DNA of 46,572 nt. Source: a virus. The stretch is from IMG/VR virus record IMGVR_UViG_3300031857_000346, positions 1 to 46,572 of that record. One strand, written 5' to 3'. Shown here piece after piece: positions 1 to 46,572 of this stretch. Numbering within the stretch: position 1 is the stretch's first letter; every line of letters starts with the position of its first letter. The notes under the pieces are model-generated. The model was given only the letters and a program-made list of their open reading frames with translations. It had not been told where the DNA came from and did not search any database. Made by a program: the position numbers and the translations under genes.

Positions 1-2
1 TT

Positions 3-125
3 CTTAAAATTACACCACCATTAATTATTCAGAATGATACTACGGATGAAGTTTATTTTTTAAAAGAAAACTTTAACGGTGACATTAAAACAGTAGATTA
101 TGTGGTCAGAACGCCTGACCGCTAA
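3..125 (+). CDS. C-terminal end of an unidentified protein (5' truncated)
   Basis: The window opens inside a reading frame of 40 codons that stays open from the left edge to a TAA at 123-125. The visible tail includes ITPPLIIQNDTTDEVYF and ends VVRTPDR. It is acidic with alternating hydrophobic residues, and no family is recognisable from so short a piece. The gene runs in the same direction as the small genes that follow and ends 38 nt before the next start, so it probably belongs to the same transcription unit. The start lies outside the window. Confidence 0.6.
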   Translation, partial: LKITPPLIIQNDTTDEVYFLKENFNGDIKTVDYVVRTPDR

Positions 126-163
126 CTACTCGCTAAGCGATTAATATTAAAAATCAATAAGTT

Positions 164-406
164 ATGAATGAAGAAGTACATAATAATGTACAGGAATTTA
201 AAAAAGTGTACAAGGAAATAGTTAACGAACTAATTAAAGTTAGAAACTCTGCTAACATAACTCAACAGTTTTTAGCCGATTGGTTAGAAATTGATAGGCG
301 TAAAATCATAGCTTTTGAAAGTTTAAAGAAAGTAGATTTGGAAACTATGTTAAAATATGCCGACAAATTAAGCGTGGAGGTTAAATTTAATTATACAATA
401 AAATGA
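164..406 (+). CDS. XRE/Cro-like helix-turn-helix protein
   Basis: An 80-residue protein with a charged N-terminal helix and a helix-turn-helix of the Cro/C1 type at about residues 31-52 (NITQQFLADWLEIDRRKI), followed by a helix that would pack behind it. Proteins of this type bind short operators and often control phage or toxin-antitoxin promoters. Here it heads a run of small + strand genes and overlaps the next gene by 4 nt (ATGA), which indicates translational coupling. No operator could be assigned, since the 38 nt upstream are AT-rich without a clear palindrome. It could be an accessory regulator rather than the main repressor. Confidence 0.65.
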   Translation: MNEEVHNNVQEFKKVYKEIVNELIKVRNSANITQQFLADWLEIDRRKIIAFESLKKVDLETMLKYADKLSVEVKFNYTIK

Positions 407-585
407 AATACTTAATAATAATACTAGCGTTAACAAGTTGCTTGGATAACCAAAATGAAGTAGTTATATTGCAGGCTAAATTAGATCGTGCTAATAAGGA
501 TATATTGTATTATAGAACGCAATATTTAAAAGCAAATACACAATTAATAGAATTAAAAACTAAGTGCATTTACTGCGCTGATTAA
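403..585 (+). CDS. small predicted lipoprotein
   Basis: A 60-residue protein that begins with a short hydrophobic signal and a lipobox (IILALTSC, with Cys13 as the lipidated residue), then a charged helix of about 40 residues with heptad-like spacing that ends in a CxxC pair (CIYC). The mature form would be a lipid-anchored coiled coil. The architecture resembles small outer-membrane spanins (Rz1-like) as well as many phage lipoproteins of unknown role. It lies about 1.5 kb from the lysis genes but on the opposite strand, so a lysis role is only a possibility. Confidence 0.6.
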   Translation: MKYLIIILALTSCLDNQNEVVILQAKLDRANKDILYYRTQYLKANTQLIELKTKCIYCAD

Positions 586-596
586 AATAACGAAAG

Positions 597-653
597 ATGG
601 GAATTAAACAATTAGAAATAATTTATTTTGTTAAACAACATAAAACCAAATAA
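597..653 (+). CDS. possible 18-residue peptide
   Basis: A short frame (ATG at 597, TAA at 651-653) fills the gap between the lipoprotein gene and the gene at 656, ending 2 nt before that start. It encodes MGIKQLEIIYFVKQHKTK. The tight spacing fits a leader or tiny gene, but the length alone gives little statistical support. Confidence 0.2.
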   Translation: MGIKQLEIIYFVKQHKTK

Positions 654-655
654 CA

Positions 656-976
656 ATGAGCGAAACAAAAACGGCTGAGGAAATAGCTAAAACAGTTTAT
701 CCAATAAGCAGAAAAGAAAATCATATAACCTCTGTAAAATTGCATAACAAACGTGTCTTAAAAATAGATGCTTTTGTAAAAGGATATAATTACGCCAACC
801 AACAAAACCAAGAGCGTCAAAGGCAGTTAGATTTAAAGATTATAGGTTACGATGACTTATATTCTAAATACACCCAACTAAAGCAGGCTGCTCACGATAT
901 GGCTTGCGAATTAGAAGATGTTGATTATACTAGCCTTGCACTAACTAACTACAAACGCCTAACAAATAAACCATAA
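656..976 (+). CDS. hypothetical phage protein
   Basis: A 106-residue soluble protein with no signal peptide or membrane segment. Its middle contains FVKGYNYANQQNQERQRQ, a pattern like that in the next gene product (YNFGWTAGF), which suggests that the two share a short aromatic helix motif. The rest is helical and charged. It lies in an unbroken + strand run of small genes with gaps below 10 nt or overlaps. I do not recognise a function; it is likely accessory phage cargo. Confidence 0.55.
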   Translation: MSETKTAEEIAKTVYPISRKENHITSVKLHNKRVLKIDAFVKGYNYANQQNQERQRQLDLKIIGYDDLYSKYTQLKQAAHDMACELEDVDYTSLALTNYKRLTNKP

Positions 977-980
977 TAAG

Positions 981-1205
981 ATGAAGACAACATTAACAGA
1001 ATTAATAGAATTTTTTGATAATCAAGACCCTCGTAAAACATTTACGGCTCAAGAAGTAACCGATAAACTTGTTGAGTTTGAAGAAAAAGAACGCCACGCA
1101 ATTGTGGATTCATATAATTTCGGATGGACTGCTGGCTTTAAAGGAGAAGAAATTGGCGGTAACAAACACTTTGCATTAACCTATAATCCCAACCAAAATG
1201 GATAA
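981..1205 (+). CDS. hypothetical small phage protein
   Basis: A 74-residue acidic protein with the helical start MKTTLTELIEFFDNQ, a repeated acidic centre (LVEFEEKERHA) and the aromatic YNFGWTAGFKGEE motif near residues 46-58. The last codons overlap the next gene by 8 nt, so the two are probably translationally coupled. No domain is recognisable. It sits with the other small + strand accessory genes. Confidence 0.55.
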   Translation: MKTTLTELIEFFDNQDPRKTFTAQEVTDKLVEFEEKERHAIVDSYNFGWTAGFKGEEIGGNKHFALTYNPNQNG

Positions 1206-1665
1206 AAAAGAACAGATTGAGAAAGCTATTGAGATATTAGCTAATCACAATAAATGGCGTAAAGGTAGTGATATACATTTTATGGCAGAGCCTAAAGAAT
1301 TAGGCGATGCAATTGATACGGTTGTAAATGCTTTATTCCAACCCAAAGAAGAACCAAAGAAAGAAGTTGACTTGGATCGAGTGAAGTATATTTTACAAGA
1401 ACACTCTGTACTATATTTGCAATGTTTTAGTGAAAAACAAGCGGCTGATTTATTACAAAATACTCTTAATAAACTTCTACCCCACCTACAAAAGCCTGTT
1501 GAGAGTGATGCAGTGGAGTTTGCTGAGTGGTTAAGTAAAAATTACAATAGATCAGTTACAATAGATAAATGTGTTTTATACATTAGTAAAAAAGAAAAAG
1601 CGGCTATAACAAATCATTATTTAATTAAAGAACTTTACGACCAATTCAAACAACTAAAGAAATGA
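1198..1665 (+). CDS. hypothetical phage protein with helical N-terminal module
   Basis: A 155-residue protein. The first 50 residues form a helical module (KAIEILANHNKWRKG then GDAIDTVVNALF) of a kind that recurs in small Bacteroidota phage proteins. The second half carries leucine-rich helices (LLQNTLNKLLPHL) and ends in a basic helix. There is no signal peptide, membrane segment or catalytic motif. It overlaps both neighbours by a few bases, so it is part of the + strand operon. Function unknown. Confidence 0.55.
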   Translation: MDKKEQIEKAIEILANHNKWRKGSDIHFMAEPKELGDAIDTVVNALFQPKEEPKKEVDLDRVKYILQEHSVLYLQCFSEKQAADLLQNTLNKLLPHLQKPVESDAVEFAEWLSKNYNRSVTIDKCVLYISKKEKAAITNHYLIKELYDQFKQLKK

Positions 1666-2078
1666 AAAAAATAATTTTGCTTTTAATAATTATTCCAACA
1701 ATATTACATGCTGGAAATGGCCCAATAAAATTTGAAAAGTTTGATGATAAAGCTTGGCACGTTTGGGCTGGTACTTTTATAACCGCAGGATCTGGCTGGT
1801 GGATTTATAAGAAAACAAATTCAACATGGAAAGCGTGTTTGGGCGGAGCTATTATTGGTGGCGGAGCTGGTGTTTTTAAAGAAGCTATTTGGGATAAACA
1901 ATGGGGGCTTGGTGTTTGTTCTAACTCAGACGCTTACCACACGTTTTGGGGGTCAGCAGTTGGATCAATGGCGTTAAGAATTACCATTGATATAAAACAA
2001 AAGCACGATATAGACAAAGCTTATTTTGAAAATTTAAGAGATAGTCTTTCGGTTGAAAGATTAAAACGGTTTGAGTAG
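1662..2078 (+). CDS. YfiM-like envelope protein
   Basis: A 138-residue exported protein with a classic signal peptide (MKKIILLLIIIPTILHA). It then has the motif DKAWHVWAGTF, glycine-rich hydrophobic stretches (GGAIIGGGAGVFKEAIWD) and AYHTFWGS. This arrangement of D-K-x-x-H, K-E-x-x-D and a second histidine patch matches the YfiM/DUF2279 family of small envelope proteins, whose biochemical role is not established. It is the last gene of the + strand run and overlaps the convergent spanin-like gene by 18 bp. The family call is from memory of the motif pattern. Confidence 0.5.
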   Translation: MKKIILLLIIIPTILHAGNGPIKFEKFDDKAWHVWAGTFITAGSGWWIYKKTNSTWKACLGGAIIGGGAGVFKEAIWDKQWGLGVCSNSDAYHTFWGSAVGSMALRITIDIKQKHDIDKAYFENLRDSLSVERLKRFE

Positions 2079-2624
2079 TTTTGGACCAAACTTAAATAAT
2101 CCATACGCTGATAAAATAATAAGACTTAACCACAACCATTTTCTTGCCAGTTCATCAAGCCATTTTCTATGATCCAATTCACATAGTTTTTCTATAACCT
2201 TGGTTTCTGTCTTGAAAGTGTTTTTAACCGTCCTGAGACCCTTGATTATTTCCTTTAAACTATCTGCCTCACATCTAAAGACAATTACACCTTTGGCTTT
2301 AAAAATAGACGATTTAATGCCGTCTTTTTTAGCGGTAATAGTTCCGTTGTTTGCCGCCATTGAAGCGTACAATGCTGTAACTAAAACGCAGCAGTCGCTA
2401 TCATTTGCTTTGAATGATAAATCTTTTCCGGTTTTGGAAATATATAGAGCTGTATCGAACGGAGTAACCGTTTCGTGTGTTACAACTTCAGTAATAACCG
2501 GGCATGAGGCGCAAATCTTAGCGCGTTTCTTTTCGCTGATACAAGATGTAAATCCAACCGCAAAAAGCGCAGCGATTATAATTAAAAAAATGTAACTGTA
2601 TTGTCTTGGTGTTATCTTTCTCAT
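2061..2624 (-). CDS. candidate unimolecular spanin (lipoprotein with C-terminal TM)
   Basis: A 187-residue protein with an N-terminal hydrophobic signal ending in the lipobox-like FTSC (Cys28), a periplasmic domain of about 130 residues with four further cysteines, and a C-terminal membrane helix (WLWLSLIILSAYGLFKF, about residues 163-180). A lipid anchor at one end and a membrane anchor at the other is the topology of unimolecular spanins such as T1 gp11, which fuse outer and inner membranes in the last step of lysis. It directly follows the holin candidate and amidase genes. Phe at lipobox -3 is unusual for enterobacteria but tolerated in Bacteroidota. The topology is seen; the function is inferred. 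Confidence 0.55.
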   Translation of the reverse strand: MRKITPRQYSYIFLIIIAALFAVGFTSCISEKKRAKICASCPVITEVVTHETVTPFDTALYISKTGKDLSFKANDSDCCVLVTALYASMAANNGTITAKKDGIKSSIFKAKGVIVFRCEADSLKEIIKGLRTVKNTFKTETKVIEKLCELDHRKWLDELARKWLWLSLIILSAYGLFKFGPKLLKPF

Positions 2625-2821
2625 TATATTTTAGATTTTGGATCCTCCGCGTCTGAAAGAAAATTTATCAACTCATTAGCCGCCGCTCCTACAATTAAAA
2701 TAATTAAAGTATAATTAGCGCTTGATGTTACAAACGCCGCTGTCGCCAAGGTTGTGGTCAATCCTTTAATGGCGGTGGCGATCTTAATTGCCTTTTTTGT
2801 GTTTGGTTTGAAATACGACAT
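2624..2821 (-). CDS. candidate holin
   Basis: A 65-residue protein with a basic N-terminus, two hydrophobic segments (about residues 17-31 and 36-52) and an acidic hydrophilic tail (FLSDAEDPKSKI). Size and topology fit a class II holin that would open the inner membrane to release the endolysin. It lies 2 nt downstream of the amidase gene, and its start codon overlaps the end of the spanin-like gene region. Holins have little sequence conservation, so the call rests on topology and position. Confidence 0.5.
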   Translation of the reverse strand: MSYFKPNTKKAIKIATAIKGLTTTLATAAFVTSSANYTLIILIVGAAANELINFLSDAEDPKSKI

Positions 2822-2823
2822 GG

Positions 2824-3306
2824 TTAATTTTTTTTATAAATATTTTTCTCGTTTACACCAATTGCTTTAAGCCATACCGGAACGCTAAACGATGGACAAG
2901 CCTTTGCCGCAACTTGATTATGGCCTAAAATTTGAATTTCCGGATGAGCAGCAATTACATGGTTGACATAATTTCTTAGCGATAATAATTGCTTTTCGGT
3001 TCGCGTATCTTTAGGTGTTTTACCATCACGCTCTACACCGCCAACATAAACAACATGGCGAGCAACACCGTTCAGTCCTAACGCGCCATTCGTAACTTCG
3101 CGAGGTTGAACTATTCCATCTTCATTATAAGGAACTAAGTTTGTAACCAATCCAGTTAAATGAATCATGTCTGAATAACCAACCTGAGACCAACCTCTAC
3201 CGCTTGGCGGCGGAGAGGTATGCATTTTAACTATATCAGCAGCAGTTAATTCTCTTCCTTCTTGCGTAGCCGTGCAATGGATTATTAAGTATTTCAGTTT
3301 ATTCAT
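2824..3306 (-). CDS. N-acetylmuramoyl-L-alanine amidase endolysin
   Basis: A 160-residue Amidase_2 (T7 lysozyme-like) protein that would cut the amide bond between MurNAc and the stem peptide. The zinc ligands are visible as His10 (YLIIHCTAT), His129 (ILGHNQ) and Cys137 (AKACPSF), with the catalytic Tyr44 (QVGYSD) and Lys135 at the T7 positions. The length equals a single catalytic domain, without a separate wall-binding domain and without a signal peptide, so release would depend on a holin. It overlaps the upstream gene by 4 nt. This is the most secure member of the lysis module. Confidence 0.93.
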   Translation of the reverse strand: MNKLKYLIIHCTATQEGRELTAADIVKMHTSPPPSGRGWSQVGYSDMIHLTGLVTNLVPYNEDGIVQPREVTNGALGLNGVARHVVYVGGVERDGKTPKDTRTEKQLLSLRNYVNHVIAAHPEIQILGHNQVAAKACPSFSVPVWLKAIGVNEKNIYKKN

Positions 3307-3620
3307 AACGTGTCTTTTACTCTGGTTACTTTTATTCTTATTGGCTTTGTGGTTATTTTTTCCGGCTCAATAAAAGCATCAATTTTTATTGGTTTACGCG
3401 GCACTCTTCTTTTTTTAACAGGACTGTACTTAAACACCATTTGAGCGCTTGAATCGTCCATGCTTACTAATAAGTTTTCTATTGGAGAAATAATCTGCAG
3501 GTTATTAGAGTTATAAATTTCCTCAACCAATAATAATTTCTCTTTAGCTAAAAACGCTCTTTTTATTTCCGCTGCTGAGAAAATACAAAGAGCGCTTATT
3601 GATAAAATTGTTAACTTCAT
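3303..3620 (-). CDS. small membrane-anchored basic protein of the lysis module
   Basis: A 105-residue protein with an N-terminal hydrophobic segment (LTILSISALCIFSAAEI) and no clear cleavage site. A short helical region follows, then a C-terminal half rich in Lys, Arg and Pro (KYSPVKKRRVPRKPIKI). It overlaps both neighbours by 4 nt (ATGA on each side), so it is tightly coupled to the amidase gene. Inner-membrane spanins have an N-terminal anchor and a periplasmic arm, so it could be lysis related, but no family is recognisable. Confidence 0.55.
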   Translation of the reverse strand: MKLTILSISALCIFSAAEIKRAFLAKEKLLLVEEIYNSNNLQIISPIENLLVSMDDSSAQMVFKYSPVKKRRVPRKPIKIDAFIEPEKITTKPIRIKVTRVKDTL

Positions 3621-3796
3621 TTTCTGTCTTTCAATTCTTGAATTTGCAAATCGTGTATTTTGTCTTTATTTTCAAGTTCAATTATCAAAACCTTTATTGT
3701 GTATTCGGTTTTTAAATTATTAGCAATAAGCCCGGCTATAAAAACCAGGCAGGTAATTACTGTTTTAAGATCAATTTTCTGTTTAAGAAGGTCCAC
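3617..3796 (-). CDS. 59-residue single-TM coiled-coil protein (GTG start)
   Basis: A short gene that fills the gap between the coiled-coil gene at 3802 and the gene at 3620. An in-frame TGA lies just upstream of the GTG at 3794-3796, which is the only standard start. The stop overlaps the next ATG as ATGA. The product has one membrane helix (about residues 12-28, TVITCLVFIAGLIANNL) and then a heptad-like charged helix (ELENKDKIHDLQIQELKDRK). Such N-in membrane plus coiled-coil proteins beside endolysins can be inner-membrane spanins or holin regulators; the role here is undetermined. Confidence 0.55.
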   Translation of the reverse strand: MDLLKQKIDLKTVITCLVFIAGLIANNLKTEYTIKVLIIELENKDKIHDLQIQELKDRK

Positions 3797-3801
3797 AGCA
3801 A

Positions 3802-4224
3802 TTAGTCCTCAATCTCTTTTATTTCAGTTATTACAATTCCAGAAAAAGCTTCACGCTGAAGGTCAGTTAATTCTTTTTCAAGATCTTCGATACCGGCAGG
3901 AATTCTTTGGTGAATCTCAATTGTCTCTTTCAACAATTCTTTGTTGAATTTGTTTACAGCTTTTTGATTTTCAACCGTAAATTTTAATCCGCCTTTTTCA
4001 TCTTTTAAGATCACGCTTGTCTTTTCATCAACAGCACACTTATCAAGATTGTTGTTTGTTATTTTCTCTTGATACTCTTCGATGAGTTCGTCTTTTCTTA
4101 TTTGCTTTTGAACAGACTTAATGGCCGATGTCAATTCAGTTTCTTTGTCTTTGTTTTTTTCTAAATAAACATGCGCTTCGTTTACGAACGAAATTAGGGT
4201 TTGGTATGTTATAGTTTTTTTCAT
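3802..4224 (-). CDS. coiled-coil hypothetical protein at head of lysis operon
   Basis: A 140-residue, strongly charged, almost wholly helical protein. Coiled-coil stretches lie around residues 20-60 (KNKDKETELTSAIKSVQKQI) and 95-125 (LLKETIEIHQRIPAGIEDLE), separated by a short strand-rich segment. There is no signal peptide or membrane segment. It follows the fibre genes and leads the lysis genes, and a variant -7 box lies just before its ATG. It could be a tail-fibre assembly helper, as small helical chaperones often follow fibre genes, but that is only a positional guess. Confidence 0.5.
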   Translation of the reverse strand: MKKTITYQTLISFVNEAHVYLEKNKDKETELTSAIKSVQKQIRKDELIEEYQEKITNNNLDKCAVDEKTSVILKDEKGGLKFTVENQKAVNKFNKELLKETIEIHQRIPAGIEDLEKELTDLQREAFSGIVITEIKEIED

Positions 4225-4228
4225 GCTG

Positions 4229-4236
4229 CTAATATA
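4229..4236 (-). promoter_or_regulatory. variant -7 promoter box before the 4224 gene
   Basis: On the - strand TATATTAG lies 4 nt (CAGC) before the ATG at 4224. It differs by one base from the TATATTTG-CAGC-ATG arrangement at 11639-11653. It would give a near-leaderless transcript for the lysis operon. No -33 box is evident. Confidence 0.3.
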
Positions 4237-4250
4237 ATAAAAATTAATTA

Positions 4251-6107
4251 TTAAAAACCTCTATATCCAGTCGAAGTAATATAAATAGTTCCACTCGTCA
4301 TGGTTGTAGGTATTAAAAAGTTAGTTATCATATTGGCAATACCTCTTAATGGATTAGGAAAAGTAATTATAGTTGTTTGCGGAATACCCGTTGCTCTAAA
4401 ATGTTGTTGGTATAAAATTCTATACACCGTAGTTCCTGTGTACGCTACCGATGGCACTACGTTTGCACCACCAATAGTTAAAGCAAAATTGAAAGTAGTT
4501 GCCGAGCCTACCGAAGTAACGTAATAAACAGTATTTGTACTTACGCCTGTTCCTGCTGCCAATGCAGTAAAAACAACTGAATCACCTATCTTTAAATCGT
4601 GATTTGTTGAAGTAGTACAAAGCCCTGTTGTTATTGCTATTGATGAAACGGTCAAAGCACCATCTAATATCCAAGCTACACCACCTGTGCCAAGTGCATC
4701 TGTTGATATTGCTAATTGTTTTATGTAATTTCTAACGGAAGCCGTTCCACTTGCGGGAACGAATGGCTGAACGGTTACTGTACTTGCAACGGTTGAAAAG
4801 TTAAAGTTATAATCTAATTCGGCTGTTGAATTTTCTTTAATAATTAATTGTTGACCTGTTGTAGTTGGTAGTCCTCCAGCATCCCCAGCAACCAAACTAA
4901 CATCAACTGTTGCAATAGTACTTGGTACAACTTTACCGTTTACATAAACAGGATTTCCCGAAACAGCAGCCGAATGAGCGGCAGTTCCTGCTGTATTACT
5001 TGCGGTGATAGTTCCTGTAACTGCCGTACTTGGAGCGGATAAAACACGAACAGGTAAACTGTTATTTAAACTTTGTTGTCTAGTTGAAACAATAGATACT
5101 TGTGAGGCAATATAATCTTCAACTCTAATCATTCCAATAGTCCAAGTGGTTGTACTAGCTGGTGCAGTTGTTCCGTTCTTTGCTCTAATTTGAACAAACA
5201 TATTAACGTCTGGCTGTGGGGTATTCGTGTCCCAACTTGTTCTATCTGTTAAGGCTATACCAGCTACTAATGTTTTATCAGATAATGAACTTACTCCATT
5301 TTCCGTATTGATAGCTGCTAAATGTCCCGAAGCCGAAGTATTAATAGTTGCTGTAACGGCTGTATTTTGCCATCCTTTACGTCTAGTATTAAACGTTGCA
5401 TTTGTAGCGGTAGTACCCGTGTAAAGTAATTCTATTTTATTATATCCTGTTAAAGATAAAGTACCGGAACCACTTGCAGGATAACCGGCAACGGTAAAGC
5501 GAATAGTGTTAGCATCCGGAATTGAGGCTATTACACCTTCCATTGGAACACCAACGCTTGACAAAGCGCATAAATCCATTCTTTGCCCTACGTTTTGAGC
5601 GGTGAATCCATGGGCTGTTTTAGTAACATCAACAGTTGTAGTATTTACAATGTTATAAGCTAAAGTATCACCAATAATATCAACCAACTCAATAAAAAAG
5701 TTGTTGTTTACTATTCTTTGAGATAATGTAGTGATTTGTTTTAATGTTTGTGCTCCGTTTACTTGATAAATTCCACGAGCAACAAACTCAGCGTTAACAG
5801 TTGTACCAGTTGTAATAACTAAATTACCTGCACTTTGATTAACCGCCATACCAGTACCAATTGATATTTGTGTAAAATCAGTAGTTAATAATCCACTTCC
5901 TACTTGTGCAAAAGAACAGTCGTTATATTTTTGCGGAGAAATTCTAACAGGCAAAGAAGGCGTTACGTCAGATGGCATATCATTAATAGCCGTTGGCAAT
6001 TTATCGCTAGTTGTCTGTAAAATTAATTCTTGCGAAGTTGATAAAACAACAGGAGTGCTATTTGCACTTGTTGCTTGTCCGTTTGGGTTATTTGGATAAT
6101 AAGTCAT
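4251..6107 (-). CDS. large virion structural protein, probably fibre or head decoration
   Basis: A 618-residue protein rich in Thr, Ser, Val, Ala and Gly with few charged residues, which is typical of beta-structured virion proteins. The N-terminus (MTYYPNNPNGQATSANSTPV) and the repeated phrase LPVR(I/V)LS or ISP resemble structural proteins that many phages encode near tail fibres. The middle contains Ig-like segments (VDVTKTAHGFTAQNVGQRM) and short beta repeats, and the C-terminus ends with a compact beta domain (IYITSTGYRGF). There is no enzymatic motif. It follows the other fibre gene with a 3-nt gap. Whether it decorates head or tail cannot be decided from sequence. Confidence 0.6.
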   Translation of the reverse strand: MTYYPNNPNGQATSANSTPVVLSTSQELILQTTSDKLPTAINDMPSDVTPSLPVRISPQKYNDCSFAQVGSGLLTTDFTQISIGTGMAVNQSAGNLVITTGTTVNAEFVARGIYQVNGAQTLKQITTLSQRIVNNNFFIELVDIIGDTLAYNIVNTTTVDVTKTAHGFTAQNVGQRMDLCALSSVGVPMEGVIASIPDANTIRFTVAGYPASGSGTLSLTGYNKIELLYTGTTATNATFNTRRKGWQNTAVTATINTSASGHLAAINTENGVSSLSDKTLVAGIALTDRTSWDTNTPQPDVNMFVQIRAKNGTTAPASTTTWTIGMIRVEDYIASQVSIVSTRQQSLNNSLPVRVLSAPSTAVTGTITASNTAGTAAHSAAVSGNPVYVNGKVVPSTIATVDVSLVAGDAGGLPTTTGQQLIIKENSTAELDYNFNFSTVASTVTVQPFVPASGTASVRNYIKQLAISTDALGTGGVAWILDGALTVSSIAITTGLCTTSTNHDLKIGDSVVFTALAAGTGVSTNTVYYVTSVGSATTFNFALTIGGANVVPSVAYTGTTVYRILYQQHFRATGIPQTTIITFPNPLRGIANMITNFLIPTTMTSGTIYITSTGYRGF

Positions 6108-6110
6108 GTT

Positions 6111-8069
6111 TTATATAATTTGCCAGTTAGTGCCGTCTGAAATTAAAGTGAAAGCTGTATTTGCTACGCTAGTAGTTATTGTTAGTGAGCCATCTATTGT
6201 TTGAGAAGATGTAGTGTCAATTGTTAAAGTTCCTGATGTTACTTTAATGTAATATGTATTAGTATTTCCAACCGCAGTTGGCAAAGTGAAAGTTAAAGTT
6301 GCTGTACAAAAGTAATAATAATCTGTATTACCGGTAGCGCCTCCAGTTGTATTTATGGCTATGTTATTAATAGACTTTGCGTAGCCAGTTGGCAATGTAA
6401 TTGTTCCAGCAGCTATAAGTCCTATTGAAGACATTGCATTGTAAAAACCCTGTACTGTTGTGACCGCCGTTGGTTGAACAACAGGTGCAGCATTCCAAAA
6501 AGATAATTTATGCGCTGCACTATCCAATATTTTTATTGAAGGGTCTGTTCCGGCGCATGAAATTGTTGTAACTCCTGTAATGCTTACTATTGATCTAAAA
6601 TAATTACTCGCATCATATCCAACTCTTAGTTGCTCAGTTGTTTTAATTATATTTAACCTTGCCTGTGGAGTTCCAACACCAACACCAACATCTCCTGTTG
6701 ATTTTATAACCAACCCTGAGCCACCAGATGTTGGATTTAAAGTTATATCAGTAGAACCCGGTCTTCCATTTATATTAATATTATCACCACCCGACCAAGT
6801 AAATAAATCTCTATACGTTCCGGAGCTATCTAATCCTTGAATAACCCTTGCATTAGGGATCCTTATATTTCCGTTGTTTAAAAATCTGATTATTTCAATT
6901 GCCCCATTATTGCCTCCAAGAAATAAGTGTGCGGCATCGGTTGCTGTTGGGTTTCCAGTAGTTGATTTGTAACTTATACCATTTACAGATGTACCAACTA
7001 AACTTGGTGTGTTGGTTACAGTTGTTGATGTTAGACTTGTTGCTATTGTAAGAGAACCAGCTATATAAGAATTATCAGAAGCACCAGCGCTATATAGTGC
7101 AAAGTTTGAAGATCCAACCCCAGCCTGAGCTGAAATATATACACCGTGATTTGTTGTAATAGTTCCACTATTAGACGGAGTTTCTATAAAAACACCAGCA
7201 TTAAACGTCAAAGTTCCAGTAGTATCATTTTCTGTTTTAAAATAACCACCATAAACATTAGTTATGTTTCCAGTACTTCTATTAGCTACTATATTATAAG
7301 AGCCAATAGCTCTTGTGATTAAACCACTTCCGTAGTTTTGAATATATCCATAAGTCCCAACTGCAAAACCTAATGCTCCTGAGTTTGTTGCAGAAATATA
7401 TGTTTCTCCTAATATACCGCCAATTCTATACGCCGAGTTATTAGCAATTGAATTAACCGTGTAAGTAGACCTTATGTTATACTGATTACCAGTCGGTACT
7501 GTAATTGTGCTTAAAAAGTAATTAGGCTCACCGCTCGCAGGCGTTCCACTAGATGTAAATAAACTAAAATTATTTACTGTTAATTTTTTTGTAAATATAT
7601 TATCGTTTGGCGTTTGTGTAAACAACCCCGTATCTATTCCATCGTAAGCAGTGTGTAAAATAGTTGAGCCTGAATATTTTATCGTGCTTTCATAAATTCC
7701 AGCATCTAAACTACCAAAGGTTAAATCACCTGTTCCAGTTACTAAATTATTTCCTACAAGTGTAGAACCAGCCGTTAATACTTGTTGAAGGGTTGGAGTT
7801 CCAGCGCTACCAACCGGTTGCCAAGTTCCATCGTCTCTTAAAAACTGACCCGTAGGCGCCGTTTTTTTTATAAAAGATACATTAACAATTCCACTAGCAG
7901 AGATCTTCATATAGCCGTTAGCTACATCTGCGTCGTCAGTGCTATTCACAAAAGAATCAATAACATTATTCTCAAAATCACGAATGTTCTGAGCAGTGGT
8001 AGCATTATTACCAGTTATAACTTTATTCCCAAGCAACGTAACTAACGCTGATCTACTAATAGCTGTCAT
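6111..8069 (-). CDS. probable tail fibre / receptor-binding protein
   Basis: A 652-residue protein. The N-terminal 110 residues are helical and look like a virion-attachment part (NATTAQNIRDFENNVIDSF, then FLRDDGTWQPVG, a phrase common in phage fibres). A long Thr/Ser/Gly-rich beta region follows, with repeats resembling trimeric fibre shafts, ending in a C-terminal beta domain (TFTLPTAVGNTNTYYIK through TLISDGTNWQII). No peptidase S74 chaperone domain is present. The start overlaps the stop of the tail-terminator candidate. As the largest fibre-like protein it is the best candidate for host recognition. Confidence 0.65.
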   Translation of the reverse strand: MTAISRSALVTLLGNKVITGNNATTAQNIRDFENNVIDSFVNSTDDADVANGYMKISASGIVNVSFIKKTAPTGQFLRDDGTWQPVGSAGTPTLQQVLTAGSTLVGNNLVTGTGDLTFGSLDAGIYESTIKYSGSTILHTAYDGIDTGLFTQTPNDNIFTKKLTVNNFSLFTSSGTPASGEPNYFLSTITVPTGNQYNIRSTYTVNSIANNSAYRIGGILGETYISATNSGALGFAVGTYGYIQNYGSGLITRAIGSYNIVANRSTGNITNVYGGYFKTENDTTGTLTFNAGVFIETPSNSGTITTNHGVYISAQAGVGSSNFALYSAGASDNSYIAGSLTIATSLTSTTVTNTPSLVGTSVNGISYKSTTGNPTATDAAHLFLGGNNGAIEIIRFLNNGNIRIPNARVIQGLDSSGTYRDLFTWSGGDNININGRPGSTDITLNPTSGGSGLVIKSTGDVGVGVGTPQARLNIIKTTEQLRVGYDASNYFRSIVSITGVTTISCAGTDPSIKILDSAAHKLSFWNAAPVVQPTAVTTVQGFYNAMSSIGLIAAGTITLPTGYAKSINNIAINTTGGATGNTDYYYFCTATLTFTLPTAVGNTNTYYIKVTSGTLTIDTTSSQTIDGSLTITTSVANTAFTLISDGTNWQII

Positions 8070-8665
8070 TAATCTATATATTGATAACCTTGATTCGTGT
8101 ATTCTAAATTAAATTGAGTAACGCTCGTTAACAAAGGAACACCACTAACTAAAGCGTTTTGTTCTATTGCCCTAACTGTCATCGTTAATCTACCCATTGC
8201 TATATTAGCAACGTCTTGAGCGTTTTGGTCAGCCACTTGAAGTTGTTTAACCAAAGTATGCCCAATTGATCCGGGAGCAAAGCCAAGATTTTTGTACTGA
8301 GAATTTTCTAAAATATAATCGCAAATTCCAAGCAAGCGAGTCGTTTTTAATTGAGATTCTTTATCCCCAGGTTTACCATTTTTGGAAGCCATTCTTGTGA
8401 AAACATCAATAGCATACTGAATAGTCCCATCCTTACTTCTAACATTTTTATTATCGAAGTCTCCTGAAATAACAGAAACATTTATAAAAGAAGTTTCGTT
8501 CTCGTCAATAGGTTTTTTTCGTTCAATATAAACGCCGTCAACTGCCGCAAATGGATTGTATCTTTTAAACTGATTATCTAATTCCACAAATAAAATTTCA
8601 CCAATACGATTGCGTATTAGTTCAAAGTTTCTTTCTGTTATTGTGTAATTAATTAGAGCTGTCAT
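8069..8665 (-). CDS. candidate tail terminator / tail completion protein
   Basis: A 198-residue protein with mixed alpha/beta character. Its N-terminal helix (ERNFELIRNRIGEILFVEL) is followed by strands containing FINVSVISGDFDNKN, then IQYAIDVFTR, and a C-terminal strand MGRLTMTVRAIE. Tail terminators of the gpU and Mu gp37 types have this pattern and usually lie right after the head-tail joining gene, as here. It overlaps the upstream stopper-like gene by 17 nt. The family is inferred mainly from gene order. Confidence 0.45.
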   Translation of the reverse strand: MTALINYTITERNFELIRNRIGEILFVELDNQFKRYNPFAAVDGVYIERKKPIDENETSFINVSVISGDFDNKNVRSKDGTIQYAIDVFTRMASKNGKPGDKESQLKTTRLLGICDYILENSQYKNLGFAPGSIGHTLVKQLQVADQNAQDVANIAMGRLTMTVRAIEQNALVSGVPLLTSVTQFNLEYTNQGYQYID

Positions 8666-9041
8666 AATCTTCTAAAAATAAAGTAATAAGCCCAACGGTA
8701 CTATCTGGTAACTGAGATTTTACAACGTAATTTTTAACCGGTTTATTTACGCTTGCAATATCCACTTTGTCTTTATTCATGGCTATCTGTCCGGAAGAAT
8801 TTCTTGTAGGATAACCTAAGTCCGATAAAGCGCTTTCGCTAAATACAACGGTAACTTTTCTGCTATGAACTGGCTGTCCAGCTTCATTAAATCCTATAAC
8901 AACATTTATATCGCTATGAAGACAATTTATTTCAGCAACTTGGCCGTTTACAGCAGAAGTAAAAACAACAGCTTCGCCAAACTCACTACCATTTGTAGTA
9001 ATTTCTTTTAGATCTAATTCTGCTTGTTTTATCAGTCCCAT
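8649..9041 (-). CDS. candidate head-tail stopper (lambda gpFII-like)
   Basis: A 130-residue beta-rich protein (start MGLIKQAELDLKEI, later GEAVVFTSAVNGQVAEINC). The pattern of an N-terminal helix, a strand carrying E-x-V-x-F-x-x-x-x-G and a beta barrel, directly after the major capsid gene, fits the gpFII or Mu stopper family that caps the filled head. A TTG at 9050 would extend the protein by 3 residues, but it lies in the U-tract of the terminator, so the ATG at 9041 is preferred. The gene sits just beyond that terminator and would need read-through. Confidence 0.5.
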   Translation of the reverse strand: MGLIKQAELDLKEITTNGSEFGEAVVFTSAVNGQVAEINCLHSDINVVIGFNEAGQPVHSRKVTVVFSESALSDLGYPTRNSSGQIAMNKDKVDIASVNKPVKNYVVKSQLPDSTVGLITLFLEDYDSSN

Positions 9042-9048
9042 ATTAAGC

Positions 9049-9083
9049 AAAAAAGGGTGGGCAACCTTAATAACCCACCCTTT
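9049..9083 (-). terminator. intrinsic terminator after the major capsid gene
   Basis: A perfect 10-bp stem (9052-9061 with 9074-9083, GGGTGGG pairing with CCCACCC plus A-T pairs) and a 12-nt loop. On the - strand it is followed by six T residues at 9049-9054. It lies 21 nt after the capsid stop codon and before the head-tail joining genes. It would lower downstream expression relative to capsid protein, as expected for a gene whose product is needed in hundreds of copies. Confidence 0.85.
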
Positions 9084-9103
9084 ATTTTAATTAATTGTTT
9101 TAT

Positions 9104-10162
9104 TTATGCCACTGTTTGAATGGTCCACATTGTATCAATAGCAACCGGAACCGCTAATGGACAAGCTTCAACATCGTAATAGTGAGCGCGAGCGTCAACG
9201 TCTTTGTAGTCTGTCATAATAAACTCGCCCATGATTGGCAACGCGCCAGGATTCACGATTTGAGGAACAGCTCCAAATGCGGTAACAAATTTAGTTTTCT
9301 CAGGTAACAAGATACCTAATTTCGGGTTGATGTACGGTTGAGATACGTTGTTAGCGTCATCATAAAATTCTGGATAAGACCAAAGATTTACTCTGTAAAC
9401 ACCACAAGTGATCTGGCCATGAAAATCAGCACCAACTGCATTTGCTTGAGGCGGCATAACATCATCCAACTTCATGTTGAATAAGTTTTGACGATTTAAA
9501 AATGTTGTATTTTTAAATAAAGCAGCAGCAGTATCTTCACCCATAATGAAATTAAAAGTTCCGCCTTGCATCTTTCCAACTGTACGGATGAATTTACAAC
9601 CAACAGCAATTTGAGCAAAAACGTCAGTAGCACCAGTTGTCCAATAACCACCAATAGTAGGTAGAGTGTTAGCGTTAACGATAGACGCTGCTTTACGCTT
9701 ATAATCAATACTGAATGTAGCACCAGTAACAACTCCAGTCTCTAAAACCTGCTTACACTGAAGCTCAATGTTGCGCTCGATTTTTTCACGAAGTTCTAAT
9801 TGATGATCTACGATGTCATTAATTAACGCTGCAAAAATTGCATCGTCAATGCTTTGAGCACCATACAAACGGTCATACAATTGTAATTTTGTAATATCAA
9901 AACGCTCACGGAAATAAGGCGGAATGAAAGTCTTTTCTGTAGAACGAGTCCACTGGTTACGATTTCCAGAATCTCCACGCTGAACATCAACCGCTACCTT
10001 TTCGCGGCTACGTTGAACTTGAATAGAAACCTCCAATGTTGGTGACAACACGCTTGGAAAAAACGAACGCAAGAAACTTGTAGGCTTTGGGCGATCTTTA
10101 TAAACTGCAACTAGTTTTTTGGTATATAAACCCATTGCGTCTGTTACTGCTATCTGTGGCAT
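9104..10162 (-). CDS. major capsid protein (lambda gpE / phage_cap_E family)
   Basis: A 352-residue protein whose sequence and length match the lambda gpE family of HK97-fold capsid proteins. The N-arm is followed by SIQVQRSREKVAVDVQRG and then PPYFRERFDITKLQLYDRLYG, the conserved E-loop to spine region of the family. The C-terminal half contains ADFHGQITCGVYRVNLWSYP, TKFVTAFGAVPQIV and the typical end EFIMTDYKDVDARAHYYDVE. It lies after the decoration protein and protease genes in lambda order (protease, D, E), and an intrinsic terminator follows at once. It would form the icosahedral shell. Confidence 0.9.
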   Translation of the reverse strand: MPQIAVTDAMGLYTKKLVAVYKDRPKPTSFLRSFFPSVLSPTLEVSIQVQRSREKVAVDVQRGDSGNRNQWTRSTEKTFIPPYFRERFDITKLQLYDRLYGAQSIDDAIFAALINDIVDHQLELREKIERNIELQCKQVLETGVVTGATFSIDYKRKAASIVNANTLPTIGGYWTTGATDVFAQIAVGCKFIRTVGKMQGGTFNFIMGEDTAAALFKNTTFLNRQNLFNMKLDDVMPPQANAVGADFHGQITCGVYRVNLWSYPEFYDDANNVSQPYINPKLGILLPEKTKFVTAFGAVPQIVNPGALPIMGEFIMTDYKDVDARAHYYDVEACPLAVPVAIDTMWTIQTVA

Positions 10163-10188
10163 ATTTGTGTTTTTTTAATTTTTAAATT

Positions 10189-10641
10189 TTATGAATTATC
10201 AAAGTCGGTCATTTCTGTAGACGGAATAAGAATCAATTGAGTGTTAGCCATAATTAAATCCTTCATTCTACGAGTTCCAGAAACAGTTTCAATTGTTTGT
10301 CCGTTACTTGTTGGGAAGAAAACTAATTGATCTTGAGCTACACGACCACCAACTGCGATTCCAACTGGTGCTGAAGAACCAGCGGCTAAGCTTAGGTCAT
10401 CAATCAACACGCCAATTGGCTGTTGAGATCCATCGGTAGCATAAGCGCTACAAGGAACAACTCTATCACTCGCAGTGATTCTTCCCATAACCGTTCCGGC
10501 TGGTAATAATACTGGATTGTAAGTTGAGTTATTTACATAAGCTTCTTGGCGAGAAATTTCTCCGCCTAAGAAAACCTTAGCTGTGTTTGTATTTACAAAA
10601 TACTGGCTACCAGTATTTACTGTAGTTGTTTGTGAACTCAT
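10189..10641 (-). CDS. head decoration protein (lambda gpD-like)
   Basis: A 150-residue beta-rich protein of the HDPD family. The core phrase AGTVMGRITASDRVVPC followed by QPIGVLIDDLSLAAG matches the decoration protein signature (start-up value, then reference to a removable default). gpD-type proteins bind trimerically at capsid threefold axes and stabilise the expanded head. It lies between the protease-scaffold gene (1-nt overlap) and the capsid gene, exactly as in lambda. Its surface location makes it a possible acceptor for the glycosylation cassette at 25426-31699, though that is only an inference. Confidence 0.8.
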   Translation of the reverse strand: MSSQTTTVNTGSQYFVNTNTAKVFLGGEISRQEAYVNNSTYNPVLLPAGTVMGRITASDRVVPCSAYATDGSQQPIGVLIDDLSLAAGSSAPVGIAVGGRVAQDQLVFFPTSNGQTIETVSGTRRMKDLIMANTQLILIPSTEMTDFDNS

Positions 10642-11570
10642 TAAGCTACTGTTCTTTTAATGTTAGCGTCTAAAGACTCTTCAAAAGCTTTTAATTCAGC
10701 GGCTTTAGCGGCGTCAGTTACCGTTTTTTTATCTTTATCATCTGTAATTACAGTTTCAGCACTTTCAGCTTCAACTCCTTTTACAGAATTTTTTTTCATC
10801 ATGGAAACAGAAAACTCTGCCATTTGAGTTTGCGTTAATTCCTTGCCGTCTTTAATAGCAGCAAGAACGCCTTTTTGATCTGCATCAATAAAAGCTAAGC
10901 AAGCGCCAACGCGGTCTCTCTCTGCGTCTACACCGATTTTTTTAACCGCTGCAAATACAGCCGGATGCTTCTGTTGTAATTCTTCAATTGTCATGGTTAT
11001 GTTTTTTTCTTTATTATCATCTAACATATCGACTGCTTTAAAAGAAAATGCAGCGATTTCTTTTTCCATTTCAGGAGTTAATTTAACTACCTTGTTTACT
11101 AAGCCTATTTTTTTAGCCTCAGCTCCAGTGATGGTAACATCTTTTCTTGTTGCAGGATTAAACATGTCGTCTATAGAAATGCCAGTTATTTCTAACCATA
11201 CATCGGCATCTATTTTCTTTAACATTTGATTTTTTAAATCTTTGTTTACCCCGTCTAAGAACTTTTGTTCTTCTGGATTTTCAACGAACATATCTGCGCG
11301 GTGGAAAGTAAAACGAGATACATCTAAACATTCTACATTTTTAGCATAAAATGGTAAAAATGAAGCTGCCGAATCTGCCGAGCCGTCTACCTTAATAGAA
11401 ACGTCTCCGTGCTCTTTCATTTTAGCATAAATTCCATACGCGTGAAAAACACTACCACCGGGAGAAGTAACGCGAAGCGTAACTTTGTTTCCCATATTTT
11501 CTTCAATTTGAGCAACCACCGACTCAGCGATAAATGAATAAATTGGAGAATATAGATATAGCTCTTTCAT
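10641..11570 (-). CDS. ClpP-like prohead protease fused to scaffold
   Basis: A 309-residue protein that joins an N-terminal ClpP/S49-fold protease (residues 1-165) to a C-terminal scaffold-like helical tail. The putative catalytic triad is Ser67 (GSADSAASF), His90 (FTFHRADM) and Asp144 (RKDVTITGAEAKKIGLV), with TSPGGSVFHA as the substrate-strand loop. The tail (IEELQQKHPAVFAAVKKIGVD to SMMKKN) resembles lambda C/Nu3-type scaffolds. Translation is placed at the ATG at 11570 (MKELYLYS); an open frame extends 33 codons further upstream but crosses the divergent promoter. It would mature the procapsid. Confidence 0.82.
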   Translation of the reverse strand: MKELYLYSPIYSFIAESVVAQIEENMGNKVTLRVTSPGGSVFHAYGIYAKMKEHGDVSIKVDGSADSAASFLPFYAKNVECLDVSRFTFHRADMFVENPEEQKFLDGVNKDLKNQMLKKIDADVWLEITGISIDDMFNPATRKDVTITGAEAKKIGLVNKVVKLTPEMEKEIAAFSFKAVDMLDDNKEKNITMTIEELQQKHPAVFAAVKKIGVDAERDRVGACLAFIDADQKGVLAAIKDGKELTQTQMAEFSVSMMKKNSVKGVEAESAETVITDDKDKKTVTDAAKAAELKAFEESLDANIKRTVA

Positions 11571-11576
11571 TTGTTT

Positions 11577-11646
11577 GTAAAAATACAACAATACAAAAAA
11601 AACAAAGTTAAAAATTACCCACTTACCGGAATTTATTTTATATTTG
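11577..11646. promoter_or_regulatory. 70-bp bidirectional promoter element, copy 1
   Basis: This segment matches 25351-25420 at 69 of 70 positions; the only difference is A at 11591 versus C at 25365. Rightward, TATATTTG (11639-11646) lies 4 nt before the ATG of the RHH gene and has no -33 TTTG, but TTACC occurs twice (11615 and 11623) at an 8-nt repeat spacing. Leftward, a TATTTTTAC-like -7 with TTTG 17 nt upstream can be read towards the protease gene. The direct repeat is a plausible regulator site. Confidence 0.75.
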
Positions 11647-11650
11647 CAGC

Positions 11651-11851
11651 ATGGTCGAGAGAAAAACAAGAAACCAACCTGATTATGATATTAGAATCAC
11701 TAACAAGAGTGAAGATCTTTTAAACCAAATAAAGGCTATTTCAAAAAACACCGGCGAATCAATGAGCACGCTGCTTAGGCCTGTAATAAGAGAATGGGTT
11801 AAAAGTTATCCTGCCGATTACAAGATAATGCCTGAAGAAAATAAAAAATAA
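11651..11851 (+). CDS. ribbon-helix-helix (CopG/Arc-like) DNA-binding protein
   Basis: A 66-residue basic protein with a beta strand (YDIRITNK) and two helices (SEDLLNQIKAISKNTG and SMSTLLRPVIREWVKSYP), the layout of the MetJ/Arc/CopG fold, which works as a dimer on short operators. It is the only + strand gene in the head and tail block and lies between the portal and protease genes. It is transcribed from copy 1 of the 70-bp element, so it could regulate itself and, through copy 2, the tail sheath and glycosylation genes. The -7 box ends 4 nt before its ATG, which suggests a leaderless mRNA. Confidence 0.7.
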   Translation: MVERKTRNQPDYDIRITNKSEDLLNQIKAISKNTGESMSTLLRPVIREWVKSYPADYKIMPEENKK

Positions 11852-11853
11852 TA

Positions 11854-13476
11854 TTAATCTTCTTTTTTATCTTCCTTTTCTTTCGGCTCAAGCGATTCAT
11901 CCTCTATTCCAAGAGTTTTACTTTCCTCTAATTCTTTAGCGTATTGCTTCATATTTTGAGAAAACTTTCCACCATTTGTTACAGCGGTAGCTCTTTCAGC
12001 CGTAGTAAGCGGTATAGCCGCTCCAGTTGTTCCTAGTTTTAATCTTTCTGCTGTAACCTCTTTTAAAGGGTCAATGTGCGGAACGTTATCACCTATCCAG
12101 CGTGCTTTTCTGAATGAAGAAAGTACCATAAAATTATCGTCAATAAATGCTTGGAAATAACCAACCGCATCTATTTTGCTTTGCATTATTTCTAAATGCA
12201 ACCATAACTCATAAATCGGTTGCAAAAAAGATAAAGCAAAATTATATCTCTCTACAATTAAAGTATGTTCCCAGTCTTTAATGGCCGCTCTTGCTGAGCT
12301 AAAAGATGTGTCATATTTTGAGGCAGCAACGTTTGGTGGTATTCCCATTGCGGCACAAACAAGATCAAAAAACACTGACCAAAAATCTTTAAAATATAAT
12401 TCACCTTTTGATTTCTCGATAGGTTTTATTTCAGACCCTTGAGTTAAATTAAACACAGAAGCCTCTGTTTGTATTGCAACTTTATTAGCTAATTCTTTAT
12501 TGTAAGCATCAACCGGAATAGTGCCATCATTAGCTAAAGCATCTTTAGCTTGAAGGATTCTATCCTTTAAAGGATTTTCTCCAGTGCTTTGAGCATCGTG
12601 GACTATTTGCAAGGAAGTATCTGCTGTACTTTCAGCAGTTGCTAATGTTGCTTCTTTATAGCGATCCATTTTAGCAAGTGTGTTGAATACACCGGCAAGT
12701 GCCGGAGCGCATCTTGAATCGTCTAATCTATATTCCAATCCACCAACTAAATAAGCTAGCCTCATTCCGGTAGACTTACTTTTAGCCATTATTCTTTGGT
12801 ATTTTAAATCAGCGTTTCTAACGTGATAAGCAATGTGCTCGCCTGAGTCATCCATTTCAACACCGTTAACTATTCTATTGCCATTAGCCAGTACATTCGG
12901 ATTAAGATCATTGCCGTACATAGGAGATACGACATGCATTCCATCAATCAATTGAGTTTTTACAACTCCTTTAACCACCCTAAGCACAACCAAGACATCG
13001 CCACCGTTCTTAGCGTTTTTATAGCAAGTTGATTCGATTTGAGATAGGCATTTCATTCCATTAAAAGAAGATTCAAGAGACTCTTTATAAATAGAAAATC
13101 TCGCCTCCACTCTCTCTGAAAATTCTTGTGGCTTTATTTTAATATTCTCTGTAGCCAAAACAACTTCGTCCGGCTCAGATTCTAATTTCAAACCGCAACC
13201 AATTGTCCAAGTGGTCATTCTATTAACTATTATCTGAACAACTTCATTGGTTAAATAAAAATCCCAACCTCTTGATCTTAATCTTTGATAATCTAAAAAA
13301 TAATCAACTGGCGGTCCGATTCCACCGAGATCTTTCTCGCCATCAAAACCGCTAACAAAAACTAAATTGCTTGGCGACGTTCTATTAAAAAATTGTTGTG
13401 GTAATTTTTTTTCAGAAACCCGCTCTTTATTATTAGAAGCGGCTGAAGGCCACCACCATTTATTTTTATTTTCCAT
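11854..13476 (-). CDS. portal protein (lambda gpB family)
   Basis: A 540-residue protein with the hallmarks of lambda-type portals. An N-terminal wing has YQRLRSRGWDFYLTNEVVQ and then IVNRMTTWTIGCGLKLESEP. The central stem region is near FNLTQGSEIKPIEKSKGELYF, and the family signature PNVAASKYDTSFSSARAAI comes before EHTLIVERYNFALSF. The acidic C-terminal tail (EDESLEPKEKEDKKED) is disordered. Portals form the dodecameric ring through which the terminase pumps DNA. It follows the gpW-like gene with a 3-nt gap. The length is normal for the family. Confidence 0.9.
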   Translation of the reverse strand: MENKNKWWWPSAASNNKERVSEKKLPQQFFNRTSPSNLVFVSGFDGEKDLGGIGPPVDYFLDYQRLRSRGWDFYLTNEVVQIIVNRMTTWTIGCGLKLESEPDEVVLATENIKIKPQEFSERVEARFSIYKESLESSFNGMKCLSQIESTCYKNAKNGGDVLVVLRVVKGVVKTQLIDGMHVVSPMYGNDLNPNVLANGNRIVNGVEMDDSGEHIAYHVRNADLKYQRIMAKSKSTGMRLAYLVGGLEYRLDDSRCAPALAGVFNTLAKMDRYKEATLATAESTADTSLQIVHDAQSTGENPLKDRILQAKDALANDGTIPVDAYNKELANKVAIQTEASVFNLTQGSEIKPIEKSKGELYFKDFWSVFFDLVCAAMGIPPNVAASKYDTSFSSARAAIKDWEHTLIVERYNFALSFLQPIYELWLHLEIMQSKIDAVGYFQAFIDDNFMVLSSFRKARWIGDNVPHIDPLKEVTAERLKLGTTGAAIPLTTAERATAVTNGGKFSQNMKQYAKELEESKTLGIEDESLEPKEKEDKKED

Positions 13477-13479
13477 TAA

Positions 13480-13800
13480 TTATCCTTTAAAGAATTTATT
13501 ACTTACTAATCTGTGCGCTCTGCCTTGAGTTGATATGTCCCTACGTGACATCAATAATTGCTGAGTTTTTAAAAGTTTTTCATAAGACGATTGTAGCTCA
13601 GCAACACTTCTGTAGATCACTTCGTTTTTGGTTTGACCAGTATCTAACCTGTAAGTTTCAAACTTTCCGGTAGAAGCCGCTGTTAATAACGTGGTCTCCA
13701 TTGCGTTTAAAATTAAATTTAACATCGCAATTCTAGCATCAAGAGTAGTGCAACTATCTATAATAGCTGGAATACTGGTATATATTATTTCGCCGCTCAT
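13480..13800 (-). CDS. gpW-like head-tail joining protein
   Basis: A 106-residue helical protein. The C-terminal half follows the lambda gpW pattern: a beta hairpin (FETYRLDTGQTKNEVIYRSV), a helix (AELQSSYEKLLKTQQ) and a basic tail. It lies directly upstream of the portal gene, as gpW does in lambda. gpW completes the filled head below the portal. The protein is longer than gpW (68 residues) because of an extra N-terminal helical segment (TTLDARIAMLNLILNAMETT). A -7 box lies 4 nt before its ATG, so it probably opens the head transcription unit. Confidence 0.55.
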   Translation of the reverse strand: MSGEIIYTSIPAIIDSCTTLDARIAMLNLILNAMETTLLTAASTGKFETYRLDTGQTKNEVIYRSVAELQSSYEKLLKTQQLLMSRRDISTQGRAHRLVSNKFFKG

Positions 13801-13804
13801 TTTA

Positions 13805-13812
13805 CAAATATA
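13805..13812 (-). promoter_or_regulatory. -7 box at the start of the head module
   Basis: On the - strand TATATTTG is separated from the ATG of the gpW-like gene by only 4 nt (TAAA). It lies in the gap after the spike gene and marks the boundary between tail/baseplate and head genes. No TTTG is present at the usual -33 distance, as in the late promoters of the duplicated element. Confidence 0.5.
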
Positions 13813-13819
13813 GTTATTT

Positions 13820-14356
13820 TTATGAAGTCTTTATTTCATTGATTTTTGCCGGTAAAATATTTGCTGTAGACGGAGACCCGGACGATACAGTAGGGGTTGT
13901 TACTACCGGACCAGGAGCTAACGGAACAGCATTTGGAACAGGATGGATATGGGTATTGTAAGCTATAACCAAATTATTAAAGTCGGACTTCAACTGATTA
14001 AACGCTTGCTCCAACTTACTATAACGAACCATGTTATCTGAACTGCCGCCAATCTCAATGTTGCCTGTTTTTTTTAACCAAATATAATTTTTAAGGGTGC
14101 CATTATCGTCTGTAGAAAAAAATCTCGTTTCTCCAGACTCAGCCAATCTATTTTTATTTATGTAACCCAAAAAAACCTCATCGCCATCAGCTTCAGTTCT
14201 TGCATAAACGCCAATTGTTTTTTTTATCGGATTGCTATCCACGCCATAAGGCGACACTTCTTCTGCTGTTAAAGTATTAGACCTTCCGTTCCATGCCTTA
14301 ACTACTAATTGTTTTATGTTATTAAAACTAGTGCTTGTTACTGATAATAGCTTCAT
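13820..14356 (-). CDS. baseplate spike protein (Mu gp45 / P2 gpV-like)
   Basis: A 178-residue protein with an N-terminal OB-like beta domain, a beta-helical middle (KNYIWLKKTGNIEIGGSSDN) and a helix, followed by HIH (His136-Ile-His138) and a Pro/Gly-rich tail (PVPNAVPLAPGPVVTTPT). HxH at the tip binds iron in P2 gpV-type membrane-piercing spikes, although here an extra helix lies between the beta helix and HxH. The gene follows the hub gene with a 4-nt overlap, the same order as Mu gp44-gp45. It would sit at the tip of the tail tube and pierce the outer membrane. Confidence 0.7.
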   Translation of the reverse strand: MKLLSVTSTSFNNIKQLVVKAWNGRSNTLTAEEVSPYGVDSNPIKKTIGVYARTEADGDEVFLGYINKNRLAESGETRFFSTDDNGTLKNYIWLKKTGNIEIGGSSDNMVRYSKLEQAFNQLKSDFNNLVIAYNTHIHPVPNAVPLAPGPVVTTPTVSSGSPSTANILPAKINEIKTS

Positions 14357-15522
14357 ATTCTAGGTAAATTTTGGTGAGAGTCTACAAAAAAATTAACTAT
14401 TTTTTCTTTGCTATAAACAAAGGTAGGAACACATTTCAACGAAGATGTTTCTTTGTCAGCATCAACATCGAATGTTACTGATTCTATAAACCATCTAACC
14501 GATTTGTACAAGAAAATGTTTTTATTCTTAATACGACATACATTATTTGGACGGATAAACTTATTATTCAATTTGCCTCTATCCAATTTTATTACAAGGT
14601 TTATATTTTTTAATTCTTTTCTTAATTCATTTTCAGCCGCCTCTTGTATTGTAACATCATTTCCAGATGTAAGTATAATTGTCTTTGGCCTATAAACGGC
14701 AGCTACTGGAACAAATGGATTTCTTATTGTATATTCAGCAGCGTTCCCGTTTTCTTTGCCAGCCTGTCTTATTACAGTTATATGAGAGTGCATTTGTTGT
14801 CCATTAAAATCAAGAGACATTCCTATAAAACCAACTGCTTTTTTACTTTGCTCGTTAGTAACATCTATATCAAAAATCGGCGAACTACTAGTGTCAGCTT
14901 CTGTTATTAATAAATTACCATCAGGCGTATGTGATATAACTAAGTTTTGCTGTGTTGCAAGGCCAGTTAAATAAGATTTTATATTTTCGCTTTCTTTTGC
15001 GGTAGACTTTGGTATAGAAGTGTCAACTTTTTGAGATATAGATTTGCCAGCGTTAACAAGAGCAACATCAGAAACGGTTAATTTAAAATGATTTTTTTTA
15101 CTTCTAATATGAGTGTTAAATTCATTTAATATCTTTTGGCAGATTTGTCTAAAACTCAACCCGTTACTTTCTAAAGGGTACATCGTAGTGGGTATATCAC
15201 AATCTTCCAGCACGCCAGCTTTAGAGTAACCGCCAATAGCCACTAATTGCGGATTTGGCTCGTCCCCAAAAGATTGGGATAACATATATCCACTTATTAG
15301 CAATTCGTCATCGTAATAAATAGAACATTCATGGTAGTGACTAACACAAGCCACCTCAGCGTGCTCGGCATTATTTGGATCAAAATAAAAATCAAAAGCA
15401 AAAGTGTCAGCAATAGAATCGTACTTCAACTCCATTTTAAATCTGTTGAAATACTTAACGGTCCTTATTACGTCGCCAGTATCAGATTGTCTTGTATTTA
15501 CTTTTAATACTAAACCAGCCAT
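14353..15522 (-). CDS. baseplate hub protein (Mu gp44-like)
   Basis: A 389-residue protein with the beta-rich domains of Mu gp44 and P2 gpD-type hubs. It begins GLVLKVNTRQSDTGDVIRTVKYF, then FAFDFYFDPNN, and has the conserved hub phrase YDDELLISGYMLSQSF followed by AIGGYSKAGVLEDCDIP. The C-terminal half includes IGMSLDFNGQQMHSHITV. The hub joins the tail tube to the spike as a trimer. It sits between the gp43-like and gp45-like genes and overlaps both by 1-4 nt. Confidence 0.8.
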   Translation of the reverse strand: MAGLVLKVNTRQSDTGDVIRTVKYFNRFKMELKYDSIADTFAFDFYFDPNNAEHAEVACVSHYHECSIYYDDELLISGYMLSQSFGDEPNPQLVAIGGYSKAGVLEDCDIPTTMYPLESNGLSFRQICQKILNEFNTHIRSKKNHFKLTVSDVALVNAGKSISQKVDTSIPKSTAKESENIKSYLTGLATQQNLVISHTPDGNLLITEADTSSSPIFDIDVTNEQSKKAVGFIGMSLDFNGQQMHSHITVIRQAGKENGNAAEYTIRNPFVPVAAVYRPKTIILTSGNDVTIQEAAENELRKELKNINLVIKLDRGKLNNKFIRPNNVCRIKNKNIFLYKSVRWFIESVTFDVDADKETSSLKCVPTFVYSKEKIVNFFVDSHQNLPRI

Positions 15523-16748
15523 TATATGTAATAAATTATTTTAGTTCCTTTATCTATACCAAGCATTTGTCGCCAAGTCAAATTGTTATTCTCCATCAAC
15601 TCGACCATGTTAGCATCGCTTGGATCTAAACTATAAAGCAAATGCGTAAGTTTAATTAAATTATTATCTTCAGTAAGAATTAAAGATCTTTCTTGCCTGC
15701 CACTTAAAGCTATATCTATTAAACTACTTACTGTTAAATTTATAAGATCATTTAACTGACTCATTAAATCAAAACCGGGAATAAAAAATATTGGGTCTGA
15801 TCCATTGGTGTCCTGAAGAGAATCAATGTCGTCCAAAAATAATTTGTAATTAGATAATATAGAGTCTACTATGTTTAAAGCGCTTGTTGAGTTTTTATAA
15901 TCACCGCTAAGCGGCGTAGATGCTGCCAAACACATTGATGAAATTAAAGCAGACCCCTGTATTTCGTAAAGTTGCTTAGACGGCACGGTTGATAATCCAA
16001 TAATTGTTCTTCTTAAATTTACAAATTGAGAAGCTAATGTACCAACTCTACTTTTCACATTTGCGGTAAATTTAGACGGCAAAGTTAATAATGAAATAGT
16101 AGCCCTCATTGCCAATATAGGACTGGCAGTTATAGTATTCACGTAATTAGAAGCTGTACTCAGCGCATTGAAATAATCTTGAGCTTCTTCTGGTATGGTT
16201 ATTATTTTAACCCCTTGCTTATAGCTCTGCTCGTTTGTTAAATTTAAAGTGTTTACATCAGACAAAGACGGCGGTTCAGAAAGTTCAGCTTCAGAAAATA
16301 AATCCAAGCTTACTTTCTTCTGATCTATACTGTCAACCGGGTCAATTACCGTTATTGGATTTTCATCAGTTATAGTTTCTATAGCAGTTGCAGTTACTTT
16401 AGAATAATTCATTGTGGTATTATCCACATTCAATGAAAATATCTGAGCCGTGATAACATCATAAAGCGGATGCTCTATTACGCAAGGCCTTGTATCACCG
16501 CAAGACTTTGAGAATCGCTTAAACTCATCTAAATGATTTGGACCTTGAAAATAAAATTCCAAAGGAAATTTCCTTCCAAGCACTTTTTTCTTGCGAGCAT
16601 AAGTTCCGTCCACTTCCAAGAACGAAAACTCAGAACCATGCCATTCAATTGATTGAGTGGCATTTATCCATATAACATCAAAAATCTTTCCGTCTCCAGT
16701 TGTTATGGTTAATTTTTTTTCTATTTTATCTTCCCAACTCATTTCCAA
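15522..16748 (-). CDS. Mu gp43-like tail/DNA circularization protein N
   Basis: A 408-residue protein. The first 125 residues match the DNA_circ_N family (Mu gp43): SIEWHGSEFSFLEVDGTYARKKK, then GRKFPLEFYFQGPNHLDEFKRF and a compact beta end. The C-terminal part is helical. Despite the family name the protein is a baseplate component that links tube and hub. The start codon lies inside the end of the preceding gene by 10 nt. The position between a tail completion candidate and the gp44-like hub agrees with the Mu order. Confidence 0.72.
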   Translation of the reverse strand: MEMSWEDKIEKKLTITTGDGKIFDVIWINATQSIEWHGSEFSFLEVDGTYARKKKVLGRKFPLEFYFQGPNHLDEFKRFSKSCGDTRPCVIEHPLYDVITAQIFSLNVDNTTMNYSKVTATAIETITDENPITVIDPVDSIDQKKVSLDLFSEAELSEPPSLSDVNTLNLTNEQSYKQGVKIITIPEEAQDYFNALSTASNYVNTITASPILAMRATISLLTLPSKFTANVKSRVGTLASQFVNLRRTIIGLSTVPSKQLYEIQGSALISSMCLAASTPLSGDYKNSTSALNIVDSILSNYKLFLDDIDSLQDTNGSDPIFFIPGFDLMSQLNDLINLTVSSLIDIALSGRQERSLILTEDNNLIKLTHLLYSLDPSDANMVELMENNNLTWRQMLGIDKGTKIIYYI

Positions 16749-17464
16749 ACTTTTGCTAATTGGCGTTCGCCTTGTTTAATATAAAAATCGTCAAGCTTCT
16801 TTTGAGTATTCAAAGAAGCCTCTTGCATAAAATTAGTTGGATTTACTTTTACATTCCTTCCTTTTTTAAATGAATATAAAGGCGTGGCCTTAAAATTTGC
16901 TTTTTTACTTTTTAAATTACTTTTTGGAGCAGTATCAATTCTAAACAAAATATCATTTCTTAAAACAAAACCGCCACGTCCAGCAACAGAGGCTGCAATG
17001 ACAAATTTTTCTTTTTGACTTTTGCCTACTGAATCCTTTACATTTATTATCTTATTAATTTTACTTAATCTTGCATTTGTTTTAACTAAACCGGTATGTG
17101 TTTTTCCTTTACGAGCAAAAACGGTTGGGATAAAACTTTTTTTATCAATCGCTCCGCCATGCTCTTGCTCTTCTAAGTCATCTACAGAATGGTTTGATCC
17201 ACCCCTAGAAACAAATCCAACGGACGCAGCCATGGAGCTAATATTAAAGCCAGTAGCTTTTTGATAAGTGCTATTTGCTTTAAAAAAATTCTTTTCACGA
17301 TTAATAAAATTATTTCTTGAAGACTTCAACATAGTATCTGTCTTAACATTATAGACAGCATCGTTCAATGTGCCGCATACAGCCGCCGGAAGCGCTGACT
17401 TCCTTAGTTTCTCTAACTTATTAGTCATTGAAACTACAGCGTCTGTATTAATGTTAATTCTCAT
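16739..17464 (-). CDS. putative minor tail protein (gpZ-like)
   Basis: A 241-residue basic protein. The N-terminus (RININTDAVVSMTNKLEKLRKSALPAAV) followed by CGTLNDAVYNVKTDTM resembles lambda gpZ and related tail-completion proteins, which begin with a helix and a conserved L-N-D-x-A-x-x-V motif. The remainder is rich in Lys and Gly (PTVFARKGKTHTGLVKTNAR, FVLRNDILFRID). It overlaps the gp43-like gene by 10 nt. It is a tail-assembly component by position; the gpZ comparison is tentative. Confidence 0.35.
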   Translation of the reverse strand: MRININTDAVVSMTNKLEKLRKSALPAAVCGTLNDAVYNVKTDTMLKSSRNNFINREKNFFKANSTYQKATGFNISSMAASVGFVSRGGSNHSVDDLEEQEHGGAIDKKSFIPTVFARKGKTHTGLVKTNARLSKINKIINVKDSVGKSQKEKFVIAASVAGRGGFVLRNDILFRIDTAPKSNLKSKKANFKATPLYSFKKGRNVKVNPTNFMQEASLNTQKKLDDFYIKQGERQLAKVWK

Positions 17465-18327
17465 TAATCAATATTAAAAACAATACCATCAACCGCAACC
17501 GTAACGGCTGGCCCTGTTAATGCTCCTAATTGAGCAGAAACGTTTCCGTTTGTAGCAACTGTCATTTGAACAGGAACATAAACCGCACCGTCCAAAACCA
17601 TTTGAGTAAAATACCTATTACTAGTTGGTCTATAACCAACCGGTAGATTGAATATCACTCCGTTAGCCAAAGAGGCATTTGTAACCAAACCCTGAATAGT
17701 AACAGTACCCTCACCGTCTATTCTGTACTTAACAGTAGATACAGCAGACCAGCTATTTAAAAATGCAGACACGGTAACTGGAGGTGGAACATATCTGTAG
17801 ATCCTATTAACCACCCACATTCCAATTCCAACGGAAGTGAGTTCTATCTCATCAAACATTTTTAATACAAAAGGAACTCCAGACGGCGTTATAGTATCTC
17901 CGCCTTGAACTATTATAGTAAGATCGCTAGATGAAACATTCTTTATATTTAATTTTTTAGTAGCGTTATTTATACTAGCTAACGGAAGGGTAAATGTTCC
18001 CGCAAAAAAGCTAAAAAAATAACTAACCGAACCAAAATTATCATCAGTTAAAGTGGCGCTATTCGAATAAGTATAAATATTTTTATAAGCCGCTATCGTC
18101 TGAAGAAGTGCTTGATGTAACTGCCAGCCATTAGCTCCATTATCGACAAGGTTGTTTGGAATTAAACCGCTTCGGTACATCATTCTATCAAAGAACTGAA
18201 TGTAGTCTCCGAGCGTATCTTCATTTAAAGGCGTGCCGTCATTCAGTCCGGTATTATCTTTTGACCTTCCATAGTTCCACGGATATACGGCTGGATCAAC
18301 ATTTGTTTTTGTTATTAATGGTCTCAT
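17464..18327 (-). CDS. short tail fibre-like protein
   Basis: A 287-residue protein. The first 90 residues form a helical attachment part (VYPWNYGRSKDNTGLNDGTP, then NEDTLGDYIQFFDRMMYRSG), a central beta segment includes FTLPLASINNATKKLNIKN, and the C-terminal domain (FNLPVGYRPTSNRYFTQMVL) matches the receptor-binding heads seen at the end of many phage baseplate fibres. It follows the gp48-like gene, where Mu places its tail fibre gene, so it is probably a baseplate-attached fibre. A second candidate receptor-binder lies at 6111-8069. Confidence 0.55.
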   Translation of the reverse strand: MRPLITKTNVDPAVYPWNYGRSKDNTGLNDGTPLNEDTLGDYIQFFDRMMYRSGLIPNNLVDNGANGWQLHQALLQTIAAYKNIYTYSNSATLTDDNFGSVSYFFSFFAGTFTLPLASINNATKKLNIKNVSSSDLTIIVQGGDTITPSGVPFVLKMFDEIELTSVGIGMWVVNRIYRYVPPPVTVSAFLNSWSAVSTVKYRIDGEGTVTIQGLVTNASLANGVIFNLPVGYRPTSNRYFTQMVLDGAVYVPVQMTVATNGNVSAQLGALTGPAVTVAVDGIVFNID

Positions 18328-18337
18328 TTTTTTTGTA

Positions 18338-19045
18338 TTAATAGTAATTTACAAGTAAAAATCCAACGGTCTGAACTTGCTTTATATTTAAAATCAATTG
18401 TCTAAATTCTTCTTTTCTTGATAAAGGAATAGTAACGTAGTTTCCTAAAGGCGCTCCGCCAATAAAAAAAGTACTTCTCAAATTATTACCTATATTAAAA
18501 TTATTATCAGCTTGCTCATCAATGCTATTAACTATCAAACTCGTATAACCACCACCCATTTGAGTATCACCAAATTGCTTGTCCCCAAATTGAAACAAAG
18601 AAAAAAGATTAGGACTAACACTCACTGGATTGTTTTGACTAAAACCAGTAGGGTAAAGATAATTAATATTTTCAAAAACATAAACAGGAAAACCAGCAAG
18701 TTGTAATTGAGATTGTAAATAAAGATAATGCCCTTTTGCAGGGTTAGCTCCAGGCGCTTGCATTTTTCTAGCAATAGCTTGTTTTCTTAAAGCCAACGGC
18801 GTTAACTGGTTTGTTATTAACCCTAATCTTCTTTCCCAATCCGTAGCGTCATCAACTGTAAAATCAGGGTTATCAGGCAGCAGACTAGTTAATATAGCCG
18901 TAGCGTCATTGTACGCTCTCGCTTCACTTATAATTAAAGATTTATGAAGCGTTTCAAACCAGCCGCCAAAAGGCATTTTCCATGCTCTTCCAGTAGGGTA
19001 TAATTGTCTGGTTAGTTTTAATATTTTATCTTCAATGTAAAGCAT
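18338..19045 (-). CDS. Mu gp48-like baseplate protein (YmfQ / DUF2313)
   Basis: A 235-residue protein whose opening (LTRQLYPTGRAWKMPFGGWF, then LTSLLPDNPDFTVDDATDWERRLGL) is the signature of the gp48/YmfQ family (P2 gpI equivalents), which closes the baseplate wedge ring. The C-terminus has a Gln/Gly-rich segment and beta strands (QFGDKQFGDTQMGGG). It overlaps the baseplate J gene by 1 nt, in the Mu order gp46-gp47-gp48. Confidence 0.8.
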   Translation of the reverse strand: MLYIEDKILKLTRQLYPTGRAWKMPFGGWFETLHKSLIISEARAYNDATAILTSLLPDNPDFTVDDATDWERRLGLITNQLTPLALRKQAIARKMQAPGANPAKGHYLYLQSQLQLAGFPVYVFENINYLYPTGFSQNNPVSVSPNLFSLFQFGDKQFGDTQMGGGYTSLIVNSIDEQADNNFNIGNNLRSTFFIGGAPLGNYVTIPLSRKEEFRQLILNIKQVQTVGFLLVNYY

Positions 19046-20220
19046 TAGTTATATGTTACAGCAGGATTTAAGTAAGGTATATCTCCGTTAATAAATGTAT
19101 AAGAACTAAGCGGTAATCCGTTTACTGTAAAACTAACGCTTGAGAAAGTAGATCCCGGAATTGCTGTTATTATTGAGGCTATTAACTTGTTATTGTCCAA
19201 TATATCATTTTTGTCTATCGCAAGATCAGCAGCAGCTACAAACGGCCTTATCAAACTTATAGTATTTGTAATTGCAGTTAATAAAAGAGTTTGTTTTGCC
19301 GGCGTCAGTGATTGATACCCGGTTATTGTAACAACTATTGTTTTTATTGTTACGGGCAAGTAATAAACCATCACTTGCAATGGACGTCTACCATTTTGAT
19401 TAACCGGCAAAGATGTATCTGGACTAAAGTTAACTACCTGCTCCACGTTAGACAATATCAAAGAGGATGGAGTCCCTTTGCCATCAACTGAATCAACAAT
19501 AGTAGCTTCTACAAATAAATTTATTTGACCTTGGAATCCAGACTTTGCATAAGGATAAACTTTTTTTACACCCTGAGCGTCTTGAGACCAAAGTCTATAA
19601 TCCGTGGCCGCTCCGCCTTGAGCCTCTAATCTATAAGATAATATAACTGCATTACGGTAAACCTCAGTATCTTCAGCCGCAAGCGGTTGAATAAATTCAC
19701 TTATAACAGATGCCGAGCCAGTATCACTATTAACTAAAGGTATAGGTGCCGTTGGAGTTAACGTATTGCCGGTCTCTAGTTTTCCTGCAGTGCCTAGCGT
19801 CAAACACCTAACAGTTATGGAATCAACAGCAGAAACTAAAGTATAAGCTGAGTCGAGCATGTAAAGCACGCCTTTACTATAAGCATCGTCGTCACTTTTA
19901 AATGTTGAATTTGCAGGTATAACAGCTCCAATCTGACCAGTAACCTGTATAACATATTGTCCAGCAACAGCAGGGAATGGCGCTCTTCCTAACTTTATCA
20001 TGCCAAATCTTAAAAGCGTCTCATAATCTGCAGTATCAGGCGCTACGTTTTTTTGAAGCAACGCTATTGCTAAATAATAAAGTTTTAGCTTTCCAGCTTG
20101 AACAGCAGCAAGACATCTTAAAACAGCTTTACCAAAAGGATTGATGTTTACACCAAATTGGGTATTCATGTCGCTAATGATGCCGTTAAAAATCTGAGTA
20201 GTAGTTGGTATTGTTATCAT
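19045..20220 (-). CDS. baseplate J-like wedge protein (Mu gp47)
   Basis: A 391-residue protein of the Baseplate_J family. The N-terminal helices start ITIPTTTQIFNGIISDMNTQ; the central domain contains PAVAGQYVIQVTGQIGAVIPANST and the conserved EDTEVYRNAVILSYRLEAQGGAAT with TDYRLWSQDAQGVKKV. The C-terminal domain has FSSVSFTVNGLPLSS. J-type proteins form the wedges of the baseplate that trigger sheath contraction. It overlaps the gp46-like gene by 4 nt. Confidence 0.85.
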   Translation of the reverse strand: MITIPTTTQIFNGIISDMNTQFGVNINPFGKAVLRCLAAVQAGKLKLYYLAIALLQKNVAPDTADYETLLRFGMIKLGRAPFPAVAGQYVIQVTGQIGAVIPANSTFKSDDDAYSKGVLYMLDSAYTLVSAVDSITVRCLTLGTAGKLETGNTLTPTAPIPLVNSDTGSASVISEFIQPLAAEDTEVYRNAVILSYRLEAQGGAATDYRLWSQDAQGVKKVYPYAKSGFQGQINLFVEATIVDSVDGKGTPSSLILSNVEQVVNFSPDTSLPVNQNGRRPLQVMVYYLPVTIKTIVVTITGYQSLTPAKQTLLLTAITNTISLIRPFVAAADLAIDKNDILDNNKLIASIITAIPGSTFSSVSFTVNGLPLSSYTFINGDIPYLNPAVTYN

Positions 20221-20708
20221 ATAAAAAAATCTTCATTAAAATCATTTGCGAAAAAGTCACCAGTTGCCTTTTTTATAAAATTTATTATAGCAATTTTTTG
20301 TTCACCAGTTGGATATTTTATTCTAATCTCAACAGTAACCTTGTTTGTCTCTGGAATGGAAACGGAAACAGTAATTTCTATTCCAGCATCCTCCATGAAT
20401 TTAAGATCTGTTTTTATTGCATTCTCAATTTTAATTCTACCGGCGCTAGTTAAAGGAGTGCTACTTAAAACCCTCTCCGTGTTAGAATTAAATTGATGAG
20501 AAATAATTGCTGGAAATAATAAAGCATTTGCCCAAAAATCATTTGATTGAGCAACTGTAACTATCGCCTCAGTATTTTGCTCTATATTGCCACCAAACAT
20601 TCCAAGATAACCTTGATTTTCATTGCCGTAAATAACCCCAATATCGTTACCGACCTTTTGAAGATCACCACCGTTTAATGTTTCTATTATAGCTAAATCA
20701 AATCCCAT
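20217..20708 (-). CDS. Mu gp46-like baseplate protein
   Basis: A 163-residue protein with the short beta-rich start of gp46 (MGFDLAIIETLNGGDLQKVG, then YGNENQGYLGMFGG), an internal helix (NDFWANALLFPAIISHQFN) and a helix-strand end (IAIINFIKKATGDFFANDF). gp46/gp25-like proteins bridge sheath and wedge. It lies between the tape measure and baseplate J genes. A separate gp25 (gpW/gp25) gene is not evident in this stretch, which suggests that this protein takes that place. Confidence 0.6.
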   Translation of the reverse strand: MGFDLAIIETLNGGDLQKVGNDIGVIYGNENQGYLGMFGGNIEQNTEAIVTVAQSNDFWANALLFPAIISHQFNSNTERVLSSTPLTSAGRIKIENAIKTDLKFMEDAGIEITVSVSIPETNKVTVEIRIKYPTGEQKIAIINFIKKATGDFFANDFNEDFFI

Positions 20709-20709
20709 T

Positions 20710-22806
20710 TTATTTTTTAGTGCTCATTGTTGAAGTCATCTTAGGCATTATAGTGAAATTTTTATTATTTCCATTGCCAGCATCCACCGGAACATTACCA
20801 TCGTTTTTAATTGTGATAGTAGCATTAGCATTTGCGTTATTTGTTGTAGTTGTATTTTCTGCTTGAGCAACTTTTGTACTTTGAAAATTCATAGCATCCT
20901 TAACGCCAGGTTGAGAAGTTACCATTTTCATAGCCCAAGAACTTTCAAGATCTTTAATTTTTTGTTGACGATTTGCAGATTGAGCAGCTTCACTACCACC
21001 AACATCTGCCGTACTTCCTTTTCTGGTTAATACATTATCAGTATAAAGAGCAGCATTCATAGCAGATAAATTTGCTAACGACTGATTTTCTTTAATATAA
21101 TTTTGCCTATCCTTAGCACCTTGTGCCATTTTCTTTTTCTCATTGGCATAGGCAACGTCAGACATTCCACCGGTTGCGTTCTGAAAACCATACCAAATGA
21201 TTTTCATTCCGTCAACAGTAGTAGCAAATGCATTCGACATTACGCCCCACATTGATTTTGCTTGGTAGACAAAAGCATCAATAGAATAACCCATTCCAGT
21301 CATCATTATATCCCACTGCTCACCCCATCCTTTATATTGACTAGCTAAATAAGCCAATCCAGCAACTAACCCAGCAACAGCCGCTATAACTAATCCTATT
21401 GGATTCGCACTCATTGCAGCGTTCCATAACCACTGAGCGGCTGTAACTGCTTTTGTAGACCATTCATAAGCTTTTAATGCCAATGCGCTTTTACCAACCG
21501 CTACTGATACAATTCCGGTTAACGCTCCCTGAATACCTAAAGCAATATTTAAACCGCCAGTAACTATAGAGGTCGCTATTATTGAAGCCTTCCATAATGC
21601 AAAAAACTTTAATACACCAAGTCCAACACCTACAATTTCACCTAAACTATCTGTTACAAAACGAATAGCACTTTTAGCACGCTCCAATCCTGAACTTGCA
21701 GCATCGCTACTGGTCAACATATTGGACCAAGAGTTTTTTAATTCTGAAATAGCATTAGATAACGTATTTGAATTTAAAGCAGCTTGTTCGCTTGCCTTTC
21801 CAGTACTTCGTATCTTCAATAAGTACTTATCATAAGTGCCTAATTGATTAAATATAACCTGACCAGCAGTAACGTTTTCTTTTCCAAAAACACTAACCAT
21901 TTTAATCGGGTCCTTAGATATTTTAGAAAGTTCGTGTAACCTTGCGGATAAACTCTGAGTCTTATCCATCAAAAAATTCATATTAACACCAGAAGAAACC
22001 ATGTCCGCCTGAGCCTTCGCATCAAGCCCGCCAGCAGCAGAAATTGCTGTTAATAAATTTCTGGCACCAACAGCAATTTTATCCTTAGACATTTGAATAC
22101 CCAGCGCTTCAATTAAAGCTGTAGACTCTGCAAGATCAACATTCATATTTTTAGCAGTAGCTCCAAACTCTTGTAGATACCCAGCCGCCTCGCTCGTTCT
22201 AACACTACCAACAATTTCACCAGCAGTTAAAATGTTTACAGACTTAGCAGCGTCCTCAGCTTTTAATCCAAACTGATTCATTATAGAAGTTAGATTTTCT
22301 AATGTCGGCTGCAATTCTGTTCTACCAGCTTTGGACAACATAATACCAGCCTCGGCAATTTGTCTTAACCCTTTCGGATCTTCTAAGTATTGAGACATTG
22401 CTGATCCAATAGTCTCAAAACTACTCGCTACATCAATTGCGCTTTTTCTGCTTGACCCAGCTAATGAATTAATTTCTTTTTTGAAACCAACCATTTCCAT
22501 ATTACTAACACCGGTAACAGCTTGCAAACTTTGCATCGCTGTTTCATAATCCATTATGGAATCAATGGAACTTTTACCTAAAGCAAAAGCGCTACCAACA
22601 ACAGCAGCAGTACTAGCCATTGTTAATAATTGTTTTGAAGCTGAACTTAAACCCGGAGTTAATTTTCTAAACGCTCTTTCACTTCTGGCACCCAACGCTT
22701 CAGCCTTTTGAGTGAAACCGTCAAGTCCTCTACCCATACTACGAAGCGATGGAGACATCTTGTCTTCAGCAGTAAATATACTAGGTATTATGAGAGGCTT
22801 TGCCAT
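20710..22806 (-). CDS. tail tape measure protein (TP901 family)
   Basis: A 698-residue protein with the TP901 tape-measure core (MQSLQAVTGVSNMEMVGFKK, SLAGSSRKSAIDVASSFET, ILTAGEIVGSVRTSEAAGYLQ), long helices, and a hydrophobic middle of about 110 residues (around 385-495, with VGLGVLKFFALWKASIIAT and PIGLVIAAVAGLVAGLAYLA). The C-terminal part has a poly-Asn stretch. It sets tail length and is released during ejection, when the hydrophobic part may insert in the inner membrane. The start is 3 nt after the frameshifted chaperone stop, in the usual position. The gene is short for its class, which predicts a tail of modest length. Confidence 0.88.
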   Translation of the reverse strand: MAKPLIIPSIFTAEDKMSPSLRSMGRGLDGFTQKAEALGARSERAFRKLTPGLSSASKQLLTMASTAAVVGSAFALGKSSIDSIMDYETAMQSLQAVTGVSNMEMVGFKKEINSLAGSSRKSAIDVASSFETIGSAMSQYLEDPKGLRQIAEAGIMLSKAGRTELQPTLENLTSIMNQFGLKAEDAAKSVNILTAGEIVGSVRTSEAAGYLQEFGATAKNMNVDLAESTALIEALGIQMSKDKIAVGARNLLTAISAAGGLDAKAQADMVSSGVNMNFLMDKTQSLSARLHELSKISKDPIKMVSVFGKENVTAGQVIFNQLGTYDKYLLKIRSTGKASEQAALNSNTLSNAISELKNSWSNMLTSSDAASSGLERAKSAIRFVTDSLGEIVGVGLGVLKFFALWKASIIATSIVTGGLNIALGIQGALTGIVSVAVGKSALALKAYEWSTKAVTAAQWLWNAAMSANPIGLVIAAVAGLVAGLAYLASQYKGWGEQWDIMMTGMGYSIDAFVYQAKSMWGVMSNAFATTVDGMKIIWYGFQNATGGMSDVAYANEKKKMAQGAKDRQNYIKENQSLANLSAMNAALYTDNVLTRKGSTADVGGSEAAQSANRQQKIKDLESSWAMKMVTSQPGVKDAMNFQSTKVAQAENTTTTNNANANATITIKNDGNVPVDAGNGNNKNFTIMPKMTSTMSTKK

Positions 22807-22808
22807 TG

Positions 22809-23374
22809 TTATTTAGTTTGCATTCTTTTAATTAATTCTAAAACCCTATCGTACCAATACACTATTCCGTTATAATCTTGTCTATCAAAAAAAAGGCTAC
22901 CCAAATCTTTAGGCAGCCATTTAAGTTCTAATACGACAGTTGTGATTACTGTATCTATACCCGCATCGTCTTTATCTAGGCCATAAAAAAAAACGATAAA
23001 TAATCTGCTAACGTGTTATCCTCCGAATCCATTTCTTTAAGAATTGCAGAATTTTGTCCTGTTAAAGCAGAAATATAAGCTATCGACTGCTCAAGCGGAC
23101 CTGGCGTTTTAATTGCTTGAGTTCTATCTTGAATTTCTTTTAAAGTTAAACGAGGCTTGTATTTTAATTTTTTTAAATCACCAACCGGAAATTTTAAAGT
23201 ATGCTCAAATACAAATGTCTCAGGATCTAAAACTAAAAGCCCTTCCATCATTGCTTCAACTAAATAGGCAATATTGCCTTTTAATGTTTCGCGTTTTTTT
23301 GGAGAAACTTTTTTAAAATCTAACCAAGAATTTACTTCTTTTTCTGCTTGCTCTTTTGAAATTACATCGCTCAT
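22809..23374 (-). CDS. tail assembly chaperone long form (programmed -1 frameshift)
   Basis: The 0-frame tail chaperone ends ...DYLSFFFMA-stop. A slip back by one base in the nine-T run (22985-22993) fuses it to a 58-codon -1 frame beginning YGLDKDDAGIDTV and ending ELIKRMQTK, with its TAA at 22809-22811 just before the tape measure ATG. The extension is open throughout, is well composed and has no start of its own. This is the lambda G/GT arrangement, in which a small fraction of ribosomes make the fusion needed for tail assembly. Length is about 188 residues. Not verified experimentally. Confidence 0.8.
22976..23374 (-). CDS. tail assembly chaperone short form (gpG-like)
   Basis: A 132-residue helical protein between tail tube and tape measure genes, the standard place for the tail assembly chaperone. 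The N-terminal half has KEQAEKEVNSWLDFKKVSPK and then KGNIAYLVEAMMEGLLVLDP, with a beta hairpin FVFEHTLKFPVGD; the end DNTLADYLSFFFMA meets a TAG directly after a homopolymeric slip site. The short form would bind the tape measure protein during tube assembly. It overlaps the long form described separately. Confidence 0.75.
   Translation of the reverse strand: MSDVISKEQAEKEVNSWLDFKKVSPKKRETLKGNIAYLVEAMMEGLLVLDPETFVFEHTLKFPVGDLKKLKYKPRLTLKEIQDRTQAIKTPGPLEQSIAYISALTGQNSAILKEMDSEDNTLADYLSFFFMA
22985..22993 (-). promoter_or_regulatory. -1 ribosomal frameshift slip site
   Basis: The - strand reads TCG TTT TTT TTT ATG GCC TAG in the 0 frame. Nine T residues allow tandem P- and A-site slippage by one base (TTT TTT pairing is maintained), moving ribosomes into the frame that reads TAT GGC CTA. 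The 0-frame stop is 6 nt downstream. I could not see a clear pseudoknot, so stimulation by structure is unproven. Confidence 0.7.
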
Positions 23375-23376
23375 AA

Positions 23377-23787
23377 TTACGCTTGTTTTTTAAGAACACC
23401 ACCGCCAGATAATTTCAAGGGGAACGTTGCTGCGTTTCCGTTTCCAGCTATATCTCCAACAGGGCGACCTGTTCCTCCATAAATAGAACCGTTAATGTGA
23501 GATATTGTATAATCAGCATCTAAAGGGTCGCCAGCCAAAGCAGACAACTTCTCTAAATCTAAATTTACATTCATGTCCCAAGCAACAGTAACGTCTACAG
23601 ACCAACGTTGGCGGTTTAATTGAGTTATCATTCTACCACCACCATCAATGCCATTCATATCGTCGTTAGAACGAACACCACCTAAATTAAAGGTGCTATC
23701 TTCTGCTGCTTTTATAAAAATAACACCGCTACCTAAAGTCGGGTGATTATATGTAATTTCTGTTATGTCTCCACCTATTACTGACAT
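23377..23787 (-). CDS. tail tube protein
   Basis: A 136-residue beta-rich protein (VIGGDITEITYNHPTLGSG, then FIKAAEDSTFNLGG and NRQRWSVDVTVAWDMN) that ends PLKLSGGGVLKKQA. Its size and position between the sheath and the chaperone fit the tube protein of contractile tails (Mu gp40/gpM-type). The tube is a stack of hexamers inside the sheath through which DNA passes. It lies 14 nt downstream of the sheath gene. Confidence 0.78.
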   Translation of the reverse strand: MSVIGGDITEITYNHPTLGSGVIFIKAAEDSTFNLGGVRSNDDMNGIDGGGRMITQLNRQRWSVDVTVAWDMNVNLDLEKLSALAGDPLDADYTISHINGSIYGGTGRPVGDIAGNGNAATFPLKLSGGGVLKKQA

Positions 23788-23801
23788 GCTTTATATTTTT
23801 T

Positions 23802-25331
23802 TTAGTTTATTGAACCGAAATTAAAACCCATCACAGCAGTTGTAGCAGATATACGCCCAACACCACTACGCTTAGCACTGAATACAGTATCAAAACGATT
23901 TGGATTTGTTGAATTTAAAGAAACACTTAAAGAGGAAATACTAAAAGCAGTATCAACTATTAAAGCGCGAGTAGTAAGATCAGAAAACATGTTATTTAAT
24001 TTTTGTTTCCACATTTTAGGCTTAACGATGTTCTGAGAAGAAACACTGTCTTCGTCTTTTGCTAAAACTTTTCCAATAACATTCTCTTGCTCTAATAAGA
24101 AATAAGTATAACGAATATTCCAATCAATTAGAATATCTCTAGTGTAAGCGAATTGAGGTGGTATCTCTCCAATAGGATGGTAGGTGGTAACTGAATCTTT
24201 TACGATGTATGTTCCGCTAACAAGGTCAACTGTTGAGCAACCTTTTTTCACAAATAAATCTCTGTTGTCATAACTAGCCATTGAACCAAGAGTTAACGGC
24301 GAAGGCATGTCAGGATATTTGTCATTTAAAATATCTAACTCAGGAGAGTTTTGAGCTTTTTTAGCAACCATAAATGCATGGTTTGCAGCAGCTTCCATTG
24401 CAAATCCCGGAGAATTTGGCGCCGGAGATAAAACAATAGTACAATCATCAAGACGGGCGTCAGATATAGAACTTGGATCGTCTAAAACAGTTCCAGTGAA
24501 TGCCAAAGTAGGCTTCATAACTATACCTTGGTATCTTCCTGTAGGGTTTGTATTATCTGGACGTCCGTTGAATGCTTCTAAGGCAGACATAACCGCTGAA
24601 ACAGCTCCATAACTATTAATTGTAATAGTATTCCATTCTGTACCATACAAGCCTAAACTTGTTGTAACAGCATTAGTTGGAGTACCAGAACCATTTTGAA
24701 TAGTAGCAACGTTGTAAGATAAACCAACAGCCTGATTGTTTGTATTAACCGAAACGGTCATGCCGTCAGCAGTAGCACCTTTCCATTTAGTTGTTAACAC
24801 ACTTACATAAGTATTTGTAGTAACAGTCGCTGGACAGCCAATAACTGCAGCTAAAACGTTTGCTATTTTAGCACTGATTTGTACTAAAGTATCACCAGTT
24901 ACAATAGGAATATCATAACTTTGAGAGTCTACATTTGTACGACCACCAATAGTAATAGTATGGGTAGCATTTCCAGTAGCAATACCAACTGGCTGAATCG
25001 TCATTACTTTAGCTGTAGCACCAACAGCTTCCGCTTGCGGGTAAAAAGTTACAGGAATGCCATCTAAACCGCCACCGGCTAAAGGAAATAATATTCTCGC
25101 TATCATATAAGCAGGAGAACCGTAACCAAACTTTTGTCCAACTTGTTGAGCAGAAGTAGGTATAAAAATAGGGTCAGAAACAACAGCAGCTTGGTTTGCG
25201 CTGTTAGCTTCACATAGTACAGCAATTTTCATTGGCAAATTAGGAGATGTTTCTTGAAAACTACCTTTTGCTATTAAATACCCGACAACTGCGGATTTTC
25301 TTGCTGAACCTACTGCGTTTGATACTGACAT
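23802..25331 (-). CDS. contractile tail sheath protein
   Basis: A 509-residue protein of the Phage_sheath family. Conserved parts include the opening MSVSNAVGSARKSAVVGYL, PTSAQQVGQKFGYGSPAYM followed by ARILFPLAGGGLDGIPV, the central domain with PDNTNPTGRYQGIVMKPTL, and the C-terminal arm FAYTRDILIDWNIRYTYFLL. It identifies the virion as a myovirus. It opens the leftward tail transcription unit, its ATG lying 20 nt from the second copy of the 70-bp promoter element. It is the most abundant tail protein, and this promoter match with the capsid protease would coordinate head and tail supply. Confidence 0.88.
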   Translation of the reverse strand: MSVSNAVGSARKSAVVGYLIAKGSFQETSPNLPMKIAVLCEANSANQAAVVSDPIFIPTSAQQVGQKFGYGSPAYMIARILFPLAGGGLDGIPVTFYPQAEAVGATAKVMTIQPVGIATGNATHTITIGGRTNVDSQSYDIPIVTGDTLVQISAKIANVLAAVIGCPATVTTNTYVSVLTTKWKGATADGMTVSVNTNNQAVGLSYNVATIQNGSGTPTNAVTTSLGLYGTEWNTITINSYGAVSAVMSALEAFNGRPDNTNPTGRYQGIVMKPTLAFTGTVLDDPSSISDARLDDCTIVLSPAPNSPGFAMEAAANHAFMVAKKAQNSPELDILNDKYPDMPSPLTLGSMASYDNRDLFVKKGCSTVDLVSGTYIVKDSVTTYHPIGEIPPQFAYTRDILIDWNIRYTYFLLEQENVIGKVLAKDEDSVSSQNIVKPKMWKQKLNNMFSDLTTRALIVDTAFSISSLSVSLNSTNPNRFDTVFSAKRSGVGRISATTAVMGFNFGSIN

Positions 25332-25350
25332 CTTTGAAGTGTTATTTTTG

Positions 25351-25420
25351 GTAAAAATACAACACTACAAAAAAAACAAAGTTAAAAATTACCCACTTAC
25401 CGGAATTTATTTTATATTTG
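25351..25420. promoter_or_regulatory. 70-bp bidirectional promoter element, copy 2
   Basis: Nearly identical (69/70) to 11577-11646. Here the leftward side faces the tail sheath gene and the rightward -7 TATATTTG (25413-25420) lies 5 nt (TGCCC) before the ATG of the first glycosylation-cassette gene at 25426. The TTACCCAC/TTACCGGA direct repeat is conserved. Sequence outside the 70 bp does not match copy 1, so the shared segment has sharp ends. Confidence 0.75.
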
Positions 25421-25425
25421 TGCCC

Positions 25426-26118
25426 ATGAACAAATTAAAAGTTTTTCAAATATATTTTAATGAAGCACAACTACCATTAAACTTTATTCCTTATTATAAT
25501 GAAAAATGTTCTCCCTATTTTGAAAACAAAGTTATTGTTGATCTAATCAAAAAAAATCAGCACAAAGGCTGTACTCATTTTGGTGTATTAAGCCACAAAT
25601 TTGCTGAAAAAATAAAAGAAAGAATGAGCTCAAACTGGGACTCTTTACCTGAATTAAAAAACCACCATCGGTTCCTAATGAACGCCGATGAGATAGAAAA
25701 AGCTTTAGCTTTATTCGATCCGCCAGTTTTAGCTTTAATGCAACACCCGGCGCATGATCCAGTTTCTTTTGGCGGAAGGTTTCACCAAAAATTACCTGAT
25801 TTTTTTAAAGAGGTTACAAAGAAAATAGGCGCCGAATGGAAGCCGGAAGTTTTTGACCGTGTTTATTATTCAAACTATTTTATAGCAAAGCCAGCAATAT
25901 ATGCAGACTACGTTAACACAATGCTGGCTCCAGCTATTCAAGTCATGGATGACATGCCTGATCTTTGGCAAGACAGCGGTTATCCAAAAAAATTACCTGA
26001 AAACTTATCAAAAGAATGGGGTGTTAATTACTACCCATACCATACCTTTATATTAGAAAGATTATTTAGTTATTATTGCAACATAAACAAAAACAAAATA
26101 TGGAAAAAGCAGAATTAG
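25426..26118 (+). CDS. first gene of sugar cassette, hypothetical GT-associated protein
   Basis: A 230-residue soluble protein with no signal peptide. Phrases such as PYYNEKCSPYFENKVIVDLI, HFGVLSHKFAEKIKERM and YYSNYFIAKPAIYADYVN are like those of nucleotide-sugar transferase relatives found beside polysaccharide genes, with a DMPDLWQDSGY motif near the end. I cannot name a fold with confidence. Translation is placed at the ATG at 25426, 5 nt after the -7 box; an in-frame extension of 29 codons upstream would cover the promoter. It begins the + strand cassette. Confidence 0.5.
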   Translation: MNKLKVFQIYFNEAQLPLNFIPYYNEKCSPYFENKVIVDLIKKNQHKGCTHFGVLSHKFAEKIKERMSSNWDSLPELKNHHRFLMNADEIEKALALFDPPVLALMQHPAHDPVSFGGRFHQKLPDFFKEVTKKIGAEWKPEVFDRVYYSNYFIAKPAIYADYVNTMLAPAIQVMDDMPDLWQDSGYPKKLPENLSKEWGVNYYPYHTFILERLFSYYCNINKNKIWKKQN

Positions 26119-26333
26119 AAGCCGCTCTTCGTTTAATTTACGATAGCTGGATAGTGAGATACGGCACGCCGCAGGAAACAATGGCTAACGGTATGGCTAC
26201 AGATATGAATGCCTACTTTGATAGTATAAATTATAATTTGGTTCTTGGAACTTGTTTTTCTTTACAACAGGTCTTGGATCAGTTATCTGTAGTAGGAATA
26301 ACCGGAATAGACAGACCTGCAGATGGTGCTTAG
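26100..26333 (+). CDS. hypothetical small protein in sugar cassette
   Basis: A 77-residue acidic protein (MEKAELEAALRLIYDSWIV, then QETMANGMATDMNAYFDSIN). No domain is visible. The start codon lies inside the preceding gene by 19 nt and its end overlaps the next gene by 11 nt, so it is tightly coupled within the cassette. A TTG at 26076 would add 8 residues, but the ATG at 26100 is preferred. Confidence 0.5.
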   Translation: MEKAELEAALRLIYDSWIVRYGTPQETMANGMATDMNAYFDSINYNLVLGTCFSLQQVLDQLSVVGITGIDRPADGA

Positions 26334-26994
26334 TTTTAGTTTAATTCATCCTTCAAGGAGTAGGCCCGAAAAAGCTAGAGAGATTTATAATTACTGGATG
26401 AGCAAAGCTTCCGGTGAAAATAAAATAGAACATATTCTTTCTTTAGATTTTAGTGATCCGCTAAACGAGCACTATGGAATGGTTGACGGAAAGTATATAC
26501 CATTTGGAGACAACTCTAAGTCAATAATTGACCATAATAGTTGTGTAGTTGAGGCAACAAATCAAGCTGCTAAAATGGCAACTGGCGACGTGCTTATCTA
26601 TTTAAGCGACGATTTCAAATGTCCAGACAATTGGGATAGACTTATTGCAGAACGAATGCTTATAGGTCACCCAACTTTGCTAAAAGTGAATGACTGTTTG
26701 CAGCAATTTGAAGTCGCAGTGTTAACTATACCTATAATGAATAGATCGTTATACGAAAAGCTTGGATATTTTTGGCACCCATCTTACAGATCAATGTTTG
26801 TAGACGAAGACCTCTACTGGACTTGTAAAAATAATATTTGGATGGTATCAGCGCCTGAATTACAATTTCCTCACGAACACTGCTCAATAGGGAAAGCTGA
26901 ACGAGACGAGACTTATATCCGCTCAGAAGCTAATTGGGACCACGGCAAGGCTATTTTTGCAGAACGTAAAGCGCTAAATTTTCCTTTAAAATGA
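26323..26994 (+). CDS. GT-A family glycosyltransferase-like protein
   Basis: A 223-residue protein with the features of inverting GT2-like (GT-A fold) enzymes. The N-terminal strand and loop read FSLIHPSRSRPEKAREIYNY, and the metal/nucleotide-sugar binding region is AKMATGDVLIYLSDDFKCPD, which carries the Asp-Asp after a strand. The C-terminal region includes SMFVDEDLYWTC, a second acidic patch. Such enzymes move a sugar from a nucleotide donor to an acceptor. It is short for the family (usually 250-300 residues). The donor and acceptor cannot be told. It overlaps the neighbours by 11 and 4 nt. Confidence 0.65.
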   Translation: MVLSFSLIHPSRSRPEKAREIYNYWMSKASGENKIEHILSLDFSDPLNEHYGMVDGKYIPFGDNSKSIIDHNSCVVEATNQAAKMATGDVLIYLSDDFKCPDNWDRLIAERMLIGHPTLLKVNDCLQQFEVAVLTIPIMNRSLYEKLGYFWHPSYRSMFVDEDLYWTCKNNIWMVSAPELQFPHEHCSIGKAERDETYIRSEANWDHGKAIFAERKALNFPLK

Positions 26995-27557
26995 TTTTAT
27001 CAATATTAATTCCGAGCCTAGAAAGCAGGAAAGAGTTTTTGAACCAAATGCTTTTTAATTTGCATACGCAAATTACCGAATTAAGCGCATGGGATAAGAT
27101 AGAAGTATTGACGGACGAACGTTCTCATTTATCAACTGGAGTGAAAAGAAACTCGTTATTGAATAGAGCGGAAGGAAAGCATTCTTGGTTTGTAGATGAT
27201 GATGATGAAATAATAAAATCAGCATTGTCTTTAATATTAAACGGGCTAAACTCTAACCCTGACGTTATTGGTATAAACGGATGGATGACCACTGACGATG
27301 AGAACAGAGTGGACTGGGAAATGAAGTTAGAAAATCCTTATTGTGCTACAACACGAGACGGAAAAGAATTTTATTTAAGATTTCCTAACCACATTGCGGT
27401 TATGAGAACAGAGATTGCTAAACAGGTCAAATTTCCTGATCTTACAATGGGTGAAGATTACGCTTGGGCAAAAGAGATTCACGACAGAAAGCTTTTAAAA
27501 ACAGAGGTTATTATTGAAGAACCAATATATCACTATAAGTTTAGAAGCAAAAAATGA
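26991..27557 (+). CDS. GT2-like glycosyltransferase
   Basis: A 188-residue protein with a clear GT2 start (ILSILIPSLESRKEFLNQML), then VLTDERSHLSTGVKRNSLLN and the metal-binding run WFVDDDDEIIKSALSLI. Later parts include DVIGINGWMTTDDENRV and a catalytic-loop-like MGEDYAWAKEIHDR, where E-D-x-x-W is the usual GT2 catalytic region. The protein lacks a membrane segment, so it would act on a soluble acceptor or at the membrane face. It is coupled to both neighbours by 4-nt overlaps. Confidence 0.72.
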   Translation: MILSILIPSLESRKEFLNQMLFNLHTQITELSAWDKIEVLTDERSHLSTGVKRNSLLNRAEGKHSWFVDDDDEIIKSALSLILNGLNSNPDVIGINGWMTTDDENRVDWEMKLENPYCATTRDGKEFYLRFPNHIAVMRTEIAKQVKFPDLTMGEDYAWAKEIHDRKLLKTEVIIEEPIYHYKFRSKK

Positions 27558-28231
27558 CCATTAAAAATTACTCAAAACATATATACTATAAATTAAAAAT
27601 TATCATGGGAAACTACTCACAAGGCGAAGAGCAAAAGCATATTGAAATGTTTTTTGGAGACTTCAAAGGAACAGTTCTTGACATCGGAGCAAACGATGGA
27701 AAAACATTTAGCAACTCTTTGGCTTTAATTGAAAACGGATGGAATGCTGTTTTATTAGAGCCGGCACAAATAGCTTTTAATAAGCTGGAAAGATTGCACG
27801 AAAATAATCCTAAAGTAAGTTGTTATAAAATAGCTATAGGCAACCAGCACGGTAAAACAAAATTAAAAGTTTCTGGCGCTCACCTGCCTGACGGTTCAGA
27901 TGTAGCATTATTATCTTCGCTTAAAGAAGATGAGACTACTAGATGGAGAGACGCTGGTGTCCAATTTCACGAAGAGGAAATTATAGTAACAACTTTCTCT
28001 CATTTTAAAAAATTAAGTGGAGATCCAGCTTTTGATTTTATCACAATCGACTGCGAAGGATTGGACGTTGATGTATTAAAACAAATTGATCTTACAAACA
28101 CAAAACTTATCTGCATCGAATGGAACTCTAAACCTGAAGCAAAAGCGGAGATATTAGAATATTGTGCTAAATTTGGCATGACTAAAACAATTTATGAATC
28201 AGGAGAAAATTTATTAATATGCAGACAGTAG
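27554..28231 (+). CDS. FkbM-family methyltransferase
   Basis: A 225-residue protein with SAM-binding motif I (TVLDIGANDGKTFSNSLAL), then AVLLEPAQIAFNKLERL (acidic end of strand 2) and VSCYKIAIGNQHGKTKLKV. The core HFKKLSGDPAFDFITIDCEG followed by LDVDVLKQIDL is the FkbM signature. FkbM enzymes O-methylate sugars or lipids, and they are common beside glycosyltransferases, where methylation caps a glycan. The first 17 residues before MGNYSQGEEQ may be an upstream extension. Coupled to its neighbours by overlaps. Confidence 0.85.
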   Translation: MTIKNYSKHIYYKLKIIMGNYSQGEEQKHIEMFFGDFKGTVLDIGANDGKTFSNSLALIENGWNAVLLEPAQIAFNKLERLHENNPKVSCYKIAIGNQHGKTKLKVSGAHLPDGSDVALLSSLKEDETTRWRDAGVQFHEEEIIVTTFSHFKKLSGDPAFDFITIDCEGLDVDVLKQIDLTNTKLICIEWNSKPEAKAEILEYCAKFGMTKTIYESGENLLICRQ

Positions 28232-28941
28232 TATCATTCGCCGATGGCGCCGGGCATTATGCAAAAGCATTAATGCGACAAGAATTAAGTTTATTACAAG
28301 TTGGATTTATTCCTGCTGAAGGCAATAAGTTTAAAGGCATTAATGACTACGGTCATATAAACTCACCACAGCACAAGGGGGCGCCTGACTCTATACCATA
28401 CGCTTTTAAAGCGCTTTCAATTAAAAAAGCAGCGGAAGAACAAGACTGGAAAGGCCTCTTATTGTGGTGCGACTCGGTTGTGTATGCCACAAAATCAATT
28501 CAGCCTATTTTTGACCACATAAAAAAGCATGGTTATTTATTTTTTGATAATATTGGTTTCTCTATCGGAGACTATACCAGCGACGTTTGCTTGAGGCAAT
28601 TTAATATGTCTCGCGAAGAAGCTTTTGATAGCAAAATGATTATGGCTTGCGTGATGGGATTCGATTTAGAAAACCCGTCAACAAAAGAATTTTTAGATAA
28701 ATATATCGCAGCAGCAACAGACGGTCATTCTTATCCGGGATCTTGGACGAATGAAAATCTACAAGTATCAAACGATATGCGCTGTAAAGGTCACAGACAC
28801 GACCAGTCAGTAGCGAGTATATTGATAAAACAAATGGGGTTGAGTATTACTCGCGCTCAAGATACATTTTTTGCGTATGCAAGCCATAAAGGGTTAGTGC
28901 CAATAGCAGATAGCGTTGGTTTATGGTCGGAGGGAATATAG
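28219..28941 (+). CDS. putative glycosyltransferase (GT8/DxD-like)
   Basis: A 240-residue soluble protein. It begins TVVSFADGAGHYAKALMRQE, and the central part GLLLWCDSVVYATKSIQPIF resembles the strand-D-x-D region of retaining GT-A transferases. The end has HRHDQSVASILIKQMGL, where the H-D-Q-S pattern recurs in GT8-like and related Bacteroidota sugar transferases. The last codons overlap the HNH endonuclease frame if the upstream ATG of that gene is used. The family assignment is by pattern only. Confidence 0.5.
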   Translation: MQTVVSFADGAGHYAKALMRQELSLLQVGFIPAEGNKFKGINDYGHINSPQHKGAPDSIPYAFKALSIKKAAEEQDWKGLLLWCDSVVYATKSIQPIFDHIKKHGYLFFDNIGFSIGDYTSDVCLRQFNMSREEAFDSKMIMACVMGFDLENPSTKEFLDKYIAAATDGHSYPGSWTNENLQVSNDMRCKGHRHDQSVASILIKQMGLSITRAQDTFFAYASHKGLVPIADSVGLWSEGI

Positions 28942-28943
28942 TC

Positions 28944-29291
28944 ATGGAGCAAGAAGTTTGGAAAACAATAATCGGATTTGAAAAAGCTAAGATTAGCAAT
29001 TTCGGAAATGTAATGGGCGCCCACGGAAAATTAAGAAAATTAAAAAACATTTACACCAACGGCAACAGAAACCTACAGCCTTATAAAAACGTAAGGTTAT
29101 CATTAAAGCATTCTGGTGAATACGTACATAGACTAGTCGCAAAACATTTTTTAGATAACCCAAATAATTACAAAGAAGTAAACCATATAGATAGAAACAA
29201 ACATAATAACCATGTATCTAATTTAGAATGGTGCGATAGACTTCACAATGTAAAACATCAAAGAGAAACTCAAAAATTAATTAACAATTAA
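28944..29291 (+). CDS. HNH homing endonuclease with NUMOD4
   Basis: A 115-residue protein (an earlier in-frame ATG at 28923 would add 7 residues). The N-terminal NUMOD4 module reads WKTIIGFEKAKISNFGNVM and the HNH_3 part reads RLVAKHFLDNPNNYKEVNHI followed by RNKHNNHVSNLEWCDR. This layout is typical of free-standing or intron-encoded nicking nucleases that cut and move themselves into intact alleles. It lies between two cassette genes with no similarity to its neighbours and is probably a later insertion. The downstream methyltransferase lacks an ATG, which may result from that insertion. Confidence 0.85.
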   Translation: MEQEVWKTIIGFEKAKISNFGNVMGAHGKLRKLKNIYTNGNRNLQPYKNVRLSLKHSGEYVHRLVAKHFLDNPNNYKEVNHIDRNKHNNHVSNLEWCDRLHNVKHQRETQKLINN

Positions 29292-29304
29292 AAAAATAGA
29301 AAAC

Positions 29305-29925
29305 TTGGGATATACACAATTTACAGTAGATCAATTAGAAGAAATTATCTCTAATCATTCGCCAAAAACAATTTTAGATTTTGGTGCACAAAACATGTAT
29401 AATCAACCGGAACTACCAGCTCCTTACGCTAAAGAGTGGTATGAGAACGAAAAGAAGATGAAATATGTTTCTATCGACATTAACAACGAGCACGGTGCAA
29501 TTGCTGTGGATTTAAGTAAACCATTATTAGATCAAACAAAATTAGACGAGCGCCTAATAGATCAATATGATTTAGTAGTAGATGCCGGCACAACTGAACA
29601 TGTCGGAGTTGATGGCAAGCATGACACTGAAGCTTTCTACAACGCGTGGAAAACTAAATACGACTTATGCAAAAACGGAGGTATTATATACTCCGAAAAT
29701 CCAAAAACAGGATCTTGGCCCTGTCACGGATTTAATTATCATACATTAGAGTTTTATCACCAATTAGGAATAGCGCTCGGTTGCCAAATACTAAGTTTAG
29801 GTGAGCACGCCGCATGCCATAATATCATTGATGGATGGAATATTTATTGCTCGTTTATAAAACCAACAGCTACTCCGTTTATCTCACTAGAAGAGTTTAA
29901 AAAGTTAACTTATAAGTTAAGTTAA
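29305..29925 (+). CDS. class I SAM-dependent methyltransferase-like protein (TTG start)
   Basis: A 206-residue protein. Motif I is TILDFGAQNMYNQ; then come KYVSIDINNEHGAIAVDL (strand-2 acidic residue) and DLVVDAGTTEHVGVDG as motif III/IV, followed by a second half with a CHGFNYHTLEFYHQLGIALG strand-helix. It probably methylates a sugar or protein in the cassette. No ATG precedes motif I; the TTG at 29305, 14 nt after the HNH stop, is the best start, so the original 5' end may have been lost or altered when the nuclease gene inserted. Confidence 0.6.
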   Translation: MGYTQFTVDQLEEIISNHSPKTILDFGAQNMYNQPELPAPYAKEWYENEKKMKYVSIDINNEHGAIAVDLSKPLLDQTKLDERLIDQYDLVVDAGTTEHVGVDGKHDTEAFYNAWKTKYDLCKNGGIIYSENPKTGSWPCHGFNYHTLEFYHQLGIALGCQILSLGEHAACHNIIDGWNIYCSFIKPTATPFISLEEFKKLTYKLS

Positions 29926-30662
29926 TGAAATTAGCAGCAATATATAACGTTTGGGACGGTGTAGAGTTATTGAAACACTCAATAGCATCAATAAAGCAAG
30001 ACGTTGACTTAATAATAATTGTTTACCAAGACATCAGTAATTTTGGAGAAGAATTCAATCCATTACCTGAAATAAAAAAAGCTGTTTATGGGATTCCTCA
30101 TGTTTTACACAAATATGTACCGACAGTTGGAAATGGATTTGTAAATGAAACAACCAAGCGCCAAATAGGAATAGAAATAGCTTATAATTATAATTGTACA
30201 CATTTTTTAAATTTAGATTGCGATGAAATTTATGAAAACTTTGCTAAGGCAAAAAATTTATACATTAAATCAGGAGCACAAGGATCTGTCTGTAAACTAT
30301 TCACATACTTTAAGTTTCCAACTCTCAGATTTGAAACTGAAGATGGCTATTTTGTGCCTTTCATTCACGAACTCAAAAGCACCACTACTGCTGGCAGCAG
30401 CGTGGGTTATCCTTTTTATTGCGACCCTACTAGAAGCATTAATTGCAACGATGTAGTCTGTTTGCCGGTCCACATGCATCACTTCTCTTGGGTTAGACAA
30501 AACATTGAACGTAAATGCAGAAACTCAAGCGCAAAAGCAAACATCGAAAATGGAACAATGCTACAGAGTTATTATGATCCAAATTGTGGACCAGGTTTCT
30601 ATGTAAAAGACGCTGATAAATATTTAATCGAAGTGCCAAACCAATTCAACATTAATCTGTAA
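29925..30662 (+). CDS. GT2/GT-A-like glycosyltransferase
   Basis: A 245-residue protein with the GT-A start AAIYNVWDGVELLKHSIASI and DLIIIVYQDISNFGEEF. The D-x-D region is CTHFLNLDCDEIYENFAKA (Asp-Cys-Asp), followed by a long acceptor-side part containing MHHFSWVRQNIERKCRNSSA. No membrane segment is visible. It starts at the last A of the previous gene stop. It is the fourth transferase-like gene of the cassette. Confidence 0.65.
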   Translation: MKLAAIYNVWDGVELLKHSIASIKQDVDLIIIVYQDISNFGEEFNPLPEIKKAVYGIPHVLHKYVPTVGNGFVNETTKRQIGIEIAYNYNCTHFLNLDCDEIYENFAKAKNLYIKSGAQGSVCKLFTYFKFPTLRFETEDGYFVPFIHELKSTTTAGSSVGYPFYCDPTRSINCNDVVCLPVHMHHFSWVRQNIERKCRNSSAKANIENGTMLQSYYDPNCGPGFYVKDADKYLIEVPNQFNINL

Positions 30663-30663
30663 T

Positions 30664-31044
30664 ATGGAAATAGTAAAAGACAAAGTTAAGAAACACAAGA
30701 TCACAACCGAAGTGTATAAACGTATCAGTGAAATTGCAGCCGGAATGGTTCCATGCTCAAAAGTAATTAACGGCAAGCGTCAAATGAAGCGCGTAGTGAA
30801 GAAATGCACATGGGAAACAATGTCGCCACAGAATCGCGAGCATATCGAAAAGCACAATCCAAAAGATGCTAATAAAAAAGGACCATACAAAGAAATTTGG
30901 ATGGAACCGGTTTTAATAAACCATAAAGAGTGTTTGCTTGCTGAATATAAAATGCATGGAGAGGATGGAATAACTTTTTATGTTGAAACTATAAACAAAG
31001 CCATCGCCAATGAAAATAGCAGTACTGATTCCGGACAGGAGTGA
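30664..31044 (+). CDS. hypothetical basic protein in sugar cassette
   Basis: A 126-residue basic protein (KDKVKKHKITTEVYKRISEI, then SKVINGKRQMKRVVKKCTWE) without recognised domains, signal or membrane segment. Its C-terminal third is more mixed (LINHKECLLAEYKMHGEDG). It overlaps the last cassette gene by 35 nt, which shows tight coupling. It might be a nucleic-acid or acceptor-binding accessory protein, but nothing in the sequence decides this. Confidence 0.5.
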   Translation: MEIVKDKVKKHKITTEVYKRISEIAAGMVPCSKVINGKRQMKRVVKKCTWETMSPQNREHIEKHNPKDANKKGPYKEIWMEPVLINHKECLLAEYKMHGEDGITFYVETINKAIANENSSTDSGQE

Positions 31045-31699
31045 TAGGCCAGACTTTTTAGCCAACACTTTACGATTAATAGAAAGTCAGACCGTTAAAC
31101 CGGACCATGTAGAGGTAGTAAACTTTCCAGCAACGTCTGAAGCTTGCGATATAACCGTCCGTTACCGTTATGGATATGATAAACTTTCTAAGATGGGCTT
31201 TGATGTCATTTTTTTTATGGAAAATGATGACTGGTACACCAATAACTACATAGAAACAATGCTTAATGCTTGGAAAGAAGCTGGTGAGCCGGATATTTTT
31301 GGAACAGATTATACTTTTTATTATCACATTCGCCAACAAGGACGCTTCACTATGGAGCACTTCAACCGAAGCAGCGCAATGTCTACTTTAATAAAACCGA
31401 ATTTAATATTCGAATGGCCGCAAGATAACGACCCTTACACGGACGTTTGGCTATACACTAAGTTGAAGTATGGTGTATTTCATCCAGATCCTAAAAAACC
31501 AATTTGTCTTGGCATCAAACACGGCGTTGGAAAGTGTGGTGGAGAATGCCACACCACTTATTTACGTTTATTCAGAGAAGGCAGTGGCGCTTTCGTTGAC
31601 CCCAACATGGTTTGGTTAAAATCTATAGTTGATGAGGAAAGTTTTAAATTTTACCATTCAATATCAAGTCAGCAAAACGAGGCCAACTCGCCAACTTAA
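31010..31699 (+). CDS. GT-A family glycosyltransferase, end of cassette
   Basis: A 229-residue protein with the typical start KIAVLIPDRSDRPDFLANTL and the acidic donor site GFDVIFFMENDDWYTNNYIE, plus aromatic acceptor residues (DYTFYYHIRQQGRF). A later run, YTDVWLYTKLKYGVF, resembles the catalytic base region. The coding region runs 56 bp past the 3' end of the terminase gene on the other strand, so the two genes overlap convergently. It ends the cassette; no clear terminator was seen. Confidence 0.65.
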   Translation: MKIAVLIPDRSDRPDFLANTLRLIESQTVKPDHVEVVNFPATSEACDITVRYRYGYDKLSKMGFDVIFFMENDDWYTNNYIETMLNAWKEAGEPDIFGTDYTFYYHIRQQGRFTMEHFNRSSAMSTLIKPNLIFEWPQDNDPYTDVWLYTKLKYGVFHPDPKKPICLGIKHGVGKCGGECHTTYLRLFREGSGAFVDPNMVWLKSIVDEESFKFYHSISSQQNEANSPT

Positions 31700-33686
31700 C
31701 ATCTAACTTCATTTCTTTAAAAAATCTATAGACATAAATGTCTCTAACTACTGTATTGTAGATGTTGACGTCCAAATGGTGATTCTGAGACGAAGATGTT
31801 TTCTTTGCCCAAATGAAATTACCTTTTTTATCAACCACTCGATGTTCTGCAGCATAATGAGAAAAATAATTTTCCAAACCATATTTTCCGTCTCTCGGTT
31901 CAGGGAAATTTAAAAATCCTTGCGGTTGTTCTTGCTTCGGCTCAGCATTTCTGTCCCACTTAAAATTAATACGAGCCATCAACCGGTCCTTTAAATTATT
32001 AACGCGCACCATGTATAATTCGTTTGGACGACTTGCGCTATTCTTAAAAGAAGCTTGCTCTATATGCATTGGAATATACTTATCTTCCTTGTCACCCTTC
32101 AATCCAAAAATAAGATGGTTGCTTTTTTCTATATAATTAAAAACCTGGTCCTCAGCGAAACCAGTATCTATTCCGCTTGCAGTAATTCTCATCGTGGTGC
32201 CATCCTCTAAAGTATAACTCGCGCTAAGTATTTCTTCAAATTTTTTCCAGACATTATTAGGTTTAGACACATCATAACTAAACATTTCTCTGGTTATGTT
32301 TTCCTTTTTCTTCCAACTTTGATTTGCAATAAATGTACCTAATGATCCGTGAGTGATACTATAAGTACTGCCAGTTTCGCTATGTGCAATAACCTCATAA
32401 TCCAAGCGGACGTCATCATAATCAGAATTAACTCCAGCAACTCGACCACCTAAATCGGCAGCACAAGTAAGCATCACTATTTTACCATTACCATCTTTAA
32501 TACTTTGAGCTTCAGGAACAGTTCCTATTTGATATGATCTTATATTTAATTGTAATTGATCTACCTTAACAGAGGTTCCCGGTTCTTCATAAGTTTCTCC
32601 GAGACAAACGTTCACAAATGTTTTATAAAGCGCCTCGTTTCTAGGTTGATTAGAGGGATTGGCTTCTAAAAAGTCATTAACATAATGTTCCCAATCGTAC
32701 ATTCCTAAAGGTGCATACAAACTGTTTATATGATAACTGTAATATCCAAGTTTACTAGGCTTAGCCGTTGGTTTCCAAAAACCCTTGTTTAACAACTCAT
32801 GCTTGTTTTTGTCGGTAAAAAAACCACCGCATTCCTGACAAGTGTACCCAACGGACTCTGATACAACGGTACCGCTTTCATCTACATCCCAAGTTATACC
32901 GGCGGATCTGTTATCGGTATCCTTAACCAGCGTCGACCAAACCAATTCTATAAACTCATTGCAACAAGGGCACGGTATCATAAATTTTCTTTGATCGCCA
33001 AGTAAATATGCTGGTTTTATATTACTAGTTTCTTCTCTTTCTGGAGTTGATATATAAAATATTTTACATGTATCAGCATAAGCAGCAAAGCGCTGCTCTA
33101 ATAATTTACGAGTACTTCCTGATTCTTTACTTTCCCCTTTAACACTCTCAAAATCGTCAAAAAAACCGGTTTGAAGGTCAATTTGCCTTAACCCTTTATG
33201 GTTATTTGCACTAATAATACTTACATATCCTTGCGGAAATTCCTTTTTAAAGTTTGTATCACCTGATTTGTTTGCGCGATTCCTTTGGACCTGTGGTTTT
33301 ATATATGGCCTCAACCCACAACTATCAATCATTAAATCTAATTTCTCCATTGACTTTTCAATCAGATCAGGCGCACCAACTGTTATTAAAGTATTGCCCG
33401 GATTATTTTTAATTATCCAACCTACTCCCGGATAAATTACACCGGCAGAGCCACCAACTTGAGCCCCTTTCATAATTGCAACTGTTCGGGCCGGATGCGA
33501 TTGAGAAAGACAATCAATGATCTCGCGCATGTAAGGCGTCCTGCTGTATTTAAACGGTCCAGGGAACGGCTTTTGCATGATCATATTTTGCTCAGTCCAA
33601 TCAGACGGCTTAATGTCGGAAATGTTAACGCTCCCGCTTTCAAGCAATGCTTTTAATTGATCTGAATATAACTTACTCTCGCTCAC
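31644..33686 (-). CDS. terminase large subunit (lambda gpA family)
   Basis: A 680-residue packaging motor and nuclease. The N-terminal ATPase has the A-like motif MKGAQVGGSAG (residues 72-82), then NTLITVGAPDLIEKSMEKL and TGFFDDFESVKGESKESGS with the acidic Walker B region. Two CxxC pairs (CPCCNEF near residue 242 and CQECGGF) are typical of gpA-type terminases. The C-terminal nuclease domain carries LTCAADLGGRVAGVNSDYDD and later Asp-rich elements (ITASGIDTGFAEDQVF). The length is normal. It is separated from the portal gene by about 18 kb, with the cassette and tail module in between. Confidence 0.9.
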   Translation of the reverse strand: MSESKLYSDQLKALLESGSVNISDIKPSDWTEQNMIMQKPFPGPFKYSRTPYMREIIDCLSQSHPARTVAIMKGAQVGGSAGVIYPGVGWIIKNNPGNTLITVGAPDLIEKSMEKLDLMIDSCGLRPYIKPQVQRNRANKSGDTNFKKEFPQGYVSIISANNHKGLRQIDLQTGFFDDFESVKGESKESGSTRKLLEQRFAAYADTCKIFYISTPEREETSNIKPAYLLGDQRKFMIPCPCCNEFIELVWSTLVKDTDNRSAGITWDVDESGTVVSESVGYTCQECGGFFTDKNKHELLNKGFWKPTAKPSKLGYYSYHINSLYAPLGMYDWEHYVNDFLEANPSNQPRNEALYKTFVNVCLGETYEEPGTSVKVDQLQLNIRSYQIGTVPEAQSIKDGNGKIVMLTCAADLGGRVAGVNSDYDDVRLDYEVIAHSETGSTYSITHGSLGTFIANQSWKKKENITREMFSYDVSKPNNVWKKFEEILSASYTLEDGTTMRITASGIDTGFAEDQVFNYIEKSNHLIFGLKGDKEDKYIPMHIEQASFKNSASRPNELYMVRVNNLKDRLMARINFKWDRNAEPKQEQPQGFLNFPEPRDGKYGLENYFSHYAAEHRVVDKKGNFIWAKKTSSSQNHHLDVNIYNTVVRDIYVYRFFKEMKLDVKLASWPRFADLILNGKI

Positions 33687-34257
33687 CTACCCCCCTTTTT
33701 TCAGAATAATCATTTACTATGTTGTCTATTGATTTAACGCTAAGTATCGTCGCTTTGTTTATAGCCGAATTAAACCATTTTATTAATTCACCACTCATTT
33801 CAGCTACATCATTTACATTTAATGAGTGTTTTTTTGAAAAAACCCTAGTAAATTCCCTAGAATTATTATGAACTTCAGTAATTATTGACTGGTTATGTTG
33901 TAAGAAAACAGGTTTAATTAACTCAGATGGAACAACAACCCCTTTCAACTTCTCTTCTTTTAGCCTTAATAAACGAACTTCCTGCTCCAGTTTTTCAACT
34001 TGAGCTGCCGTTTTCTTTAAATCTAACGATGCATAATCCTCTTTTTGACTATCAATATCCTTTTTTATAACCGCTACTTCCGGTCCTGCTAAGGATTTTG
34101 TTTTGTTTTTTTCTAAAAAAAATTTATTTCGAGGGTCTTCACCGTCAATTTTATCGTCACTTAGTATTATAACTTTTTTTCGACTTATATAAACGGATAA
34201 CCTTTTGGTTTCAATTCCACAAGCAACGGCAAATTCTTTTTTTGTATATATTGTCAT
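33673..34257 (-). CDS. putative terminase small subunit
   Basis: A 194-residue protein directly upstream of the large subunit, overlapping it by 14 nt. It begins with a MerR/Nu1-like helix-turn-helix (IYTKKEFAVACGIETKRLSV, then YISRKKVIILSDDKID), followed by a long coiled coil (KTAAQVEKLEQEVRLLRLKE) as in lambda Nu1 oligomerisation regions. A TTG 8 codons upstream is a possible alternative start. It would recognise the packaging site, for which the palindromic 284-bp gap next to its gene is a candidate. The call is by position and helix-turn-helix. Confidence 0.7.
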   Translation of the reverse strand: MTIYTKKEFAVACGIETKRLSVYISRKKVIILSDDKIDGEDPRNKFFLEKNKTKSLAGPEVAVIKKDIDSQKEDYASLDLKKTAAQVEKLEQEVRLLRLKEEKLKGVVVPSELIKPVFLQHNQSIITEVHNNSREFTRVFSKKHSLNVNDVAEMSGELIKWFNSAINKATILSVKSIDNIVNDYSEKRGVGERE

Positions 34258-34283
34258 TACATTACCTTTTACAAATACCAATA

Positions 34284-34295
34284 AACACTAGTGTT
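34284..34295. repeat. perfect 12-bp palindrome AACACTAGTGTT
   Basis: This is a dyad centred between 34289 and 34290, 27 nt upstream of the terminase small subunit start. Its half-site recurs in the inverted repeat at 34440-34465. It could be a dimeric regulator or terminase binding site. Confidence 0.55.
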
Positions 34296-34439
34296 GCCAT
34301 GATTTACGCAACAAAAATAGTGTTTTGTTGTCAATTTAACAACAAACTTAACAACAAAAATCGAAATTTAGTCGTTTTAGTTCTTTTTCGAAGCCTTGCA
34401 TTCATTGCGCTGGTAAAAATATGGTCTGGGAGTACCTTG

Positions 34440-34465
34440 TACACTAGCTTTGTATAACTAGTGTA
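34440..34465. repeat. inverted repeat TACACTAG/CTAGTGTA
   Basis: Two perfect 8-bp arms at 34440-34447 and 34458-34465 are separated by a 10-bp loop. The arms match the half-site of the palindrome at 34284-34295, so the region carries related sites about 160 bp apart. Confidence 0.5.
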
Positions 34466-34541
34466 TATATAGATAGTGTTGTCATACAATAGTACTAAGA
34501 CTTGCAGCTATGTATATACTACAGCCACGCTCTGCTTAGTC

Positions 34542-34928
34542 CTATACGCCTATGATGTGGCGTGGTTGCTTATTAAGCGGCAGTGTTAATATATATGACT
34601 GAAAGTCTGTTAATGACCTTGCTAATACGTATGTATAGCCTAATGCTTTAATGCGGGCCTTAAAATCCTTTTGTGCTGGTGATTGTCTACCCGTTGATGT
34701 CTTAGTCTCTACCCATATCAACAGGCCATACCCATGTATCACTATAAGATCACTGGCACCGGCCAATAAGCCAGTGCTCTTCATTGTCATCGCTTCCCTT
34801 CCATCGCGTGTGCCACCATTAGGTACACTCATTATAAGGCAACGTGGCTCATGGTGAACCAAGCAATAAGTGTTTGTGTACCAACGAACCATTTCGGCCT
34901 GTATGCGGTCCTCTGAGTTAGCTTGCAT
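34542..34928 (-). CDS. VRR-NUC domain nuclease
   Basis: A 128-residue PD-(D/E)XK-type nuclease of the VRR-NUC family (an ATG 11 codons upstream would also be possible). Typical features are SEDRIQAEMVRWYTNTYC, NGGTRDGREAMTMKSTGLL, the catalytic GASDLIVIHGYGLLIWVETK (Asp then E-x-K) and the end QKDFKARIKALGYTYVLARS. VRR-NUC proteins of phages are Holliday-junction or structure-specific nucleases acting in replication or recombination. It overlaps the preceding small gene by 11 nt and lies beside the packaging and origin region. Confidence 0.85.
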   Translation of the reverse strand: MQANSEDRIQAEMVRWYTNTYCLVHHEPRCLIMSVPNGGTRDGREAMTMKSTGLLAGASDLIVIHGYGLLIWVETKTSTGRQSPAQKDFKARIKALGYTYVLARSLTDFQSYILTLPLNKQPRHIIGV

Positions 34929-35100
34929 CGTTGTAGGCTTTTTGTAGTATATCAAATGCATTTATACCCTTTTTATTCAAATGATCTAAAAAGAACGCAA
35001 TTCCTCCATATTTGTAAGAAACTTCATTTTCTGCATTTTTTGCGATTTTTTGCAATTTATCTAATAATTGCGATTCTGTGAGTTTTTCGTTTTTTGGCAT
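34918..35100 (-). CDS. small helical protein, first gene after the origin region
   Basis: A 60-residue soluble protein (MPKNEKLTESQLLDKLQKIA, then FFLDHLNKKGINAFDILQKA). Its ATG lies 3 nt after a strong -7 box with a -33 at the right distance, so the mRNA would be leaderless. An open frame continues 30 codons further upstream, but it reads through the promoter and iterons, so the shorter form is preferred. Function unknown; it may be an early gene near the origin. Confidence 0.55.
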   Translation of the reverse strand: MPKNEKLTESQLLDKLQKIAKNAENEVSYKYGGIAFFLDHLNKKGINAFDILQKAYNDAS

Positions 35101-35103
35101 GTG

Positions 35104-35135
35104 CAAATATATAAAGCAGGTAGCAATAATCCAAA
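35104..35135 (-). promoter_or_regulatory. canonical Bacteroidota promoter, leftward from the origin region
   Basis: On the - strand TTTG (35132-35135), a 20-bp spacer and TATATTTG (35104-35111) form a complete -33/-7 pair, followed by CAC and the ATG at 35100. The iteron-like motifs overlap the spacer and flank the promoter, so the binding protein could also repress it. Predicted to be early or constitutive. Confidence 0.7.
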
Positions 35136-35189
35136 AGCAAGGTAAATAATCTATCCTGCTTTTATTGAAAGCCTTGCTACGACTGACCA

Positions 35190-35217
35190 AAAGCAGGTAA
35201 AGCAGGTAAAGCAGGGT
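35190..35217. repeat. three tandem iteron units (AAAGCAGGT period)
   Basis: AAAGCAGGT occurs at 35190-35198 and 35199-35207, and AAAGCAGGGT at 35208-35217, followed by AAA. Orientation is the same within the cluster; copies in the opposite orientation lie beyond the AT-rich segment. Confidence 0.7.
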
Positions 35218-35366
35218 AAATTATACTGGAGAGAATCATGGCTAAAAATAAATTCGTAAAAAAAAATAATCGGTAAGCATGATATATATATAATATATAA
35301 ATATAATTTTATCTTGCTTTACCTGCTCTACTTGCTTTTGACTAGTGGTAGTGCGGCTTTCGGTGA

Positions 35367-35391
35367 AGCAGGATAAAATTTTTATCCTGCT
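35367..35391. repeat. 11-bp inverted repeat of the iteron motif
   Basis: AGCAGGATAAA (35367-35377) and TTTATCCTGCT (35381-35391) are exact reverse complements with a 3-bp spacer, so two iterons face each other here. Confidence 0.65.
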
Positions 35392-35430
35392 TTACCCTGC
35401 TTTTTTAACATTTACCCTGCTTTTTTAACA
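35391..35430. repeat. perfect 20-bp tandem repeat with iteron core
   Basis: Two identical 20-bp units TTTACCCTGCTTTTTTAACA follow each other directly (35391-35410 and 35411-35430). They end 10 bp before the rightward -7 box at 35441, so they cover the position where the -33 element would be. Confidence 0.7.
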
Positions 35431-35440
35431 AAATAATAGT

Positions 35441-35448
35441 TATATTTG
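35441..35448 (+). promoter_or_regulatory. -7 box, rightward from the origin region
   Basis: TATATTTG lies 3 nt (GGC) before the ATG at 35452, giving a leaderless arrangement. No -33 TTTG is found at the usual distance; the 20-bp tandem repeat sits there instead, so a bound protein may activate or block it. Confidence 0.6.
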
Positions 35449-35451
35449 GGC

Positions 35452-35769
35452 ATGAAAAAACTAATGGGTTTTCTGTCATGCACTATATTTTTGCTGACAA
35501 TGGCTTTTACTGCTTCAAGCCATCCACCAATCGAAAAGCACCCTGAATACAAGGCTGATTTAATCGTTAGCGAATTTCAAATAGCAAGTGTAAGTATTTT
35601 TGAATTCAGTAAGCCACCATCGGTGGATCATTATGAGTTTGGAGACATTACAGTGAACATGCATGTAGATTATGATAAGGTCGGTTTGCGCGCCTGTTAT
35701 TTGATGCCGAAAGGTTTAAAGAACAAAGATCATAGGCCATGGCTGTTCTATCGAGTAAAAACATGTTAA
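35452..35769 (+). CDS. small secreted protein of unknown function
   Basis: A 105-residue protein with a signal peptide (MKKLMGFLSCTIFLLTMAFTASS) and a compact mature part (SHPPIEKHPEYKADLIVSEF, then FGDITVNMHVDYDKVGLRAC and LFYRVKTC). It is the only + strand gene in the replication region and has its own promoter and a strong terminator, so it is a stand-alone unit. Such an isolated exported protein might act on the host envelope, for example in exclusion of other phages, but no family is recognised and this is speculative. Confidence 0.55.
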   Translation: MKKLMGFLSCTIFLLTMAFTASSHPPIEKHPEYKADLIVSEFQIASVSIFEFSKPPSVDHYEFGDITVNMHVDYDKVGLRACYLMPKGLKNKDHRPWLFYRVKTC

Positions 35770-35783
35770 ATATATTCAAAAAG

Positions 35784-35815
35784 AAAAACCCCGACAGTGA
35801 TGCCGGGGTTTTTTT
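35784..35815. terminator. bidirectional intrinsic terminator
   Basis: A perfect 10-bp stem (AAAAACCCCG at 35784-35793 with CGGGGTTTTT at 35804-35813) with a 10-nt loop and seven T residues at 35809-35815 follows the + strand secreted-protein gene. The A-rich left side gives a U-tract on the opposite strand, so it can also end transcripts of the convergent - strand genes from 35834. Confidence 0.9.
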
Positions 35816-35833
35816 ATGGTTACAATTGCGAAA

Positions 35834-36046
35834 CTAAAGCGCCTCCATATCTTTATTAAGTTTGGTTATACGAGTCTCAATAATCTTAATAGCACTTTCG
35901 CTTAACGCCTTGAATACTTCTGGCGAGTCGCTATGAACCAATGTTATAACTTTATTTTCGGTCTGCTTCAATTCGCTTAATTGAGATTTTAGCACCGCTT
36001 CTTCTCTGGCAATAGCTGCCGCTTTTTTGTAGGCTTCTTTTTTCAT
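35834..36046 (-). CDS. hypothetical coiled-coil protein
   Basis: A 70-residue, almost wholly helical and charged protein (MKKEAYKKAAAIAREEAVLK, then KIIETRITKLNKDMEAL). No signal, membrane segment or known domain. It is the last gene of the - strand replication run before the terminator at 35784-35815. A structural or regulatory helper role is possible but not supported further. Confidence 0.5.
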   Translation of the reverse strand: MKKEAYKKAAAIAREEAVLKSQLSELKQTENKVITLVHSDSPEVFKALSESAIKIIETRITKLNKDMEAL

Positions 36047-36054
36047 GTTTGTTT

Positions 36055-36132
36055 TTATTTATGTTTATCGTTTATCCATTCTTTATATTCGGCTTCAAAG
36101 CGCCGCCACCAATCAATCAGTCTTCTTAACAT
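36055..36132 (-). CDS. 25-residue aromatic-rich micro-protein
   Basis: A short frame from ATG 36130-36132 to TAA 36055-36057 encodes MLRRLIDWWRRFEAEYKEW and INDKHK. It overlaps the end of the 36113 gene by 20 nt and ends 9 nt before the next gene start. The amphipathic Trp/Arg/Glu composition looks protein-like, and it fills the only gap in this run. Short length makes this tentative. Confidence 0.35.
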   Translation of the reverse strand: MLRRLIDWWRRFEAEYKEWINDKHK

Positions 36133-36316
36133 AGAAACTTCCGTTATCAAGATTAAGCTGGCGAACCAGTGACGACCTAAACAACACAAGGCCAAATTTG
36201 CCATCCATCCGTTCAAGGTGAACATTAAAGCCTTTGAGCTGTGTTATTTTATATTCTTTGCCATTCTCTCGTCTAACGATCGTGGCGTCCATTAATGGAT
36301 CGAGTGATAATACCAT
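36113..36316 (-). CDS. hypothetical small protein
   Basis: A 67-residue beta-rich protein (MVLSLDPLMDATIVRRENGK, then KFGLVLFRSSLVRQLNLDNG). The pattern of alternating strands without cysteines suggests a small beta barrel. It lies 1 nt after the primase-helicase stop. Function unknown. Confidence 0.5.
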   Translation of the reverse strand: MVLSLDPLMDATIVRRENGKEYKITQLKGFNVHLERMDGKFGLVLFRSSLVRQLNLDNGSFYVKKTD

Positions 36317-36317
36317 G

Positions 36318-38441
36318 CTATATATATTTTTTAATTACTGAATAATAACGCGCTCCGCGATCTTGTATTGGAGTGCCGAAAATCTTTTTAAGTTCCAACC
36401 CGAAATATTTAAAACCACGAATTTGTTGCTTGCTGTTTTGTTCAATCCAATCTTTAATTTGGGTGGCTGTCATCTTTTCAACCAATTCACCTTCCATTAA
36501 TGATTCGTGGAAGAACTGAAGAATAAGTTCTCGCTCGGTGTTGACGTCCTCAAACTCTTTGCTCATTATTGCCAAGCCAGCAAGATCCTCTTTGGTTAAT
36601 TGCCAGCTTTCGCCGCTTTCATAAGCACGAACCAACTCCATGAATAATTCATTTTTATCTATTGAGTTATATTCTTCATGGTCTATTTTAACCACCTCAA
36701 CAGTCAAGATACGAGTGTTGCCGGTCCGGTCATTTATGATCCGTGTATCATTCGAAGTGCCGCACAATATGGCGAGGCGTTTAAAATCTTCGTTACCACG
36801 TCCGTATGGAGCACGAAGCGAGAACACTGACTTTGAAGTTAGCTCTTTAAATTGCTTTTCGTCTTGTTTTGACTTGCCGCCCATTTCATCATCCATTACG
36901 ATAAGCTTTTGGCACATCAATAACTCATCATCTTTGCCACGGTCAAGTTTAGACTCAGCATAATATTTTTGCAATGGCTCAGGCAACAAGCCGCGGAACC
37001 AAGTCGTCTTGCCAGTGAATTGACCACCAACCAAAGCGAGCACATATCTAACTGGATGACCATTATAAGCAGCAATAATGCCGATTAACCATTTTCTCAT
37101 AAACACATCGCAGAACGGCGTATCAGAATAAATAGTGCGGCAAAGCTTCGTTATATTGTCTGTAGTGTTACGGTAGCGGTTCTTTTCAATGTATTCGGTT
37201 ATTGGATTATACTCTTGAGTAAAATCGCTATAAATAATCCGCTCGCATAAATCGAAGGTAACGTCTTTTATATTAAATGCGGCGCGAGCGCGGAGGTAAA
37301 TTGAGTTCAAGCGCTCTTTGTTGATCTCACCCTTGGTTGTATCTTCCACGGCACGAGTGATGGTATTCTTTCGGAGCGGATGGTTTTGGTTAACCCATTC
37401 CATTAATGATTCAATTAATCGCTCAGGGTCTCCAGCCACTGAGGTTTGAAGATTAAGATCATTACGTTCAAAAACTTCCTTAGCAACCTGGGCGGCTTGG
37501 TCAGGTTTATAGCCATTAATTTCAACCAACTGTTTTGCTACAGAATCTTGAGTGCGACCAGAACGTTTACCAATGCTGGCAATTTGAACTGCTTTTTTTG
37601 TCTCGGATGGAATATCAATGCCTGCTTGTTTAAGCATCCAATAAAGCGTGCCGACAGTTATTCCGTTCGTATTACGTTGGCATGAAATAGTGTATTGGCG
37701 GTCCGCATGCGCTGAATTATATTTGCCATCCATGGCACATAATGCATGAAACCACTGGCGACCATTTTCGCCGAAGCCAGCAGCTAAAGCAAATGCCAAT
37801 TGAAAATATTCTTGATATGTCGGCGCAAGGTTGATGCCACGATTAACGGCAGTTTTTATTAACTCAGAAACAACATCGTCGCCAATAACAACTGGCAGCG
37901 AGTTTGGTTTATGTTTTGGTTCGGCTTGTGTTTTTGAGACCTTGGACTTTTCGTTTATTTGAAGTTCAGCATCAAATGATACATAGCGAAGCGATGCAAC
38001 GTTTTGTGGCGCTGGGTCAACTACAATGCCATAGGTATTGAAATAATAATTTCTAATCCAACGGAACGAATCCTTATGCTTGGCTGGATTAATTTTTATA
38101 ACGCAAGCAAGGCCATTGCCGGATGCTGATTTAAAAAGAGCGTATGTGTATGGATCAGAAAGCAGTGCTGTTTTATCGCTATAGCCATCAATGTCAATGC
38201 ATATAAAAGACGAGTGAGCGATTAAGCCAGCCTCTTTTCGTGCACCAAATGCGCCTGATATTGTTACACATGGCAGCGTTTCTTTTAATTGGTTGCGTAG
38301 CTTTTTATCTGGCTGCAGCCGAACGGTCTCTATAGCGGTCTGCCATTTTCCAAATTTTACACCTTGTAGAAAATCAACCATCGAAATGGTTTGAGTCGAC
38401 GAGTTGTCCTTGGCGTTGGTATAAATGGAAATATTGCTCAT
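36318..38441 (-). CDS. VirE_N/primase-like plus VapE-type helicase
   Basis: A 707-residue replication protein. Residues 1-160 are a BT4734-like VirE_N domain (AGLIAHSSFICIDIDGYSDK), part of the archaeo-eukaryotic primase-like group; about 185-285 is a PriCT_2-like helical domain; the C-terminal part is a VirE/D5-type helicase with Walker A GGQFTGKTT (472-480), Walker B LIVMDDE (513-519) and sensor GTSND. It likely primes and unwinds the phage origin, which lies 0.9-1.2 kb downstream of its stop. Translation is set at the ATG at 38441; a GTG 7 codons upstream is an alternative. Confidence 0.82.
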   Translation of the reverse strand: MSNISIYTNAKDNSSTQTISMVDFLQGVKFGKWQTAIETVRLQPDKKLRNQLKETLPCVTISGAFGARKEAGLIAHSSFICIDIDGYSDKTALLSDPYTYALFKSASGNGLACVIKINPAKHKDSFRWIRNYYFNTYGIVVDPAPQNVASLRYVSFDAELQINEKSKVSKTQAEPKHKPNSLPVVIGDDVVSELIKTAVNRGINLAPTYQEYFQLAFALAAGFGENGRQWFHALCAMDGKYNSAHADRQYTISCQRNTNGITVGTLYWMLKQAGIDIPSETKKAVQIASIGKRSGRTQDSVAKQLVEINGYKPDQAAQVAKEVFERNDLNLQTSVAGDPERLIESLMEWVNQNHPLRKNTITRAVEDTTKGEINKERLNSIYLRARAAFNIKDVTFDLCERIIYSDFTQEYNPITEYIEKNRYRNTTDNITKLCRTIYSDTPFCDVFMRKWLIGIIAAYNGHPVRYVLALVGGQFTGKTTWFRGLLPEPLQKYYAESKLDRGKDDELLMCQKLIVMDDEMGGKSKQDEKQFKELTSKSVFSLRAPYGRGNEDFKRLAILCGTSNDTRIINDRTGNTRILTVEVVKIDHEEYNSIDKNELFMELVRAYESGESWQLTKEDLAGLAIMSKEFEDVNTERELILQFFHESLMEGELVEKMTATQIKDWIEQNSKQQIRGFKYFGLELKKIFGTPIQDRGARYYSVIKKYI

Positions 38442-38542
38442 ATAATAAATAGGCAAGCCCACGGCGCTAAAGTCGCCAAACCACCTTGCAATGATGCAGG
38501 GAGCGCCGAGGGTGATTGCTTTATCTTAAATGTGATTTTCAT
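38438..38542 (-). CDS. possible 34-residue protein coupled to the primase-helicase
   Basis: ATG at 38540-38542 opens a short frame (MKITFKIKQSPSALPASLQG and on to WACLFII). Its TGA overlaps the primase-helicase ATG as ATGA, the usual sign of coupling. The C-terminal end is hydrophobic. The sequence has little other support, and it may be an upstream regulatory frame rather than a gene. Confidence 0.25.
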   Translation of the reverse strand: MKITFKIKQSPSALPASLQGGLATLAPWACLFII

Positions 38543-38582
38543 GGTTGGTGGTTTGGCTGGGTGCAATTATAAGAATATTTTT

Positions 38583-38783
38583 TTACTTAAACCATTTTAT
38601 TTTATACCTGTTAATAAAACCGGCAGGAAATTGAGACACCCATCCGCATTTGCAAGTAAATTGCTGCTTCAAAGAATCCCAAACCGATCTTGGATTTCTT
38701 AAATTACATTTATGACCACCGCAATATGGCGTGTAATTTTCTTCATTCATTAAGTTATGTCTAACTATTGTTTCTTCTTTCAT
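38583..38783 (-). CDS. small zinc-ribbon-like protein
   Basis: A 66-residue basic protein with two cysteine clusters, YCGGHKC (about residues 20-26) and FTCKCGW (about 42-48), which could bind one zinc ion. Short aromatic and basic stretches follow (FINRYKIKWFK). It lies 3 nt from the helicase gene, which suggests a DNA-binding accessory role in replication. No family name is offered. Confidence 0.5.
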   Translation of the reverse strand: MKEETIVRHNLMNEENYTPYCGGHKCNLRNPRSVWDSLKQQFTCKCGWVSQFPAGFINRYKIKWFK

Positions 38784-38785
38784 GG

Positions 38786-40273
38786 TTACGCTGTTAAAAA
38801 TTCTATTTCATTTATTTTTTTATCGGCAAAAGTTACGCCGCCTTCTCTGAGTTCAAATTCTAGCGATTCAAGTTGGCGTAAAATCCACTCATCACGATAT
38901 TTTTTAATTCGGGCATATTCACCAATTGCCATGGCTCCACGGCTTCTCATTATTCGCCAAACGTGTTTAGCGTTAATTTGCTTCACGTTCTCAAGTTCGA
39001 TTAATTCGGGTATTGTGCATTGAGATAAATATTTACCGGGTATGCTGGTGCGGATATTGTTTGTAAGCTCAACCAACACACCGCGTTTAAGTTCCGCCTC
39101 GGTTACTAGAAATATATAACCGCAATAAGGACATTCTTTTGTTTGCATTGATAACATAGCTGTACAAGCCTTACATGATTTTACGGGAGCCGCTCCAAGC
39201 GTGTTTCGCTTCTTTTTTGGGGGTTCTAATTTCCAGTTTCTGTTTTCTGCCCATAAGCCATGTCTAGTAAAATTACCACCATAATCCAACACCAAAAATT
39301 CTTTTTTTGTTGGCGTAACTCTTGAGCCTCTACCGCAACCTTGAAGCCATACAGTAATAGAGTTAGTTGCCCTGTTGAATACAACACATTCTATGTTTGG
39401 GTCGTCGTAACCAGCAATAAATATATTGGCATTAACTAAAACAGGAAAAGCTCCAGAACGGTGTTCTTTCAACAAATAATCTCTTTTTGTTTCATCCGTG
39501 TCACTGCTTATAGCAAACGCTTTTATTCCAGCGGCAGTAAACGCTTTGGCTGTTTCTTCTGCGTGAGAAATATTTACACAAAACACTATAGTACGTTTGT
39601 CCTTTGCTTTTTCTAGCCAACCATCTATTACACCATCATAAATTTTTGTATTTGAAAAATGTTTATAATTAGATTGGTCTGTAAATTCACCAGAGTTATC
39701 TGTTTGTAAATCAGAGAAGTCATCTTGTGATTCGTAACCACGGCAATTTGATAAATAACCAAGCTGTATCAACTCTGGAATTTCAATTGAAGAAACCATG
39801 TGAGTGTAATATTTGAATAAATTTTTTCCAACAGGTGTTCCCGTGCAACCTAAAGCTTTAGTGTCTGGATATAATTCAAAAACCTTATTGTAAGCGTTTT
39901 TATGCGCTTCATCCACAATTATTAAATCAAATTTAACTTTATCGAATAAATCAGATCGACGCTTAAACGTTTCAACCATACCAAAAAAAAGCATAGCTTG
40001 TTCCGGAATGTTTGAACTTTTACTTTTAGCATCTATTCTATAAACTGCAATTTCGTGAGTTGAAACAGCTTTAATGTTTTGTTCAAAAATTTCTGATCTA
40101 TCGGACAAGCACAAAACTTTTTTTCCTTTTGATGCGGCAGACGCGCAAATTTGAGAAAACGTAAGGCTTTTTCCTGCGCCAGTTGGCATAACAAGTAGTA
40201 TTCTCTTATGAGTTCTGTAAGCCTCTCTTACTTCGTTAATTGCTTTTTCTTGATATGGTCTTAATTGAATCAT
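38786..40273 (-). CDS. SF2 DEAH-box helicase
   Basis: A 495-residue helicase of the type III restriction/UvsW-like group. Motif I is LLVMPTGAGKSLTFSQI (residues 27-43), motif II FDLIIVDEAHKN (DEAH at 121-124), motif III CTGTPVG, and motif VI LQGCGRGSR, which contains the arginine finger region. The C-terminal zinc finger reads CKACTAMLSMQTKECPYC. There is no nuclease domain, so it would remodel replication forks or recombination intermediates. It follows the GIY-YIG gene with a 4-nt overlap and precedes the zinc-ribbon gene. Confidence 0.88.
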   Translation of the reverse strand: MIQLRPYQEKAINEVREAYRTHKRILLVMPTGAGKSLTFSQICASAASKGKKVLCLSDRSEIFEQNIKAVSTHEIAVYRIDAKSKSSNIPEQAMLFFGMVETFKRRSDLFDKVKFDLIIVDEAHKNAYNKVFELYPDTKALGCTGTPVGKNLFKYYTHMVSSIEIPELIQLGYLSNCRGYESQDDFSDLQTDNSGEFTDQSNYKHFSNTKIYDGVIDGWLEKAKDKRTIVFCVNISHAEETAKAFTAAGIKAFAISSDTDETKRDYLLKEHRSGAFPVLVNANIFIAGYDDPNIECVVFNRATNSITVWLQGCGRGSRVTPTKKEFLVLDYGGNFTRHGLWAENRNWKLEPPKKKRNTLGAAPVKSCKACTAMLSMQTKECPYCGYIFLVTEAELKRGVLVELTNNIRTSIPGKYLSQCTIPELIELENVKQINAKHVWRIMRSRGAMAIGEYARIKKYRDEWILRQLESLEFELREGGVTFADKKINEIEFLTA

Positions 40274-40980
40274 GCGTATATAAATGGGGTGTTATTAAAT
40301 GAGCGTTTATTTATTTTACCTCTAAGGGTACTTTCCTTGTAAACTGACGATTCAGAAGCTTCCCTTACGTTGCCGTAAAATATACCGTTCTCTGTGTTTA
40401 ATATTAAGAAGCCTTTGCCTAAATTGTAGGTTTTATTTAGTGCCGTCCTCTCTGAAGATAATTTCCTTCCCGTAAGTTTTTCTCTTATTTTTTGTTTTGT
40501 TTCTTCTGATAATTTGACCCCGTATCTCGGATTATTTTTACCAGTCGCTCGTTCTTTTATTTTTGCCGTAAACTCTATTGTATGCTTTTTGCCATAAAAA
40601 CCATTTTTAACGCCAGAGCAGTTTCGTTTTCTTACAAGCGCTTTTTCTGATATTATTTTCTTTGAAGCTTCGCTATGTTTAAAACCTCTCGAACCTTCCC
40701 CGCCAACAGTTAAATTCAAACCAATATCTTTATTACTAAAGCTCTCGTACTTATTAATATAAAAAACTTCCCTTTCACTTAATGCTTCTACATCGCAGTA
40801 TTCCAACACGTCAAATAAATGATTTTCAAAACCGTGTTTTATAAAAGAGTTTCTTAATTTGGTTTGACTTAAAATTTTCTGTTTTGATTTGTAATCTTTT
40901 ATACGATTAGGAATGTTAATAGATTGACCTATATAAACCCTTCCGCTTGGTGATGTGATTCTGTAAATACCAGATTTCAT
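40270..40980 (-). CDS. GIY-YIG homing endonuclease with NUMOD3 repeats
   Basis: A 236-residue protein. The GIY-YIG domain opens KSGIYRITSPSGRVYIGQSI (GIY then YIG), with SFIKHGFENHLFDVLEYCD and EREVFYINKYESF. Then three NUMOD3-like DNA-binding repeats follow (GFKHSEASKKIISEKA, GKKHTIEFTAKIKERATG, GVKLSEETKQKIREKLTG) and a C-terminal NUMOD1-like part. It lies between two short genes and overlaps the helicase start by 4 nt, so it is probably a self-inserted selfish nuclease gene. Confidence 0.9.
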   Translation of the reverse strand: MKSGIYRITSPSGRVYIGQSINIPNRIKDYKSKQKILSQTKLRNSFIKHGFENHLFDVLEYCDVEALSEREVFYINKYESFSNKDIGLNLTVGGEGSRGFKHSEASKKIISEKALVRKRNCSGVKNGFYGKKHTIEFTAKIKERATGKNNPRYGVKLSEETKQKIREKLTGRKLSSERTALNKTYNLGKGFLILNTENGIFYGNVREASESSVYKESTLRGKINKRSFNNTPFIYA

Positions 40981-41075
40981 AATAAAAATATCCCTACTCC
41001 AACAAAGGCTATCACACTCACCGTGAATACGGTTAATGGCAATGTTGTTTCGGGAATGTTTTTAAAATTTCTCAT
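40977..41075 (-). CDS. 32-residue single-TM micro-protein
   Basis: A short frame from ATG 41073-41075 to a TGA that overlaps the GIY-YIG ATG (ATGA). It encodes a short polar start and one membrane helix (LPLTVFTVSVIAFVGVGIFL). A promoter-like -7 lies at 41092-41099, and the RNA can fold through an 11-bp inverted repeat around the start codon. It is a good small membrane protein candidate; the role is unknown. Confidence 0.5.
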   Translation of the reverse strand: MRNFKNIPETTLPLTVFTVSVIAFVGVGIFLL

Positions 41076-41087
41076 AAGTGTGATAGC
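41008..41087. repeat. 11-bp inverted repeat around the micro-protein start
   Basis: GCTATCACACT (41008-41018) and AGTGTGATAGC (41077-41087) are exact reverse complements, 58 bp apart. In the - strand transcript the arms lie on both sides of the ATG at 41073-41075, so the start codon would sit in the loop, 2 nt from the stem. Confidence 0.55.
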
Positions 41088-41091
41088 GGTA

Positions 41092-41099
41092 CAAATATA
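41092..41099 (-). promoter_or_regulatory. -7 box upstream of the micro-protein
   Basis: On the - strand TATATTTG lies 16 nt before the ATG at 41075, leaving a short leader that holds one arm of the inverted repeat. It overlaps the end of the preceding gene spacing and has no clear -33 TTTG. Confidence 0.45.
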
Positions 41100-41351
41100 C
41101 TAAATTAAATTAAACTTCTCTAAAAATTCTTCTGTGGTACAATTCAAATGGCACTTCTCATTAAAGCAAACAACCTTATCCTCGGTGTCCAAGACGCCCA
41201 TGTGATGCCCTTGGTCATTGCAAAAAACACATTTACCAAACCAATGAATACCAACTTTGTGTAGCGGAATTATCTCGTTTATTTTATCAATAGCGATCTG
41301 TTTTTTTAGTCGCTCTTGCTGTGTTTTAGAAAGGATAATTTCCCATGCCAT
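41100..41351 (-). CDS. primase-type (CHC2-like) zinc-finger protein
   Basis: An 83-residue protein with a zinc-finger pattern Cys41-x2-Cys44 (GKCVFCNDQGHH) and Cys62/Cys67 (VVCFNEKCHLN), plus the intervening MGVLDTEDKVV. The spacing is like the CHC2 zinc ribbon at the N-terminus of DnaG-type primases. The rest of a primase is absent, so it may be a stand-alone DNA-binding partner of the primase-helicase. It overlaps the HNH-like gene by 26 nt. Confidence 0.55.
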   Translation of the reverse strand: MAWEIILSKTQQERLKKQIAIDKINEIIPLHKVGIHWFGKCVFCNDQGHHMGVLDTEDKVVCFNEKCHLNCTTEEFLEKFNLI

Positions 41352-41745
41352 CGTCGAGGTTTAATTTTTTACGTGTCTTAAATTCACTTTTACCTTTTTC
41401 ATTTCGTGACCATTCAATATATTTTTTTACATTCGCTGAATTGGTTAACGCTTGAATGTTGCTGGCGAAATAACCATTTGTTTGATTCACGCGGTCAATG
41501 TGCAGGCTAGTTTTTCCGGTCCCTTTTTTATGCATGTATTCAGTCTTTACAGCGAAGGCTAAAAATTGTTTGAAGCTTAATCCAAATACAACACCACGGC
41601 GTTTGCAATTATTTCTTAACGTGACGTAGGCATACATTTCAGGGTTATTGGCTTTATAACGTGCTTGAGCGCATGAATAACAATAACTACCCCGCTTTGC
41701 TATTTTTTTGCAACTTTTCGTTGCGCAAGGTTTCAATGTGCTCAA
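41326..41745 (-). CDS. zinc-finger HNH-like nuclease (uncertain start)
   Basis: The product has a Cys-rich segment (KPCATKSCKKIAKRGSYCYS, with C-x4-C and C-x2-C) and an HNH-like end, LHIDRVNQTNGYFASNIQA followed by LTNSANVKKYIEW, which matches the DRxxxxxGYxxxNI phrase of phage HNH nucleases. The open frame continues upstream to an ATG at 41859, but that stretch coincides with the helix-turn-helix gene in another frame, so an internal TTG (41745, or 41736) is preferred. About 139 residues. Confidence 0.55.
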   Translation of the reverse strand: MSTLKPCATKSCKKIAKRGSYCYSCAQARYKANNPEMYAYVTLRNNCKRRGVVFGLSFKQFLAFAVKTEYMHKKGTGKTSLHIDRVNQTNGYFASNIQALTNSANVKKYIEWSRNEKGKSEFKTRKKLNLDDGMGNYPF

Positions 41746-41899
41746 AGTAATCTTCAATCGCTTGCACTGTTTTCCTGCTACCTCCGCCTGTTCTGATAGC
41801 TTCTCCAATTGTGTTAGTGGTAATTTTGGAGTGGTCAGCAATTTTTTTGATGTCGCCATGTTCGATCTTGTTTTTTGTTTTTTGTTTTAAGTGAGTCAT
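41687..41899 (-). CDS. helix-turn-helix DNA-binding protein
   Basis: A 70-residue basic protein with a helix-turn-helix (IKKIADHSKITTNTIGEAIR at about residues 18-37) of the type found in small phage regulators, then a helix (TVQAIEDYFEHIETLRNEK). Its codons look more protein-like than the overlapping frame of the HNH-like gene. It starts just before the gene at 41900 ends, so it is co-transcribed. It may regulate the early operon. Confidence 0.6.
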   Translation of the reverse strand: MTHLKQKTKNKIEHGDIKKIADHSKITTNTIGEAIRTGGGSRKTVQAIEDYFEHIETLRNEKLQKNSKAG

Positions 41900-42517
41900 T
41901 TAGTTATGTATTAAATTAATTAATTCTTCGTCTGTCATTAAAAGTTCTTCATCGGTTGTGTAATACACTATTGATTCGTCAATAATTTCGCCACTCTTGC
42001 AGCCTGATTTTGTAATGGCTGTTTCTAAATCTACGTGAGCTACAATGTAAAACGTATTTTCTTTTTTGTCGTAAATTTCTCTAGCCAAATAATCTTTGCC
42101 TTCAAAATTTATTTTGTATGGAGCGTTATCTTTTTCATGCGCAAAGATAAATTCTTTATTTAAAAATTCATCAATGGCACCGAAATAATCAAAATCCCAA
42201 ACCTTGCTAGCGCGTTCTTCTTCGAATCGCTGAGTAAAATCTTGGCACAATTTCCATAAGCTACCAGTGCCATCAATGTCTAATAACCGTTGAGGTTTCT
42301 CATCGTCCGGCTTTTCATTCATCAATGTTATTCTTTCAACTATTAAATGATGGGTCTCTGCCCAACATTTAAAACCTTTAGGAAATACCGGTTCTTTTTC
42401 TATAACTTCTTTATTAGGCTCTTTAACAGGTTTTCTTACAGCGTCAGCATATTGACCTACGGTTATATTTTCGATATCATCTAAAGCGATGATTTTATTA
42501 ATGATTTGATTTCGCAT
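41900..42517 (-). CDS. hypothetical acidic protein
   Basis: A 205-residue acidic soluble protein. Notable parts are the N-terminal Lys/Glu-rich linker (VRKPVKEPNKEVIEKEPVFP), a central VWDFDYFGAIDEFLNKEF, and the acidic tail YYTTDEELLMTDEELINLI. There are no catalytic motifs. It abuts the helix-turn-helix gene. Function not recognised. Confidence 0.5.
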   Translation of the reverse strand: MRNQIINKIIALDDIENITVGQYADAVRKPVKEPNKEVIEKEPVFPKGFKCWAETHHLIVERITLMNEKPDDEKPQRLLDIDGTGSLWKLCQDFTQRFEEERASKVWDFDYFGAIDEFLNKEFIFAHEKDNAPYKINFEGKDYLAREIYDKKENTFYIVAHVDLETAITKSGCKSGEIIDESIVYYTTDEELLMTDEELINLIHN

Positions 42518-42645
42518 TTTATTTGGTTTTTTTCGTTAATATCAAATGAATATTTAAAGAACAATTTTGCTATCAGCAGAATCAAGAAAGCCCTGAATAG
42601 CATCTTCATAAATTTCACAATGTAATACGTCATTGATTTTTTTTT
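42518..42645 (-). other. short gap with a possible overlapping frame
   Basis: The 128-bp gap contains an 11-base A run (as read on the - strand) just after the stop of the 42646 gene. One - strand frame starts at ATG 42631-42633 (MTYYIVKFMKMLFRAFLILL...) and runs 50 codons into the 42517 gene; another frame (CEIYEDAIQGFLDSADSKIV) looks more protein-like but has no start codon. It may be a small gene, a decayed gene or a frame error at the run; none is secure. Confidence 0.3.
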
Positions 42646-42957
42646 TTACAGTCCCGGATCAGCATCACTAAACTCATAAATATCAGAGTTATTAAAATTG
42701 CCTCTTTTCCTAGCAGGCACAATGTCTTTTAAAGGTTGCTGTTTTATTACTAATACTTTAGGCTCAACTTTCGGTTCAGTGCGTAAAGCTTCGTTTCTAA
42801 CCTCATCATGTTGCATGAACTTAAACCCGTTTTCTAAAAGCTCATTGTGTTTAGAGTTGTTTTTTCTGCTAACGGCAATGAACTCATTTTGTTTACTAAA
42901 AAAGCAGTCGCCTGTCCCTGAACTAAAAGCTTGTTGAATCGTCTTGTAAGTTTTCAT
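42646..42957 (-). CDS. hypothetical protein
   Basis: A 103-residue protein. The first half (TIQQAFSSGTGDCFFSKQNE, then FIAVSRKNNSKHNELLENGF) is mixed alpha/beta, and the second half has a basic linker (VPARKRGNFNNSDIYEF) before an acidic end. No domain is visible. It lies in the early - strand run driven by the 43245 promoter. Confidence 0.5.
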   Translation of the reverse strand: MKTYKTIQQAFSSGTGDCFFSKQNEFIAVSRKNNSKHNELLENGFKFMQHDEVRNEALRTEPKVEPKVLVIKQQPLKDIVPARKRGNFNNSDIYEFSDADPGL

Positions 42958-42981
42958 TTTGTATAGGGGCTATGTTACTAA

Positions 42982-43215
42982 TTATTTTAATTTAAAAACT
43001 GGAGCCATTGAATACTTGCCTAACAAGTAAACGTATTCTTCTCCTTTGTAATCAACGTTAACTTTTTTCTTGATAGTTTCACCGTCGATTTTGGCAGTAA
43101 TGAAATTACCTTTTCTTTCTATTACTGTAGCAGTCCATTTACAGTTTGAATCGCAAATACTTGTTGCTGTTATTGCTGATCCGGTTTGAATTTTTGTAGT
43201 TGTATTATTTTCCAT
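42982..43215 (-). CDS. small beta-rich protein, first gene of the early operon
   Basis: A 77-residue beta-rich protein (SAITATSICDSNCKWTATVI, then ERKGNFITAKIDGETIKKKV and YVYLLGKYSMAPVFKLK). The alternating strands suggest a small beta barrel; two cysteines lie near residue 23. It is the first gene behind a complete promoter, so it would be expressed early. Function unknown; a nucleic-acid-binding fold is possible. Confidence 0.55.
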   Translation of the reverse strand: MENNTTTKIQTGSAITATSICDSNCKWTATVIERKGNFITAKIDGETIKKKVNVDYKGEEYVYLLGKYSMAPVFKLK

Positions 43216-43244
43216 TTTTATAAAAGTTAATCGTTTTTCTTACA

Positions 43245-43278
43245 CAAATATACAAATAAAAAACATATAAACAACAAA
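43245..43278 (-). promoter_or_regulatory. early promoter with -33 and -7 boxes
   Basis: On the - strand TTTGTTG (43272-43278), a 19-bp spacer and TATATTTG (43245-43252) form the standard Bacteroidota -33/-7 arrangement, 29 nt before the ATG at 43215. Unlike the late elements it has a leader. It would drive the leftward replication operon. Confidence 0.75.
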
Positions 43279-43321
43279 TAAAACACAAATAAACGTAACT
43301 TATTGATAATCAACGGGTGAA

Positions 43322-43335
43322 TTCCAATATTGGAA
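43322..43335. repeat. perfect 14-bp palindrome TTCCAATATTGGAA
   Basis: This dyad lies 44 bp upstream of the -33 box of the early promoter, in the gap behind the nuclease fusion gene. It is a good shape for a dimeric repressor or activator site, but the protein is unknown. Confidence 0.5.
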
Positions 43336-43376
43336 GTTATATAATGACGATTTTGGAGGTTCCTGAATGAAATTAA

Positions 43377-43411
43377 AGAGGACAAACACATGTTTTTGGT
43401 ATTTGTCCTCT
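43377..43411 (-). terminator. hairpin after the nuclease fusion gene, possible terminator
   Basis: A perfect 10-bp stem (AGAGGACAAA at 43377-43386 with TTTGTCCTCT at 43402-43411) encloses a 15-nt loop. On the - strand it is followed by a weak T-rich stretch (TTTAATTTC). It sits 52 nt after the stop of the 43463 gene and before the palindrome and promoter of the next unit. Termination is likely but the U-tract is poor. Confidence 0.5.
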
Positions 43412-43462
43412 AATACTAATGCTTTTTTATTCGATTTGTTGCGTCGAATGATGTTCTTTTGT

Positions 43463-44638
43463 TTATGCATTGCCAAACTTTAAAACTCCTTTAGCCCAGA
43501 ATTCATTGTAATTAGATGAACAGTCAATAAAGAATGGCGGAAAACATTTTCCAAGCTTTGTGCTGTAAGCAATTATATACGCTCGCTTTACGCCAGCCAT
43601 TTTGCAATAATGCCACATTTGGTTATCGTAGCCCATAAACTCGACTAACGCTTGGAGGTTTGTCGCTTCAGTTATTTTAAGATCAATAACCGCATGGCGC
43701 TCCAATAACCAATCCAGCCTTCCTTGTGATGGCATTTGTAAACCATTATAAGCAACTTTTGCAGTGAATGCTACTTGAGGTTTAAATCGCTTTATAAGAT
43801 CGCCAAATTGGTTTTGAATATTTATAGCAATCTCTCTGCTCACTGCGTAAATTGGATCTGTTACATCAACCGAATCCGGGTCGGTTAAAATTTTATCTAC
43901 CATTGAGCCAATTAAAACTTTTGGAGTGGCAATAAATTCCGGTGTTACGCCCTGCTTTTCTCGTTTTAAAAAACTATGAGAAAATCCTTTTAAAGAAAAA
44001 TAATTTGATGCTGGCAAATTATCATGGCGTACAATGTCGCTATAGGTTATATCGCCAACTCTTCGGTGAGGTAACAGTCCACGGCGCTTTAATTCGAAAT
44101 AACTTTCTGCCGTTGCTTGAACGTCAAAACCAGCATCGTGGGCACCTTGCATTTCTTTCTGGAACAACCAGCGATAAAGTTCTTCCAGTTTGGGCCACTT
44201 TAATCCATACGCTGAAGGAATTCTTAACACATCAACTGTAGCCCTCATTGTACAGAGTTGGTCTAAATCAATTTCAGGATCCATTCCCGCCCGCAATAAC
44301 TCTGCTTGAAGTATTGGCATGTCAAATTTTATATTGCGCGCTACGATTAATCCTGCGGCTCTGACTGAAACCATAAAAAGTCTTAATGCTGATTCAATTG
44401 GCGTGCCGTTAGCTAAACTGTCTTCGGTAGAAAATCCATTGTCTATCCAAAACTTTTCTTTTGGAATAACCCAACCGGCTGGCTTTATTAAAATACATTC
44501 CTTGTTTAAAAGTTCGCCTTCATCGTTTCTGACCTCCCAAGCAAGTTGCGCTATTCTTGGAAAATTATCTACATCAGTATATTTAGCGTTCCAATCTTTC
44601 GGTAATCCGTTTGTTTCTGTATCAAAAATTATTACCAT
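43463..44638 (-). CDS. DnaQ-like 3'-5' exonuclease fused to PD-(D/E)XK nuclease
   Basis: A 391-residue two-nuclease fusion. Residues 1-180 are a DEDD exonuclease: ExoI Asp6/Glu8 (IIFDTETNG), ExoII Asp106 (ARNIKFDMPIL) and ExoIII His167/Asp172 (AHDAGFDVQAT). Residues about 200-391 look like a RecB-family PD-(D/E)XK domain, with Asp309 (GRLDWLLE), Asp319 and Lys321 (VIDLKIT) and a later Gln340-Tyr motif. It would process DNA ends for the RecT-like annealing protein encoded upstream. Translation is set at the ATG at 44638; a TTG 5 codons upstream exists. All ligands appear intact. Confidence 0.8.
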   Translation of the reverse strand: MVIIFDTETNGLPKDWNAKYTDVDNFPRIAQLAWEVRNDEGELLNKECILIKPAGWVIPKEKFWIDNGFSTEDSLANGTPIESALRLFMVSVRAAGLIVARNIKFDMPILQAELLRAGMDPEIDLDQLCTMRATVDVLRIPSAYGLKWPKLEELYRWLFQKEMQGAHDAGFDVQATAESYFELKRRGLLPHRRVGDITYSDIVRHDNLPASNYFSLKGFSHSFLKREKQGVTPEFIATPKVLIGSMVDKILTDPDSVDVTDPIYAVSREIAINIQNQFGDLIKRFKPQVAFTAKVAYNGLQMPSQGRLDWLLERHAVIDLKITEATNLQALVEFMGYDNQMWHYCKMAGVKRAYIIAYSTKLGKCFPPFFIDCSSNYNEFWAKGVLKFGNA

Positions 44639-44640
44639 GA

Positions 44641-44862
44641 TTAAGGCCCCCAACCGCTAAAAGTTTTTTGCTCTTGATAACCTCTAATAAGCAACATTAA
44701 TCCTATTATAAAATTAACTACGATTGAGAATCCACCCATACAAGAGGCAAACATTAAAACACCTTGACTTGGTGCGGAAAAAAGACTGATAAGGTGAGCG
44801 CCAATAATTACAATAAATGGCGAGCCGGTTGTCATCAACATTCCTAATAGTATTTTTTTCAT
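44641..44862 (-). CDS. small membrane protein
   Basis: A 73-residue protein with two or three hydrophobic segments (SPFIVIIGAHLISLFSA, MFASCMGGFSIVVNFIIGLM) and a short basic C-terminus (LIRGYQEQKTFSGWGP). It lies 2 nt upstream of the nuclease fusion gene. No family is recognised; small membrane proteins in phage early regions often influence host envelope or superinfection. Confidence 0.5.
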   Translation of the reverse strand: MKKILLGMLMTTGSPFIVIIGAHLISLFSAPSQGVLMFASCMGGFSIVVNFIIGLMLLIRGYQEQKTFSGWGP

Positions 44863-44865
44863 AAT

Positions 44866-44997
44866 TTACTTTTTAATTTCAATGTTATTTCCCCATAAAC
44901 AAAGGAAGATTATTAACGCAAGTTTCCAGTCGTAAAAATAGAAACACAAACCGAATCCCGATAGGGATAAAATTAAAGATAATATTATTTTTTTCAT
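44866..44997 (-). CDS. 43-residue small membrane protein
   Basis: A gene too short for usual cut-offs fills the gap between its neighbours: ATG at 44995-44997, TAA at 44866-44868. The product has a hydrophobic start (MKKIILSLILSLSGFGLCFY) and a second hydrophobic run (WKLALIIFLCLWG) before a charged tail, so it would cross the membrane twice. It ends 3 nt before the next ATG and starts 1 nt after the previous stop. Good spacing supports it as real. Confidence 0.6.
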   Translation of the reverse strand: MKKIILSLILSLSGFGLCFYFYDWKLALIIFLCLWGNNIEIKK

Positions 44998-44998
44998 A

Positions 44999-46096
44999 TT
45001 ACAATTTATCTATTTGAATGAACATAATTCCAGACACTTCAAAATTATTGTCTTTGTTTTTCAAAGAAACCAAAGCGTCACCCATTTGCTTTACTGAAAG
45101 GTTAAACCATTTTTTAATTCCAAGTTCTTCTTTTGCGGTAGTCCAATTTGCTGAGAAGGCTGAAATTATTTGGATAGCGGTTTGCTCGCTGTCCTCCATA
45201 TTTAGTTTGTAAACCGATTTTATTTTTTTACCAAGACTTACAACTGGCTGAGTTGTGTTGCTTGCAATAGCATCTAATTTAGCCGCTACAGCATCGTCGT
45301 CTTTTTTATCTGCAATTACCTCCAAAGCATCAGCGGCTTGCTGTTTAGCTAAAGCTAAACTATCCTCTTTATTTTTGAATGCAATTCCGTAAAACTCAAA
45401 TCTTGAATTTAAAACAGATACATACTTTTCTAAGAAATTATTTGGCGAAATAAATTTAGCTGAAGAAAGTTCCAACCAAATAGCATCTACTTCATCAGCG
45501 GTTAAGTAAACTGTAGCCACGGTTGGTTTCACTAACGTGAAATGAAGCACTGTCAAATAAGCTCTTGCTTTAACTAAAGTTTCCGGTAAGTTTTTTTCGC
45601 TTACTCCTTTGGTTAAGCATTGCTCGTAATATTTCGAAACCGTTTGAACTATCAATGTTTCAAAATTAGCAAATTGAGAAGTGATGTTATTGCTAATCTG
45701 TTCTCTTACTCTTTTTACTTCATCAATTTTTTGCTGAACAATAGCGTCTGCTTTTTGCTTGGTTTGTTTTACAAACAACAAAGCGTCTTCATAAGATTTT
45801 ATTGCTGGGTCAAATTCTTTTTCTGATAACATCAAGGTTGAAGTAACAACATCTAATTTTGACGTTAATGCTTTTCTTGTATCGACCACTAAAATTTTTT
45901 CAGACTTAACTGCTTTTAGCGTCGATTCATATTCCAGAATCTTTGCCGGATCGTACGGAAGATTTTTTATTTTATCCAAAGCAGCGGCTGTCATTTGGAT
46001 TAATTTCAGTTTAGTGTTGGCTACTGCCACGCCCATGTTTTGCCATTGGGCTGCTTTTTTTGCAAGTTCTTCTTGCGATACTACTTCTGTGCTCAT
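44999..46096 (-). CDS. coiled-coil recombination-region protein (DUF1351-like)
   Basis: A 365-residue protein with a long coiled coil in the first half (VVDTRKALTSKLDVVTSTLM, LSEKEFDPAIKSYEDALLFV, KQTKQKADAIVQQKIDEVKR). The C-terminal part is helical and ends ALVSLKNKDNNFEVSGIMF. Coiled-coil proteins of this kind (DUF1351 and relatives) accompany ssDNA-annealing proteins in phage recombination modules; their role is not established. Here the gene sits between the RecT-like gene and the nuclease fusion. The family name is tentative. Confidence 0.5.
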   Translation of the reverse strand: MSTEVVSQEELAKKAAQWQNMGVAVANTKLKLIQMTAAALDKIKNLPYDPAKILEYESTLKAVKSEKILVVDTRKALTSKLDVVTSTLMLSEKEFDPAIKSYEDALLFVKQTKQKADAIVQQKIDEVKRVREQISNNITSQFANFETLIVQTVSKYYEQCLTKGVSEKNLPETLVKARAYLTVLHFTLVKPTVATVYLTADEVDAIWLELSSAKFISPNNFLEKYVSVLNSRFEFYGIAFKNKEDSLALAKQQAADALEVIADKKDDDAVAAKLDAIASNTTQPVVSLGKKIKSVYKLNMEDSEQTAIQIISAFSANWTTAKEELGIKKWFNLSVKQMGDALVSLKNKDNNFEVSGIMFIQIDKL

Positions 46097-46126
46097 AAGG
46101 TTTAAGGTTTATTTATTTATTTAAGG

Positions 46127-46572
46127 TTAACATAATTCCGTTGGATCAATATCTTCATTAACTACAGTTGCTATAGCATCCTCCACGGCGTTCTCTTCGG
46201 ATGATTCTTTAACTACAGAAGTTATTGGCTCTGCTTTAAAATCCATTGCAACTGCCATGTTTCTATTTCGCTCATTCATATTGGTGCCAAGTTTATTTAA
46301 CCCATGTCTGATAGCTTTACTGCCAGCAAATTCAGGGTCTATTCCTTTATTAAAGCTGGTGTAGTTTCCATTAGCGCTTCCACCAAACTTGGCAGCGCTT
46401 TTTTGTTTCCACTTTTCAAAATAAGGTTTTCCAAAAGTTATAACTTCCCATCTTGGTGAAGGATAAGACGGCACCAAGAATTCAACCGTAACAGTATCAA
46501 CTGCTCCGCTGTCATCGTATGTAAATGCAGGGCGCTTATTGTCTAATATTCTGCCCGCTTGTCTTGCTATTG
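46127..46572 (-). CDS. C-terminal part of a RecT-like annealing protein (5' truncated)
   Basis: The frame is open to the right edge, giving about 148 residues of a longer protein. Recognisable parts are IARQAGRILDNKRPAFTYDD, SYPSPRWEVITFGKPYFEKW, then NYTSFNKGIDPEFAGSKAIR and HGLNKLG, patterned like the C-terminal region of RecT/Redbeta-type ssDNA-annealing proteins of Bacteroidota phages. The acidic tail is probably disordered. Together with the nuclease fusion it would make a two-component recombinase. The assignment is by motif pattern without search, so it is moderate. Confidence 0.42.
   Translation of the reverse strand, partial: IARQAGRILDNKRPAFTYDDSGAVDTVTVEFLVPSYPSPRWEVITFGKPYFEKWKQKSAAKFGGSANGNYTSFNKGIDPEFAGSKAIRHGLNKLGTNMNERNRNMAVAMDFKAEPITSVVKESSEENAVEDAIATVVNEDIDPTELC

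Follow-up and report, generated by a model that had tools for sequence, protein, structure and literature searches.

A block of 11 plus-strand open reading frames (ORFs), lying antisense among the structural genes of a phage of Bacteroidota bacteria, encodes five, possibly six, glycosyltransferases (GTs) together with an FkbM-type methyltransferase, and probably glycosylates the phage's own virion proteins, the presumed acceptors, in the cytoplasm. The window, i.e., the whole stretch of DNA analysed, is the IMG/VR virus record IMGVR_UViG_3300031857_000346 with a length of 46,572 bases. Its minus strand carries the structural genes for terminase, sheath, tube, tape measure, baseplate, hubs, portal, protease, decoration, capsid and amidase. 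The cassette (25426-31699, +) is flanked by the tail sheath gene (23802-25331, -; phrog_165, E 4e-67), from which it diverges, and the terminase large subunit gene (31644-33686, -; phrog_15 (TerL), E 1.5e-131), with which it converges, the 3' ends of terminase and the last cassette gene overlapping by 56 nt. An initial reading of the DNA from its letters alone (the sequence-only reading) had placed a plus-strand block between these two genes, which the PHROG matches of both neighbors confirm, although it counted ten genes instead of 11 ORFs; its description of the genes as coupled by overlaps holds at 8 of the 10 junctions (1-43 nt), whereas the other two are spaced by 1 and 13 nt. GC contents of the cassette (0.361) and of the late genes (0.362) are nearly equal, leaving no compositional mark of foreign origin, and a recent foreign origin of the cassette was dropped on this ground. 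Megablast returned no close isolates of the window phage. The nearest isolates are Flavobacterium FCL-2 and Cellulophaga phiSM-type phages (terminase 38-40% and sheath 44% identical), in which head genes follow terminase and no GT is annotated between terminase and sheath.

The GT assignments draw on PHROG matches, a family profile and AlphaFold models searched with Foldseek, and bear out the four or five GT-A-like enzymes proposed at the outset. Gene B (26323-26994, +) and gene C (26991-27557, +) encode GT2-like glycosyltransferases matching phrog_14945 (E 2e-14) and phrog_14775 (E 1e-28), respectively, and gene F (31010-31699, +) is likewise GT2-like, its family profile matching the solved GT 3bcv at E 1.2e-4. 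Against PF00535 (GT2), with a gathering score of 23.3 bits, genes B, C and F score 20.4, 23.2 and 15.1 bits. Genes D (28219-28941, +) and E (29925-30662, +) had no match in the Pfam search; by their AlphaFold models (pLDDT 95.9 and 96.7) both are predicted GT-A enzymes, matching solved GT-A enzymes with a Foldseek probability of 1.00 and TM of 0.5-0.6. The folds nearest to the gene D model are the bacterial GT6 enzyme BoGT6a and LARGE1 (Foldseek E 1.5e-6), and the best matches of the gene E model are SunS/ThuS, which are peptide S-glycosyltransferases, and SpsA (Foldseek E 2.6e-8). The window's genes D, E and F gave no match among phage records, and one relative's gene E matches distant homologues in Prevotella Lak phages. 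The possible sixth GT, gene A (25426-26118, +; 230 aa), belongs to a conserved cassette family (A6, 17 rows) and has no PDB or Pfam match; its start at 25426 fits the homologue lengths of 226-227 aa. The FkbM methyltransferase (27554-28231, +) recognized in the sequence-only reading scores 54.5 bits against PF05050 (Methyltransf_21; cut-off 22.7), while the second methyltransferase named there (29305-29925, +; family A7) retains its motifs and is a probable class I enzyme on these motifs only, with no match in database searches that included Pfam and PHROG. The remaining ORFs encode an HNH endonuclease of homing type with a NUMOD4-like motif (28923-29291, +; PF13392, E 1e-5; PF07463, E 0.003), an 85-aa protein seen in the window phage only (26076-26333, +) and a 126-aa protein essentially confined to this phage (30664-31044, +).

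Judged on the terminase tree, the terminase-sheath interval is a hotspot of cassette gain, loss and inversion. The mapped set comprised 45 terminase relatives, nine loci from genome assemblies, of which seven are named as Bacteroidota, and loci found via genes E and F. Terminase-sheath synteny is seen in 56 distinct phages; the cassette is antisense in 29 of them (the window included), sense in 11 and absent in 16, i.e., the site is occupied in 40 of the 56 sampled relatives, frequencies that are biased because the cassette genes E and F served as queries. Accounting for all interval states takes 14 changes on the terminase tree. On its well-supported branches alone, no fewer than 8 switches are unavoidable (a minimum of 8-9 for gain or loss and of 2 for the sense orientation). 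The antisense insertion initially proposed therefore stands for the window in its orientation, whereas relatives carry either orientation and the plain insertion picture was dropped in favor of repeated gain, loss and inversion. A sense cassette lies directly 3' of terminase, with overlaps in L022 (-4 nt) and L026 (-37 nt). In either orientation gene F is usually first and gene E usually last; the window order, with A first and F last, is unusual. Cassettes in this interval measure 3-12 kb, with no fibre genes recognized, and most of the 16 cassette-less intervals are gaps of less than 220 nt. Neither E nor F was found elsewhere within the extent of the cassette-less records, with F positive controls detected, the one exception being a weak F-like match (E 4e-5) in a whole bacterial assembly.

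Cassettes of the same GT families recur at other structural sites. They lie antisense between portal and hub14 in L078/L174, L194 and L196, between protease/capsid and portal in four phages of another portal family (L100, L120, L126 and L131; in L120-L131 the portal is assigned by position, by analogy to L100), and between tape measure and protease in L205. A recognized structural neighbor accompanies 65 of 89 distinct E proteins and 68 of 73 distinct F proteins, and many of the E and F proteins without one lie on short contigs. Gene E, the hallmark present in 89 distinct relatives, is essentially a phage family, since only 6 of 396 Bacteroidota genomes match it, five weakly (best E 3e-9), and the contig with the strong match also bears a phage terminase and sheath; a host origin of gene E was rejected on these grounds.

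The cassette appears to use the other side of a late-operon element. A 76-nt repeat occurs in two copies that are 96% identical, one between the cassette and the sheath gene (25345-25420) and one between a small plus-strand ORF and the protease gene (11571-11646), and two copies of its core were found in 0 of 100 shuffles. Copy 1 contains TATATTTG on the plus strand at 25413-25420, TAACTTTG on the minus strand at 25384 and the core CCGGTAAGTGGG on the minus strand at 25403-25392. On the plus side both copies end in TATATTTG, followed 4-5 nt on by an ATG, that of the first cassette gene at copy 1 and that of a 66-aa ORF at copy 2. The argument for late expression from an element shared by cassette and sheath is strengthened by this repeat, by its duplication before the protease, by the divergently oriented start codon next to each copy and by the relatives in which a sense cassette comes straight after terminase. 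In the nearest distinct relative, L003, the layout is the same with another element sequence, its own two copies being nearly identical, and the start codons of its cassette and small ORF align exactly; L003/L212 repeat the layout of the element between small plus-strand ORF and protease. By their sequences, the element pairs of relatives are private to each phage. Among 23 records, a set that includes two probably of the same phage, 19 have a repeat in common upstream of sheath and protease that clearly exceeds the longest obtained by shuffling; cassette-less phages are among these 19, arguing that the element belongs primarily to the late operons.

We regard the 76-nt element as a putative bidirectional promoter. 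No promoter was pinned down beyond TAnnTTTG-like boxes; as such boxes also occur often on their own (37 on the plus strand across the window), the weight rests on the repeat together with the offsets of the start codons. In some relatives the shared repeat resembles a hairpin plus T run, and the repeat pairs may therefore be of more than one kind. The small antisense gene next to copy 2 (11651-11851, +), conserved in most relatives, encodes a ribbon-helix-helix (RHH)-like (Arc/CopG) candidate regulator with a weak Arc-like PHROG match; in 13 members of its family several weak RHH matches were obtained, and the window protein itself has no match that passes the cut-off. Since this ORF is conserved and RHH-like, the element may be its operator. 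Sharing the late element gives timing rather than an acceptor, a point that counts against reading a virion target from it.

Virion glycosylation by phage enzymes is known mainly from actinophages, in which it reportedly protects the particles against antibodies. Gene C shares homology with the N-terminal portion of mycobacteriophage Che8 gp108 (phmmer E 4.5e-19; profile E 7e-45) and also with LittleE gp15 and Forza gp93, both encoded amid the capsid and tail genes of their phages. The system had been described as one not recognized from characterized Bacteroidota phages; with the gene C family known from actinophage GT clusters, it is not wholly unrecognized. According to PMC12363180, the virions of Che8 carry sugars added by phage GTs, and PMC12619734 describes mycobacteriophage capsid and tail tube subunits as bearing glycans at their C-termini. 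Like the present cassette, the mycobacteriophage clusters (Che8 gp108-110; LittleE gp15-21; Forza gp93-94) hold, within a single operon, several GTs plus a member annotated as a methyltransferase, and an HNH endonuclease lies near that of Che8. However, gene C alone shows sequence homology to these clusters, with no cassette family matching gp109 or gp110 at E 0.01; gp110 is the GT reported essential for capsid glycosylation, and other such phages use other GTs. Further differences are the 5-6 GTs here, the many decorating enzymes in relatives, the shared late element and the fixed location in a terminase-sheath hotspot that takes cassettes in either orientation, whereas the Che8 cluster lies at the genome end. 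As in Che8-type systems, the enzymes of the cassette are soluble and encoded among structural genes. None of the 11 cassette proteins has a membrane segment over threshold (maximum 19-mer hydropathy 0.35-1.11). In relatives, 283 of the 297 proteins encoded in cassette intervals are likewise free of such segments, and only 1 has two. The absence of membrane proteins argues against a flippase, polymerase or oligosaccharyltransferase and for work in the cytoplasm. The unassigned cassette genes of relatives encode hexapeptide acyltransferases, Asn-synthase amidotransferases, TylF and other methyltransferases and PIG-L deacetylases, all predicted to decorate glycans.

We infer the glycan, the acceptor, the time of expression, the activity of the promoter and the benefit to the phage as follows. 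The bidirectional late element would transcribe the cassette along with the sheath operon, such that the enzymes appear with the virion proteins. The soluble GT-A enzymes encoded at 26323, 26991, 28219, 29925 and 31010, and perhaps 25426, would then attach and extend a short glycan from host nucleotide sugars on an exposed virion protein, i.e., the decoration protein, capsid, sheath or fibre, and the FkbM enzyme (27554), perhaps with the 29305 product, would methylate it, the counterparts in relatives being acetyl-, amido- and deacetylase-type enzymes. As cassettes are exchanged and inverted at this single site, the coat would change in the manner of a serotype, with altered adsorption or shielding as the outcome. 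In its full form, the idea of a 'virion serotype', in which an exchangeable, invertible cassette at one site, with a late operator pair tied to the RHH regulator, allows methylated, acetylated or amidated coats to be swapped among Bacteroidota myophages independently of their carrier proteins, is put forward tentatively, at somewhat less than an even chance. A search for the acceptor through the tail proteins showed no difference in length or Ser/Thr content between phages with and without a cassette, a result that weighs against a virion target, and that route was given up.

Virion proteins were also the target named in the sequence-only reading. They are favored as putative acceptors by the recurrence of the GT families at further structural locations, by the lack of membrane proteins and by the homology of gene C to Che8 gp108. 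An unlikely alternative is that the cassette remodels the surface glycans (LPS core or capsule) of the infected host, thereby excluding superinfecting phages or keeping progeny from sticking to debris. The mix of GT, acetyl and methyl genes does resemble LPS/O-antigen sets, and a GT need not be membrane-bound to use lipid-linked acceptors at the inner membrane; moreover, a GT-rich hypervariable island in the structural region of pelagimyophages, similar in this respect to the present cassette, was read as a host O-chain modifier (PMC7029224), which, like the lack of a Che8 gp110 homologue, counts against a virion target. That island, the host recognition cluster, however, belongs to T4-like phages, spans 34-45 kb with tail fibres and lies between VrlC and gp14. 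The gtr serotype-conversion cassettes of temperate phages are likewise small and contain glycosyltransferases. They use multi-pass membrane proteins and a lipid carrier, whereas no Gtr/O-antigen machinery (multi-pass flippase, GT or polymerase) was found in the cassette, nor a ligase or other membrane protein. In addition, apparent late co-expression with the structural genes would leave little time for a change of the host surface, and lysogenic conversion is improbable, as neither the window nor most relatives yielded a tyrosine integrase; a few cassette-bearing relatives do have one.

It is quite unlikely that the interval is no more than a permissive site into which homing endonucleases have spread accessory genes, with GT sets directed at unrelated targets and without a common function. 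Such a site would be in keeping with the HNH endonucleases inside the cassette in the window, L021 and L071/L202 and near it in L085, with frequent gain and loss, and with the unrelated small genes that occupy the interval in L009 and L012, yet the gene set is consistently glycan-building, is bounded by the hallmark genes E and F and turns up again at further structural locations. Glycosylation of a hypermodified base in the phage DNA is highly improbable, even though there is ample precedent for phage GTs that modify DNA (T4; Pyle 2024, cited via PMC12619734). Thymidylate-synthase family enzymes, including dCMP/dUMP hydroxymethylases, were found in 0 of 17 records, with controls found in 9 of 14, and the Pfam scan gave no AGT/BGT match. 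The cassette also sits with structural genes, and FkbM enzymes act on small molecules or sugars.

Virion glycosylation and GT-rich myophage islands are already known, the latter from PMC7029224. What appears new is the combination of a fixed hotspot with both orientations in Bacteroidota myophages, the recurrence of its GTs elsewhere and a private late element; no paper on this combination was found in the literature searched, itself a part of the whole. If glycosylation of virion proteins is the function, glycan coats would be a broader, fast-evolving trait of environmental Bacteroidota phages, and their purpose outside animals becomes a question. Cassette-plus, cassette-minus and inverted forms occur in otherwise alike phages, making the effect of the cassette on adsorption, host range and virion chemistry directly testable.

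The last gene of the glycosyltransferase (GT) cassette, gene F, overlaps the convergent terminase gene by 56 nt (31644-31699), and similar tail-to-tail overlaps of 15-34 nt are present in several relatives with an antisense cassette. HNH homing-type endonuclease genes lie inside or adjoining GT cassettes, both in the window (28923-29291) and at the relatives' loci L021, L071/L202 and L085, with their position relative to the cassette varying among these phages; such endonucleases might drive the exchange of GT cassettes. Distant homologues of gene E, a cassette gene with a predicted GT-A fold, are carried by 540-kb Prevotella Lak megaphages at 27-29% identity (e.g., MK250029.1, 265299-266048).

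The sheath and protease operons are each preceded by one copy of a phage-private, putatively regulatory repeat pair (25345-25420 and 11571-11646 in the window; L003/L212 and L213-L233 in relatives). In the window and relatives, the two copies are almost the same within one phage and differ from phage to phage, and the pairs occur in phages with and without a GT cassette. A conserved antisense ribbon-helix-helix-like gene, located between portal and protease (11651-11851 in the window), adjoins the repeat copy in front of the protease.

Downstream of the capsid genes, two large proteins of 618 and 652 aa (4251-8069, minus strand), with no match in Pfam or PHROG and no relative among the compared loci, are candidate fibres and candidate acceptors. 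The replication region of the window also encodes a GIY-YIG endonuclease with a NUMOD3 motif (40270-40980) and an endonuclease VII-like protein (41326-41859).

Follow-up and report, generated by a model that had tools for sequence, protein, structure and literature searches.

How this phage starts to replicate, and which of its proteins reads the start site, are the questions raised by a dense group of short repeats at 35101-35451 of a linear fragment, 46,572 bases long, from an IMG/VR virus; the whole of it we refer to as the window. The features of the sequence and its comparison with relatives make it very probable that the segment is the phage replication origin and that it is read by the phage's own VapE-type primase-helicase. 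The origin is most likely of a known kind, the SaPI/Sfi21-type origin used by self-loading helicases.

A mirrored iteron array around an AT-rich core

A motif scan found 13 iterons matching (A)AAGCARG(N)TAAA at 35113-35423, in agreement with an initial annotation that had counted about a dozen AGCAGG(G)TAAA-like motifs in two orientations. Iteron orientation runs ++-+++ and then ---+---, with six sites on the left and seven on the right, and the two halves mirror each other. The array is made up as follows.

35113..35220, plus strand: left half-array (motif scan, orientation and spacing)
35113-35122(+), 35134-35146(+), 35150-35162(-), 35190-35200(+), 35199-35209(+), 35208-35220(+): left iterons (motif scan)
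35221..35307, no strand: AT-rich core, presumed unwinding element (composition of the largest inter-site gap)
35308..35423, minus strand: right half-array, mirror image of the left (motif scan)
35308-35320(-), 35319-35328(-), 35328-35338(-), 35365-35377(+), 35381-35393(-), 35391-35403(-), 35411-35423(-): right iterons (motif scan)
35167..35361, no strand: large imperfect inverted repeat (54-bp arms at 35167-35220 and 35308-35361, 80% complementary, with 87 bp between)

The pattern AGCA[AG]G followed by 0-2 bases and TA occurs 13 times in 35101-35451 and 15 times in the whole window, and a degenerate 14th AGCAAG lies at 35173. The 351 bp of the segment contain 14 copies of AGCARG, against a mean of 0.5 and a maximum of 4 in 2000 dinucleotide shuffles. 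Moreover, an unbiased motif search in 400-bp windows ranked 35000-35400 first in the window with a score of 90.7, the best unrelated stretch scoring 52.4. Repeat density and rank in the window exclude chance.

The finer repeats of the initial annotation are also there: tandem 9-bp units start at 35190, 35199 and 35208, the inverted repeat placed near 35367-35391 was recovered as 35362-35378/35380-35396 at 94%, and the 20-bp tandem repeat at 35391-35430 is exact. The AT-rich run that it marked at 35281-35310 is correct but understated, as the whole gap at 35221-35307 is 81% AT. Absent from it was the large inverted repeat, which is centred near 35264 and makes the array palindromic; when the segment was aligned with its own reverse complement, 77% matched over 92 bp. 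The phage is also represented by a second contig, which matches at 99.96% identity over 4.9 kb and keeps the array with one difference, a G to A at 35365 that turns GGTGAAGCAGG into the commoner GGTAAAGCAGG. An Rfam search of the segment for structured RNA elements returned sub-threshold matches, none above the gathering score. We note a 12-codon open reading frame within the core (35239-35277, MAKNKFVKKNNR) that has a good ribosome-binding-like sequence, which we set aside as probably due to chance.

Genome setting

The array lies between the early genes and the terminase genes, with the following neighbours.

36318..38462, minus strand: VapE-like primase-helicase (BT4734-like N-terminal domain, PriCT-2, VapE-like ATPase), proposed initiator (Pfam PF05272, E 2.9e-31)
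38786-40273, minus strand: ResIII helicase, early gene
35446..35813, plus strand: small gene of 107 aa with a signal-peptide-like hydrophobic start, between array and helicase and opposite to its neighbours
35104..35134, minus strand: left-edge promoter-like element TTG-N20-TATATTTG, whose spacer holds iteron 35113-35122 (pattern scan)
34542..34961, minus strand: VRR-NUC nuclease gene (Pfam PF08774, E 2e-4, below the gathering score)
31644-34281: terminase genes, beyond the array
33673-34281: small terminase subunit, assigned by position only

The early minus-strand genes also include an exonuclease. The helicase stop codon is 895 bp from the array, with a small cassette in between: the 107-aa gene, whose product had no PHROG match, is followed by a strong two-way terminator at 35784-35813 and has the appearance of a moron cassette that was inserted between the helicase and the origin. 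VRR-NUC is the first gene past the array in several relatives. Elsewhere in the window, a run of plus-strand genes at 25339-31699, glycosyltransferase/methyltransferase-like by eye, stands against the surrounding minus-strand genes as unusual cargo. An HNH-like open reading frame, also judged by eye, lies at 28923-29291. A GIY-YIG/NUMOD3 homing endonuclease (Pfam) at 40270-40980 adjoins the ResIII helicase gene.

Divergent promoters had been proposed at the two edges. The sequence TATATTTG indeed stands three bases before an ATG at both, but only at the left edge is there a TTG at the spacing expected for Bacteroidota promoters, which leaves the proposed divergent pair half supported. Relatives of the helicase at 58-59% identity occur in Pedobacter and Chitinophaga genomes, and the host is therefore probably a Bacteroidota bacterium. 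Megablast of 31-46.6 kb against named phages gave no match, and VRR-NUC used as a probe retrieved only another contig of the same phage. A two-iteron DNA pattern found 8 contigs across IMG/VR, one of them from the same phage and the others about as many as chance would give. GC skew, a check suggested by the initial annotation, has no extremum at 35.3 kb, a result that is uninformative either way because one coding strand predominates in the contig, itself a fragment.

One layout and many iterons across helicase lineages

A search of IMG/VR with the helicase returned 80 related loci, which fell into 44 lineages when clustered at 95% identity. The strongest repeat cluster lay at the helicase gene in most of the 44, position not having been given to the search, and a motif model placed an array there in 39 of 43 first-set lineages. 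Arrays usually begin 50-80 bases before the helicase stop codon, many overlapping the end of the gene, and in most relatives the array directly adjoins the helicase gene. Groups of lineages differ in their iteron, which may be CTTAATAGG, GGTAGTAAG, GGTTGTAAG, GTGTAACCT, TGTAACGGG, CCTACCACC, GCAAGGGTA or others. In the 39 lineages, the largest gap between sites has a median of 97 bp and is more AT-rich than its flanks in 36, and motif orientation flips across the core in 35 (p 3e-7).

A further 19 lineages with arrays, and more motifs with them, came from later scans that took in prophages of Bacteroidota genomes and went as low as about 30% identity; the joint set numbers 53 lineages. When the arrays of 47 lineages were superposed on their cores, one layout emerged. 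On both sides of the core centre, a pair of sites mostly 8-10 bp apart comes first, at about 40-70 bp, followed by an inverted site near 90-120 bp and then by outer sites near 120-160 bp. The gene beyond the array is downstream of and co-directional with the helicase in 45 of the 49 lineages with a callable neighbour, and it is often a ResIII helicase.

The array stands off the helicase in other lineages as well, about 1.2 kb downstream in L296 and about 0.4-0.7 kb downstream in L293, and one clade (L070, L071, L079, L081 and L183) has it on the 5' side of the helicase. No array was found with the helicase in L033, L034, L047 and L056 of the first set, nor in L283 and L295 (partial contigs).

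Some lineages invite comment of their own. The helicases of L027, L031, L032 and L035 are about 97% alike and the helicase-side half-array is common to all four; in the last three, degenerate repeats stand in place of the far half-array and a different gene follows, a swap that may reflect recombination at the origin. L049 and L050 form a natural specificity-change pair, with helicases 95% identical and iterons one base apart (ACCCTTTACA and ACCCGTTACA). In L050, the ResIII helicase after the array (8364-10625) has an apparent intein-like insertion, with a cysteine start and an HN-C end.

The helicase as candidate reader of the iterons

The closest solved relative of the helicase is PriRep1 with double-stranded DNA (7pds; hmmsearch E 3.9e-12), which our fold model matched with a Z of 14.8 over 334 residues. 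The model is of moderate quality (pLDDT 83, with the ATPase part at 540-581 poor), and structural claims are made at the level of class. Residues 640-714 are predicted to run helix-strand-helix-helix-strand-strand, the pattern of a winged helix.

36321..36545, minus strand: predicted C-terminal winged helix, residues 640-714 (AlphaFold2 secondary structure)

Residue G703, at the wing tip between the two wing strands, was the best of 593 columns at tracking iteron sequence. Across the 53 lineages, with correction for overall divergence, it gave r 0.37 where 99.9% of permutation maxima fell below 0.32, in a test that shuffles lineages and only partly removes relatedness. Proline occupies position 703 in 13 of the 14 lineages with TACTAC iterons and in 0 of the 39 others, and a distant MAG lineage at 29% identity (L302) obeys the same rule. 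Close relatives pair GGTAGTAAG with proline (L018), GGTTGTAAG with threonine (L006) and TTAATAGG with isoleucine (L011). When changes at 703 were placed on a tree that leaves out the C-terminal part, about five independent ones agree and none oppose, for which the phylogenetic sign test gives a p of only 0.06 because just five independent pairs exist. Over the whole protein the correlation between motif and helicase is modest (Mantel r 0.35), and the same statistic taken over 60-residue blocks assigned specificity to no one part, whereas the single-column scan did localise it. Since permutation only partly removes relatedness, we regard the co-variation of residue 703 as a strong lead rather than proof. 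As the best co-varying column falls at the predicted wing tip, the helicase is probably the iteron reader, and its C-terminal winged helix, to go by the predicted structure and residue 703, would be the part that binds.

Might the repeats instead be operators at which a phage repressor or activator controls the two edge promoters, with replication starting elsewhere? The edges themselves invite the idea, given TATATTTG just before an ATG on both sides, the full TTG-N20-TATATTTG on the left, ahead of the leftward operon and with an iteron in its spacer, and the exact 20-bp tandem that precedes the start codon on the right. Autoregulation through the left promoter is possible for that spacer iteron, and the initial annotation had suggested that the site may control both promoters in addition to its role as an origin. 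To judge from gene order, however, promoter control cannot be the general reason for the array, because in 45 of 49 relatives the array sits in a co-directional run of genes that leaves no place for a divergent promoter pair. Moreover, many arrays reach back into the final 50-80 bases of the helicase gene, the AT core and the mirrored layout persist while the motif changes, and the motif co-varies with the helicase wing. We consider an operator array improbable.

Known replicons with the same anatomy

Among the closest parallels is the SaPI Rep/origin replicon, together with Cch2 of SCCmec. The C-terminal domain of SaPI Rep reads iterons directly downstream of its gene, the isolated C-terminal domain of Cch2 from SCCmec binds its putative origin, and SaPI Rep binding has been reported as two hexamers (PMC7581432). 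The window shares with these systems a homologous VapE/D5-type AAA+ helicase as the candidate initiator, iterons near the 3' end of its gene and, with SaPI-type replicons, the placing of iterons on both flanks of an AT-rich region. It differs in that the helicase is fused to BT4734-like/PriCT-2 domains, the phage is one of Bacteroidota, the iteron sequence is another, the array lies 0.9 kb off with a cassette between, and iteron binding is putative.

The Streptococcus thermophilus phage Sfi21 supplies an annotated origin. Its record places an 'origin of replication, 302 bp non-coding region, phage inhibitory sequence' just after an SF3/D5 helicase, and in this segment (NC_000872 34487-34784) an AT-rich core is surrounded by nine AGTAAC copies, some in each orientation. 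Like the window, Sfi21 has a non-coding segment of about 300 bp 3' of its helicase with short inverted repeats flanking the AT core; the window, Sfi21, SW6, PH15 and phiFL4A all have a non-coding segment with inverted repeats on the 3' side of a helicase of the SF3/VapE class. The repeat differs, the helicases share only DUF5906/D5-class domains, and BLASTP of the window helicase against Sfi21 orf382 was not significant, so the link to Sfi21 is one of domain class and anatomy.

Similar arrays with other repeats follow VapE/SF3 helicases in SW6, PH15, phiFL4A, PLE2, FPSV-S8, mumin6-1 and the satellite Javan337, and no clear array was found beside the VapE helicase of FoX2, ECOO78, Ln-8, P2559Y, phi46:1 or P12024S. 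The Flavobacterium phages mumin6-1 and FPSV-S8 resemble the window in having a VapE helicase and an array, with inverted GGTAAC or GTGTAACC iterons; their helicases are about 28% identical to that of the window, and the array is unannotated in their records. In satellite phage P4, with its ori and crr, the initiator is the alpha protein, a primase-helicase that recognises iterons through its C-terminal winged helix. P4 differs in having two separate sites, and the likeness is one of initiator type. Among the early genes scanned, neither Pfam nor PHROG gave a match to a winged-helix Rep of the iteron-plasmid (RepA/RepE) type. The initial annotation had already proposed an iteron origin at which the primase-helicase or an early protein acts. 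An origin read by the primase-helicase is supported by the kept layout, the Sfi21 origin, the kinship with SaPI Rep and the co-variation of the wing.

These comparisons also bear on whether the array could be a packaging site, pac or cos, which we think very unlikely. The terminase genes lie just beyond it, the small terminase gene is within 1 kb, and mumin6-1 has the order array, VRR-NUC, terminase, as the window does. Across relatives, however, arrays go with the helicase and not with terminase, the next gene being often a ResIII helicase and the array of one clade lying 5' of the helicase, and the corresponding segment of Sfi21 is annotated as an origin. Least probable of all is a partition centromere or accessory maintenance site distinct from the start site: iteron arrays also serve partition proteins, but no ParA, ParM or ParB-like match occurred among the genes scanned, and this array is tied to a self-loading type of helicase and has an AT-rich core.

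How the origin might work and what it means

How the helicase would start replication at this origin can be proposed in steps, taking the iterons, mirror symmetry, AT core, adjacency and co-variation from the sequence, and binding, facing rings, melting and bidirectionality from relatives. The C-terminal winged helix would bind the iterons, with AAGCAGGGTAAA and AAAGCAGGGTAAA as candidate targets, and the two half-arrays would place two helicase rings face to face. The AT core would then melt, the rings would load and unwind in both directions to give a bidirectional start, and the fused N-terminal primase domain would prime. More weakly, the bound helicase would also lie over the left promoter, and transcription of the small open reading frame, VRR-NUC and the terminase genes could be tied to replication.

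Perhaps VapE-type phage replicons in general combine a single constant origin architecture with an iteron "address" that evolves freely and changes with the helicase wing, such that one or a few residues, like proline 703 for TACTAC, set replicon identity. We offer this generalisation tentatively and with some doubt. Rapid change of address could be driven by decoy origins or by satellites that parasitise the initiator.

What is new for specialists is the widely conserved layout with its changing address, together with a candidate specificity residue. A probable origin and a candidate initiator can now be named for a group of Bacteroidota phages that is large, mostly uncultured and, to our knowledge, without a described replication start. 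One origin layout spans phages of Streptococcus to those of Flavobacterium, and the combination of array and helicase is a recipe for locating origins in other VapE-helicase phages. The diverging pairs of iteron and helicase are a natural series on the joint change of origin and initiator specificity.
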